From Lineus longissimus (taxonomy: Eukaryota > Nemertea > Pilidiophora > Heteronemertea > Lineidae), in the NCBI RefSeq assembly GCF_910592395.1, contig NC_088326.1, positions 3,663,001 to 3,727,000 of the forward strand: a stretch of 64,000 nt of DNA. Direction: 5' to 3'. Numbering within the stretch: the first letter of the stretch is position 1; the number at the start of each line of letters is the position of its first letter. Under the pieces are notes generated by a model, which searched no databases, had not been told where the DNA came from, and saw only the letters and a program-made list of their open reading frames with translations. The position numbers were made by a program, and so were the translations under genes. Shown here one piece after another: positions 1 to 64,000 of this stretch.

Positions 1-2909
1 TATCCACCGTCTCGAACACTAATCAATAGCACCCGATGTTACGCGTTAATTACCGTTACTCCACCACAGAAATGATGCATTGCTCTTGTGTAAACATGTA
101 CTCATACATTTGTAGACTGATTAAAATGAATGTGAAGTCGTTCCACCACCAATGCTATTGGGAATGAATTAATGCGAGCAGCCAGCATCACCTACTGAAA
201 GTACCAGCGGTAATTATTTTGAAAATTGTTCCAAGTGATGACAGCTGATGAAGGTTTGGATAGCTCCTCACTCTCCGCTGGCGGGATGCGGTAAACGGAC
301 CAGGGAAATCAGTTACAATGGGAATAGTATTTCCTACTCCACGGGACTGCACGCGGTTTATTAGTTTTTGAGGCCAAGGAAATCTATTTTGCGTTCTACA
401 AGGGAAGTTAGGGCTTCTGGTCTCATGAATACACCTGATGGCCTTCGTCAGATAATAGGCAGATTTCACAACCCTAACGAAGAGCTAACGAGGACGACAT
501 TTCTTGAAGATTTCCCCGATTCTTCGCACAGCCAAGGAGGAAGTGCAGAAGATAAGAGTGTCGTGTAAATGAATTAGCACTGAGGACTTTGGATGACGCG
601 CCAGACGTTCGTTCGTCATATACTTCGTTCGTAAGGGTTGCGAACGCGAAACCTGCCTAATAACCAAATTTGAAAAGCGCGGGAAAGTTGCCATAGCCAG
701 GGAGGCGATGCTAAAAAATGACGGGCTGACCAAAATCGCCGGTGCAGTAATATTCGCCGTGTATAGGCCTACTTGTCATAACGGAGAATCTCGCAGTCAG
801 ATCCTGTTGCAGCCTCATCGTTGCGCCAACCCGCCCTATGCGCCGATAGGCCGAATGCCTATAAATTTCCATGAAGGGCCATTCTTGCTGTTGTCCAAGT
901 CACGCACGAATCAATAGGGAGTTTTCGCCAAGTCCCCGCGCCATCCAAAGGTCGCAAGACGGATCGGCGTTCGCGTTGATGTTGTACTTTGGAGGGCTTT
1001 TATTTGCGAAAACTCCCTATTACTGCTCAACGGCAAAACGGCCTAAAAAATAACGGCACTACGCGATAAGCGAGCCGAGTCATTCAAAGTATAAATTTCA
1101 AATTAAATCAGTAAAATTGACAGAGAAAGCGAATGTCGCCCCAAGGGTGTCATTTCCCGCGTAATTGCGCCCACCATTATTTTGCTGTGATTAATTGAAA
1201 AGTCTGTCATTTGATTGTCGAATCAATTATCACCTTGACGTCAATTATATTAATCGTATCCCATCATCTCAATCAAGGCGTGTTAGTTGGTATACTCATA
1301 TACTTTGTACGAGACACCCCCCCCCCCCCCCTCACGCACACACACTACATGTCATACTATTTAAAGGTCTAACAGAGAATTTCAAAGTAATTTCTGACGG
1401 CCGTCAGAATGTATCGCATGATGGAAGGATGGATGGATTTCTCACAGGCTGGTATACAGCAAATATATAATGATAAAACATTACATTCGCGAGCAAAATC
1501 AAGTATTTTCTGTTCGTTTGCGAACTGATACAAAGGATCGTTATGACAGCCTTCGTAATTCAGTTTATTTGCCTCTGCGGGTTAGAGTAGACTACTCCAT
1601 CTTACGATAGCTGAAGTAACTGGAAATCCCAGGGATGGCGGTGGACCCTAAATTCTATTTATGTCGCTTTTTACCAAAACATTCCACAGGCGCAGGCACT
1701 CAATTTGACCATGAATCCAAGTGGCGTTCTCGTTTAACTTAATATGGTTATTATGTAATTTTTCAATAAGGTACAATAAGGTTCCTGCTGGAAGCCATTT
1801 TTTTCATGAAAAAAATCATCTCACGCTTCTCAAGTTGATGTACGTGCACTCATAGTTCCACCCAACCTTGTCTCCGAAATACGTCATAATTTGCCAAAAA
1901 TAACATCATCCATCATCATTTATCACAATCCATCGAGGACAGTCCTCGGGCAGCATTTATGACGTCATGACATGCGCGCTTTGACACTACATTTATCTTG
2001 CTAACCCCGGTCGCCCTTGTGTTTCATTATGAAAAATATCTATATATTTTTGAAAACATGTCACAGTCCCGAGGGCAAGAATCGCAATTTGTGAGAGATA
2101 AGGTTTAAGACAATTGTTATCGCGGGCGCGTTTGAAATTTGTAAAAGGAAAATATTCCGAGGCGCATCATTCGGGCGTAATTTGCTTTGAGAATATAATG
2201 ATGGTTATAACAAAAAGTGTGCTTAAAGACTGTATTTTCATTGGAGGTATTGGAACATACTCGAATACCAGGATCAGTCGTATGCTCCACCCCTTGCATG
2301 CACACTTCGGTGATATGTGCCGATGACGTGTGAGTGATATTGGGAAAGAATGACGAAGAGAAACTCAGTTGACAGTATTCGTGCGCGTTCCATGGTCGAG
2401 TTTGTGGGAGGGTGTTAATCCTGCAGGCCAACATTTAACGCAAACGTGCACGTAGGCCTACACGAAAATGCCCAACTGTTGGTCAGCAACGCGCCACCGC
2501 GTTCCTTCCGTACACGGACGAGAGCCAAATAAGTCATCGAATCTGTCAGTAGCCCTGATATAACATGTTGGCACTAAATTGATTGAAAGTTATCAATACA
2601 ATAAACTTCAAGAATCCCGAATTATTTAGTAGAGAGGTTTAGATATTCGAATGGAAACGTAACGTATAACGTTTCTTGACGTATCTACGATGCCACATTC
2701 ACGCGATTAGGGTCAGTGATAATCGAGTGATATGCATATTCATCTGTCGCTCTATAGCCATTTGCTCATTCAATAGAGAGGTTTTGAACCTTGAACGAAC
2801 ACGTAACCACTTGTCTTTCGAAAACTCTCCGCCTTCCTGTTGACAACACTGTTTCTTATCATGAGACAGAGTGTGTCGAATAAAATAGGATTTTGAAAAT
2901 TTGTCCTAC
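1..2909. other. Left flank: intron of the SEA-domain gene, mostly unassigned
   Basis: Beyond MITE family D copy 1 and a run of 15 or more C near 1315-1331 I see no convincing exon on either strand. The next exon of the SEA-domain gene must start with one base completing an AG| codon; none was identified, so it lies here unrecognised or off the left edge. Confidence 0.5.
913..1021. mobile_element. MITE family D (GGGAGTTTTCGCAAA), copy 1
   Basis: AATAGGGAGTTTTCGCC at the left and GCGAAAACTCCCTATT at the right bound about 109 bp. This is the leftmost of five copies in the window (also 12975-13102, 21093-21213, 51268-51397 and a half-copy at 63089-63142). Confidence 0.7.
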
Positions 2910-5900
2910 CTGAGACTGTCAAGCTGTGAATATTCGTAAGAGGGCGCTAGGGTAGGGTCCGCCCTCATGATTGCGTCAACTCTAGCGATGAGCACGCTGG
3001 GAAGTTGTTGATAATAGCTGTCAAACTCTTGGCTGTTTCTCTCCCCATCCGCTAGGGGGATTCTTGTGGTTGCTTGAAACCAATTACTGTTTTCAGCGCC
3101 TGGAATAAAGGGGAAATATGAAATTTGTGCACAGTCAAAGAAAGTCGCTGCGGCAGCCACAAAATTTCTATAGTTTGGGTGGCGCGCAAGTGATATACAC
3201 ACCTAGATATCGAGAATTGCTCACGACCGTCCCGAATGTTTAACTTTTGAGTTTTTGTGTAGAGGGCGTTGTAGCAATCCATCGTAATTGCACAACCACT
3301 GTGAAATGTACGAGTATCTTTGTTATTATGCAATAACATCCTGTAACTCTTAGGTAACTTTGACCATCTGACCTCGACTTTTGACCATATGACCTTGACC
3401 TTTGACCTTGCAGTGACCCACTGGAAACAAACCTGAGAAATACACATCAGGAGATCGGGCGGTTGGTTGATTGGTCCGCGTGTACAATTAAAATGACTTG
3501 GGCATGATATATACAGGTGCTTGGTTTTTAAACTTGCCCTGACTTCTCCAATGACCATTGTAGAAGCACTCAACTATAAAAAAACCTGCACTATAGATCG
3601 GAATTTAACCGCAGGCTCTATCCGAAATTCGCAAGCCATCTCCGAAACCCACTCGCAAAACTTCGGCAAAAAGTGTTTGTCATATATAAAACACCGGCTT
3701 CATGTGTGGCGGCCATATGCTTGTATAAAGTGTACAACGTGTATTAAGCGTATGCATAAAGGATGTTTTAAAAAAGAACGTTTATTTATGTTTTTAAATG
3801 TAGTACAGTGGCACCTTATTTAGCGGACAGATCTCTGCAAAGGACACCGTCTCTGTTAAGAGCACCGTGTACCAAGTTGGTAATTTCTATTGAATTTTAC
3901 CTCAGTCTGTAATCAGAACACCGCTCAATTAAGGACAAAATTTGTCCGACCCAATGGTGTCCTTAAAGGCCATATATCAAGGTTTAAAAACATGCTTGAT
4001 ACTCATGAAATATGTTGAGGGTTAAAAAAACAAGATCCCAGACATTAAAAAATTCTAATAATAAAGTCATTATTTAGTTATTTCAATTTTCAATTTTAAA
4101 CTATTTGAATTTCCCACCACACACAACTTTAGATTAGTTCCACATGTGGCCGCTAGGGATTTTTTGATGACGTAGATCAGGTCAGTCAGAACAAGGCAAG
4201 ATGGCTTCCGCATACAGTTCAGAGAGTGAGAGCAGTGAATTTGAGGATGTTTTGGTCGATACAGAAGGATATTTAAATGTTGAGCCGTACATGTTCGAGC
4301 CATTAATATCACCAGATCATAATGAGAGTGATCATTCGGACGAAAGTGATTAGAATTTGTGGTTAATCAATTTGCATGGCAGACCTGCCGATATAGCAAA
4401 GAAGACATTGATAGACGGTTGCAGATTCATAACATGTATGAGGTTTCCACTGAATATGCAGGGGTTGACAGCTGCAATTACCACATTAGTGAAACCTAAA
4501 TAAATAATCGACATTATAATTTCAATGATTTGTTTATTCATCACAGTTCCAGCAGTTGAATCCCGACATCAGTTGAGAGGAAAGATGTTTCCGTCGCAGG
4601 CGGTCGAAGCATCGAAGAAGGTCGAAGGACAGCTCGCCACAGCATCGAAGAAGGTCGAAGGACAGCCTGCAACCGCATCGAAGAACGTCGCAGGACAGCC
4701 TGTCACAGCACTGATTGAGGAGCTCTTCCTCTCCAGGCTTCAGAGCCACGCTGAGAACAGGAGCGGGGATACACTTCACCAGGTCCGCAAGTACTTCTCA
4801 AGTCAGCGCAAATTTGCCAATTACGTCAAGCACACAGTAACAGGAGTGAGCCGGCCAAATCGAACCAGACCAGCTAGGAAGCTTTCCATAGTAACGATGA
4901 CCTCTCACTTTGAGAGCAACTCGTTTTCAGTCTCGTCGGATCGTTTCATTCTCGACTTACTGACGGATTCGGGTACAAGTCGACTGACCCGGGAACAGAG
5001 GGACATGGCTGAGGTCTATAGGGACATGGTGCCTAGCATCCAGATGTTCTCCTACGCTCGGTCAACACCGCGTGAAAACCTTGATGCCATCATCAAGGCA
5101 AGCTTCGGCGCTCAGTTCGTCTTCTACCCAGCTCTGCAAGGCAGGGCTGCAGAGAGGCTGCTCGTACACGCGTTTTTGGCGGGTGGAGTACTGAAAAGTG
5201 GTGATAGGTTAGTGTCGAACAGGCCGTTCGACACGACTTATGGTCATATTGCAGCTGCTGGTCTCACGGTTAGTAGCCTCACACCGCAGGCTTGTCCGAA
5301 AACATACTACGAAGCAAGCTCGGTCTTCATGGGAAACATCGACGAGACACTTTTCGCGGAGGAGCTCGACTTGAGCGAGATGTTGTTGATGACGATGACG
5401 GACAACGGTGGCGGCGGACAGCCTGTGTCTCTGTCTAACTACAAGTTCCTCGCCGAGAAAACACGAGCACAGAACAAACTGATCTGGGTGGACGGTTGTC
5501 GAATCTTTGAAAATGCCGTGTTCATCAAAGCATTCGAGCAAGACAATGAGGACCGCACTATCACTGACATCGTACAGGAGATTCTCTCATTGGCTGACTT
5601 CGTCACCGTAAGTTTCAAGAAGATGTTCGCCCACTCGGGAGGCGCTATCCTGATTAACAAGGCGTCACCCTTGCTTCAGGACAAACAATTATTGAAAAAA
5701 ATGGATGCCTCAATCAAGATGCAGACGACAACCGACTACGGCAATGGCTACCAATCCTACTCTGGCCTCACCGGGGACTCCATGGTTGAGATAATGACGG
5801 GCCTGATTATATCGGCAGATGAAGCCATTACGGGTGAACGTATCGCGCAGGTCGGCCGCGTCAACTGTTACATGCGGCAACACTACCCTGGGTTTCCTAT

Positions 5901-8900
5901 CCTGGCCGGCGGGCATGCCCTCTATGTCGCGGCGGACCAGGTTCTACCCAAGGTGCCGATGGCGAACTGCCCCGCAGAGTACCTCAACGCGATAATGATG
6001 CAGACAATCCGGACACGCGGCGGCTGCCTAGGTCACGTTGTCTACGGTGGAAGAACCGAGCTCCCCTCCGGTGAGGTGGTCTTTCTAAACAAGCTACCGT
6101 TGGATACACTGAGGCTAGCCATCCCGCGCAATCTGTACTCCGACGACGAGTTGATCGCACAGATCAGAGTCATCGGTGAAGCCTTCGTGCGCGGGGCGTT
6201 CACATCTCTTAAAGCGGGGCTCTCTCCAATTGACCACATCGACAGTGGCTTCTATCACTTCGGCGCCAAGTACCATTTCGTCGATGAGAAAGAGTTCTTA
6301 AACGCAGTAGACTACCTGCGAAAAAATTATACAGTGTGTCCTTGAATCGGAACTTATCAATCGTCCGTGTGACAGTGGTTGAGCTGGTTGGCGCCAGTAT
6401 ATAACCCAGCGGGGTGCTTGGGCCGATGGAGTAGGTTGCTGCCTGGTTGTTACGTATTGTTCGTGACAGATGACGCCTCAGCTAGAATACGTCATCCAGA
6501 GATTCAGGCTCTTTTAATCCTACGTCAAATATATTGTCGATTTCGACAGGCGGAGTGTATTGAAAACTAACAGTTATGCTAGGATGGAATACGTTGGAGG
6601 ATCGTTAATAAAGCACTGATTGGTTGTGGTCAGGTAGCGTCTTTTCCGCCACTTTAGGCTGCCATTTTGATAACATGTGACATCAAGACGCATAGTGATT
6701 GGCCATAGCCTCGCCGCCGACGCCAATTCAGGCGGCAATCCGTAGCACACCTGGCTTCTTCGTGCGTTCAAACGCGGCGACACGCGTCAAAAATCAAACA
6801 TGTTAGATATTTGGCGTTTAGTTGCGGCAAGTGGCGGCAAGTCGCGTTCGCCGACGCCGTTCGTAGCAGACTAGGGATTTTTCAGGCGTTCAGGACTCTT
6901 GCGGCAAGAAACGCCTGTGAACGCCGAAGTTGGCGGCTAGTGTGTTACGGGCTTTAGGGACAAAAGGCCGTGTAATGGGCTCGGCCTTTGAGGTAAGGGG
7001 CAAAATAACCTAATGTAGCTGTAATAAAGGTAGTTTTTCAGTGATTTGTAGTCGTTGGTGGTTGGTGATGGGTGTACATGTACTACATTTTATGATTGAG
7101 TAGTGTTGCGGTGGTGGGGTGTTACTTAGAGATTGTTCAAGGGGTACGCTGCTGTTATTTGCTGGTGGGTCCGGAAAATAGAAATGCAGTTATATACAGT
7201 GCCGTATAGTGCAGTTTTCGTGTGTGCAAATTTGCTGAAACTTCGCAATGTTAAAATTTGTAATCAGTACGTAATCACGCAGTTGGATATTTTCAAATTC
7301 AATTACAAATTTCAAACTTTTAACGAACGGCGTAGGCCTTTAAGAAAAACGCGCAACCTTGTATTATCACATCAGTAAACAACTTTTTCATAGAATTTCA
7401 CCCCGCGTCGAATATGTTGATATAAACATCCCCAGGGTGTTTCGAACCCGTGCCAAGTCAGTCAACTATGATATTAGAAGCACTTACCCGTGATTGCCTC
7501 TGGGTTTATAACTGAAAGCATAAATATTAGCAATTACATGTATGAATAATGTTGTGTCGGTCACTCAGGAGCCGTCTTGAAAGGAAGTAGTTGCAGTTAC
7601 TGTAAACACGGCTAGGAGTCCGCAATGTAAACAGCAAGTTTTTCGAAGGCGTTTTATATTCGTGTATTTCGCGAGAGCCGCAATTCGTGAATATAAAAAT
7701 CGCGACAAATTTAAATTTATTACTGAAGTCAGTGATGTGTTTTGAAACCAAAACGACAGAGTTTCATGGCAATTTGACCACTCGCTTCTGAGAGTTAAAA
7801 AGAACGTAATATTGTGCAGCGTGACCTTTACGTTTATTCCTTTATGATATACGGTAGCTACCGTAAAAACATGTTCACTTTGCAAAAACATGTGCTAACT
7901 TTGCCAACACTGGAATGTCTCACAAAGACATATAAAGAGGTAATGTAAAGGGCCGCGACGATTCATTTTATTCGCTGCGACCTGCGACGGGGCAATGACA
8001 ACATGACGATTGTGGTCGAAATGCGGCCGCGGATTGGTTTATTTCAATCACTCGTCATGTTGCCTTGGCTCCGTCGCACGTCGCAGCGACTGAAATCGCT
8101 CGTTAGCGTGGCAGTGTTTCCATTTTAAGAAAGAAATTACTTCATAGTGAAAATTATTCATGAACCCACGAAGTGTTTTTCGGCAGATACCGAAGGGTGG
8201 CAGAATTACCCCTTACCGGCCATAGCATGTTTGACAGACGCCCCTACTCTATTCCAAATCGTCACCAACTCGTGCAGATAATTGCCCATTTGCCTTTCGA
8301 ACCGACCTTACCAAACTACCGAAATAAATACCAAAAGTTCGGTTAAAAAGACACTGCTAAGGTCTATCTCCACATCGCTTGCATCCCACGCGGCGCGTAT
8401 CGCACATGACATTTGTAAGTGTACACTGTCTACGGAGAAAAACCCTGTGCGATATACGCTGCGTGATGTATGCTTTTGATGTGAAGGCCTTCTCGCGCAT
8501 CGGTTCTGTCAAGAATTAATAAAGACTATATTTTATTAATTCTTGGTTCTATTAACTACAGTGGTAACTGTAATCACCTTACTTGGTAACTCCAAATGAG
8601 TTATGACTAAAAGGCAGTAGTTTAGGACATAAATGGAGAAAAGTAACACTCCAAAAATGCACAAAATCGTTGAAAAGTACAATCCGGAGAGAACCGTATT
8701 CGTGACGTCACTTTGTTGCGTCGTCTGCAAAATCCCGAAAATTAAGAAAGGAACTTTTCGTGTCCAAATTTGAAAGAAAGGAAACTTATTAATACAAATA
8801 GGCTAACGTAAAGCAACGGTCTCGAAATAGAAATCATCCGTGACGTCACCGGTGTTCTGTCGTCTGCGCTAATCCAACATGTCAAGATTGAACCGCTCAA

Positions 8901-11900
8901 AATCCGAAAATGACACGAGGAAAATGCGTGAAAAGCTGGCGATCTTCGCCTTCTGATGGTGCGATTAGCTCGAGTTGGCAGACGACCACGAAATGCAAGA
9001 TTAGTAGTAAACAAATAATATTTGCGGAACATTTCCCAGGGTTGGAATGTGATGCCAAATGATTCTCTGACATCACGCCCAGGCGATCACCAGAGTAGTA
9101 TCGGAGAAAATCAATATCGCATTTTCATTCGTCGGTTTTGGATTAAACTTGATGTCGAATTCATTGACCGGGTCATTGATGTTAAAATGATGGATTTTTC
9201 CTCCCAATGTTATAGCTCTTATGACTTCCGGTTCCCAGATAAATAGATTGACCACTTAGCTTCAAGTTGAAAATTGATTTGTAACAGATTTGTATTAATT
9301 CCATATTACCATTGATTTAAAACAATATTTAGAATAAAAAGATTTGTGTGCTTTGTTGTGATAAGCTAGGTTATTTCTCCACGGTGTTGTCGATAATCAG
9401 CTGGAAGAGTTTGTGACCGCTAACTCATCCAGCTGGTTATCAGTACACTCCGGACACTGTGGATTGGCCTCGTCCCTACCCATTAGGAAAACTATGTTAG
9501 GATGACTAATTAACTGCCTCGGGAGTCTTGTTATATCAGTTGACAATTAAAGGAGGAACCGAATTATGAAATTATAAAATTAAAGGAATACTCACGTGTG
9601 AAATATAAGGCAAGCACAACAGCAGCTGAAATCACAGCGAGCACCAGAAGTACAACGAAAACAAATAAACATCTGCGGTTTTTACAAACACACGGCGTTT
9701 CTTTCGCCTCGACAGTCCCATCTCCACTACTACTCTTCTCCTGGATCCACTTTGCCTCAACCGGCGACGTATTTTTACCGCTGAGGGCGCTGCCATTGAT
9801 GTGCGAAACGCCCGGCCCTTGTCGTTTGTACTGTGGATTATATCCCGCGTGAGCACCCGTGAAATCTAATTGGACGTCATTTTCTGACGTCACGGATGTT
9901 GATTTCTCTAGTCTGTTTTTTCGTCCAGTGATAATTCGATTTGAATCACTTCCGTTTTGGTGTGTCTCTCTGACGTCATATCCGTTTGTTTCTGGAACTG
10001 CAGAATCTGTTTGAAGGATTGCAGGCAAGTTGTTCAAGCTCTCTATTGAGACGGCAGGGTTGCTATAGGTGTGGTCCCCCAAGGAAGGAGGCCCAGGCGT
10101 TTGGTAGAGGACATCTGTGGAGCCAAACGTGAAAGCTGGCTGCTGCTGTAAATAGACAAAAAACACGACGAGTTATTACAGAGTCGTGAGATAGGCTGAT
10201 GCTCAGGGGAAGGAGAATGATCCTGCCTGCCGGATCCAAACCGGTCCAGAGACAGTCCAACGCTGGAAAATTGAGCACACGATTATGATAATTTATCTCG
10301 TGATACATTGTATCTCAGTAAAATAGGCCGCATCGTTTTGTAGCCGGAGGGTGGGAGAGATACACTCCGGACGCAGTGGACCGGCCTCGTCCCTTACCCA
10401 ATTAGGATGACGCAACTGACTGCCCCGGGAGTCTAGGGAGAGAGGTCACGTTTATGACATATGAGATCGACTATATATACTTTCCAACCCATACTCCGGC
10501 GCAGTGATAGTAGCGTGATGAGGGATAATGTCTGCTTTGGAGTATAGATTATGATGCTGCCCTTTCGCCCAGTATATTTTACGGTACCATCGGCGATGAC
10601 ATCGGCGCTGTCAACACGCACTGTAGAATCACGCAAGACGGGTGCGCATTATAAGGCTCTCACCAAGAAAGATGACATCAAGTGACCTGGTGTTGGTCGG
10701 CTTGTTTGCAAATGCCGGACGGAATGCTTGCAGGTGAGGCAGATTCACGTTGCTAATTGAAAAATCGAAAAGCATGACGTCAAAAATCTGGCAGCGAAAT
10801 CCCATTCGCGCCAAATTGATAATTTACTCTATCTTGGCGAGATGTCAGTTTTTAAAGTATCAAACAGTTTATAGAGGTACCCTTTAATTGCCTTCTAGCT
10901 GTGACGTCATTCTTACAGTAAACCGCTTCGGCTCGGGAAGGTGACCTAAATGCGATTAGATCAGTTGAATGTTACGAATTATTGAGCAAACAAAATAAAA
11001 TTGATCCAGATATTTTTATGAAAACAACGCAGTCAAATACATTTTTATGCCCTCAATTTGATTGTGCTGTAGTGATAAGTTTCAACCATTATACTTGATT
11101 CGTTTTCTAAAGTGCAAACAACAATTTGTCTCAATGCGAAGATCGGTATCTCAAAATCGAAGACGGGCGACGCGGTTGTTTACTTGAACCTCGATCCAAG
11201 TGTGAGTTATGTGTGGATCTTGGGTCAGGTGAGGTGCGTGTTGATGCATTTTGAACGAGGTTGGCCGATGGCAGAAGATAACGGAAGCTATTCTGTCTAT
11301 TTTATGACGTCACTGGTCTAGGAGGAATTCTTCAAAATATAGTACCTTAGATTAATGAGCCTTTTTAGGTTGTTTACTCTAAGAAAGCACACGTTCTCCG
11401 AAGATTTCGGGATCAGTCACCCGACAAACATTCCTATTCAGGGATTTAGAGGTTGATACCCGAGTCGCTCATAGATGGCAGCACGACAAAATGAGACGAT
11501 CGGTCGAGTCTGCCGTGTTTTCATGACGTCACACGCACGTGCTTGGCGCAATGAATTGTCGCCGTTGTCGTTGAGGCGAAGATTGGCCATTGTGGAGGTC
11601 ACATACGTCACTCATGTCATCGGTTTCAAAGAACCTCTCGAGAAATCACTTCAGATCAATTATGATTAAACATGATCGGGATTTCAAGAGGCCACTCGTA
11701 ATGATTGATGATCTATTGATTTTCAATTAGAATTCTAAAAAATTTAAAGAAATTGTAGAGATATTCCTTAACTTCCTGTAACGCCCATTAAGCGATGTCA
11801 TCCTTTAGCTTTGATTTATGATCTATTGATAAACTATCAAAACTGAAAGTAGATATTGAAATGTTCCGTCTCTTTGATAAGATAACTGTTCCATTTCATA

Positions 11901-14900
11901 GAAATATCAACTGAAATTGGAAAAATCTTGAAGAATGTCTTCCTATATTGATAACATTAATAAAAAAATTGAGTTCCCATTTTAGGATTCATGACCGTGT
12001 ATAAGATATTGCTTAAAATCGTTTCGAATTTACGAGATATTTTCTGAACGGGAAAATGGGTAAAATGCCTTCTTCACTCCTTCGGCGTTCGCTCGGCACT
12101 TTTTTCTCCTCCAAGGCGGGGTGAGCATTTTTGCGTGCAACTACGGTTAGGCACCAATTGGGTACAGAATGGTGTCGGCAATCAGGACACCTCTCTATTA
12201 AAGACAGCATTTGTCAGTCTCGAGGGTGTCCTTAATAGAGCGGTTCTACTGTATGTTCATGCCTTAGGCCTATATGCATAGTAAAAAGCTGGGGTACATC
12301 TATTTGCCAAACTACTTCACCCCACTCGACCATGTCAGGTAGACATTCATACTAGGTGACACAAAAAAGATTACCCACTTTTGAATTTGAATAACTCTCA
12401 TTCGCCTTTTTTATTACGCAATAACCAATGCAGGTTATGAGGTCAAATATTGGAAACAAAAAGTAAGATATCAGCTACACGTGACAGAATTATTTTAGTG
12501 AACATTATACTAACATTTTTGAATTTATTCAGAATGAAAAGTAGACGATCTTTTTTGTCACCTAGTATATTCATCCGCCAGTGGAATCAGCGGTTAATGT
12601 TCGCTTCTGTGTATGTGCGACACTCACAATGGATTCCGCCGAGACACAAAACCACCCCGTTGAGTTTACCTGGTTAAAGTGTAAATATATATTCTTTTTT
12701 GAGGTTTACGAAAATGTCTGGAAACTTATTTTTAATATAAGGTGAAGAATGGTAAGACCCGGTCCGCTGTGCGAGGAATGCCACTCGTGGAGAACCGGTC
12801 ATGGCAGCTCTCCGTCTCCAGTCGAAGGGCAAAGATTGTCCTAAAACTAGCTTAGAATACTATTACTATAGACTATATATTGGATTACTCTATTCACCTG
12901 CTTTTTGTCAGCACTTTTCAATTCCATATGTGAAAAAATCGTCAATTCAACATGTTAAAGGTGCACTGTCGCAGTATTAGTGAGCTTTCGCAAATCGCCC
13001 GAAACACCGACGAGAACGCCATTCGACATCTTCACCAGGAGCTCGAACAATGGGATAAGTGTTCGCGCGGACGTTTTGTAGGCTTTGCGAAAACTCCCTA
13101 TTGTCGCTAGCGCCCGCAAGAGAACGAGAGCGCTTTCAATGAGTGCCGCAATTTGTAGGTTTTTGTTTCGGATGCGCAAACATTGGGTGATATGAATAAA
13201 GACTAGGAAATGCTTTTACTTAAAACTTCACGTACATTTACACTAGGCATTTCTGTACAAAATAGAAGTAAAAGCATTTACTAGTGTTTATTCATATCAC
13301 CCATTGTAATATTGCATGATTTTAATAATATTTCGTTGTTGTGATTTTTGCCCTGCTTGGCTCGATGTTGCAAGCATTCATAGGAACAAATCTTGCGCTT
13401 TTTTCACCTGTCGGTTTTGTCATCTGTGCCCGACTGATTCGGAATGGGCCGAAATAGAAGATACACCGCTGGTACGCTCATTACTGCCGCGTCCACCAAA
13501 TGGGCGTAAAGGGGTTAACCCTTTGACCCCAAACCGTCAACCATGCCCACCGACGCTTCCGTAATCAACGTTCACTTGACATTTTACCTAGGTATGCCGG
13601 CCCGCCCGCCCACGCAAGTTCCTGTTTTAGCATCTCCCGCCGCGTTCGAGGACTTTATAATCATCAAATCTCGTATCACAAATTGATAATCCATGTCATA
13701 TAATCTAACGATTTTGAAATATTCCTAAACATTTGACTGACCTTTGCAGAATGAAAATATTTAGTGTGGAATTGTCTTCCGAGTTCTCTTGATTGGGCGG
13801 GGGAGTTATGGTCTGCCTGTCGCTGCATGTGGGCGTCAATTAAAGTTACACTGCGCAAATTCTTTGATTAAAGGTGCACTGTCGCAATATTGTCAATAAA
13901 ACGGTGCACTGTCGCAAAATTGTCCATTAAAGGTGCACTAAGGCAGCAGCGGCAATTAAAGATACAGTTACACAGCATTGTCATATTGTCAATATTAAGA
14001 TTACCAATACAGTTATATATATCTACCGGTACTGACATCGTCAATCGGGTGTTGTAGCTATAGCTATGATTCAATGTATTAAGTTTCGGTATGATGTATA
14101 TCACGCCAGAGATGGTCACCGAGTGCGTCTCAAGCGTAGCGAGAAACATGGATGTTGCATGTTCAACGTGAGTTTATAGCGCTAAGGCAGTCGAGTCGTG
14201 ATTTATGCCATTCTGGAACTACTTAAAGGCATTATCCGAAGTATATTTGGCCACCACCAACGCAAATGAATATGCAATAAGAACTATAAATGTGCGTATT
14301 TATACGTTTACGCGCGGCGTCGTTTGAGTCTGAATTTCTTTAACTTATCTATTACTACTATTAATCTGTTACTTATATTTGTAAAGTTCGTGACTTTCAA
14401 GTTTGACGTAATCGTGACGTCATAAATGTCACGGTAAAATGGACTGCAGTTTTTTGTCCATCGCGCGCGTTACACAAACTTGTACTGTTAGTTTTTTTAC
14501 CAACGACTTATAAACCTAACTTGGATATGCCCAACTCATCGCGCGAAATATTTGGTATGCAATTGAATGCATTTACTCCAGTTTTACTGATCAAAGACTG
14601 GTGAAAATGTTTGAAATGTCCTAGACATGCCCGGGAACAAAGGATTCTATTATGCGCTTTTAATCTCTGAGGTCATTGGCGGTCATATGGTAGAGAAGTA
14701 TATACATGTACCATCATCCGTTACAATACAATAGAGCCTGACATTTTCCAGAGAGACATTCAATTGAAGCGATATCATCAAGAATTAATGGCATGCATGG
14801 TCGTTCAATGTTTCGACATTTTCAGTTTGGATAGACATGGTCATGACGTCATGTTCTCGGTTGGTCCGATTTTGTTGTATGAATGGTCAACAAATCAAAC

Positions 14901-17900
14901 TAGAGTATTTTTAAACTGTCAAACCGTAAAATCCCTGTTATGTATTTGCGCCGTTTCATTTCGATCAGCAGACCAATTAGAAGAATAAAATCTAACGCAT
15001 TCAATGACTTCGAACATAACTGTTTATCAGTTTTATAGGCCATCTGTGACTTTTCTATATTTGAAGTCTTTTGTAAGAGAACTACATGCACTGTTTGTAC
15101 AGTTATGAGTTTGAACACAACTGGTCTTTTGAACGATTAAAAAACTTGCTTTTGACATTATCGCTAGCAGTGTCGTTGTCGAAATAGAGAGGTTCAGATT
15201 GTCATCTGAGAACGAGCACGTTACACTCTGTAATTTGTCGTTCTTTGTAATGAAGGTGTTTCAAAATATCACGTGCATTCTTTCCGAAAGCATGCACGCC
15301 AGACACAGTCTATATTTATATCCGACTCTCAAATTCACCAATCTACGTGGGTGGTTGTTGCACTTACTCGCAATGACAATATTAGGCCTACTCTTTAAAA
15401 TCAGATCAAGCATGATAACGATAACGATCATTTGCAAATCATATCAAGAATTTTTGAACCACGACACGTTCCAAAGAGGGTGTAGTCTACTAAACACACA
15501 CTTTGGAGGCACTTTGATATGTCATATTAGAAATAGGTCAACGAACTTCTGATGTTGCGGCCTGTGGGCGTATAAGGACGATTTCCAGAAGTGGTACCAT
15601 GTAATCACATGTACAAGGACAGTGCCAGAAATTTACTGGAAATTCATGATTTTGTACAAGCCCGTACCTCCGTATGGGTGAGAGGGACAACTTGGGCATG
15701 AGATGTTGGTTTTTCGCTCAAAAATGACCTCCAGGGGGACCGTGACTTCTCCCACGGATGTATCTATACACCCGTGCTTCTCCATACAAAATAATTGAAA
15801 AAGCATTGAACTGCAGAATAAGCATTAAACTAGATCGGGGTGTAACCATTGGCCTGCCTGAAATTCACAAGCATGCCCGAAACTGTCTCGCAGCTCTGCG
15901 CAAACTATCGAAATTAGAAATGGGCATTAGCACGATACCACAAGTGGCGGCGAATAGTGGCAAGCAGAGGAATTATCCCACGCACAAGTTGCCCCTTTGA
16001 TATGCATCTATTTCAGGAGTTTCATTGCGTTAAGTCTAAGGTCGTGTTACAAAAACTTGCACTACCAACGCAAGACCTGTGATCTACTATGACCCTTAAG
16101 GTATCGCACCATTCCAACTACATTGTACATGATTGTATACATAATTTTAAAGGCTTACCGCAAGCACGCCTGTACGGCTTTCTGGGAAAAACGGAATGGT
16201 TCCGCCTTGGATTCAGCGGAACGTACCGTTAAATAGCCGGGACCATTCATTATTTTCTTACACAAGATACTGATAAAATATAACTGCGTACGTGGTTTTT
16301 CATTGGCTAAATTCCGAAACAAAACGAAAATCACCTGGTGGAGGAGTTGGAAATGTCCCAGGAAATAATGTCCGGGGAACAACGGATTCTATTATGCGCT
16401 TATGTTGACGGTCATGGCTTCTATAGAACTATATATATACCATGCAATAGAGCCGGACATTTTCAAGGGGGACATTTTCTATTTCTACACCAGTACAAAT
16501 AGTTTGACTCACTGGCACTAAAAGTGCAGGGATTTTAGGTCTAAAGAGTATGAAGACCAATGTCTGCAGGCAGGTAAACCCACTCTGCATTATTCCTGGA
16601 ATGGTGGGATGAGTTCGGTAGGGGATTTTATGATATGCCAGACAATGTTTCGTGCCCGGTTCATGTCGGTCACTCATTCCATGTTACTCATGAAAGATAA
16701 TTTAGTGCATGGGATTGCACATATATGAATGTTGACGGCCCTTTAAGGCCCTTTAATATCAACATGAAAGACTAACACAACAAAATCTGGCCCAACTACC
16801 AACTGGATACTGAAATAATGAATGCTCCCCATTCCGCTTAAAGCGGGACCATACCGTCATTTCCAGTAAGTCCGCCTGCCCTTGTTGGCTAAAAGTGAGA
16901 TAAACTAACATATCAAACATTGGCGCACGTGTATGTTCACAACAGAGACGTTGCGGCAACAGACAATTCAATTTCTGTGTAGTTGTATACCATTTTACAT
17001 GGGTCGCAAGGGATAAAAAGGGGTTTAAGTTTGCCAGACGGGCAACGATCCCGCTTTGCGAGTTGCCCCCAATTTTAGAGTTCTTTGATTGAGAATGTAC
17101 ATGTAAGTCATTGTTGTATGAGTCGAGAATGGGTATAGCCCAGCCATCTTAAAATTACACTCCATATTAAGATTACGATATGTCAGTTTCAAATGACAGT
17201 CTCTCATCAGGGGTTTAACAGAGGGTTTAATCATTAATGGATTAACCCCCTCCGAATGGGCAAGCATTAAAGGCCTACAGCGTTCGTTGAAAATTAAAAA
17301 TTTGTATTTGAATTTGAAAATTTCCAATATTGCTTTACTGAATATGAATTTTATCATTGCCGTTGCGATGACAGATGATACATACCAAGTTTCATTAAAG
17401 TTGCGTGCATTATGGCAACAGCACTATATACGGCCTAAGAGTAACCAAGGGGTTCGTAAAACTGTAGTTTTACATTCCTGCCCCTCGCCGCACGCCTTTA
17501 AAGGGGGTAAATTCGTTAAAAAACGCGTGGAACAGGCGAATTGGTACCATGTACATTGTCATCATTTGCCGATTCACGAGAGCATCGGACCCTATTTACC
17601 TCAGTGATATACATGTATAACATTGTTGGTGAACTTGTTTCGACGAATACAACATGTACATGTATGTGTTTCTGTCAAAACTTTAAAAAGGCCTAGGCCT
17701 ACATGTGCTGTACTTTCGACCCCTTGATATGGTCTCATAATGTGTACGGAATGTTCCTTCAATGATTGACTTAAAAAGCTGACATACAACAGTTTGAACT
17801 TCACTCATGCAATGTACATATACAGAGACGCCTGTACAGCATGATGTATAGATATATATAGGGTTTTAGGGCAAAGGTTGGGACAGAAAAAGCAGATTCT

Positions 17901-18475
17901 CTCAGTGATTTTGATCCAAGTGTAGAAGTTTAAAATGTCCGAGAAAAAAATGTCCGTAGAACAATGGATTTTATTATGTGTGCTTTAATGTATGCGCTGT
18001 TGACGGTCATGGCATATAGAACCATATACCATAATCCAGCAGAATACATAGGCTCGGACACTTTTTACAGGGGGACATTTTCTACTCCTACATCTCGGCT
18101 TGATTCAATCAACGATATAGTTAGTCAACTCCCCTCTGCTATCTCTAAGAAGCCCCTTAAAAAGTTCGCAGGGCAGCGGGTGGGGTGGGGGTGGGTTGTT
18201 CTAATAACAATCAATTTCAACATGGCGGTTTTCTTATGACATAAAATTATATGATTTCTTGATATCGTGTGCATTGACTGTCGAAGAGTCTGATAAAACA
18301 GCAGTTTGGGATGGTGCTGGTCACTAGAACTGAGTAGGGGGAGGGGGGGGGTCAGTTATAGGGGAAGGGGGGCTTGTCAGTCCATCCTTTCTTGAAACAT
18401 CCTTACCTGTTTGCCTGGAGGCGTGGGAGTCAGACTGTAGGAGCCGTTGCTAGTGTTCCGGCCCGGCAACGGCAT
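2910..18475 (-). CDS. Type II transmembrane protein with probable SEA domain (5' part, continues off left edge)
   Basis: Three exons fit in phase. Exon 1 (18475-18407) starts with ATG and codes 23 aa (begins MPLPGRNTSNG), followed by donor GTAAGG. Exon 2 (10145-9596) has acceptor TTTACAG and donor GTGAGT. Exon 3 (3099-2910) has acceptor TTATTCCAG and donor GTAGGA. Phases 0, 1 and 2 join cleanly. Residues 1-182 are polar and Ser/Thr/Asn-rich with no signal peptide. A basic-cysteine stop (CKNRRC) precedes one hydrophobic helix at about 183-205, so the N-terminus should be cytoplasmic. The extracellular start (WFQATTRI, then SQEFDSYYQQL and SYEYSQLDSLR) looks like the first half of a SEA domain, as in TMPRSS-type or mucin-like proteins. 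The downstream domain lies outside the window, so the function is unknown. Intron 1 is about 8.3 kb and intron 2 about 6.5 kb; the latter contains the tryptophanase gene on the other strand. Exon structure is well supported; the SEA call is moderate. Confidence 0.72.
3810..3968. repeat. Dispersed AGAGAGGTGTCC-type repeat, copy 1
   Basis: A diverged member of a family typified by ACAGTAGAACCTCTCTATT and GTCCTTAATAGAGAGGT. Here it reads ACAGTGGCACCTTATTTAGC, TCTCTGTTAAGAGCACC and so on. Other members: 12182-12254, 19371-19536, 35713-35853, 36126-36318 and 38811-39133. No coding capacity. Confidence 0.55.
4201..4353 (+). other. Short acidic ORF, possible remnant upstream of the tryptophanase gene
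   Basis: A 50-codon ORF begins MASAYSSESESSEFEDV and contains VEPYMFEPL before an acidic Ser/Asp/Glu tail and a TAG stop. The acidic start plus a PYxFEP motif recalls the N-terminus of a multicopy animal family with a P2X7-intracellular-domain-like module. The module itself is not recognisable downstream. After the TAG the same frame stays open for another 49 codons to TAA at 4501-4503, so this may be a gene fragment, or the 5' leader of the tryptophanase transcript. Assignment rests on short motifs only. Confidence 0.25.
4525..6345 (+). CDS. tnaA-like: Tryptophanase (tryptophan indole-lyase) family protein, single exon
   Basis: This is an uninterrupted 606-codon ORF. From about residue 120 to the end it resembles bacterial tryptophanase, a PLP enzyme splitting L-tryptophan into indole, pyruvate and ammonia. 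Landmarks in family order: FILDLLTDSGT (141-151), phosphate-binding QGR (205-207), FDTTYGH (235-241), GGGGQPVSL (295-303), PLP-pyridine Asp in WVDGCR (D323), Schiff-base lysine in SFKKMF (K366), carboxylate-binding Arg in RLAIPR (R535), and YHF near the C-terminus (H578), which matches the His typical of tryptophanase rather than tyrosine phenol-lyase. All key residues are present. An N-terminal extension of about 120 aa has no match I know and carries three 11-aa repeats. The start could be M1 (4525) or M21 (4585); a CACAG just upstream of 4547 could also be a splice acceptor from a 5' exon. AATAAA lies at 6607-6612. By eye the ORF is more GC-rich than its surroundings. It lies antisense within an intron of the SEA-domain gene, and horizontal origin is likely. 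Confidence 0.9.
   Translation: MICLFITVPAVESRHQLRGKMFPSQAVEASKKVEGQLATASKKVEGQPATASKNVAGQPVTALIEELFLSRLQSHAENRSGDTLHQVRKYFSSQRKFANYVKHTVTGVSRPNRTRPARKLSIVTMTSHFESNSFSVSSDRFILDLLTDSGTSRLTREQRDMAEVYRDMVPSIQMFSYARSTPRENLDAIIKASFGAQFVFYPALQGRAAERLLVHAFLAGGVLKSGDRLVSNRPFDTTYGHIAAAGLTVSSLTPQACPKTYYEASSVFMGNIDETLFAEELDLSEMLLMTMTDNGGGGQPVSLSNYKFLAEKTRAQNKLIWVDGCRIFENAVFIKAFEQDNEDRTITDIVQEILSLADFVTVSFKKMFAHSGGAILINKASPLLQDKQLLKKMDASIKMQTTTDYGNGYQSYSGLTGDSMVEIMTGLIISADEAITGERIAQVGRVNCYMRQHYPGFPILAGGHALYVAADQVLPKVPMANCPAEYLNAIMMQTIRTRGGCLGHVVYGGRTELPSGEVVFLNKLPLDTLRLAIPRNLYSDDELIAQIRVIGEAFVRGAFTSLKAGLSPIDHIDSGFYHFGAKYHFVDEKEFLNAVDYLRKNYTVCP
4609..4707 (+). repeat. Three in-frame 33-bp repeats in the tryptophanase N-terminus
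   Basis: Residues 29-61 are three 11-aa units: ASKKVEGQLAT, ASKKVEGQPAT and ASKNVAGQPVT. The first two DNA copies are almost identical, so the expansion is recent. The units are basic and low-complexity and fall in the extension that bacterial tryptophanases lack, ahead of the enzyme core. Confidence 0.85.
6607..6612 (+). promoter_or_regulatory. Candidate polyadenylation signal for the tryptophanase gene
   Basis: AATAAA lies about 260 nt after the stop codon and is the first canonical signal on this strand downstream of the ORF. This would suit a eukaryotic host gene rather than bacterial contamination. AATAAA is common by chance in AT-rich DNA. Confidence 0.4.
7972..8095. mobile_element. 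Degenerate inverted-repeat element
   Basis: CGCTGCGACCTGCGACGG with AATGACAACATGACGA pairs with TCGTCATGTTGCC and CCGTCGCACGTCGCAGCG, giving arms of about 40 bp. It has no ORF and lies in intron 2 of the SEA-domain gene. Confidence 0.6.
9446..9529 (+). repeat. Direct repeat flanking exon 2 of the SEA-domain gene (left)
   Basis: CACTCCGGACACTGTGGATT, GGCCTCGTCCCTACCCATTA and CTCGGGAGTCT recur at 10373-10435 on the same strand. The pair brackets the exon at 9596-10145. A hairpin (GATAATCAGCTGGAAGAG with CTCATCCAGCTGGTTATC, 9392-9441) abuts the left copy. Confidence 0.7.
10373..10435 (+). repeat. Direct repeat flanking exon 2 of the SEA-domain gene (right)
   Basis: CACTCCGGACGCAGTGGACC, GGCCTCGTCCCTTACCCAAT and CCCGGGAGTCTA match the left copy with a short deletion. 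Confidence 0.7.
12182..12254. repeat. Dispersed AGAGAGGTGTCC-type repeat, copy 2
   Basis: AGGACACCTCTCTATTAAAG at the left is echoed inverted by GTCCTTAATAGAGCGGTTC at the right, giving a short palindrome in intron 1 of the SEA-domain gene. Confidence 0.6.
12975..13102. mobile_element. MITE family D, copy 2
   Basis: Left end GAGCTTTCGCAAATCGCCCG, right end GGCTTTGCGAAAACTCCCTA. Ends 83 bp before family C copy 1 begins, in intron 1 of the SEA-domain gene. Confidence 0.65.
13185..13302. mobile_element. Hairpin MITE family C, copy 1 (118 bp)
   Basis: A long palindrome: GGGTGATATGAATAAAGACT at the left end and AGTGTTTATTCATATCACCC at the right. Flanking ATT on both sides suggests a 3-bp target duplication. 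A second 118-bp copy lies at 36623-36740. Confidence 0.85.
14601..14760. mobile_element. MITE family E, copy 1
   Basis: The left arm has TTTGAAATGTCCTAG and the interior GATTCTATTATGCGCTTTTA; the right arm has GACATTTTCCAGAGAGACAT. Other copies are at 16338-16491, 17921-18092 and 50715-50887, with diverged or partial copies near 20520-20700 and 22540-22600. Confidence 0.65.
16338..16491. mobile_element. MITE family E, copy 2
   Basis: GGTGGAGGAGTTGGAAATGT at the left pairs with ACATTTTCTATTTCTACACC at the right. The interior GATTCTATTATGCGCTTATG is shared with the other copies. Confidence 0.7.
17921..18092. mobile_element. MITE family E, copy 3
   Basis: TGTAGAAGTTTAAAATGTCC pairs with GGACATTTTCTACTCCTACA, with the shared interior GGATTTTATTATGTG. 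It ends 315 bp before exon 1 of the SEA-domain gene (in its intron 1). Confidence 0.75.
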
Positions 18476-19370
18476 CTTGAAATCTGATTCGAATATCCTC
18501 TCGAAATAAAATCAGCCAAAATGTCCTGTCAGAGTAATGTAATAATCCAGTTTAATCCTGATTTCAGCTTCCTGTGTCCTGTTTAAGACAACGTAAATCA
18601 CCGTGAGGAGTGTATCAAGCCCGTTATCGGAAGCTTTATCACCGTCAGACCCAATTATATAGGTTTGATATACTGTCAAAAATGTGGTAATCCAGTTACG
18701 AGTTATAATAATCCATTGGCAATGCCAAGTTGGGCCGATGACACTGTCCAATACACAGATATGAACAAACTCAAGCCCTAAGTTCCAGAATGCGAATTGA
18801 ATTTCCTTGAACAGGGGCGTTTACGTATTTGAGGAAGCGTATTTGATATAGGAATCTCTATCCCCGTCAGGCCAAGTTCTAGGCCTATCACAGTCTCATA
18901 GAAAACTGAATAAATCCAACAATAAACAGGAATTGAAGTGTCCTACACACAGACTGTATACACTTATATGGCAAAACTTGGCCTGTCACCCGTGCCAAAT
19001 TCAAACGTGACATGGCGTCTAGAAGTTTATCTTCAGGACACAGCCAATACCTGTCCTACTTTATTCAGGCCCATTGCATAAATTTAGCCGGACAATAGAT
19101 ATGCCTTGTGCTCAAATGATTTGTATAATTTTCTTTTTTATGTTGTATTTTCTGATAATATGACTAAGTTGGCCGCTATTTTCTCCGATTGCTGTGTTAT
19201 CAAAATGAAGACGATTTCTTTCAGAATTTACCTTTTATATAGACAATCTCAATACGATGTTGAGGAATTTAAGAAATCCTAAGCATGCTAGGCCGGCGTA
19301 TTCCGGTAAATTCCAGGATAAGGGATGATACCACTCCCCTTCTTTCGGTTTTAATAAAGGCAAGTACCAA

Positions 19371-19536
19371 CTTCTCTATTAGGGACACTGTCGGACGGAC
19401 AAGTGCTGTCCCTAAGAAAGAAATGTCGTGAGTAGAGGGGTCAAACTAAATGTTCAAAAAAATGGACAAAAACTAGTGACCTTAAAAGCGAAGGTGGCTT
19501 CAAGAGAGAGGCGTCCGCTAAGGGGGGTTCCAACGT
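19371..19536. repeat. Dispersed AGAGAGGTGTCC-type repeat, copy 3
   Basis: CTTCTCTATTAGGGACACTG and AGAGAGGCGTCCGCTAAGGG mark the two ends of a diverged copy. Intergenic. Confidence 0.5.
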
Positions 19537-21092
19537 ATATGTAATTCCTTAAAAATGACCCATCTAGGGGACGCACCAAATAACCATTTTTTTATGGCCT
19601 CAATAAAAATTTTTTAAAGGCTATACGTCATTTGAACGTTTTCAACAGAAGTTATTCGTTTTTTCAATGCGATCATGTTTTATCTAACACCCTGTACGCG
19701 TTTCATTTTCATATAAGTCCGTTACGCTTTTTTTGTACTGCGAATTACACAAATAAACCGCTGCACTTGTCGTTTGTAAGGCTTAGTGTCATCTTCATGA
19801 TGTGTATAATTGAATACTAAAAGAAAAAAACTATAATGTAAAGATAACTTATGTATGAAGACGAAATCCGCTAAATTCACCTTTTTTTCAAACAAAATCT
19901 CATGGAAATCACATGTTAAATTTCGTATTTGCCTGTTCCGAAAGTATTTCTGTTACCACCAAGTCCGAAGCGGGCTCAACGACGAAAACCATCGAAGTCA
20001 TAATTGGCCCCAACCAGAAACAGCAATGCAATCAAAAGTGTGGACACGAATGCGGGTGGTCGCATGACTGCGCAGCATGCCGTCCGAAATCAAACAAAGA
20101 TTTCAAATATATTCATACATGAGTGTTTATTCAGTCATCTAAAAAAATTAAACATCATTTAATGATACATTAACGCCCAGCTATTAACCTATGTGTTTCT
20201 GTTATCCCTGACCTCACGAAGGCCCTTTTTAAAAAGGCCGTTCATGATGTGAGAATGCGACAATGCTGGCAACCTTTGGATGGAAATGACGCGGCACTTG
20301 GGTGGAGTCAAAAGACGAGTTTATTTTAGGAATCCCGGCGGGAGGACGTCGAGTGTACTTTACGCCAATTTAAAGGCACATCCTCCACAGACAGTGACAT
20401 AATATATAAACTATATACCATAAACCACCCGATATAAACGGGCCGTTTGAAATGACCTGCAGTCCAAATCACGAGCGCGTATAGGTTGCGCACAACTGAC
20501 CCGAATTAAGGGATGTCAATTGTGACTCGGACTTTAGGATAGAGTGTACGGGGAAAAGGACTGTTATTGTGCGCTGTTGCATCTTTGGGATATTGACGAC
20601 CATGGTCTTTATAAAAGCATACCTTAATCCGTCACCATGTACAACGCGGAAGGACTCTTTTACGATTGGGACAATTTGGGCTTCATCACCAGCGACCTTT
20701 AATTTCACTGAGGTTGAGCCTGACACAAGCTCATTCTATCACGGACCTATATTTAACTCGGTGATTCTATTCATTCTTTCGGAATAAGTTGCCTTTTTGA
20801 AAGAAAATTTTGCTTCCGAATATTTATCTAACCGCTGACATTTTACATGAATTGCAGCGTTTTGCAAAACTATTTCAGGATAGGGCGGAATGACCGTAAG
20901 CGGGTATTCACGCGTGAAATTGTTGTCCCACTCATATCAGAATTCATGAATAAAGGAAAAGAGTATTTATAAAATAAACCACAATAAATGAGAAATATTT
21001 CATTCACCGGGCCCGGCCAATAACTTTTGTCCTCATTCCTCGCGCTATGCCATTGACGTCACGTTTGGGAAATATGCGCGCTGGATTGGAAT

Positions 21093-21213
21093 AATAGAGA
21101 GTTTTGCAAAGCCCCCGAAACGCCAACGTGAACGGCCATCTCCCATTATTGACGACGAATATTGAGATGGGCGTTCACCTTGGCGTTTCGGGGGAATTAC
21201 GTAACCCTCCCTT
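21093..21213. mobile_element. MITE family D, copy 3
   Basis: AATAGAGAGTTTTGCAAAGC and CCCCGAAACGCCAACGTGAA pair with the inverted TTCACCTTGGCGTTTCGGGG. Intergenic, between the SEA-domain and regucalcin genes. Confidence 0.7.
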
Positions 21214-22001
21214 GTTCCGAATTACGATTCGAGGCGGATGTTCAGTTGACTTTCCTCATTTTGCCTGCATAGTAGCAAAGCAGAGTAGGGGAGGAGGGGG
21301 AGGGGAAGAGAAAGAAGAAGAAGAAAAAAATAGACTGAATACTTAAGGGCAGAGACATGTATTCATCCACAGGCGGAAGTGTGGCATAGTCCGTACTGAA
21401 CTGTGAAGCTGTGGTAAATACATGACTGTGATGGGTGAAAGTGGATTTATTCTTCAATCTTTGGTGGATTCTTAATCTACAGAGCCAGGCCATAACAGGG
21501 ATATACTTTTTGATAATTAATTTATGGAAATATTGTGTCAGTGGCCAGTTTACAACTTGTATTCTAATAGGCCCATATCAGTCCGCGAGTGACGATTTGA
21601 TGGCAATCCTGTACACAAATCAAATCAATTTTTCTCAGGCAATCGGTATTGGAATGTTTTGAATATTTACTATTATTTTGATAAAAGCCTCTTCATAACG
21701 CATATAAAATTTGGTGGGAATTAAAGCACCCTTGGTGTACTTTTTTCACCAACCTATGTTCATTAAAATGTACACAGAATGTACACGCTGGCTAATAGAG
21801 GTCTCTGACCATAACTCGATCCAAAACAATGACTGGGACCTGAAGAGTGACCGATTTGAACGCTACGGACACAACCGCGGCTTGCCAAAAAAGTCGAATG
21901 CCATGCCACCTCTTGAATAAAAGCAAACCTCAATTTTGGTAAAATCATTATTTATTCAAATTCAACCTAAGCACCGAACCAGTAATGTCTCGCGAAGCCG
22001 T

Positions 22002-22305
22002 CGTAGCACCGGGTCGCCAGGTTTTTTTACAGGTAGGTTCGTACTATTGTGTACAATGACAGCCAATCAGAGCTCAGTTACTTCGCCTGACGTCATCAAG
22101 TAAGAAACGCACGTGTTATTAGCCAGTAAACAAGATGCAAATTGACAAATGGTGCGAATCTCGGAAGGACCCAAAAAGTTATGCACTTTTTGTTTTTATT
22201 GCTTTTTTTTCATTTACTTAATTATTTTAATAATAAATTTGTCTTCGGAAATTTTACACAATGGTACGAACCTACCTGTAAAAAAACTCGCCACCGGGTG
22301 GTACG
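22002..22305. mobile_element. MITE with about 50-bp inverted ends (304 bp)
   Basis: The left end (CGTAGCACCGGGTCGCCAGG, then TACAGGTAGGTTCGTACTAT) pairs with the right end (ATGGTACGAACCTACCTGTA, then ACTCGCCACCGGGTGGTACG). The interior is AT-rich without coding sequence. It lies downstream of the regucalcin stop. Confidence 0.8.
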
Positions 22306-22686
22306 TTCATCTTGTTCCACGAGGTTTGATATTGCCGCGCCCCCATGCGGTGAGACGCGTTCCCTCGTGATCCTAAAATATTTCAAATAGGACGCCGATT
22401 GCCACCACCCATTGGGTCAAATGCCTTGCAACATGATTGTCTCTAGAATATCCCGCCAAAAAAATTACAAACATATTGGCATGATTCCACCAAGTGAGAA
22501 TTTGGTAATTATGAGTACGGCGTCTTTTGATGATAGCTGGTGTAGAGGTAGAAAATGTCCCCTAGAAAAGTGTTCGGCCATCATGACGTCTTGTATATTG
22601 TCAGGTCTCCTGTTCCTGATATGAATTGATTATAAAACGCGGCCCACCTTGACGCACAAGTTTTAGAGGTCTTCATGGGCCTGGCC

Positions 22687-25600
22687 TTAAACGCCTTGGT
22701 ATGAAACTGCCGGACCGCCTTTACACCCAAGCCCCTTGATCCGGAACACAGACCCAGCCAGTGGATCCTGTTCTAAATTCAGTCCAAACATTGCACTTGT
22801 CACGTAGAGCTCATCATAATTTTCTCCGCCGAAACAACATGATGTTATCCGCCTGGCTGGCAGTGCAATTTCTCGCAGGATCTTCCCTAAAAGAAAAATG
22901 GCTGATTACTTGCAGCATGCGATTAGAGTGAGGACAATAGAAGATATTAGAAATCGAATGAAAAGACAGTTGAGGAAGGAAAATGAAATGGGGGATGGTA
23001 GAGGATTTTGGCAAAATCAGTATGAACCCACCAGATGGGTCCAGGTTTATCAGTCGACTCCCCTCGAACACGGCGACCCAGAGGTTCCCATCGGTGTCCA
23101 CAGTCATCCCGTCAGGACATGGCTTCAGGCCGCTGGGGCCTACCTCTTCCCCACTCATGTCAAAGATAGTCCTCTCATTGCCTGGAAATATTGAAAGATG
23201 CCCGAAAATAGGTGTAATATAACCACTTTGATATAACCAAGTAGGTATAAAGACCTACATCTTGATATATCGTAATGTTAGAGGGATATTCGCCGCGACG
23301 TTTGTAATTACTGGTGCTCCAGGAAAATAGAAATAAAGTTATACACAATGCCGCAGTGCACTTACGAACTTGCTGAATTTAGAAAAAAAGGACATCACTT
23401 TGATTTCCCCTTGTCAGCTTCGGCCTATCAACTCCCATGAAGCTGTCAATTCGTGGAGGTCGATGTTATGAAGATTTGCCCCGATAACCCATTGATAAAA
23501 CAGCAGAACAATGGGAATTTTACGTACGTGCGACCGGGCTTTGTTCAAAGACAATAGACCGTGTATTTGGCTAGGGCAGAATTATTTTAACTGCGAACGT
23601 AATGAATACCCTTTACTTACATATATCACCCGTCGTGACGTCATAATCGTAAGCGTAAACGACCCCTGGTCTTGAGTCAATGAAATACATTGTTTTGTTG
23701 TCGGGGCTCCAGCCAAGGCCGTTACTGATTGTGCACTTCTCCCTGCACCGTGATATCGTGCCGTCTGCGTCAAGGCGGTAGAGATTGCCTTGGCCTGGGA
23801 TCAAGGTTGCCGGGTTGGTGTCTATTTTCATCGATCCTGGAAGTGATAGGACAGGCCGGCTTAAGGATTGAATATATAGGCACCACCATTTTGGCAAGAA
23901 CTCTAAAGCCTAAAGAAATTGGAACTCTTTCAAACCGAAGTGAATGCCCATTTCAATGGTTGGACAGCTTGACCCGCAATGTTTTGATATCGCTAAATGG
24001 TGACGCAAACGCATGAGAGTCAGGATGGCTCTGCCTATGGTCAACCCTTGAAGGGAATATATGATAGCCGCAAACGACTAGACTTTTCGATCAAAATGAC
24101 AGGACTTTTCGATCAAAATGACTGGACTTTTCGACCAAAACAACGACGTTGCAGAGACCATTGGCTGTCAAAGCAAGCCGACACGATATCAGTTGTGCAG
24201 GGCCCGTCATGATGACGGACAAGATTTTTCGCGGAACCTGAATTAACTAAAGTCGGCGCCAAAAGTATTTTGTGCTCTTGAACGAAATTGTCGGATTGAT
24301 GCATCAATATTCTTACCTGCAAACAGCCTTCCTTTGGGGTCACACTTCGCGTCATTGAGCCTGTTTGGTAAACCTTTCTCGACCTCCGCCAGAACCTTGC
24401 CGTCTTTTGGAGCATCCCATTGAAAGTGAAGGATCTTGTTGCCGACGCCCGCCACGTAGCCGCCCCGAGAGTGCGGGATGGCGAAGCCGGTGTAGGTACC
24501 TAAAAAGGTGAGGGATTATGATGAGTTTTCTCGACCTCGGACAGGGCTCCCGGCGTACAGACCTTTCCCGTCTTCAGGAGCCTCCAAGACAAGAGTCTAG
24601 GAGTCTGATCTTACTCTCACTGTCGTAACCGAGGCTGGAGAACCAGGCAAGCTTCCCACTGGACCTTGTGTGCGGCTTAAACCGCGTGGTAGCCGCCCTT
24701 ATTAGAGTACCGGCGAAGCCGTTATGCCCCTAAAAATGTGATGGAATAATCATCAACACCTTCCCGTCTTTATATCAGGGACACCCGATTAAACGTGAAT
24801 GAATTCGTTGCCGACGCCCGCCAAGTTCTGAGCCGCCTCTGGAGTGCGGCATGGCGAAGCCGGATGTACCCAAATAAATGATGGTTATCAACGCAATCCC
24901 ACTTACTACCGAGAAAAGGTTTTGGAGGAAGAATTGGATAGTGGGAACGAACCCCTTGAAAGGTTAGACACCAGCTACTCCACCCGGGCTGGGAACTTGA
25001 TAGTTCTTTTAAACCAAATGACGAGGACGAAATCACTCTTTTTCAGGAACTAAATCGGGCCTACCATAAACCTACCAAATGATACTTTCTCCATCTGGTT
25101 CGTCTTGGAGTGCCACCTATGGACGATCCCCCCAGTCAGGTCGACGAAGAGCAGGGACTGCGTCTTCTCCTCCCAGAATGGACCCTCCCCGAGTCCGGGA
25201 ACGGCATTCTTGATGACTGTTTCAACTTCGACCTGTGGAATGGAAATGCATAAGGACTACTGTAAAGTCGGCTCTGTCCTATATGTGGATAGAATCGGAG
25301 GACAGATACACCTCTCCAGAAATGGGGCGCTGAGTGTCCGAAATAGTGATATCATAAGGGGAAACTAGGCCTTATGGTGGAGGGACAAAGGAGATATTCA
25401 TGGTTGACCAACACACTTGAATGCCTTTAATGACGGACAAGGGGGAAAAAGTTAGTTCCAATGCAAGCCACCAATTTCGGGAAGCATGTTAAGTACTGTA
25501 AAATCGGTCCGGCCCCGTCCTGTATTTGTCTTGAAATGTCCAAATACATGAACAGTAAAACCGGCTCCGACCCGTCCTGTAGTGTATTTAGACAACACGG

Positions 25601-25741
25601 AAGTCCGCAAGAAAGGCCTACATCGACCTTAAAATCGGCGTAAATCGACGTACATGTATGTACATGTAGTGTGGGTATGACGACAATAAAATTAAGACCA
25701 GTGTGACCATGATACAAAGAGACAATGCTTAAACTTACCAT
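22687..25741 (-). CDS. RGN: Regucalcin / senescence marker protein-30 (SMP30/gluconolactonase family)
   Basis: Six coding exons: 25741-25739 (ATG only, donor GTAAGT), 25232-25076, 24499-24317, 23836-23621, 23181-23032 and 22886-22687 (stop TAA). They total 909 nt, or 302 aa, close to vertebrate regucalcin (299 aa), and all phases match. The family is a six-bladed beta-propeller: a cytosolic, divalent-metal-dependent gluconolactonase of ascorbate/sugar metabolism, also implicated in calcium handling. Metal-ligand positions are visible: E17 in GLGEGPFW, N153 in ISNGLGWS and D210 in CPDGM. Other family blocks are NRLNDAKCDPKGRLFAG, YFIDSRPGVVYAYDYD, GNLWVAVFEGSRLINLDP and the SCCFGGENYDELYVTSA motif near the C-terminus. 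The first coding exon contributes only the initiator Met, so the 5' UTR must sit upstream of 25741. Intron 2 contains two decayed copies of exon 3. The next gene downstream on this strand is the SEA-domain gene; the genes appear unrelated in function. Confidence 0.95.
24081..24142. repeat. Three-copy 23-bp tandem repeat
   Basis: GACTTTTCGATCAAAATGAC occurs three times in a row with small changes, in the regucalcin intron between coding exons 3 and 4. Confidence 0.7.
24527..24729 (-). pseudogene. Decayed copy of regucalcin coding exon 3 (relic 1)
   Basis: On the minus strand an intact acceptor (ATTTTTAG at 24731/24730) is followed by sequence matching the true exon 3: GGCTTCGCC, GGGCGGCTAC and, at the far end, GAGGTCGAGAAA. 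Substitutions and indels break the frame, and an in-frame TAA appears early. It lies within intron 2, immediately upstream of the real exon. It is best read as a tandem exon duplication that lost function. Confidence 0.75.
24787..24870 (-). pseudogene. Second decayed copy of regucalcin exon 3 (relic 2)
   Basis: The stretch GGCTTCGCCATGCCGCACTC and the later GGCGGGCGTCGGCAACG match the real exon 3 closely, but the acceptor AG is lost (TTTG at the junction). The copy is truncated after about 80 nt. With relic 1 and the real exon this makes three copies in a row within about 550 bp. Confidence 0.75.
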
Positions 25742-26156
25742 ATCTGTGCAAACTACCAGGCACAATCAAAGCCAAGAGAGGAAGCTACAACTACCGGTCC
25801 CTGATATACTGGCCAACAGAACATATCATTATGGGCCTACCGGCCAACATAATACTCAAGTGCATGTACTATAATAGCCCTATGCAATGCACTGTCAACT
25901 GTAAAGCCATTGACCTGCCGATGTGCCACATATTTATTGATTAAAGCATGCCTAAAATTTGACAGCACCTGGCAGGATTTTGGATAACCAGTTGGAGGAC
26001 ATGGTGGGATAGGCAGCTGGAAGAGGGGAAAAATAACCAGCTGGATGAGTTAAGCGTTCAGATGGCTTGGACTACGATTGACAGCAATGCACTCACTCAA
26101 TGACAGTAACACTTCTACACAGCCACCTTCGTTGCATTCCAACTTCGATGACCAGA

Positions 26157-26543
26157 GCCCGGTTGTTCAAAAGAAGAAATACATTTTTAAAGATAACTTA
26201 ACGTTAAAATTCCTGACTTGGCGTTAAGATAACGTCAAGTTTTATTTTGAGTTGTTCAAACAATATTAGCCTAACATTGGCGTTATCTTTAACGTTAGAT
26301 TTAGCTTACCTAAAACCCTAAGTTAAATCTAACGTTATCTTTAACTTGATTACCTATACCTACCATGGCAACTAACATCAGTGAACCAAGATGCAATATT
26401 TACTAACATCAGCGTTAGTTTACCCTAACGTTGTTTTGAACAACCCAAATTTAACGCCAAGTTAGCTAACGCCAAGTTAAGGAATTTAACGTTGATATTT
26501 AACTTAACATCAATGAAATTTAACTTCTTTTGAACAACCGGGC
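26157..26543. mobile_element. MITE with 20-bp perfect TIRs (387 bp)
   Basis: GCCCGGTTGTTCAAAAGAAG at the left end is exactly repeated inverted at the right. The interior is rich in internal GTTCAAA and AACGTTA inverted motifs and has no ORF. It lies between the regucalcin and ADAM17 genes. Confidence 0.88.
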
Positions 26544-27294
26544 CCTGGTGTCCCTAAACAGTCAATGCATTAACAGTTTGTTGAAAATGGGAGAACATCA
26601 GACCTGGCTGGGGGGAAAATGGAACACATGGAACATAGAACCCTCTATATATGGGGAGACTGTGAACTGGGGAACACCGAACGCGGAGAACCTAGAAAGG
26701 GGGGATTATAGAAATTGGGGAACATAGATACGCACCCAAATCCACTACGTGGTTTGTGAATGATCATGAGTAATCTATCCTTGATCAAACAGACATGAGA
26801 ACAAAAAATTTTGACATAACATTTTTATTTTATCAAAAAGAGCATAATTGAAACAGAGTATAAAACTAGTAAAAATTAAAAGAAATCAGCATTGAGTGAT
26901 GCAACAAGAAACAATATTGCAGAGACGAGGTCATCTGTGCATGATGATTAGATTCTTGATGCCAATTCCAGCATTTTTCAAGCGTTTTTGATGCAATTCC
27001 TAAGAAAGCGTGGTTGACCATCAGCTGCAAAAATTAGAAATCAAACTCCCGAAATATTGACTCAAGATTAAATTCTAGTCAGCTGTATTTGAGTGCACCA
27101 AAACGCACATTGTGTAACATTATTTTATGGCTTGAAGCAAAAACCAACAACAAAATATGAATATTTCGTGAAAGCACAAAAGCTAAGGAATACAAAACCA
27201 TCGAAAAATTTACAGGTTGGGGAAAATTATTGTAAAAATTGTATAAATATGGCATGATGATCAAACCACACCATTTAACTACTTTTCATTTAAT

Positions 27295-27777
27295 CTGCAG
27301 GTGTTCAAACCACATTTCCTTCATCTACTTTAAATTATCTGCAGATGTTTAACCACATTTTCTTCATATCCTTTCCACTATCTGCAGATATTTATCCATA
27401 TTTTCTTCATATCCTTTCCATTATCTGCAGATGTTTAACCACATTTACTTCATCTACTTTCAATTATCTGCAGATGTTTAACCACATTTTCTTCATCTAC
27501 TTTCCAATTCCATTATCTGGAGATGTTTAAAACATTTTCTTCATCTACTTTACATTATCTGCAGATGTTTAACCACATTTTCTTCATCTACTTTCCATTA
27601 TCTGCAGATGTTTAACAACATTTACTTCATCTACTTTACATTATCTGCAGATGTTTAACCACATTTACTTCATCTCCTTTCCAATATCTGCAGATGTTTA
27701 AAAATATTTGTTCATCTCCTTTACATTATCTGCAGATGTTTAACCACATTTACTTTTTCTACTTTCCATTATCTGCG
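27295..27777. repeat. 43-bp minisatellite, about 11 copies
   Basis: The unit contains CTGCAGATGTTTAACCACAT and TTCTTCATCTACTTTCCATT, period 43 with some length variation. It lies between the regucalcin and ADAM17 genes and is followed immediately by the mariner-like hairpin element. Confidence 0.93.
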
Positions 27778-27791
27778 AACACTGTCACATT

Positions 27792-27884
27792 CTACAGGGT
27801 GGCCACAAATTATTTTCCCTTGCAAAATAGAATTCTATTGTGTATCCATTGTGTGAGGGAAAATAATTCTGGGCCACCCTGTAG
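27792..27884. mobile_element. Short hairpin MITE, mariner-like ends
   Basis: CTACAGGGTGGCC and GGCCACCCTGTAG bound 93 bp whose arms pair almost completely (AATTATTTTCCCT with AGGGAAAATAATT). A TA at each end is consistent with Tc1/mariner target duplication. It abuts the 43-bp tandem array. Confidence 0.8.
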
Positions 27885-28775
27885 TTCCAGTGTTTGCAAA
27901 CGCGTAATCTAATTCTTAACCTACAAACATATATTCTAATTTCTTTTCCAGGGACATGATCGAGGATATATATACAAGTACATACATGAAAATATAAATA
28001 CAAGGTAAAATTTACAATATCCGAGGACTTATTTCGTCAATGGATTTGTTTGGGACATGAGCAGGGATTGTCAACTCATTCCTAAATACAATACTGTAAA
28101 CCATGAAATTCTTGCACCTATTTATTTTTGTGATTTGCGAAGATTTCTCAAATAATCACAATATTTTGGACGATTCCAAAATTTCTTGTTTTTTCCAATC
28201 AAAAGCTTTGTTTAAAGATTCTTATTTTCACCAATTGTGGTTGTTTGCGAAATATGCAAAAATGAAACGTCAGCAAAAATCTAGGGGTTTACAGTATCAT
28301 GCACATAACCATGGGAGCATTAATTTGTCAAGTATTTCAACAGAATAATCCAAAAGTTACATAAAATTGTGATCGCTTTGGAATTTTTTCAGTTTTTTAC
28401 AGTTTTTCAATTAAAAATTATTACACCACCAGACTTAAAATTTCTTACCGCCAGACCATTAAGTTGAGGAAAACTTGAACTTTGACAAAATATAGCTAAT
28501 TAGCTTACCCTTACCAGAAGAAAACTGAGCGGAGAACTCTGAAGGTGGGACTGTTTTCAATGAATTGCATAAGAGTTACGCTACTGAGATCACTTTTGTC
28601 ATGAAATAGGTCGTGGACCAAATCCCAAAAGCTCAGTCATTCCTGACAACATTTCAGGGGCAAAGTAATAAAAATATCATGTTCTAAAAGTTCCCACAAA
28701 GATAGTTGCACGTTTAACGGATATACCAACTTTAATCACAGAATACCCAATACCCAGTTAATCTAGTTCAATATT

Positions 28776-28824
28776 TCACTCCTAGGTGGCCGGACCTGCT
28801 TCTTTCAGTCCTGCCACCTAGGAG
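28776..28824. repeat. Short perfect hairpin
   Basis: CTCCTAGGTGGCCGGACCTG pairs with CAGTCCTGCCACCTAGGAG around a loop of about 7 nt. Intergenic, about 350 bp downstream of the ADAM17 stop. It may be the remains of a small palindromic element. Confidence 0.5.
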
Positions 28825-29178
28825 GCAACTCACAAACTAAAATCATCCTTTCTGTTAAAGCAGTTGAAATGACTTTCTGGTTACTAAATTCACCCAATTA
28901 AAAAACTTATGGCAACTCTGATTTGCCTCAAATCCAAGATGGCTGCCAAAATCCAAAATGGCTGCCAAGTAACCAAAATGTGGACCTTCTGTAGATTTCC
29001 ATTGCCCCAAAGTGCTTTTCTGCAGCACTCCGCATGGTTCAATAATTCAGACATCCACTCCGGGCATAAGGAGGAACTAAAGAAGGTCCATATTTTTTTT
29101 AACGACCCAAAGGCCTAGCTGAGGGGGATTGTTCTGCAACGACTGCCGGAAAGAACAACATCTCTTTGGCCAGGAATG

Positions 29179-32100
29179 TTAAACGTACGTCATCCTATCC
29201 GTCGAACCACCCGCTGTGTACTTGTGCGGCGCCCGCACGATACTGCCCGTTGCCCGTCGGACCTCGGGCGCTGGTTTTAGTCTCACTTTATTGCGTTGGT
29301 TATCTGGGATAAGGCCAGTGTTCTGAAATGATAAGAGGCGAGACATTTGAAGATTCGAATTTCAAAAATGTAATGATATCAGGAAATCAAACTTGTGTTT
29401 AGAGTAAGAAAACTCCTTGGATTGGGCTGATTTTAGTGGCTACTCTTCAGATCTGACGAGCTTCGCTATTTTGGGAGAGCCTCTTCAGAAATAGCGGGCG
29501 TTAGCAACTGCTGGAGTCTGGCAATTCGTAAAATACTTTGCAAAGGGTAGATCAGTCACAGGAAGTGTGATAATTAGGCTTTGTGATGATATCTGCATGA
29601 TTTTAAAAGCATTTGGATTGGATTGAGTCTCAAAAGCCCTAGCAAAGTGTAAACACGCAGAGCAATATGTAAAAATTCCCTAAATTTGCTTGATCTTGGT
29701 GAGGCATATGGCCAATTTTGGCAAAGCAAGTGTTTTTAGATAAGCCAGACTTTGAAGTTTCACATGAAAGAAGACATTTTGTTCAACTGCTACATTTCAG
29801 TTGGATATTACGGAACATTGGAGCGCTGTTCTATCGTGACGTGGAAAAGAGACGCAGCCAGGGATGTTGGAGGGCGACATTTTCTGAAAGACCAGATAGA
29901 TACATGTATGCCAGCAACGCCATGAATAGAGACGAAGGCTGTGACAGACTGTTGCATACAAACAACTTCCTCGAGCCATCCCAGGATGTCTCAAGGGTCC
30001 ACGACCTAACCTGTTCTTGATTTTACGAAAAGTGCTTGTCTTTTTGAGGCAAGAGGCTAAAGGAAGCTACAGCTACGAGGACTACAAGAAAATTCTCAAG
30101 AAACTTTATGAAAAGTTGGCAAAACTTTATAAGTAATGTGAACAATTTTGGAAAATGGTGACTTTTGTGAAAACTGTTGCTTAATTTGCAAGTGAAGCCA
30201 GCCTGTGCAAAACTTGTGATAAAATCTTGAAAACTGTGTAACACTAGACAGAATAAAAGCCTGTTACCATTGGATACGGTTTACGATTTGTTTTGTGATT
30301 GCCAGACATTGGAATCTGGCTAACAATAGTTTGATGAGGTCTTTATGGAGAGTTCTTATAAAGCGCTTTTCACTGTATTGTCTACTGTCTCAAAGCGCTT
30401 TACAATCGCAGACATCGTTACCCTGCCTATCCAGTAACCTCTCTGAAGAACCAAGGGCAGCCTTAATCCAGCACACACGAGGACATTTCAGGCCATTTGA
30501 GAGTTTATGCCACTGCGCTCCCTGTGTTGATGTCCAAAGAAGACAACGCGCTAAATGTACAGTGTGTTCCAAAAAATTAACAGACCTGCTCTTATCAAGT
30601 GTTTTATTGAACACACACAATTGCTGTGCAAATCACATACAAATCACAAAACACATCCAGTGGAAACACGCATCATAAGCAGACAAAATCGAATTGATAA
30701 TCTACAAACTGTTTCACGAGAAAATCACTAGACATTATTAGTTACATTTCTGATTCTGATTTTGTTTCTGTCCCTAGCTGGGATGAGGCCAGCATTCTGA
30801 AAAATAAGGTGATTACAATATTCATTAGACATGTTAGATGATTACTAAAATATGATACAGCAATGTTGATTAGTTTATTATAAACCTGAAACAGGAAAAT
30901 GAAAGGACATCTCGTTAATTTGTCCACAATAACTCATCATGGTATTCTATATAAGAGACTTAAGTTACCTTAGATTAAAAACACTGACATATCAGAAGAC
31001 AGAATTAAAATTTCCATGTTAAAATGTCGTTTTAAACAGTTGGAAGACAAGTTACCTTTTACCTGATAGGGAACCACCACAGAGAGTGTTACTGTCTTCA
31101 CAAATTAGAACGCAGAGGTAAAAAAATCAATCCACACCAGTTTGTTATTGGTTGTGATTCGGAACTGACAATTCAGTGAAACGAGGGGGTTAGTATAAAT
31201 AGCATTCCGCGAAGATGACGTCACTGCAGCTGCTGCCCTCTATTTCCCCATCGCTGAATTACAGGCAATGTTGGACAAACATGCGGTTTCGTAATGGATT
31301 CAGGCTTTCTAACTGGGGCAGTTAGATTCAATCTGGCACATGTCCGAGTGTTGGAAATACTACATAATTGTTCTGAATATTTCTCTTTCTGACTCTATAG
31401 TATCATTCATGCTAAAAACAATGCAGGGTCAAAGATAATTGACTTTGAAATAAGCTCAAATGCGTAGAAATAAGTGTCGATGTCCGACTGTCACGTGACT
31501 AAAACGTCATCAATATCTTATGCAAATGACCTTGTGAGCTATAAATAGTAACTTCGCGGAATGCTATTGTGCACCAGCAAACGGCTGACGGCTTACCCAT
31601 GCTACTAGCAATACTAGCTGGTCCCGGTTTTACTAGATGTGACCACCAGTATTCCTGATAAATTCAAAGTAAATTTATAGAGAACTCTTTGAGGAGACTG
31701 TCTGAAAACTCTTTTTTTTAGTTCTCAAAAGAGCAATACCTTCTACATTAGATAAAATATATTTGATGTTAAGAAGCTAAACTTTCATTTTCCCTTTGTT
31801 GCAAATGTAAACTATGTTAAAGTGATACTATGATGTGATTTACAACTTTGCGGAAATACGTCCGTTTTTAATTGTTGATCACAAATGTAAAGCTCAAATT
31901 TTCCATTTTTGATTAGATTTATTATAAAATCGCAGAATGTAAACCACCGCGACCGCGAAAAAGTTCATGTTGTGACGTCATCAACGAAAACGGCATCGAA
32001 GCGAGCCGTCAGGGCGGGATTAAACCATCAATTTCTAGAAAATGTGCATTTCGATTCGAAAACCTTACCGATTTATGAGAAAGTGACATAGTCATTTGTC

Positions 32101-35100
32101 GAAAACAGCTAAAACATTATATGGTGAAATTTGGCACGAGTTACCCTTTAAATTTCTTCAAACTGCTTAAAGGCTAGGTGTTGGCAAAACTTTGGCGATA
32201 ACAACTTCGTCAAATCATCCACCAGCACCATCAGTGATTAATAATTATTCAACGAATGGATAAAGGGCCCGTTGTTTTACCTTATACCAAGACACGTAGT
32301 TTAGTTATTAAGGAATTAACGATAAGTGGTGAAAAAGGATTACGACATACACAGTAAATTTGGCCCCTCAATGACTGACATGGATGCCACAAGGATCCCA
32401 ATCTAAAATGTAAAGAAATATAACCTCACGCTCGCTGTTTTGATTTCAAATCGTACAATCCAAAATCAAAGTCTGCATCAAGTCTGAACAATGGAAAAAT
32501 GGAAAAATGGAAAATTTTTCTTGACTGTTTTAAATGAAGTTGAAGCAATGAAATAAATGATTATTTTATTTTGTTATTATATTTATTTTGAGATGAAAAA
32601 CGTGTTTACCTTTCCACTGTGCCAGTCGACTATATTCTCTTCTTCTTTCTGACGTTTTTTATCCTGAAATAATGAAGCCGATCAGAATATGAGTGTGTAT
32701 CAATGCAATTTTCTCGTGGAACCAGTTATGGCTAATAGGATACTTACAAATCACGGTGTCAAAGTGGTCAATAGAAGTGCATGAAATTCAAACAAAATTA
32801 ATATTTAATAAATATTAATTTACAATTAATATTTTTAATTATTAAATTAAAATTAATATTTTAATTATTAAATTAAAATTAATATTCTAATTATTAAATT
32901 AAAATTAAAATTTTAATTATTAAATTAAAATTAAAATTTTAATTATTAAATTAAAATCAAATTTTAATTATTAAATTAAAATCAATATTTTAATTATTGA
33001 ATTAAAATTAATATTATAATTATTAAATCAAAATTAATATTTCAATTCAAATATTGACCTCATCATCACAGCAAGACCGGGCGCATTAAATAGAAGATAA
33101 GCCAACATGTCACCAGGAGATAATGGAAGAAATTGATGTACTCAGATTTCATGATCGGCAGACAACAGTGAAATAAACAACCAGGCCGTCTCAACCTGCC
33201 AAACTTAGAGGGCCATGCACCTGGTTTTGCTGTGACGGGTCACATATGTCTGTGGAGAATAAAGAAAAGAACTTATTTATGAAAGGCTGATCAATGATAC
33301 TCACAAAATGACTAAATACACAACTGGCAGGAATCCAAAGGATGACGGACAAAACCAGGATCGTCCCAACTAAATTATCTCGCATGAATTTCACTGAAAT
33401 GGAAGCAATAGATCATTAGGAAATGGGCCTCATTCATTGACGCTTACACCAAGAACTGATACCAGTCATGGAAAAAAACACTTTCATCAACTTGATAGAA
33501 AAGTTCAAGTCTCAATATATGAACTGCATAACGACAACTGCACTGCAGACTCCTCCAGTACCCAAAGCGTCTGCAGCTCGATACAACTGCCTCCTGCAAA
33601 CGCGGACTTGGCAACTAGGTAACTTTTGCAGGATTGTCCCCTGATGAATAGAAGACAGAACTCTTGCCAGAGCCTGTGGGGAAGACCTGCAGCGAATTTT
33701 CCCCTCGCACCAGCTGAAGATATGATGGTTACTTGAAATTTCCCCTTGCACCGGCTGAGGATATGATGGTTACTTGAAAATTCCCCTTGCACCAGCTGAA
33801 GATATGATGGTTACTTGAAATTTCCCCTTGCACCAGCTGAGGATATGATGGTTACTTGAAATTTCCCCTTGCACAAGCTGAGGATATGATGGTTACTTGA
33901 AATTTCCCCTTGCACCAGCTGAGGATATGATGGTTACTTGAAATTTCCCCTTGCACAAGCTGAGGATATGATGGTTACTTGAAATTTCCCCTTGCACAAG
34001 CTGAGGATATGATGGTTACTTGAAATTTCCCCTTGCACAAGCTGAGGATATGATGGTCACTTGAAATTTCCCCTTGCACAAGCTGAGGATATGATGGTTA
34101 CTTGAAATTTCCCCTTGCACAAGCTGAGGATATGATGGTTACTTGAAATTTCCCCTTGTACAAGCTGAGGATATGATGGTTACTTGAAATTTCCCCTTGC
34201 ACAAGCTGAGGATATGATGGTTACTTGAAATTTCCCCTTGCACAAGCTGAGGATATGATGGTTACTTGAAATTTCCCCTTGCACAAGCTGAGGATATGAT
34301 GGTCACTTGAAATTTCCCCTTGCACAAGCTGAGGATATGATGGTTACTTGAAATTTCCCCTTGCACAAGCTGAGGATATGATGGTTACTTGAAATTTTCC
34401 CTTGCACAAGCTGAGGATATGATGGTTACTTGAAATTTCCCCTTGCACAAGCTGAGGATATGATGGTTACTTGAAATTTCCCCTTGCACAAGCTGAGGAT
34501 ATGATGGTTACTTAAAATTTCCCCTTGCACAAGCTGAGGATATGATGGTTATTTGAAATTTCCCCTTGCACAAGCTGAGGATATGATGGTTACTTGAAAT
34601 TTCCCCTTGCACAAGCTGAGGATATGATGGTTACTTAAAATTTCCCCTTGCACAAGCTGAGGATATGATGGTTATTTGAAATTTCCCCTTGCACAAGCCG
34701 AGGATATGATGTTTACTTGAAATTTCCCCTTGCACCAGCTGAGGATATGATGGTTACTTGAAACTTGAACGCTAAAAAAGGAAAAGGAAAGAATGAGACT
34801 AGACCCTTACCGACAGTGTCTATTGATAAATCTTCTATGATATTCCAAAAACGTTGTATCATATCTTCAACCTGCACCCGACAGACACCCTATAGGGGAA
34901 GAACAAGAGAGATGCAAGGTATTTTTCTATCATTATACAATATCACAATATATTATACATATTTCTTGCGTGCAACTACAGTTGGGCACCAAATATTCTC
35001 TTTACCTTTCGATATTTCAATAAATAGCACATTGTACAACACGTGTTAGTTTTGTTTCTCATTCAATTTCAAGGTACGAGACAATCAAAGGTAAAAGTGA

Positions 35101-38100
35101 CTTGTCCAAGATAACATGCAATGTGTCCGTCTCAGAGACACTATGAGAACAACCAATGAGATGAAACGACTGCTGCAAAAAAACGTGCATCTGAAATTAA
35201 CAACACATGACACAACGTCATCCTAGCTGCATGCGTTTTCATGAGTGTGTACAACAGTTCTGACGTTCGCATCCGTGTCAAGGTTACTTTTGACAGGCGC
35301 AGCATTGTCGTCACACGTCCGTACAGGACATGAAATGTACACAGGTCGCAGTGCAACCTATAGGGACTCATAAAATTTGACTTTGAATTGAATTTTTCCT
35401 CACCTCTTCGCAGTATCCAAAGACACACGGACGACCGTTGGACAGATTCATATATTTTCCTTCTCGATTCATTTTTGGTGCACAGGAGGCGTTAGTGTTC
35501 TTTTGCATACAGCAGATCTGGCAGGACTGCTCAACTGGAACGAAAAAATACAACATTGAGTCCGTTTTCCATCTTACCGAGAATCAAGTGATTCAGTGGT
35601 AGGCTCTCCAACTTACCGAGCAGCCTGCCCCGGGAAAATGCAACACAAATAAATGAGTACAAACTGAATATAAATTTCAGCATTGCCGTTGTGTAGACGG
35701 ATATACAAATACAGTAGAACCTCTCTATTGAGGACAACCTCGGGATTGACAAGTGGTGTCCTGATTAGAGAGGTCAAATAGAATGGTAACAACCAATTTG
35801 GGACCAAAACTAGGGTCCTTAATAGAGAGGTGTCTGCTAAGGAGGTTCCACTTTACTATAAATACCAAGTTTCAGCTAATTTGTATGCATAATAACAGTA
35901 CCACGGCATTGTGTATAACTGCACTGATATTTTCCTTGACCACCAGTAAATACGAACAGTGTACTACCCCTTTAAGAAAGTTACTTACCAGTATCACAAG
36001 CGCAGGGTTCATACCCTTGCCCTATCACCTTACAAAAGGGTCGACACACCCCTTTGAAACAAGACCCGCTGAAATATAACAACATTGAAAAGATAAGAGT
36101 TTGGAAGTAAATTCACAATTGCCAGCATCTCTATTGAGGACACCCTTGGGACTGACGAGTGGTGTCCTTATTAGAGAGGTGTCCTGATTAGAGGGGTCAA
36201 ATTGAATGGAAACAACCAATTTGGGACCAAAACTAGTGTCCTTAATAAAGAGGTTGTCCTTAATAGAGAGGCTGTCCTTAATAGAGAGGTGTCCGCTAAG
36301 GGAGGCTCCATTGTACTTACAAATCCACACATCTTGTATAATCAGGCTTAGGATTGGGCTCTGGACATTCCACGCTCGTCCCAGTGAGAAAAGAGTTAAG
36401 GAATTCAACTCTAAAGGATAACCTCGGTAACTGTGTGCATTATCACAACGCTTTGTGTCTTGATATCATCGATTCGAATACACACCAACAACTTTTATCA
36501 ATGATTAACGTGCAACGCAAAATTATCGTTGTAACTACCAAAGCTGCCTATATCCTTGTCTCGACAACTCGTGGCAATGTCCCGATTCTCCAGCACTGCG
36601 GTAGTAATCAAGAAGTGACAAGGGGTGATATGAATAAAGACTAGCAAATGCTTTTACTTCAATTTTGTACAGAAAGGCCTAGTGTAAATGTACATGGAGT
36701 TTTAGATAAAAGCATTTGCTAGTCTTTATTCATATCACCCAAGGTCTTCGAAACAAGGCCACTGGAGAGTTATGACCCGCGACCCCCATGACCCTTGGGT
36801 TTGCCAGCCTAATCCTAGCTTGTTTTTTTCTGTATGATATATAGTGAGGCAATTCGAATAAACAATAAACTGGTTACGAGCCACCAGAAATTGACAACAG
36901 ACACACCGGAATTTATTGTCGGCTGGCGAAAATGAGTTGTAAGGTTGAAAGGTACTGTACTTCTGATCAGCTTCTTAGGCCCAAAGAGGGCCATCTTAGG
37001 CTGCGTATCCATAGGCTGTTCTGTGCCCTGCACAACATTCCCTTTTACCGCCTGGCGCGCCACACGGACAATGAACCTTCGTTGGTGTTATTGATCGTTC
37101 CCATATGTTATGCCGTGTCACATTGCGGGCATATATGCACTGTGGATTGGGAATATAGGCCCATATTGGGATTGAACATGTCCATTCTTTTGCGAGTGAA
37201 CAACACGGAAGCAATGTCTGAGGCGCAAATTAATTCAAGAGGTTCATCAACGGGAACTACTCTGGGACCCCGAAACTGATGATTATCATAACAAGCACGA
37301 ACCTGTAATTTGTTGCTTAAAAGTCAAGTTTTATATACATGTACATGTCAATTTGATGTTGCAAGTGAAAATAAAAGTTACTTGTATTTTCATTTTCAAT
37401 ATTCATAAGAAATTGTCTTCTGAAATAATGACAGCGTGCAGATAAACGCCTACCTTTCTTCTCGCACCTCCGTCCGTACCGATTGACCGCTGCGAAATGA
37501 GGACTACAAAGGCCTACATGACCAAAAAGGAATATCCAATGGAGACGCAGGGCATAGGGTCACAAGGCTGTTACGCCATAACGCCACACTACACAAGGGC
37601 ATACCCTATGGATACGCGGCCTTAGAGGACACCGACTTCCATGGCAGCAGCGGCCTTAGTCATAAGAGCCCCGCTAGTTTCATTCTTTCTTGATATGAGC
37701 CAGCATCATCAACTAGTTTTTATCAAATAACAAATTTGTCGAACAAACATCACGACTTGAAAAAGGATATTTGCACTCGGCGTTCCCAGTACAGGTGATG
37801 CCCTCTCCGAGTGGTGATGCTTCATTGCAGATGAAACCGCGCGGAGCAAGTTTGCAATTCTGGCAGCAGACGTGATTGGAATCACTGAAATCAGAGACAA
37901 AGGGAGTTGTAGCGACTGTTTGACCGCAATGATGTTAATTTACGTTTTGAAGAGTGAACGGTTGGTTGCCAGTGACGTAGATTTACGTTCGCCAAGTGGG
38001 GACGCTTCATCTGATGGTAGATCTCATAACTCGGAGCAAGCCTGCAGTTCTGGCAAATCACCGAAAGTTTTTGGAAAAAAGGACAATCAACAATTGTACC

Positions 38101-41100
38101 ATTTTATATGGCCTAAGCATCTCACCTGCAGGTGGCACCACTTCTGAGCTTACACTCGCTATCACAACAAGGATCTTGATCTTGCTGGCCCGCGATACCT
38201 CCGTCACATTCCTCTCCGGTTTCTATCTTGTTGTTACCACAGAACGCTTTACCCGGAACTGAAATTTAATACAGAGCTAGAATTCATATTTTGAGGTCTT
38301 AATGCATAAATATCATCTGGCATGCCTTATAAGTCCATTTCTACACTTAAAACGAAAAATAAGGTTTGGAAGACTTGGAATCAAGACGGGTACCACAAAC
38401 GTATATACTGTAAACCCAAAAAATATACGCAGCCACATTATTTGACGGTTTTGTGAAAAAGCTAAGTTCACACACTTTTTGAATTCTGCACTTTGACAAC
38501 CCATAACGGGAATTTTGATCAAATTTTAATTTTTGCGGCCATATTTTTCAGCGGTAATTTGTAAATGTGCAAAAAAAAAGTCTCGCAAACATTTCCAAGC
38601 ATACAGTATTTCTTCAAAGGCAAGTTTCATACTCACTATATTGTGAAAAACACTGGTTAGATTTCGACCTCAGGACGGCGGCTATATTTCTTCTGCTGCA
38701 TGGCGAAAAATGCTGGAAAGAAAATCACCAAATTAATCATGGAATCGAAGTTTTTTGTGAATTATTTTAGAGCTATTTTAAATTGATTAACGTGAAGTCA
38801 ATGGCAATACAGTAGAACATCTCTACTAAGGATGCCCTCTGGACTGACAAATGCTGTCCATTATAGAGAGGTGTCCGGATTAGAGAGGTCAAATTGAATG
38901 GAATCAACCAATTTGGGACCAAAACTTGTGTCCTTAATAGATAGGTTGTCCTTAATAGAGTGGGTGTCCTCAATAGAGAGGTTGTCCTTAATAGAGAGGT
39001 TGTCCATAATAGAGAGGTTGTCCTTATAGAGAGGTTGTCCTTGATAGAGAGGTTGTCCTTGATAGAGAGGTTGTCCTTGATAGAGAGGTGTTCTTAATAG
39101 AGAGGTGTCCGCTGATGGAGATTCCAGTGTAAGGACATTAGAACACGGCGAGGAGAAACGAAATTTGACCAACTCAGTGACCACCATACCTTGTTATTTG
39201 CTTCATATCCCGACACCGAGTACGGGAACATGATGTATTTTCCGCCCTTGAATGCTGAGGGGGAGCAGTCTCCCTCCGGGTCGTGTTCACTGCCCCAGTT
39301 GTGACCTGAAATAGTATGGGAACATTAGACTGTAAACCACCAAATTTTCCCGTACTTTTTTTGGGGCAATTTGCGAAAATTTCTGAAAACAATTCTCATG
39401 GTACAGAAACCTGGGCCACAACACTGACAGGAAAAAGGCTGGGTGCCTTTGAGTTTGACATGTGCTGTCTAAGCCTTCATCTTAAGACCAGGTGGTTCGA
39501 TCGTGTCAGCAACACTGAGATCACGAGAAGAACAGGTCAGCCGCCAGTTTCGCTACGGGTGAAAAGGAGCATATTCAATGGTTTGGATATGTGTGTGTCG
39601 AATGGAGTCAGCAAGACTTCCCAAGATAGTGATAGAGTGGCAATATAATAATACATGTATATATAATAGTGTGACGCATTTATATAGCGCTCCTCAGTAA
39701 CGTAACTGTTAAAGCGCTGTGGGATATCATATTATTACCCCGGTCTCCACAGAAATCAATCAGAGGTTTCAAGGAGCAACCAGAAGGCGCTAACTTGAAC
39801 TTGACCAGTCGGGGAACCAAGGAGTGACTCGGCCGGGAGTCGAACCCACGACCTCCTGATCATGAGGCCGACTCTCTTCCACTGCGCTACCGCTGCCAAT
39901 GGGAGAATATTAGAGGAAATTGGCAATGGGGACAATGCCGGACTCCCTGGCTGGATGTTGTACCCTGTGATGCAGAGTGCTGAAGTTGCAAGTGAGGTGT
40001 TGACGCTGACGGCTCTGACTGTAATGCCTGGAGAGATGTGTGGCAGAGTTGACATAGAACAGTCAAGTTGCAGGAGTGAGTGAGTATGTTGAGTTGAAAA
40101 TAGTGTGACTCCATTTTGATGATCTAAGACACTCAAAATTCATCCGAAATCCACAAAATGGTGAAAGTATTACTCGAAGGACATTGTCACCTTTGGTCTG
40201 TATGGCCTCCGAAACAGTATCTTGTCCAAATTTAAAGGGTAACTCGTGTCAAATTTCACCATATAATATTTCAGCTGTTTTTGACAAATGACTACGTCAC
40301 TTTCTCATAAATCGGTAAGGTTTTCGAATCGAAATGCACATTTTCTAGAAATTGATGGTTTAATCCCGCCCGGGCGGCGCGCTTCGATGCTGTTTTCGTT
40401 GATGACGTCACAACATGAACATTTTCGCGGTCGTGGTGGTTTACATTCAGCGATTTTATAATAAATCTAATCAAAAATGGAAAATTTGAGCTTTACATTT
40501 GTGATCCACAATTAAAAACGGACGTATTTCCGCAAAGTTGTAAATCACATCATAGTATCACTTTAAGTGTTTGAACGAGTTCTGTGTGTCTGAGATTCGC
40601 GAAATGGCGTCACTAAAGTTTCGTCTTATTTATTAGGACAAGTCAACAAGAAAGTCCCACCCAAGGGAAGAGGAGTATGTGAAACCATCATCACCACCTA
40701 GTCCTAATTAAGCATGCCATGTGTCCCTGTTCTAAAACACCATTTTCAGGTTACGTGTTTTTAACTGACGTCACCATTACCAATCAAATTGTTATGTTTG
40801 AAAAAAAAATTTGCCCAAGGTTCAGTCGAGCGACCGCCCAACGGAACCAGGGGTGGACGGGTAGCCGTCACCTTCTGGAGGGTCATGCATACTGCCCCAG
40901 CTATGTCCTGAAATAGTAAGGGCACGTGATTTATTCATCCCCTCAAAAGACCGGCCAACCCCAGGAATTTCCAAGTAGTATTTCAAATGGTTTTTGAGTA
41001 TTTTCAGCCAAATTTTCCCAAATTATGATAATTCTCATGATTTCTACCAACATCCAAAGTGAAATTTTTATGCGTTTTCCTTTGTGAAATCTGTCAGCCA

Positions 41101-44100
41101 AAAAATCATTTTCATTAAGAAATAAATTGATTGGAGCTGCTCTGTTCTTCATAACTGTAATCACAGCAGGCATTCAAAACGACTCGGACACTTCTGACTC
41201 CGAGGAGACCTCAGTTCACTTATGGCTACTCTGGGTCAATCTTTGCCTAGTTGGCCATATTCCTGCAAAAAACCCACAATAGAGGTTCTTAACGTGACGT
41301 CACAACGTGACGTTTTGACGGCCACCTGCCAATGCATTTCCTTTACGTCGTGACCACGTGTGACGGCCAATATGGCAGTGCAAAACAATTGGCAACGTCA
41401 TCATGTGACGTCAGTGAGGAAGCTCTATAGTCCATTGGGGCCTGATTTAAGCCTGTCCGGAGAAAAATACCAAGTGTCAATAGCCTGAATGAGGGGGTAC
41501 AGGGTGTACATTGACTGCTGCATGATCTGCCCCTCCCTTTGTTGATTATTGGCATTGTAGACGAACTTACCAAGTTCATGGGCGCTGACCAGATCGGCTT
41601 CCGACGTAAGGATGCGGTTGCCGTAGCGATTCTTGCCGCTGCTCCAACCTGAGTTGAGCGAGAAGGTCTCGCCGTCCTCATAATATGCTGGAAGAGCGAT
41701 GAACTGATGTTAAAGGGACAATAGAGGCAGTAGCTAGGCAGGCAAGAGAAAGTTACACAAAGGGGTCTCTCACATCTCACAGTACGTCGAATTGATTCAC
41801 GCTTGTACGAGGGATATATTTAGTGCTGAATCTGATATGACCCAGGACCCTTACTGTGTATATTAGTCACCTGAAGATGGCCAATTTGACCCCCTGCTCC
41901 TGCCTATACATATCAATGCAATGAGAGATCCTTCTGTCGCAGGTCGCTGTGATTAAAATCGCTAGTTTGCGCCATGCGTGCGGCAACTTACAAGATGAGC
42001 AGATTCCACCGACGCTGTAACGTCTCGGCGAGGCAATATACGCCAGGCCCAGGACGCCACCCTCGAAGGCGTAAAACGTAAACAGATGATGAAGACAGAA
42101 CGTCTTGTACTGTTCCCCCTTACTGAACGCCTGGAACGCAATCAAAAAGATTTTAGTTTCAGTCAAAATGAAATGGCCAGGGGGCTTTTGCTCTGTTCAG
42201 GCCTCTCAGTTACATGATTCCTACACCGTACAACGGTGTAGGCCGTACAGGATGTCCCCAAATTAAGTCTTTTTTTCTTTTTTTTAAAAAATAATATGAC
42301 CCCCTGAAGCGTTTTTTGACCCCCAACATAACCAAATCTCATCCAAATGGCCTAATTTTATAGTTTTACCCTAAAATTATGATTTTTCAGGTGTATGTGG
42401 TGATATCAGTCACTAACTTTGATTTATGACGTCGCTGTTCAGGCAAATTGGCGCGATGAAATGTCCCCAAATTAAGCCAAAAAGCAAAAAAACATGTCCC
42501 CTAAATTAGGCTAAAAAAATACAGGGTGTAGAGGTCTCCACGTAATTGAAAGGCCTGCTGTCTTGTCGCCAGTTAGGGTACATGTTCCGATCTTTCTAGC
42601 AGACAGACTAGTACAGCTTCTGTGTCCAGCCTAATCTGCTGACTCAAGCCACTGCTTGGCAATGACTTTGGAGCTGAAATATGTCATTACCTGGCCAATC
42701 ATCAAATGGCACCGACATCTGACAAAAATAAAACAGGTGGTACAAAGCTGTCCTCAAATCGTTCTTTTTCAGTCAATTTTAAAATTTCAAAAAGCCACTC
42801 GTTACGAAAAATACATTTTTGGACGAATTGTCTAGTTCCCAAAATCATCGCAGCAGAATGCTGTACTTGTTCATTCTTTAGCGGGTAGGTTAAAGTCCGA
42901 AGATACACAAACTGAACGGCTAATCCCAAGGGCCATCAGAGCAAACTTGATAACACCAACCCCCATGAAACACATCATGTAGGGGTCCTTACGCTAGGAA
43001 ACGTATAGGTAGCAGGATGGCCAGCCTTCTATTTTACCTTCAATAAATCCTTTGTCTCCCAAGCCTTCTCCATGTTATAATGCACGTCTCCAGGAGCGAC
43101 CTTCTCGGGTTCTGTGTGGACTGTGATCTAAAGGGGAACAAAACTGGATAAGGGGAAAGTATTTAGAATTTCCAGTTCATTGGTCGTGCTCAATTGGGCT
43201 GTAGATCTCGCAGGTTCATCCCCGCGCACACAAGCAATTCAAATTGCTGCTACGTGCAACAAAAAGATCTCTTGTCTGGGGGTAAAACTGGTAAGAAAAG
43301 AGTTTCAACTTATCAGTTAATACAGGTCCTGACAGAAGCAGTGCACTGAAATCTTCTCAATGGTGCAGACAAGAGCATTTGAAAACTTGCAAAAGTTGCT
43401 AAAAGCCATGCCGAAAAAATTGAGATAAATACGGTAAAATGAACCTGACATTGACAGAACCCTCGACCTGAATACTAGTTGCTTAATTGCAAATCCCCAA
43501 AATTTCATTGAAACTCAAGTAATAAGACATCGCTTTTAATGCAAAAACCATAATAGTTGAAGGGTTGCATTACTGGGACTGAATTTAGTAGCTTTGCATC
43601 TGAACGCAACATTTTTAGACGAATCTTACCTCCTTGATTTCGAAACCGAAGTTTTTGTACGACGCATCAAACTCCACTCGACGGTAGAGTGCATCGACGC
43701 GGCTTATAAGTCCAATCTGGAAATACAGTGTAGGAATATTTCAATGTCAGCTGACGAGTTTTTCAAAATTTTCACTTTTTGCCCTGCCGTTTTTTACAAG
43801 TGGCGAATGCATTTCCATTTAAAGCAGGGCCGCTGCACCCTGTCTTTTCGGGCAGTGCCCATGCTTTATAAAGCTGTGTATATTTGTCTGTTCCACGAGT
43901 TTCAGCAAAATCAAGAATTAATTTTTGAGGATTTTTTTGCGATGATTTATCGGGATACGGCCGGAAAACAATGGGAAGACTGCAACGTGTTCACTGTACA
44001 GGTCATCAAGGCACTTGAAGTCAAAAATTAACAGCCCAACTGCAAAATCTTGGCAACAACGGCCGAAAATGAAAACCCACCAAATAATTTGTAGTATGCA

Positions 44101-46738
44101 CTAAATTTTTCTTCCCCATATTTTCAAAGAATCGATAATCGGCCGTTAGGCCTAGAGGGCAGGTGTTCTTCAGAGGTATAAAGGCTCGCTTCTCTCGTGA
44201 ATGTACGTCGTCCTTTTCTGTCCCGGTGTCGTTAGATTTGGAGGACGTCTCCGCCGATCCTGGCGGCCGGACAAACTCGCAGTATTTCTTCCTGAAAATG
44301 TCAATGAATTTCTTATGATACGGGACGCATCGAGGTGAAGGACAATGCTCAGCCCGCTAGGACTCCTGATATATTGGTGGAGAGAAGCCTGTTTAAGTTT
44401 TTTTAGACGAGGGATATATTTTTTTATCACCACTACCTACATGTACCTGAACTTGATTAGCGGAAAGCAGTTCTACTCACATCACGTCAATAGAGTTCCA
44501 AAGCTCTTACACAATGGTCTTACCCCAGGGTTTCCACCAGAGGGGGGATGGGGGATGGCGGGGGGGTGGGGGATGGAGGATAGGGGATTCATCCCCCCTA
44601 AAATATTTCAAGGGGGGGATATCCCCCTTAATTTTGAGCACTCAAGTTTGTTTTACTGTCAAATGAGTAATTTTCATGATTTGATATGTAAAATAAGAGC
44701 ATTTGGGAGCTAATTGTAGCGGTTTTAAGGCCAAAAAACGTCTCAGGAGGGGTCATATTGGTGGCGACAAAAATCAGGGAAAACATTTCTTATGCATGGA
44801 TCATACTTACTTGAATCCATTGGTTTGATTTTTATCAAACAAAGATTTGACGTCTGAACCTTTGTACGTGATCATGGTGTAGTTGGGAGACTGAGGTAGA
44901 TGTCCCCATGATGGCTGAAACACATAAATATAGTTTTGATGTCTGAACCTTTGTGCTTGATCATAGTTTAGCCCGGGGATCGAATTAGATTGCCCGATGG
45001 AGTTGGCATCTGAACCTTTGTGTGTGACCATGTTACTATTTAATCCCTAAAATTCAACTTTAATGGAAGGGGTATGGGACTAATTTCAACTATGTAACCA
45101 GCGGACCACCACAGCTCCAGACATACCTCAATCACATACGTGTCTTCGGGTGTTTTGATGGTGGCAGATATTGCGTTATCCTCCCAGTATGCGTGCACCT
45201 CGGAATGTGTCTCCCCCGACACGTGACCCTTGTAGAAATTACCCGGATCTATCCCAAACTGTTCCTTAGTGCCATCACCCTTACGAGCGTAGGCTTTGAA
45301 ATCTTGTGCCAAGACATGGGAATCTGGCTGGAGGTAGACACGGAAATGCCTGCAAGCAAGAAATAAAATTACGTTGCAATTTCACACAACTGCAAAATGA
45401 AATAGCTCGAATATTTCTGGGTCTGCAGTAGATTTTCCTACCCCTGGGCATTTCACTAGGGACTCATGATAAGTTCATACTAGGCCTTTTATCGAAAGTG
45501 GACCAATTTTATCAGCAGTGAGTACTGTATGCAAAAAAGTTGAAATGGCTGGGAAACTTTTAAGTATTTGGCTTTAAATGCTCATTCTTGGTCATGCTTT
45601 GTACGGAGTCTGGCAAAGTAGGAATTTTTAGATGCTACGAACGTTGAACCTCTGGATGAATCAGAACTTTTGCTAAAAACCTCTGCTTTTTGACCATCAA
45701 AAATCCGATTGCCGTTCTGTCATGAAACGGACAGGTAGCTATAGATCCATGCACTTGATTGGGACCAACGTTTACATGACGTAGTGTTGGCCGTCGTCAC
45801 GTCACCATGCATTTTACATTACTGTTACGTGACGAGACGCGACGTTTTCGTAAACGTTGGTCCCAATTAAGTGCATGGATCTATAGCTTTACCTTCCCAG
45901 AGTTGAAAAGTCCAACTTTTTCATGTGCCACGGTCCATCCAGACTCCTCTTCACAATCTGATGGTTCACGTCATTGATATGCATCGTCTCATAGTGGGAA
46001 AGGGAGTCAGATATGTCAGCTGAAAGTGAAAGGCGAATGTGTATTGAATATGATTCAATGACGCAAGGACGGTAAAAAACCCTAGTGGTGATGATCATCC
46101 CCGCCCGGCCTTCAATTCAAAACAGCCCCCCGCGATTCTTTTCAAAAATAGCAGACAATCCATCAGACCTCGTCAGAACACAGGCCACTGAAGCTTGTTA
46201 TACCGTCAATAGCGAGGGCCGCCGGCTGTTAGTGCTAGGCCCGAGTGGATAACTTTGAGGCCTTCAAGTCCCAGCTATCCACCCTCCCGAGACTTTAGAG
46301 AATTCAGATGATTGTACATAGTTTTTAAACCGCACCGACTAGACGTTTTATCGCTCCGCATGCACACAGCACCATATGATCAATTACGTCCCGAAAGGAA
46401 CCCGATCATTATAAGGATGAAGATGAAGATGAAGAGTGAGTGAGGTGCGAAGGACAGAAACTGAGAGGGGTGGCAGAGCCAGAGAATTCATGAACAAGTA
46501 CAGTGAGAGAGCATGAGAGATGAGAGAGAGTGGAGCCGAGATAGTCTTTTAGTCTTGGCTCTTGCATGCAAAATGCAAATCCCAATGCCAAAATAAAATG
46601 TTCCTTCCTTGAATTTGAAAGTTCAGTTGAATGTTGAGAAATCCAGTTCGAGATTTTATTCAACTCACCAACGATCACATTTCCTAACAGTGAAAGTACA
46701 CCCGCAATGGTTTTGACTTTGCACAAGGTATCTAGCAT
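29179..46738 (-). CDS. ADAM17: ADAM17 (TACE) membrane metalloprotease, about 20 exons
   Basis: Exons: 46738-46669, 46019-45893, 45349-45127, 44914-44811, 44291-44081, 43716-43630, 43127-43038, 42130-41992, 41687-41571, 39305-39190, 38712-38637, 38258-38126, 37884-about 37780, 36374-36321, 36068-35989, 35534-35404, 34889-34811, 33393-33305, 32663-32610 and 29322-29179 (TAA). Phases match throughout except at exon 13/14. About 742 aa (human 824). Order: signal peptide (1-23), prodomain with cysteine-switch-like KYC (C179), furin site REKR (207-210), catalytic domain with zinc motif [11 protein letters not shown] (387-397) and Met-turn [10 protein letters not shown], disintegrin and membrane-proximal Cys-rich parts ([29 protein letters not shown]), CANDIS-like [20 protein letters not shown] (628-647), one TM helix (655-675) and a short basic tail. 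ADAM17 sheds TNF, EGFR ligands and Notch at the plasma membrane. The CANDIS-like segment separates it from ADAM10. Exons 4, 10, 13 and 20 have extra copies in neighbouring introns. Confidence 0.93.
30335..30415 (+). mobile_element. SINE/LINE tail fragment
   Basis: TTATAAAGCGCTTTTCACTG and CTCAAAGCGCTTTACAATCG repeat the AAGCGCTTTACA-type 3' tail shared by the LINE at 49.1 kb and the SINE at 39.7 kb. No head is recognisable. Confidence 0.4.
30728..30796 (-). other. Alternative or relic copy of the ADAM17 terminal exon (exon 20')
   Basis: After the acceptor TATTTTTCAG the frame set by exon 19 reads [22 protein letters not shown] and stops at TAG. The distal terminal exon (29322-29179) reads [16 protein letters not shown] and on for 47 aa. 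The first eleven or so codons and the acceptor region are clearly homologous, then they diverge. Because this copy is open and ends in its own stop, it could serve as an alternative last exon giving a shorter, basic cytoplasmic tail. Without transcripts this cannot be told from a relic. Confidence 0.55.
31198..31568. mobile_element. MITE family A, copy 1 (371 bp)
   Basis: Terminal inverted repeats AATAGCATTCCGCGAAG and CTTCGCGGAATGCTATT bound a 371-bp element. An almost identical copy of the same length lies at 62237-62607, so movement was recent. It has no coding capacity. It lies in the intron before the ADAM17 terminal exons, about 400 bp upstream of exon 20'. Confidence 0.9.
31818..32152 (+). 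mobile_element. TTAA-ended MITE family B, copy 1
   Basis: About 335 bp with short imperfect TIRs (TTAAAGTGATACT and, inverted, TTAAAGGGTAACTC). It matches 40231-40566 in inverted orientation over its whole length. A 60-codon ORF is conserved in both copies but shows no family resemblance. TTAA ends recall piggyBac-type elements. Confidence 0.8.
32795..33056. repeat. AT-only tandem repeat
   Basis: A satellite of TTAATTATTAAATTAAAATT units, almost free of G and C, about 260 bp, period near 30. It lies between ADAM17 exons 18 and 19. Confidence 0.9.
33696..34763. repeat. 41-bp minisatellite, about 26 copies
   Basis: The unit contains GAGGATATGATGGTTACTTG and AAATTTCCCCTTGCACAAGC. Period 41, very homogeneous in the middle, with edge variants (CACCAGC for CACAAGC). 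It lies in the ADAM17 intron just before the transmembrane exon, ending 48 bp from exon 17. Because 41 is not a multiple of 3, no long frame runs through it. Confidence 0.95.
35713..35853. repeat. Dispersed AGAGAGGTGTCC-type repeat, copy 4
   Basis: ACAGTAGAACCTCTCTATTG at the left and TTAATAGAGAGGTGTCTGCT, then AAGGAGGTTCCACTTTACT at the right: a well-preserved copy in an ADAM17 intron. Confidence 0.75.
36126..36318. repeat. Dispersed AGAGAGGTGTCC-type repeat, copy 5
   Basis: A well-preserved copy ending AGGGAGGCTCCATTGTACTT, with an internal duplication of TCCTTAATAGAGAGG. Its right end runs to the donor site of ADAM17 exon 14 (donor GT at 36320). Confidence 0.75.
36623..36740. mobile_element. 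Hairpin MITE family C, copy 2 (118 bp)
   Basis: Same termini as 13185-13302, with arms paired over about 40 bp each. Flanked by AAG on both sides, again a 3-bp duplication. It lies between ADAM17 exons 13 and 14. Confidence 0.85.
37964..38070 (-). pseudogene. Decayed copy of ADAM17 disintegrin exon 13
   Basis: Minus-strand sequence TGCCAGAACTGCAGGCTTGC, then ATGAAGCGTCCCCACTTGGC, matches exon 13 (TGCCAGAATTGCAAACTTGC and ATGAAGCATCACCACTCGG) with scattered substitutions and small deletions that break the frame. It sits in the intron just upstream of the real exon. Confidence 0.65.
38811..39133. repeat. Dispersed AGAGAGGTGTCC-type repeat, copy 6, internally expanded
   Basis: Starts ACAGTAGAACATCTCTACTA. 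Between about 38940 and 39105 an 18-bp unit (GAGAGGTTGTCCTTGATA) is repeated about nine times. Lies between ADAM17 exons 10 and 11. Confidence 0.8.
39655..39898 (-). mobile_element. tRNA-derived SINE
   Basis: On the minus strand the head carries a Pol III A box (TAGCGCAGTGG) and B box (GGTTCGACTCC) with a tRNA-like stem pattern at 39898-39825. A body follows, then a tail with CCACAGCGCTTTAACAG and GAGCGCTATATAAATGCG, like the LINE tail at 49.1 kb. It sits in the intron between ADAM17 exons 9 and 10. Confidence 0.7.
40231..40566 (-). mobile_element. TTAA-ended MITE family B, copy 2
   Basis: Inverted copy of 31818-32152, diverged by roughly one base in fifteen to twenty by eye. With copy 1 it forms an 8-kb-spaced inverted pair within the ADAM17 introns. 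Confidence 0.8.
40822..40907 (-). pseudogene. Second copy of the ADAM17 zinc-motif exon (exon 10')
   Basis: After an intact TATTTCAG acceptor the sequence reads, in the phase required by exon 9, (G)[16 protein letters not shown] and then diverges, reaching TGA after 28 codons. The true exon 10 (39305-39190) reads (G)[15 protein letters not shown]. The His and Asp of HELGHxxGxxHD are preserved, and the flanking intron bases (CCTGAAATAGTA) also match. If spliced it would end the protein inside the catalytic domain. It is either a decayed duplicate or a poison/alternative exon. Confidence 0.75.
41735..41915 (+). repeat. Dispersed repeat pair, copy 1
   Basis: GGGGTCTCTCACATCTCACA, CAGTACGTCGAA, ATGACCCAG and TCACCTGAAGATGGC recur in the same order and spacing at 49888-50070. 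No ORF, no clear termini. In the ADAM17 intron before exon 9. Confidence 0.65.
44930..45033 (-). pseudogene. Two partial copies of ADAM17 exon 4 core upstream of the real exon
   Basis: Exon 4 contains ATGATCACGTACAAAGGTTC followed by AGACGTCAAA. Two further minus-strand copies precede it: ATGGTCACACACAAAGGTTC near 45031-45012 and ATGATCAAGCACAAAGGTTC near 44968-44949, the latter followed by AGACATCAAA. Each is about 30-40 bp, about 60-100 bp apart, so the motif occurs three times in about 190 bp. They look like remnants of tandem duplication of the exon core. Confidence 0.6.
45737..45888. mobile_element. Palindromic MITE (152 bp)
   Basis: AGCTATAGATCCATGCACTT at the left pairs with AAGTGCATGGATCTATAGCT at the right, and GGGACCAACGTTTAC with GTAAACGTTGGTCCC. 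It ends five bases from the exon 2 donor of ADAM17 (exon end 45893), so the element forms part of the intron 5' end. Confidence 0.85.
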
Positions 46739-46953
46739 TTTTCTCCACTTTATCTATCAACCAGAAAATATATATTCAAGAAATCCGAAGGAAAAGATGT
46801 ATAAATTTCTTGTGTTTTTTTGGGAAATCCCTTTTTTGTTTTTCATCAATGCAACCAATAAGTGATCAATTCCACCGGGGCCGTGGCTGAATCGCAACCA
46901 CCGCATAGCGATAACCAGCTGGAAGAGGGAAAGGCGAGCAATAATAACCAGCT

Positions 46954-47344
46954 TTAACACCTTCAGCGCCGAACCACGTAGATCTACGGCCCAATTCCCC
47001 CTTTTTGAGCTGGTTATCGGAGTCTCATGGACTTCATGAGAGAACTACGCCATTGCCATCTTCAGGGCAAGGTAGGAACCAAACGGTCTTTTCAGTTCCT
47101 ACCGTACCCTGAAGATGGCGATGGCGTAGTTCAGAACTTCAAATGAATTCATGAAAGAACTACGCCATCTTCAGGGCAAGGTAGGAACTGAAATGAACGT
47201 TTGGTCGTCTCAGTTCCTACCTTGCTCTGAAGATGGCAATGGCGTAGTTCTTTCATGAAGTCCATGAGACTCCGATAACCAGCTCAAAGAGGAGGTGGGA
47301 TTTGGGCCACCTAGATTTACGTGGTTCGGCGCTGAAGGTGTTAA
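46954..47344. mobile_element. 391-bp doubly nested palindrome, TTAA-ended
   Basis: Outer arms TTAACACCTTCAGCGCC and GGCGCTGAAGGTGTTAA enclose a second pair (GCTGGTTATCGGAGTCTCAT and its inverse), which encloses four alternating copies of a GAACTACGCCAT...AAGGTAGGAAC module. The whole could fold as a long stem with two internal hairpins. It lies 0.2 kb upstream of the ADAM17 start codon. Confidence 0.85.
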
Positions 47345-47439
47345 GAGTGAAAAGAAAGACGTGAGGAAACTGAACAAAAATGGCTACTAGTGGGTGGAGA
47401 GAAGCATGTGCCTTGCTCAAGGACAAAAAAAGCGGTGAT

Positions 47440-47500
47440 CCTTCCGAGAGTCGAACCCACGACCACCTGCACGATTACGAGCCCAGTGTAGAAGAAGAAA
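47440..47500 (-). mobile_element. Short tRNA-like fragment
   Basis: GAGAGTCGAACCCACGACC is the complement of a tRNA T-arm with a B box (GGGTTCGACTC), and GATTACGAGCCC downstream resembles an anticodon arm. The 5' half is missing, so it is a relic of a tRNA pseudogene or SINE head. Confidence 0.4.
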
Positions 47501-48118
47501 ATGTTCCCCGGAAAAAGTGTCTGGTCAAGAGACCAGACAAATTGAACAGATCACGTGACTCGTTCAGTTGCCATGGTGTCGAATGGTTGGTGTTGGGTCC
47601 CAGTTTTACTATTAGTCAACTGACTTATTCACGAGGATCATGCGAAGAGAAGTTAGTTTAGCGGACTTTTATTTGGCAAATATGTACTTCTGTGCTAGAA
47701 TAAATATAGTGACAAAGAATCAGGGCTGAGCTATTCAACATCATTAGCTTGAAGTGATAAGGGCAAGTAAAAGTAATTATTCACAAGAAACAGCCACGAC
47801 CCGAGCCACAATCGGCAAAATAACCAGTAATTATTAATTGGCACACGCACAAGCCGTCAATCATTCGCCGACGGTCACATTGTCCAATCGGGTGTCCCAA
47901 ATTCTGCGTCACCGCAGCTGTTATCAAGAATGAGCCAATCAGCAGGCGTCATTTGAGGAATATCTCCAGTTGCTGATCTACCATTGTACGGTAAACGCGG
48001 TCAGGAACCGTCGCGGGCTTTCAAGCTCCAACTGAACACGGCAAAAACTGTTGCAGATGAAAACATTGCCGCTTCAGTCAGTCTTGCCTCTCCGTCTCTC
48101 CTGCACTGACTCCGGAAC

Positions 48119-48316
48119 ATGTCCGAAGTTGGAGTGGTAAATTTGACCACCTTCCTCGTTTTTGTTGCGGTTGTTTTTGCAATATTAGTTTTGGGGAAAA
48201 CACTCGAGTTTGTAATTTTTTCAACACACGGCTTGACTCCTTTGCTGGTCCGGGACAAAATGGCGGCAGGAATTCCGGCAAAGCGGCTTTCGCGTCTACG
48301 GACCTGGCAGTCTTAG
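48119..48316 (+). CDS. Possible 65-aa single-pass membrane microprotein
   Basis: The ORF begins MSEVGVVNLTTFLVFVAVVF, giving one strongly hydrophobic helix at about residues 10-32, then a basic tail (KRLSRLR). It lies about 1.4 kb upstream of the ADAM17 start on the opposite strand, in a locally GC-rich, promoter-like stretch. There are no introns, no homologue I recognise and no clear polyA signal nearby. It could equally be a chance ORF in 5'-flanking DNA. Confidence 0.22.
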   Translation: MSEVGVVNLTTFLVFVAVVFAILVLGKTLEFVIFSTHGLTPLLVRDKMAAGIPAKRLSRLRTWQS

Positions 48317-49104
48317 TCATCCAGAGTACTCTGGGAGATTCCCCGGGCTGATCTAGATTTGGTATAATATATAGTGCAGGACCGGGAGGCAGGAAGAGGG
48401 GAAATTTCTCAGCGAACTGTCCGCGAAGGAGGACGCGTTACTCGGGATCAACTTCCTTGGGATTAGTTGCTTTTCACTTTACAACGAACCGCCCGCAAGG
48501 AGGAGGCGTTTCTCGGAAAATTTCTCTGGATTTTCGAAAGGATCAATTTCGCGAAGAGCCTGTCTGACGACCCGCGCCGCCGCACCACTCAAAGTGTTCA
48601 GGGGTGAGGGGACAGCGTTCGTGTGAAGTAAAGGGATTTGCGGCGTTCAGCAGCACAGAGGCCATAAAATGTGAGTACATGTATATCTTACATCGGTGAT
48701 TATAATTTACGAACCAAACTATAAGACCTACATTTATGTTCATATTTTATCGATTACCTTCAAAAATAATAATTTTGAGCCTTTATGGTGTTATTACTTA
48801 ATGGCAAGGGCGGGAAAAAATATTCAAATCAGACAATTCGTGAACTTGTCACTTTGTCTAAATGAATAACTTTACCAAAAGATCATTCAGGCTGATACTC
48901 CGTGAACAGAGGTCACTTTTCGGTAAGACCCGAGAGCTAATTATTAAAGGGGGACCATGGGCAGACGCTTTAGGGGCATATATTGAGCGGGCGGTGGTCT
49001 TCAGGACTAATATGCATACGCATGAATAGCTTCAATGAACTGTGAGATAGGAGAGACCCTGTTGGAGACTTTGTGTAACCTAATCTGACCCAACCTGACG
49101 CGAG

Positions 49105-49800
49105 GATTATTATCATTATCATATAGCGCCTTTTGTAAAACACTTCAAGGCGCTTTACATTTAATTTAAAAAAAAAAAAAATTCAATGCATACAATAATT
49201 TTGCTGTAAAACAATAATAGATAAAACTGAGACTATAAGACATTAGGTAAGACAATTAGAGACAAGATGAATATAAAACATTCTAGAGTGCATTGTCACC
49301 GAAAAAGTGCTTCCTAAAAAGATATGTTTTTAAGTGTGACTTAAAAGTTTTGATGTTAGCTATGGATTTTAAAACATCTGGTAATTGGTTCCAAAGTTTT
49401 GGGCCCGCCACAGAGAAGCTTGAAGATCCAATCGCCCTGCGAGTGCGGACCTCCCGGCATAGACTTTTATTACTTGATCTGACAGTGCGGGCCGGAGCAT
49501 AAGCCGATACACAGTCTGCGAGGTTCTGCGGACGGAGCAGTTCCCGAAAGACCATGACGTTGATCCTATACTCCGTGCGCGCCCTCAGAGGCAGCCAGTG
49601 GAGGTCACGAAGCACAGGGGTGATATGGTCTCTTCTAGCCACTCTCATGGCGAGACTTGCAGCTGAATTTTGTACTATTTGTGGTTTCCTCAAGTTTGAC
49701 TCAGATGCATTGTAAAGTATATTATTGCAATAGTCCAAGCGTGATAGCACCAAAGTGCTGACTGCTTTTACTGTAGCCGGTGATGCCATTACTTTAGTTT
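49105..49800 (-). mobile_element. 3' end of a non-LTR retrotransposon (CR1/L2-like), 5'-truncated
   Basis: The 168-codon ORF at 49789-49283 carries the C-terminal signature of CR1/L2-type reverse transcriptases: LSRLDYCNNILY, IVQNSAASL, HITPVLRDLHWLPLRAR and, near the end, AGPKLWNQLP. Homology starts abruptly, as expected of a 5'-truncated insertion. The 3' tail (AAATGTAAAGCGCC, then GGCGCTATATGATAATG and an ATAATG-type microsatellite to about 49105) resembles the tails of nearby SINE-like sequences. The orientation is minus; the element lies between the ADAM17 and IQ/VWA genes. Confidence 0.88.
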
Positions 49801-49887
49801 TAACAAAACCTTTTTGGTATTAGCTAAAGTAATAGAGTCATGATCCGGCACCACTTAAAGTGACTCTATAGGCAGCATTTAAGAAGA

Positions 49888-50070
49888 CAAGATAGAGTTA
49901 CACCAAGTGGACGATAGGGGTCTCTCGCATCTCACTGTACGTCGAAACAATACAGGCATGTACGAGGAAAATATTTGAATTGGTGCGGAGTCCAACATGA
50001 CCCAGTGCCCTTAGTCACCTGAAGATGGCAAATTCAACCCTATGCTCCTGCCTATACAGTCCCCTTTAAT
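49888..50070 (+). repeat. Dispersed repeat pair, copy 2
   Basis: Direct copy of 41735-41915 (GGGGTCTCTCGCATCTCACT, TGTACGTCGAA, TCACCTGAAGATGGC and CTCCTGCCTATACA). Lies just upstream of the truncated LINE. Confidence 0.65.
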
Positions 50071-50714
50071 TAGAACCCGCGTCTATACAGTTATTTCTCA
50101 GACGGTAATCAACCCATTAGTGAACGTCTCAATCAAAAACAAAGTGTTTAATCCAGAGGTTGATAAAAGCAACCGTGACACATTTTAGAACCAACCGCCG
50201 TTGCCAATGACGACGGATCAATTTTTCGGCAAGCTTTGTACCCGTTGAGTACATATTTCATAGTTGCTGATATTGGACTCAGCCTCGTTTATAGGGGCTA
50301 ACACCAAATTGACAAATGCGATACTGTTCCTGTCCCAATTCAAGTATCAAAGGAAGAGATATTGACAACTTTTGAGGTAGGTTTGTTTATAAATTATAGT
50401 GTGCACTTTAATATTTGAAGTACTACTTCTGTCATCGCGCAAGTTGTCAAACTGATGGAAACTGATGAAAAATGTATAAAGGTATACGCGTTTTCGTTCA
50501 GTATTCGGGTTAAAAGCATGTTTTGGTGGGATGCGGGATTCTCATAGCTTTTGATTATTAATCAAGTGTTGGGACGCTGTTAAACCCGTCAACATCCAGG
50601 GTAGTATTGACTAGGATAACGCGTTTTTGGACACTTGTTCGCACCAGCTTCCAGGGTGGGCCATTAACCAATGCTATTATCCGTCAGAATACAATGATCG
50701 GACACTTTTCCAGG

Positions 50715-50887
50715 GGTGTAGAAGTTTGAAATGTCCTAGGATAGAAGGTCCGGCCAACAAAAAGGTTCTATTATGCGCTTTTAAACTCTGAGGTATTGAC
50801 AGTCACGGCCACATACCATATGCTTAATCCATCGGAATTAATAAGGCCGAACACTTATTCCAGAAGGACATTTTCTCCTTCTACACC
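50715..50887. mobile_element. MITE family E, copy 4
   Basis: GGTGTAGAAGTTTGAAATGT pairs with ACATTTTCTCCTTCTACACC; the interior has GGTTCTATTATGCGCTTTTA. Intergenic, upstream of the IQ/VWA gene. Confidence 0.75.
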
Positions 50888-51267
50888 GTCATTGATCACA
50901 ACCATGTCAAAAATGTGCCATTCATTCGGTTTGTTGCTTTAACAATGTCAAGCCGTGTTAAATATTCATATCTTCGATATTTAATGTGGTTCAGTGTGGT
51001 AATACACATATACATGTATTACTTGTGCCAAGTGAATGATCTTTAAGAGAACAACTTGAACGACATTGTAATGTTAACTTTTAGTTACCACTGATATAAT
51101 GACTATGATTCTTTATTACCTCATCACACCAACTATACATTCAAGTCAATTTCATTTTTATTTACCACTGATATAATGAATACGATATTTAGTCCCTCAT
51201 CACACCAACTAAAAATTCAAATCGGCGGCCGGGTGTCTTGGTAAAATGGCGACACCGCGCCGCGCCG

Positions 51268-51397
51268 GGAGTTTTCGCAAATCCCCCGAACGCCAACGTA
51301 AACGCATATCTCATTGGTTGACCTTCTGATAACGAAGTCGAACATTGGGATAGGCGTTCACGTGGACGTTTCGGGGGCTTTGCGAAACCTCCCTATT
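51268..51397. mobile_element. MITE family D, copy 4
   Basis: GGGAGTTTTCGCAAATCCCC and ACGCCAACGTAAACG pair with CGTTCACGTGGACGTTTCGG and GCTTTGCGAAACCTCCC. It lies about 0.6 kb upstream of the IQ/VWA gene. Confidence 0.75.
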
Positions 51398-52021
51398 GGT
51401 TACGGGAATGCCCGGCAGGTGGTCGGGAACCGGTTCATCCCAGCCGCATTTTGGAAAAGTAATAGATTACCGGCAGGGGAAGCAGTAAGCTGACCTGAAA
51501 GTAGGTCACGTTAGGTCATCGCAATCTCGACTAAAATGTCCACGTAAATAAATGATGATGGTGGTTTGTTGTTGAAGTATGTATAATGAGAAGTTAAAGG
51601 GTATGTACAGAGCAACCAAGTCGATAGCAAAAGCTCAGTTGATTAACTTAACGCAATATTGCGGAACAGAGTCTAGACCAAGAGGTTCGAAACATGCCGC
51701 AAGGAGGCGTGACCGCGCTGCGCTATCGTATGAGCCCAAGGAAGTCCTCGAGGTTATAGTCTCTTATATGAGGCGGTCTTTCACAATGAAAGATTTTTTT
51801 AGCTTAGAGACGTAAAAAACCGTACTCGGAGTACTAGTCTGCCCCGGAGTTAATTAAACCTGGAATTTTTCTAATTTCGGTATTCCATGCACCACCTGCC
51901 ATGTGTTTCCAACGGGGAGTTTGTGATCGCTGCGGATTTCTGTACACGCCGCTAATTGCCTCCGTAGCCTCCAAAGCCTCCGCCGACGCGCGTTGTCGGG
52001 AAGCTGAGCAATGTCAATACA

Positions 52022-55000
52022 TTGAGAGTCAAGATGCTGATTACCGAAATGCTTGATTGTTATTTCAGGGGGTCCTTGGACACAAACTCGGGGGTCTTCT
52101 TTCCTGACCGCTGCAACAGCCCGCAGTACGTCACAGCAAAGCATATCTCCTCGACTAAAAAACTCCCGCCAATCACTGAGGATACCAGACGATTGGCGAC
52201 GCCTAGTGGGTTGGTAAATAACTATACAGGCCAGATCACGTGGCCTGATCACACGAGTTCCTTGCGAATCCCATCAATCAGCGAGATGAACAAGAGCATG
52301 GATGAACAGATTCTTGCGGAGGCGTTGGACAAATATGCGCGAATTTCGGAAAAGAAACCAGACGGCGGTTCAAGGTCACGCCTCTCTGCAAGGTCACGGT
52401 CACCGTCTGGCAAGGTAAGCAATCTCAAGGTCAAGGTCAGCCTTAAAGTCAAGCTCAGGGTGAAGGTCATTGTACTCATGAATTGCCTGATATGTTTAAT
52501 CTCCCTTTAGTCTTCCCTTTAACTTTATTTCGCTATATGTAATGATTAACTTTGGGGGGTCATCGTTTTACCATTTGGGACATTTGAATTCGGTAAATGT
52601 TATTGGAATAGAGATATCTAATCAATCCTGGACAAAAAAATCGGGAAGTAAGGGCTTGAAGTGGTCATTCAAAATCCTAGTCGGTGAGGGATCGCATTAT
52701 ACTATCTCATATGTATGATAAGTGCTATATCGACACTGAATTTTCGCAAAAGGTACTCTTTACTAAGGGCTACATCATTAGTTAATGTTTTACTGAAGAG
52801 ACGCCGGTCGTTTCTGAGTGAAGGTGTTTTGGATTGTTGCCAGTTAATTCAAATGTCGAATGGCCAGGGTAAGTAACTCCGAATACAGTTATCTACTCGA
52901 TTGCAGTAGACAAAGTTCATTCAGATATGGTTTAATGGTTGAGAGGTAACTCCTCCGTCATAGCATGAAAGTTCCACTGTCAAAGGTCAGATCTGTAGTG
53001 CTTTTTCGAAAACATAAATTAACTGTTTGTCTCAGCGGCTCAGACCTCATGTTTCAAAAAGTGCTTTGAAAGTGCAAGATCTAACCACAAAAAAAGCTCT
53101 ATGAGAAATAAGATTTTGTTTGATAGTCATGATTTCAAATAAGATTTTTTGCATGTCAATTTTAGACTTGGCGTAGCAACCCGCACGGAAACCAATACAC
53201 GGTTATCCCCCTAGCGTCAGGGAGTGGAAGCAGCACGCCAACGAGTGCGGACAACTTCCAGACCAACCGGAGCATCACCTCGACGACCTCAAAGCGCGCA
53301 AAGAAAGCCTACAAAGGCCGCGGCCTCAAGCGAGCGCTCTCTGTGGGGACATCGCCCCTGGACGAGTACATTGCAGACCGGCGGCACTCCAGGACTACGC
53401 GGACTCGCCCCTGGACAAAGAATATGAAGCAGTCAAAGGCTTGGCAGACTACTCCGGGAGCCACTGACAACGAGAAACCGCTTGGTAAGGAAAGGCCCTG
53501 AAGCACAGGATCGCTTCTGATTTGCCAATACTGACCGAGGCCCTGCATTTGTCGGGAAAGAGGAGAATTCTAGAATTGCTCCGTTGCCTTTTTTGTTGTC
53601 CCGATGTGTATTTGAAGCGAGATGGTGCGGCAGCTGGTCTTGGTGAAGACTTGTTGGAAGCTGCCAGTGACAGAAGTCAATGGCGAAGGTCCCTCGCACT
53701 TTTAATGGCGTAACCATCATGTTTCACTAGAAGATAAAGAACAAGATTCGATTCCCCACTGCGTTACCTGCGTTACCTTTGAAGGGCTCAACCGATTACA
53801 GTTCAAGCTTTGAATTGGACGACTCACAGACGTCTCTACAGCTTTCATTTTTTCCCCGGCCTTCATTTCAGAGGTGTACTACGAATCACACGTCCCGAAA
53901 GGAAAGTGGATCAAGTTCCGACCGATGGTGTACGCACATAACCACAAGCATGGACTCAAGTACGAAGTGAGGTGAGTCAATCAAGTTCTGACCGATGGTG
54001 TACGCATGTAATAACAAGCATAGACTCAGTTAAAAATACTATATCTTCTTATTTCAGAGAGAATTCCCAATTCCCCCGGTTAGGTGGGCCGCCACCGAAA
54101 AGCTATATGTTTGACAACAACTACAACGTTTGGTTGTATGAGAAGAAAACCGGAGAAGAAATCGTAAAAGAGAAAGAGATTGCCCGAGAGACGGACAAGC
54201 GGATGAAGATTTACGAGCGCCACATTATGCCGAAAGGAAAAACTAAACATGCGCGGGCGCACAGGGACATAGTGGAGTAAGTAATGTGGTCCTTTAAATC
54301 ACCCAGGATCCACTTGTTATCACCAAACTCGTATTCGATGAAACCAATAATTCGGAAAGTTCGCCATGAAATTCTTAGATGAACTCCGTGAATCCGTTAT
54401 ATTCGCAATTGCAGTTTATAATGGGTATTGCAAAGTATTCCGTGGTAGTTGCGTGTAATTTCTTTTCATCTCATTTGGGGACCATTGAGGACAAAGTCAC
54501 AATCAGAGTGCCAGAATGAGATCGTTTAAAAGGGGGACTCAGCAGCAGACAGGGGTCGAATTGGTGGTCGTCAGTTGACAAAGTTGGGTCGTATTTGATT
54601 CAGCGATACATCCTCGCACGAAAAACGAATATTAGTACACGTAGCTTCGATGTGCTGTGAGATCGGCGGGACCTCTATTGACAACCTCGAGGAACTTAAT
54701 TTGGCCGACCTGGTTCCTATCTCAAGACTCACTTCAAGTGCATGGTCCTCATGTCGAAGTTAAAGATATAAAATTCTTGTCTCCAGGTCTTTTCACTGCC
54801 ATGAAATCAACAGATTACAGCGCAAGGATGCGGCATTGATTCTGCAGAAGTGGGTACGAGGTTGGCTTGTACGGAAACGGATGAGAAAGCTGAAACGTGA
54901 GGTATGAATGAATGCAGTTTTCAGAATGACCGCCCTCCTCGCGTCCTCGAATGTCATACCAGGGCCAATTGCATGCAGCTCTTCTCGCACACATTAATAC

Positions 55001-58000
55001 TAAACCGAGGTATTACCGAATGAAAGAGTAAGCTAGACTACGAAATGACGCATTCACTCACGCTCTCCTCCTTTGCGATGCCGACTCCGTTTCCTCCGTT
55101 TTCTTTGCTCCGTTTCATAACGTAATCCGCCAATTCAGCGTTGTCTTCGTCGCTGAGTTTCCTCAATGGCCTCTTCGCCACTGATTTTCCTGCATGGCCT
55201 CTGGCACCTCTGGGTTGCAATCACCTCTACACCACTGAGTTTTAATGGCATCTACACCGCTGAGTTCCAATGGCCTCGTCACCGCTGAGCTTTAATGGCA
55301 TCAACACCGCTGAATTCCCATGGCCTCGTCACCACTGAGTTTTAATGGCATCTACACCGCTGAGTTCCCTTGGCCTCGTCACCGCTAAGTTTTAATGGCA
55401 TCTACACCGCTGAATTCCAATGGTCTCGTCACCACTGAGTTTTAATGGCATCTACACCGCTGAGTTCCCATGGCCTCGTCACCGCTGAGTTTCAGTGGCT
55501 AAGCAAACATTTTGCAAAATCTTCGGAACACCGAAGAAAAAGAAAATGAGATGAAGAAGATTCGACGAAATTGAAATTACAAAGTGACAGTTCCTCTTCA
55601 ATTGCAGACGATGATGTGGCACAACAAATCATGGTCAGGCTTCGTGGACGAGTACAAGAAAGTGTGCACCAGAGTTCAACAGCGGCACGGCATCCAGAAG
55701 GGATCAACGCCATTCCAATTCGAGGAGGTTGAGGAGTACATGAAGAAAAAGAAAAGTGAGTGTCTGCCTTTGTTATGTTTGTCCTCTGGTTCCGTTTGTC
55801 CTCTGCTTCTGTTGTTGTTGTCGTGGAATGATATACTGAAGGGTCGACACTTATCCAGTTTGAAGAGGCTGGAGGATGATATGTGGCAAATGAAAGAGGG
55901 AATAGATTATCTTTTTAAAACAAAAATCCTCCTTTTCTTCAGAGTACGAGGATGTGTTTGACAAGCTGCAGGGGAATGGAAAACTTCCCAGGGAGATGCT
56001 GAAGGCCTTCTTCAGCAGGTGCGACCTGTACCCCTCCGACAACGAGATCGCAACCGCATTTGATACTGTATTTAGAGGTAAATTGATTAGTCTTTCGATT
56101 AGGTCCTTAACCAAAATCAATGGTAAAGTCAGAAAGTGCTCATCAAGAGCTTTCCAACGAATGTTTATGTCAGAACATGTAGGTTCGGAGATTTCCTTCC
56201 TTGAGGGAAATTCAGTGAGCTAAGTCTTTGTCCTGAAGTATTGGATCGACCACCAGAACGAATGGTGTAAACAGAAATTGCTCGGCAATGCCTTTCAAAG
56301 GAATGGTAATGTCAATAGGCTATCACCTGTCCCTTTATTCCTTGAAGGAAATCGGGGCGAAGGGCAGGGGGAATCGCGGCTGCGGTAATGTCTACAAGTT
56401 CCAAAGGAATTGCTGAAGAGTGAATGGATATGGTCTCTTCGCCGCCGTAGCGGAACACCACGAGCCATAACACCCCGTGCGGAAGACGGGACATAACCGA
56501 AATAACACCAAGGCTGACTCCACTAGACGAGTATGCTTACCGCTACTATTGTCGCCGTGGGCAAACTACACTTGCGGGTATATGGTTATCATTTCCCGCT
56601 GGTGCGTTTGGTGGGGAGCGGTAACGACCATCAAAAGACCCAAATCGCACATGCAGCAGGTTGTTTTTAATCGTTCTCCAGTATATACTAAATGTACAAA
56701 ATAACATCTATCCACAGGTTGCGGTTCCCAAGCCGACATCATCTTCCTCCTCGACCTGTCAGCGAGCATCGGAGAGCACAACTTCAGGGTGCAGAAGGAC
56801 TTTATAAAGAGCGTTGTGACTCGGCTGCAGATCGGTAAAGAACACGTGAGGGTTGGGGTGATACCCTACAACGACGATCTTGTGGAGCCGATTCTTCTTG
56901 GGCGGTGGAACTCGAAGGATACGCTGTTTGATGCGCTAGGTAGGTAGATATTGAACCTCGGTTTTGGACTGGTATACCGACGCATTCTTCAGAGCAGACA
57001 TAACAACATTCAAGCACATTCTCTCTACCGGTAGTAGCGTCCATGTTGGAAAGTCACGCTGTTTGATCATGTGACCAAAAGCTCTCGTTTGCGTATATAG
57101 TCATTGCTGGAATCTGTGAGGAGAATCGATGATCGGTGCGATCTGCAATCGATATAAAACCCGACTGGCGGTCGGCATGGACGTCCCCCTTGGATCTCCT
57201 TTTTTCCCGCCATTGTCATTTTAAAACGAACAAAGATGGAAAATGGGGTTGATTTCGGGTGAGGCTGGAACTAAAAATTCGAGTTATTTATTGTAGCGAT
57301 TGGTATGGCATGGTAGTCCAGGATGGGACACAGGCGGGTGATTCTTTCATCGTTAATCGCGGTGATAAAGTTGTCGGTAGCATAGCGATAATAATCATCA
57401 GTTTGCAGGGAGATATGAGTTGTGACTCATAATATTTTGACAAGTCTTAGTCCTTTCCGTTGTATTTTTGATGATCATTTCCTTTCGTTTTAGAAAAGAT
57501 TCCCTTCATTCGGGGACTGACACATACACACTTGGCAATAGAACACATGAGGTCCACATTTAACGATGTAAGTAAAAAAACACCCTAATCCTGAAAGACA
57601 TCTTTAAAACTGACCCCCGGGGTTACAACGAGCTCTCCTTTAGAAATCATCGCCTCGCCTATCAATGGGATGACGTCACAAACGAACATACATGTTATTC
57701 CATCTCGCCCACAGCATGCGCGGAAAGATGTCCAGAAGATAGGCGTGGTCCTGACAGACGGAAGATCTTACTACGAGCACCACACGCACAGACAGGCGGA
57801 TAAGGCGAAGCTGGAGGGCTGTAAACTCTACGCAATAGGTAGGTACATCCGGGGTTTTGATTTGACCTACTTTTCAAGGTCACAGATCAGAGTGCAAAAT
57901 TTCACCAGTAGGTGGTGCATTTTTAAGGAACACAGAAACTGAAATAAGCGTACTCATGTTATCCACAGCATGATACCACTGTTTGTGCCCCTCGATCTTT

Positions 58001-59212
58001 TCATTCCGTTCCTTAGGGAGTTCCATCCCTGGAGTTAGAATAAACTACATATCGCCAGCCTGCTCAAGTTTTTTTTTTATCTAGGTGTAGGCAGTGTGGC
58101 AAACCGAGCCGAGCTCCATCACATCGCAACGGACCCTACTTACATTGGCTCCATATACGACACCCACGTCATTGAGAAGATAAAGACAGACGTTTCGAGA
58201 TCGTCTTGTTTACGTAAGTTACACAATCAATGATAAAGAGATTACGATTCAAGATAGTGAATGTGAACGTATAACACATATACTGGGCGGAGGTTTCTGG
58301 GTAAGACTTCAAAATGAATGAAAAGCGCTTTGAGAGCGTTATAAAGTGCTAAGGGCTACAGTATATAAGAACATACACTTATTCTTTGTCTTTACGCAAT
58401 TGACGTCTGGACCCGTTTATTTACCTAACATCATGTACATGTACATTCAACAACATGTCAAGATGTGCTGCACATGTAGAACCCTGACGTGACGCACTTT
58501 CCTTACCCTCCCTGATCACCGCCTCTTTACAGGAAACTGTTCCTTGTGCCATTACGTGACGCCGGACGAGTGCAAGAGTAAGGCACGTGGTCTCTTCAAG
58601 AACGAGGTCATGGACATCCTGTGGACCATCTACGTTCCCAAGGCAACCGGTCTCAAGGACGTTCGAAGGTCAACATGGGTGCGGCCAATCGTCCATGATG
58701 AGGAGGCGGCCAAGTGGATGGGTGAGTAGGCGAGAGGACCTTTGGCCGATGAGAAGTGGAAGCCATAAACGTAGATTTACGTTCCGTCCAGGGGCATTGG
58801 CCATAGGTTCCAGCGCATATTTTAATCACGTTCAGTGTCCCAATACAAATATCGACGTTCAGTTTCTTCCTACATAAAATTTACTGAAGCCAAATGAAGT
58901 ATTTTAAAAGCTCCATATGTGTTTTTTGCTTCAGGGTTGGTTCAAAACATGGAAAGTGAAGACTTCCGCACGTGCCTACGGTATGTTATAAAATGCAAAC
59001 TCGAACGCGAAGGCGGAATGAACGTGTTGTCGAGCACGGCTTTGAATGGTGTCGAAAGGGTCACGGACTGGGACGCTGCGGTCAAGAGTGTGGAGGAATA
59101 TATGAAGTTCATTGATGATAAAAAGGAGCTACATAACATTGAAACTAACTTCATGAAACGGAGATATTTGGAGCGAAAGTTACTCCAGGATCGCGTGGAT
59201 AAGCCGGAGTAG
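52022..59212 (+). CDS. IQ motif / EF-hand-like / VWA domain protein, 13 exons seen, 5' end uncertain
   Basis: Exons: 52022 or 52069-52414, 53166-53484, 53872-53971, 54058-54276, 54787-54901, 55608-55755, 55943-56077, 56718-56939, 57494-57567, 57715-57838, 58085-58213, 58533-58721 and 58935-59212 (TAG). All twelve junctions are GT-AG with matching phase, giving at least 798 codons. Residues 1-330 are polar and basic with repeated RSRS-like stretches. An IQ motif (ILQKWVRGWLVRKR, about 346-359) suggests calmodulin binding. Residues 417-460 (DKLQGNGKLPREML) look like half an EF-hand pair. The VWA domain at about 466-640 has a complete MIDAS: DLSAS (473-477), T544 in GLTHTHLAI and D574 in LTDG. 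A Cys-containing tail follows (CSLCHYVTPDEC). I do not recognise the full-length protein. Either the gene starts at ATG 52022, or TTATTTCAG before 52069 is an acceptor and a phase-2 first exon lies upstream unseen. Two adjacent genes (IQ and VWA) is the main alternative, but phase continuity argues for one. Confidence 0.82.
53978..54032 (+). pseudogene. Partial tandem copy of exon 3 of the IQ/VWA gene within the next intron
   Basis: TCAAGTTCTGACCGATGGTG and TACGCATGTAATAACAAGCA repeat the exon sequence at 53912-53960 (TCAAGTTCCGACCGATGGTG, TACGCACATAACCACAAGCA) after about 65 bp. The copy has an in-frame TAA and no donor, so it is a broken tandem duplicate. Confidence 0.75.
55148..55500. repeat. 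50-bp tandem repeat built of two similar 25-bp halves
   Basis: The unit alternates CTGAGTTCCAATGGCCTCGT and CTGAGTTTTAATGGCATCTA, spaced 50 bp (for example 55271, 55321, 55371). About six clear units plus degenerate ones on the left. It lies in the intron after the IQ exon of the IQ/VWA gene. Confidence 0.9.
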
Positions 59213-59563
59213 GCCAGGGGAATCACGGCATTTGGTTACTCACTCTCTCGATAGAAGGCGTCGGTATCACCCGCCATTTTGATCAACTGATACTTGCACA
59301 CGTTACTGGTAATGGCGGCATCCACTCTCCACCCTATCGGATGAGTTGGGAACCAATTTTTTTCCGAAGGGGCGCGTGGACACCCACGGTATAGGGATAT
59401 GGTATATGATAAAAGCTTGGTATGGTTTGTTCGGACCATGTCGGACTAATCAATTTGGCTCGACGAAGTATACGTTTGGTAGGAAGACGTTATGCAATAT
59501 AAAAAAACACTAAGATGTAAGATGTTAGGCCTGCTCAGATTGAGGTTGGTCGAAATATTGAAA

Positions 59564-59569
59564 AATAAA
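59564..59569 (+). promoter_or_regulatory. Candidate polyadenylation signal of the IQ/VWA gene
   Basis: The first clear AATAAA after the TAG at 59212 lies about 350 nt downstream, a plausible 3' UTR length. Confidence 0.4.
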
Positions 59570-60547
59570 ACTGTGCATGCAGTTTTCCTCCTTTTCTCTG
59601 AAGTAAATGTACAGTGTTTGTATATATATTTTCAGATTAAGATTATATTCATTGTGTGCACTAACGTTGAATTATTTGGTAGACCTCTCACTAACATTAT
59701 TCATGGTAAAAAATATATCAGTGTTAGTAAGGCCGGAATACTCTAGGCTACAGGCTGTTCGTCAGACTTTCACTTGAAACCGCTGTCCTATTAAGTCACG
59801 TACTGTAATAATGCTGTTTATCGTACATGTAAATGAAACATAAAAGTCTCACTGAAGATCAAATGATAGTGAGACCTTTAAGTTTATTCCTTTATGCTAT
59901 TATATTCTGCGATATCTTTGTTATTTTGTTAACCACTGTGATATATTCTACTATTTCTATGGTGCAATATTATTGAATCCCGTAGTTGGGCTAATTCTAT
60001 CTTGTTTACGTTAACGTTTTCATATCTGTTACGAGCAATATTGTGATGATGCAATGTTTCTTTAAGGGTGTTCTTTATGACGCTAGTAAAAAGGGGCGGC
60101 GTTTTCAAATTGAAGGTCCATTTTGCGTATGCGTTCGTATGTGTATGGAGGGATTGAAAATATGATTTGAACATTTTATTCGCCGTAACATTTCTCGAAG
60201 AAGCATTCAGGTAAGAAATTACGGTTTTATTGATTTCGAAAATTACCAAACCACTGTAAACAAAAACAAGTTTCCTAGTGTTTAAATATGCATCAATAAA
60301 TTAATGAAATTTAAAAAGGCATACAATAATCGTGTTTAATTATATATGCATCAAAAACTTGCATAACGTGACAGCTTTTATAACTAACGTGGACTTCAAC
60401 TATACAACATGATTGCAAGCTGCCGATGGGAACGAGGACTGATTTCATTCCATCCGTCCTTTGAACGACTGATCACGTGCGGGAATTTTAATATCGTTAA
60501 TATCGCCGAGGTTCGCCTGTCATTCGGCTGACAGCCTTGCAAGAAAC
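59570..60547. other. Intergenic region between the IQ/VWA and secreted-protein genes
   Basis: AT-rich. A 106-codon minus-strand ORF (60249-59929) shows no family motif. The promoter of the secreted-protein gene should lie in the last few hundred bases. Confidence 0.5.
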
Positions 60548-63500
60548 ATGAAGTATTTGGCGATCGTTTTGACTCTGTTCGTCTGTGGTGCTGTGGCCCA
60601 GCTCGGGGGTTTCGAGGATCTTCTGACACCCGAGGAGAGAACCGAGGCAGACCGGGTGAAGAGTTTCTCTCATTACCTCACTGAGGGGACCGGTAGGTAG
60701 AACCCTTTTGTCGATTTGAACCCTCGATTTGTCCATGAACGTGCAACTAAAGTGACTCCATTTTGCCTATCTTAGGAACACCAGAACTCTTTCAAACACC
60801 AAAAATCAGGCAAGTTATTGTCCGGAGGCCATAGTGCGGTCCAAAGGTCAGAATGTTCTCGGAGTAATACTTTTACCATTTTGTGGGTTTTGCATGAGTT
60901 CGGGTGTTTCTTAGAATAACAAAATTAAGTCACTATAGTTTCACCTTAAAGCGATCCGCAAATAACGAGAGATATCGCTGCGACCTACGGCAATTACCGC
61001 TGCGGTCATTATGGTCATGAGGGCAGGCACGACTGATTCTTGTTGCAGGTCTTGCGGAGACTCTCGCAAACGAGAGTTAGTTGTCTTGTACATAGATTAT
61101 CACATCATGCGGCAACAAACTGGTCCCATGTAAAGTCGACTTTTCATTGCTTGCATATTTTGCACCAATTCAAGCTGTTATGTTTGTCTGACCATAACCG
61201 ATGCGTTAAAACGAGGCGCAGTGGGCGCATAGTGCATTATACACTGCAAACAGTGGTTCATTGTATACAGAATCACTCGGGACCAAACGCTGAATTCAGT
61301 CCACCGCCAAATGAAAGTGGGCAAATTGTTCGCCAACGTTTATGTAAGTGAACATTTCACGGCTACAATTCATAATTGATTTGCATCAAAAGCAGAAGAG
61401 GAGGGTACCATTGTGGTGGAATCGATATTTGCGAGCAATGTTGAAATCAGAAATTGCGAAATCCGTTTAATACAACTGTAGTTAATTCCAGAATGGGTGC
61501 GCTTTCGAAAGTCTACTCGAAATTTTTGTCATGTCACGAAATAATGTAAGAGCAAACTCTTGGCTCTTGAGCGTCTCAAAGACGCTTATAGAGAATAGTC
61601 CTATAAAATAACCCTGGCCTTTTCAGTAGAAATAGGCCAAGTTTTCAAAAACGCTATCCAGGCATGTCATGTCCTCACACAGTGCCTGTCACGGGCCTAT
61701 TTTAATTGACGACTTCGTCCTCTAAATATCACATGAAAGAATGCACAAATTATATGCTTTTCTTTGAAATCTTTATGTAGATATAATATCAGCTGACGAC
61801 TAGATTTGGCTGGTTCAAAAACTAGTGGACGGTTTTGTTGTACCCTGATGATGTAGGAATTTTCGCCCGGGTGTTGCGATAGATTTTACCTGTTCCGGTC
61901 TGCTGGGCACATTTCATAGTGACTATTCGTTGAGAACATGACTAGAAAATTGAATTAACTTCAATTGTCTTTTTCAGAATTAGAGGAGCCCTACCAGTCT
62001 GCCCTTGAGGAGACTCTGAACATTGTGGGGATCGGCGAGAGCCAAGACCTGGAATTTGAGAGCACCAAAGGGAACACAACACGAAAGTTCAAGTGCAAGA
62101 ACAACAAATGCAGTTTGTGTTTCTCCGTGAGGAGGTTTGGCCGTGGACGCAAAATTAAGAGTAAGTCCTTCCATGCAATCGCCAGGCATCGCCGTCATTG
62201 GTTGAGCAGTTGCTTACTTACGTACTGGCTCAGTTTAATAGCATTCCGCGAAGATGACGTCACTGCAGCTGCTGCCCTCTATTTCCCCATCGCTGAATTA
62301 CAGGCAATGTCGGACAAACATGCGGTTTCGTAATGGATTCAGGCTTTCTAACTAGGGCAGTTAGATTTAGTCTGGCACATGTCCGAGTGTTGGAAATACT
62401 ACATAATTGTTCTGAATATTTCTCTCTCTGACTCTATGGTATCATTCATGCTAAAAACAATGCAGGGTCAAAGATAACTGACTTTGAAATAAGCTCAAAT
62501 TCGTAGAAATAAGTGTCGATGTCCGACTGTCACGTGACTAAAACGTCATCAATATCTTATGCAAATGACCTTGTGAGCTATAAATAGTAACTTCGCGGGA
62601 TGCTATTGGCTACAATTAAGTGCTACGGGATAATACAGGTAGTTCAACATTTGAAGGGTAAGAGCACAGCAAAGGGCATAAGTGTATAACAGCCTGGGAT
62701 ATCCAAAACGTCAAAAATATAGTACGGTATACCGGTATTCTAAAACACCTGTCCAATACTGTACTGCATAAAGAATTCTCCCAATTGCAGTCTGTCTTTT
62801 CGTTGGGAAGCGCGCCAACAACCTGACTTTGGTCATTACCAGAGGCAAGAGAGTCGTCCTTTCTGGAAGCACCCCAGGTGAGTCGGACTAAATGATAATT
62901 TACGATGACCCATTCATCCTTTCTGATGACGTTAAGCACACAAGTGGTGTTAGCACGTGTGGTCGAGACCTTGCTATAAGTATATTATTCATATGAATGT
63001 CGCGACTTGATGAGGTATGGCAGAGTGATGACCATCCGCGTCTGACAAAACTTCAGGGTTTTGTGGATTTACCGATGGTTCGTGACACTAGGGAGTTTTT
63101 GCAAATCCTTCGAAACGCCAACGTAAACTCCTGTCCCAAGAGAGCCTCACTGCCCCCTCCTACCAGACCAAATAAGTTAAATGCTTCCCCGAGGTGAAAG
63201 CTCGACCTTTAGGCAGATAAATGCTGCTGCTACTAACTAACTTCTTTCTCTTTGCAGCCAATAACATAAAGCCAATCTGCAAAAAGCCTAAGTGTCCATT
63301 GTTTGGCCCGTTCTGCCTCATTTTTACTCAAGTCACCAAGACAGCCACAGGCAACACTGGCTGTCTTGTGGCCAAGGCAACCATTTTCAAGAAGAAAGTC
63401 ATGATGAGGCAAGTTGGCTGCTTCAACTTGACGGACCCGAAACCCGACCTTGACCTTGGCCTTCCTGGCAGTGACCTCAGCGGGTCAGACGCGTATCGGA

Positions 63501-63589
63501 AGAAGATGTTCGAGGAGATTTTCAATAAGATTTTGAAGAAGGATATGAATGCGGAGGAACAACAGTTGCCGTGGGCGCCTATCTTTTAA
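60548..63589 (+). CDS. Secreted cysteine-containing protein of unknown function, three exons
   Basis: Exons 60548-60692 (donor GTAGGT), 61978-62160 (acceptor CTTTTTCAG, donor GTAAGT) and 63258-63589 (acceptor CTCTTTGCAG, stop TAA) join in phase 1/1 to give 219 aa. The N-terminus MKYLAIVLTLFVCGAVAQ is a textbook signal peptide with likely cleavage after AVA. The mature protein has eight cysteines (88, 93, 96, 117, 122, 129, 145, 164), two N-glycosylation sequons (NTT at 81, NLT at 166), a basic stretch (RRFGRGRKIK) at the exon 2/3 junction and an acidic/amphipathic C-terminus. I know no family with this pattern. The even cysteine count and size would suit an extracellular ligand, mucus or antimicrobial-type factor, but that is speculation. 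AATAAA at 63638-63643 follows 50 nt after the stop. A 371-bp MITE sits in intron 2, 76 bp after exon 2. Confidence 0.82.
60693..61977. other. Intron 1 of the secreted-protein gene
   Basis: About 1.3 kb with no exon or element that I can support. Confidence 0.5.
62237..62607. mobile_element. MITE family A, copy 2 (371 bp)
   Basis: The same TIRs and interior as 31198-31568, differing by a handful of substitutions. It is inserted in intron 2 of the secreted-protein gene, 76 bp after the donor site. Both termini begin AATAGC. Confidence 0.9.
63089..63142. mobile_element. MITE family D, half-copy
   Basis: AGGGAGTTTTTGCAAATCC and CGAAACGCCAACGTAAACTC match the left arm of family D; no right arm is found. 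In intron 2 of the secreted-protein gene. Confidence 0.6.
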
Positions 63590-63637
63590 GAAATGCACCA
63601 ATGAGAAATGAGTTTTGGTGGTTTTACAGTAAAACAA

Positions 63638-63643
63638 AATAAA
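63638..63643 (+). promoter_or_regulatory. Polyadenylation signal of the secreted-protein gene
   Basis: AATAAA lies 49 nt after the stop codon of the 219-aa secreted protein, a good position for a short 3' UTR. Confidence 0.6.
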
Positions 63644-64000
63644 CATCCGTACTTGGTATTATATTGCACTTGTACAACCCTTAGTTTTAATGTTGTTTTC
63701 AACTTGCATATCGTTTCACCACTAGTGTTCATTGCCTATAGGTGGCTCTGGTAGTCTCCCGTAGTGTAATCTATATTCACGATAGAGGCCACTTTATGTA
63801 TTTGCTGTAATTTATGTTAGGCAGGTTTCGTAATATTAATGTACGTATGTGTAAAGCTACATTCTCGATTCCCCGTATCTGTTTAAGCCAAGTGCGAATT
63901 CCGCGATACGACTCCGATTAACATGTGGCGGTCGTGCCCGAACTTTGAGCGGGAATTGATGACGTCATAGACATTCGCACTTCGTCGTTCGGTTTGTGAA
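63644..64000. other. Right flank after the secreted-protein gene
   Basis: Non-coding as far as visible; no gene or repeat recognised. Confidence 0.45.

Follow-up and report, generated by a model that had tools for sequence, protein, structure and literature searches.

A probable archaeal-type tryptophanase gene and its second copy in the ribbon worm Lineus longissimus

The window analysed here, a stretch of 64,000 nucleotides on chromosome 19 of the nemertean Lineus longissimus, carries a tryptophanase-like open reading frame (ORF) of 606 codons without internal stop. We interpret it, with a probability of roughly two in three, as a horizontally acquired and retained archaeal-type tryptophanase, which belongs to a divergent lineage and to a two-gene family of Lineus. 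An earlier sequence-only reading had proposed an intact ORF with the full tryptophanase catalytic set, encoding a beta-eliminating lyase of the tryptophanase type on a chromosome of an animal, and both are borne out by a frame check and by alignments. Its guess of an acorn worm as host was wrong, as 298/299 joined residues of a neighbouring regucalcin match the regucalcin of L. longissimus, and with this guess falls the proposed link to brominated indoles. An exon-wise search of the L. longissimus genome for Trp_halogenase (PF04820), which does not prove absence, gave 0 matches, while the control was found in 5/14 genomes.

The open reading frame and its locus

The ORF is the longest stop-to-stop stretch of the window (613 codons, the runner-up having 202) and its features are collected in Table 1. 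The neighbours are spliced, as had been noticed before, with regucalcin lying in five exon pieces of about 150–220 nt. None of ten candidate flanking stretches gave a Pfam match above cut-off (best Rpp21 at 7568–7894, 21.6 bits against 29.3), and within the window no Rfam family reached its gathering score. The chromosome-level assembly was built from HiFi and Hi-C data (PMC8593623).

Table 1: Features of the window (alignment equivalents refer to P. vulgaris TIL).
Feature	Position	Strand	Remark
Archaeal-type tryptophanase-like protein (candidate), beta-eliminating lyase PF01212	4525..6345	+	606-codon open frame
More likely coding extent	4585..6345	+	presumed start at second in-frame ATG, residue 21
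In-frame tandem repeat, 33 nt x 3.1 copies (11-residue unit)	4608..4710	+	N-terminal extension
Tyr177, Tyr72* equivalent	5053..5055	+	Tyr in 17/17 TnaA-like rows
Arg207 of QGR loop, Arg101 equivalent	5143..5145	+	alignment
Phe235-Asp236, Phe132-Asp133 equivalents	5227..5232	+	alignment
Asp323, Asp223 (PLP N1) equivalent	5491..5493	+	alignment
Lys366, Lys266 (PLP Schiff base) equivalent	5620..5622	+	alignment
Arg530, Arg414 (substrate carboxylate) equivalent	6112..6114	+	Arg in 31/31 ungapped clade and 17/17 TnaA-like rows
Arg535, second conserved arginine	6127..6129	+	31/31 clade and 17/17 TnaA-like rows
His578-Phe579, His458-Phe459 equivalents	6256..6261	+	31/31 ungapped clade and 17/17 TnaA-like rows
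AATAAA polyadenylation-like signal	6607..6612	+	~260 nt past stop; motif only
Regucalcin gene (SMP-30/SGL), spliced	22690..25232	-	16 kb from ORF
ADAM-type metalloprotease, two exon pieces	38125..45381	-	propeptide and disintegrin matches, both under Pfam cut-off

The first ~20 codons of the ORF are probably not coding and may be intron or 5' UTR. The true start is likely the ATG at 4585 or lies in an upstream exon, because similarity to a second copy on chromosome 7 begins late, namely at GKMF (residues 19–22) in the protein and at 4681 in the nucleotide sequence. We considered and rejected a splice acceptor 5' of the two copies, as the acceptor-like CAG ending at 4546 is a weak candidate, equally many pyrimidines preceding 231/926 CAG sites in the window. 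The chromosome-7 protein has only a single 11-residue unit in place of the tandem repeat, and residues 1–54 of the window protein show a pLDDT below 50 in the predicted structure.

Catalytic residues and the likely substrate

The protein passes the Pfam model PF01212 (E 4e-22, 79.2 bits, gathering cut-off 27) and its structure, modelled as a monomer, is confidently predicted to adopt the fold-type-I fold of TPL and TIL, between which fold scores cannot decide, the top VIA and Foldseek matches being TPL. Across 50 aligned sequences conservation is complete or no lower than 90% at Q205-G206-R207, D323, K366, R535 and H578, and the PLP/substrate residue set of TIL is complete with T147, S149, Y177, R207, N294, D323, S363, K366 and R530 (in P. 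vulgaris TIL, in the same order, T50, S52, Y72, R101, N194, D223, S263, K266 and R414). Around Tyr177 the pairwise alignment with the E. coli enzyme is shifted, and the pairwise alignment with 8sbg agrees with the multiple alignment. From the landmarks named earlier QGR, D323, K366 and H578 stand, but R535 is not the equivalent of the arginine binding the substrate carboxylate, a role that fits R530, since the R530 equivalent lies 44 positions from the H578 equivalent in 15/17 TnaA-like rows and 47 positions in the remaining two, the former just as Arg414 does from His458, whereas the R535 equivalent is 39 or 42 apart in these rows.

In TIL, Tyr72* donates a proton to indole C3 and Asp133 binds the indole N-H, Asp133Ala being inactive on Trp, and in TPL (EC 4.1.99.2) phenol is bound by Thr124, Arg381 and Phe448, as described in the accessible text of PMC11301627. 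The indole-recognising residues D133 and H458 are present in the window protein as D236 and H578, each in 31/31 ungapped rows of its clade. At the positions that we take to correspond to the three phenol-binding residues of TPL it has D236, L502 and H578, and T124, R381 and F448 are thus absent. Indole production by the window enzyme appears likely. PLP bound to Lys366, together with Asp323, Arg530, Tyr177 and the Asp236/His578 pair, would act in the cleavage of L-tryptophan, and the products indole, pyruvate and ammonia would be made inside the worm's own cells.

Because identity to solved structures is at most 30% among the matches listed, we infer the substrate. The same fold and chemistry might serve another job, with a cysteine- or tyrosine-like substrate or mainly in the reverse direction from indole to tryptophan. 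This distance to TIL and TPL structures is consistent with such a role, and so are the missed cut-offs of curated models, as the window copy scores 212 bits against 285 for the NCBI tryptophanase model PRK13238, 142 against 826 for TIGR02617 and 161 against 750 for NF053783. Only PRK13238 is informative here, since P0032, an ordinary TnaA-like protein, fails both equivalog cut-offs too; the chromosome-7 copy (226 bits) and two archaeal clade proteins (252 and 278) also stay below the PRK13238 cut-off, which two ordinary TnaA-like proteins exceed (514 and 688). A eukaryotic tryptophanase from Blastocystis is reported in the accessible part of PMC8448343 to favour the reverse reaction, and S-ethyl-cysteine is an in vitro substrate of TIL (PMC11301627, in part). 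Against this stand the conserved indole-recognising pair and the replaced phenol-binding positions, and we regard another job as possible but rather unlikely.

Phylogeny and origin of the gene

In the main tree (74 rows minus 7 shorter than 400 aa, with 34 outgroup rows hand-picked from the listed TnaA-like proteins; a C-terminal tree had 40 rows minus 3) the window protein falls inside a separate, rare clade, whose split from bacterial TnaA is supported with 100/100, and a placement together with ordinary TnaA can be rejected (p-AU 0.0036). Of about 7,800 scored matches the protein searches listed the 120 best. Among these, the named prokaryotic members of the clade are archaea, mostly Woesearchaeota and Micrarchaeota, the nearest neighbours are proteins without taxon name and one ciliate transcript, and Lineus and this ciliate are the only named eukaryotes. 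The beta-eliminating lyase-related proteins P0007, P0024 and L001 from Woesearchaeota and Micrarchaeota are 44–49% identical to the window protein in the protein search and in a genome-contig scan for two exact peptide patterns, and share with it the motifs TDNGGGGQP, DACR, RGCGLG or near and GFYHF, although the window copy has changes of its own, e.g. RGGCLG for RGCGLG. Compared with TnaA/TIL (EC 4.1.99.1; P. vulgaris 1ax4 and E. coli 2c44, 26–28% identical) it has ~130 residues ahead of the core.

The label 'bacterial-type' given to the gene before thus does not survive a phylogeny that includes bacterial tryptophanases. Transfer of an ordinary bacterial tnaA into the worm could explain the catalytic set, which is common to TnaA, and plasmids (77 records, all below 60% identity) hold TnaA-like matches, the best ten at 28–33% and called tryptophanase where the annotation gives a name, but the identity of 27–36% to TnaA-like proteins against 38–57% to the clade proteins P0002–P0031 and the clade split itself make it highly improbable. 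A viral route was rejected, as neither viral contigs (80 stretches fit the pattern, none encoding a relative), nor phage records (three TnaA-like matches, 29–30% identity), nor BFVD (16 matches at E <= 0.001 with 9–13% identity, the named ones being other PLP enzymes) yielded a close relative. Vertical descent, in which eukaryotes got the gene from their archaeal ancestor and nearly all of them lost it, would fit a clade of archaeal and eukaryotic members, in which Woesearchaeota P0007 has a similar N-terminal extension; yet it would require very many losses, with Lineus and one ciliate as the only eukaryotes named among the matches listed, and the gene is patchy in archaea too (3/301 genomes), so that we consider it very improbable as well. 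Hardly credible is contamination or an assembly chimera: the gene has a single exon and a GC content of 0.53 against 0.41 in the flanks, but GC and GC3 resemble those of host exons (regucalcin: 0.539 and 0.611), two diverged copies lie on two chromosomes of a HiFi/Hi-C assembly and, apart from the chromosome-7 copy, no protein listed is more than 61% identical.

A horizontal origin of the Lineus gene is likely, as had been proposed, but its placement in an ancestral animal is not supported, no animal other than Lineus being named in the clade within the listed matches. The lineage comprises DPANN-type archaea, a ciliate transcriptome, organisms without name and Lineus, and the gene would have entered by horizontal transfer, with an archaeal source, direct or through a microbial eukaryote, as the simplest if tentative route. 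Boya et al. 2021 (PMC8537960, accessible part) have already listed tryptophanase-annotated genes from animals, among them Saccoglossus, corals, octopus and Limulus, with haloarchaea and Aeropyrum as the archaea in their Tables 1 and 2, and the main text does not contain 'Nemertea'. None of these animals is named in the Lineus clade among the matches listed, and their genes probably belong to other branches. New compared with the earlier lists are the lineage, the host and the duplication. We found no report of a nemertean tryptophanase in the open literature, most subscription journals being outside coverage, and a literature search for L. longissimus with mucus and smell found nothing; the accessible part of the peptide-toxin paper PMC5864730 does not mention smell, odour, odor, pungent or indole.

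A duplicated gene under selection

The intact second copy on chromosome 7 (P0001, annotated as 'tryptophanase-like') is 75% identical to the window copy in one open frame and has the same catalytic set except Ser for Thr147, but shows no flank similarity, no repeat array and a lower GC3 (0.556). The two Lineus copies were duplicated long ago, and dN/dS between them is 0.166, about 0.17 (bootstrap 0.13–0.22), well below the ~0.5 expected with one copy neutral since duplication. Hence purifying selection has acted on the two genes alike, and the earlier view that the gene is no decaying pseudogene is upheld.

A decaying, non-functional duplicate would agree with the lack of a protein identical to the window copy among the best 120 of about 7,800 matches and with six positions, invariant in eight near relatives, at which the window copy alone differs, its private changes avoiding invariant columns only weakly (p 0.08). 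The absence of stops is weak by itself, as 20/300 runs of a neutral-decay simulation scored by stops alone were stop-free at about 13% amino-acid change, and therefore dN/dS carries the case against decay. The absence of frameshifts and the equal sums of private departures (31 in each copy) also speak against it, and we judge decay very unlikely. With these six positions of the window copy, and five others invariant in the same relatives at which the chromosome-7 copy alone differs, some functional drift is possible.

Beyond the retained archaeal-type tryptophanase, the odds are even for a wider scenario in which a DPANN-archaeal lineage spread to a ciliate and to nemerteans, and in the bootlace worm was duplicated and selected as the worm's own indole-producing or -salvaging pair, independent of gut bacteria. 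Indole is generally seen as a bacterial product that reaches animals from microbes. If our reading is true, two selected chromosomal tryptophanase-type genes would let a ribbon worm make or reclaim its own indole, and an archaeal-type source would join the short list of horizontally acquired metabolic genes in animals.

Phylogenetic position of the Lineus tryptophanase-like proteins

Among the proteins listed as matches to the window protein 38 form a set apart, 31 of them from the first search, where the E-value steps from 1e-84 for this set to 4e-42 for ordinary tryptophanases, and seven shorter ones (45–61% identical) from a profile search. Members listed with a taxon are Lineus, Woesearchaeota (P0007, P0017), Micrarchaeota/Micrarchaeia (P0023, P0024), an uncultured archaeon (P0021) and, from the profile search, a transcript of the ciliate Strombidium inclinatum (P0124, MMETSP data in EukProt). 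In a tree of 67 rows a clade of 32 members is split from 35 TnaA-like rows with a support of 100/100. Within it the Lineus copies are each other's closest relatives (100/100) and group with five further proteins (100/99), followed outward by P0006/P0008 (98/79) and the woesearchaeotal P0007 (99/91). When the tree is built from the C-terminal half, the ciliate protein enters the same group as the Lineus pair (95/91). Constraining the pair into ordinary TnaA was 39.8 log-likelihood units worse (p-AU 0.0036). The sequence-only reading had taken the gene for a bacterial-type tryptophanase; the trees place it in a separate clade with archaea and a ciliate instead of among bacterial TnaA, and the term bacterial-type is not supported. 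Four clade members that we checked score below the cut-off of the NCBI tryptophanase subfamily, while two TnaA-like proteins alongside pass it.

The lineage looks rare in prokaryotes. When 84,980 species genomes were scanned with two peptide patterns, it turned up at three loci, all from Micrarchaeota, where 3 of 301 genomes score at least 440 bits and six further ones hold weaker matches of 238–304 bits, presumably to ordinary TnaA. For TnaA homologues, a table in PMC7567580 apparently counts 2 for DPANN and 61 for CPR. One Micrarchaeota genome encodes a very divergent clade member (L003:5722-7431, 569 aa, end branch 1.27) with QCR replacing the QGR loop, and this protein possibly has another function. 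P0111, labelled Idotea baltica and flagged UNVERIFIED_CONTAM, is 34% identical and falls with the TnaA-like rows; it is likely a contamination posing as an animal tryptophanase.

Host and selection on two gene copies

The window is part of chromosome 19 of a nemertean, the bootlace worm. Its joined regucalcin exons, in a join that left out three residues at one junction, agree with P0204, the regucalcin of L. longissimus, at 298 of 299 residues, the first one being different. The host had been guessed to be an acorn worm, which it is not, and the idea of a route to bromoindoles has thereby lost its ground. According to the genome note the assembly of 391 Mb, with 13.63 Mb for chromosome 19 and 21.16 Mb for chromosome 7, was made from PacBio long reads at 79-fold coverage together with Hi-C (PMC8593623).

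Features of the window
Feature	Position	Strand	Remarks
Short open frame	4201-4353		50 aa, acidic, MASAYSSESE...; ends ~170 nt upstream of the tryptophanase-like frame; without Pfam match
Tryptophanase-like open frame	4525-6345	plus	606 codons
Regucalcin gene, spliced	22690-25232	minus	joined exons match L. longissimus P0204
Degraded second regucalcin exon	24773-25042	minus	GFAMPHSRGG...; lies in an intron of the regucalcin gene; matches the live exon at 80% identity over 45 nt
Direct repeat, dispersed	31198-31497 and 62237-62536		300 nt, 97%
Inverted repeat, dispersed	31817-32155 and 40228-40566		339 nt, 96%
Tandem array	33571-34854		repeat unit of 41 nt; a 300-nt reference recurs in 25 overlapping registers at 67-97% identity

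The degraded exon is a relic of exon duplication, and the two dispersed repeats are possibly mobile elements.

The nearest protein among the matches listed is P0001 (75% identical, named 'tryptophanase-like [Lineus longissimus]'), which is encoded exactly on chromosome 7 of the same genome in one open frame of 562 codons. Since no identical protein is among the matches listed in the protein collection, the window copy may be unannotated. The alignment of the two copies covers 541 codons and gives a dN of 0.144 and a dS of 0.87, with an omega of 0.166 and 0.167 by two methods (bootstrap range 0.133–0.217), against an expectation of about 0.52–0.58 if one of them had evolved neutrally since they diverged. 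Their differences avoid the columns that are invariant among eight near relatives (13/161 there versus 88/304 where columns vary; Fisher p 6e-8). Each copy has 31 departures that the other lacks, and those of the window copy alone show only a weak skew in the same direction (6/161 versus 25/304, p 0.08). Within the stretches compared, blastn between both loci aligned 4681-6318 only, so that the similarity stops near the coding region. In GC and GC3 the window ORF (0.527 and 0.63) resembles the host regucalcin exons (0.539 and 0.61); the values of the chromosome-7 copy are 0.495 and 0.556. On the basis of these figures for dN/dS, column avoidance, extent of similarity and base composition, both Lineus copies are resident, old and constrained. 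Elsewhere in the worm genome three PF01212 pieces (L006-L008, G000:C1:18142154-18144501) presumably belong to an exon-split threonine aldolase gene.

Catalytic residues and predicted reaction

The phenol-binding residues of tyrosine phenol-lyase are absent from the window protein at the positions taken to be their equivalents. Residue roles were taken from the structures of P. vulgaris tryptophan indole-lyase as described in PMC11301627. Its T50, S52, Y72*, R101, F132 and D133 correspond to T147, S149, Y177, R207, F235 and D236 of the window protein, N194, D223, S263 and K266 to N294, D323, S363 and K366, and R414, H458 and F459 to R530, H578 and F579. This equivalence rests on a pairwise alignment to an E. 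coli chain, a multiple alignment and a check of spacing, the cited spacings being reproduced in the TnaA-like rows (for example, the distance corresponding to R530-to-H578 is 44 in 15 of 17). At Y177 the alignment with E. coli is out of register; there both the 8sbg and the multiple alignment give Tyr. Except for T147, which is Ser in the chromosome-7 copy and in one other row, each listed residue is identical in every ungapped clade row and in 17/17 TnaA-like rows. The intact tryptophanase-type ORF was read correctly from the sequence and its catalytic set is present and conserved, with one residue to be relabelled: R535 had been named among the tryptophanase landmarks, yet R530 fits the spacing of Arg414, R535 being a second conserved arginine.

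In the reaction expected from these roles, L-Trp would form an aldimine with the PLP on Lys366, its carboxylate held by Arg530 and its indole N-H by Asp236 and His578; Tyr177 of the partner subunit would protonate C3, indole would depart and the resulting aminoacrylate would yield pyruvate and ammonia. In P. vulgaris D133 and H458 are described to recognise the indole N-H, and the D133A mutant is inactive on Trp (PMC11301627). In the worm cell either direction may prevail; the tryptophanase of Blastocystis has been reported to favour tryptophan synthesis (PMC8448343).

In summary, fold, catalytic residues, selection and chromosomal residence are shown, and the sequence-only interpretation is supported in part; its bacterial type and its acorn worm with bromoindoles are not. 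A tryptophanase-annotated animal gene is not in itself new, because tnaA has already been catalogued for a number of animals, among them Saccoglossus, corals and octopuses (Boya et al. 2021, PMC8537960). Tryptophanase and nemerteans were not found together in the open-access literature searched, and as far as our searches of it go, what is new is the phylum of the host, a lineage of archaeal type, a duplication with both copies under selection and the seemingly unannotated copy.
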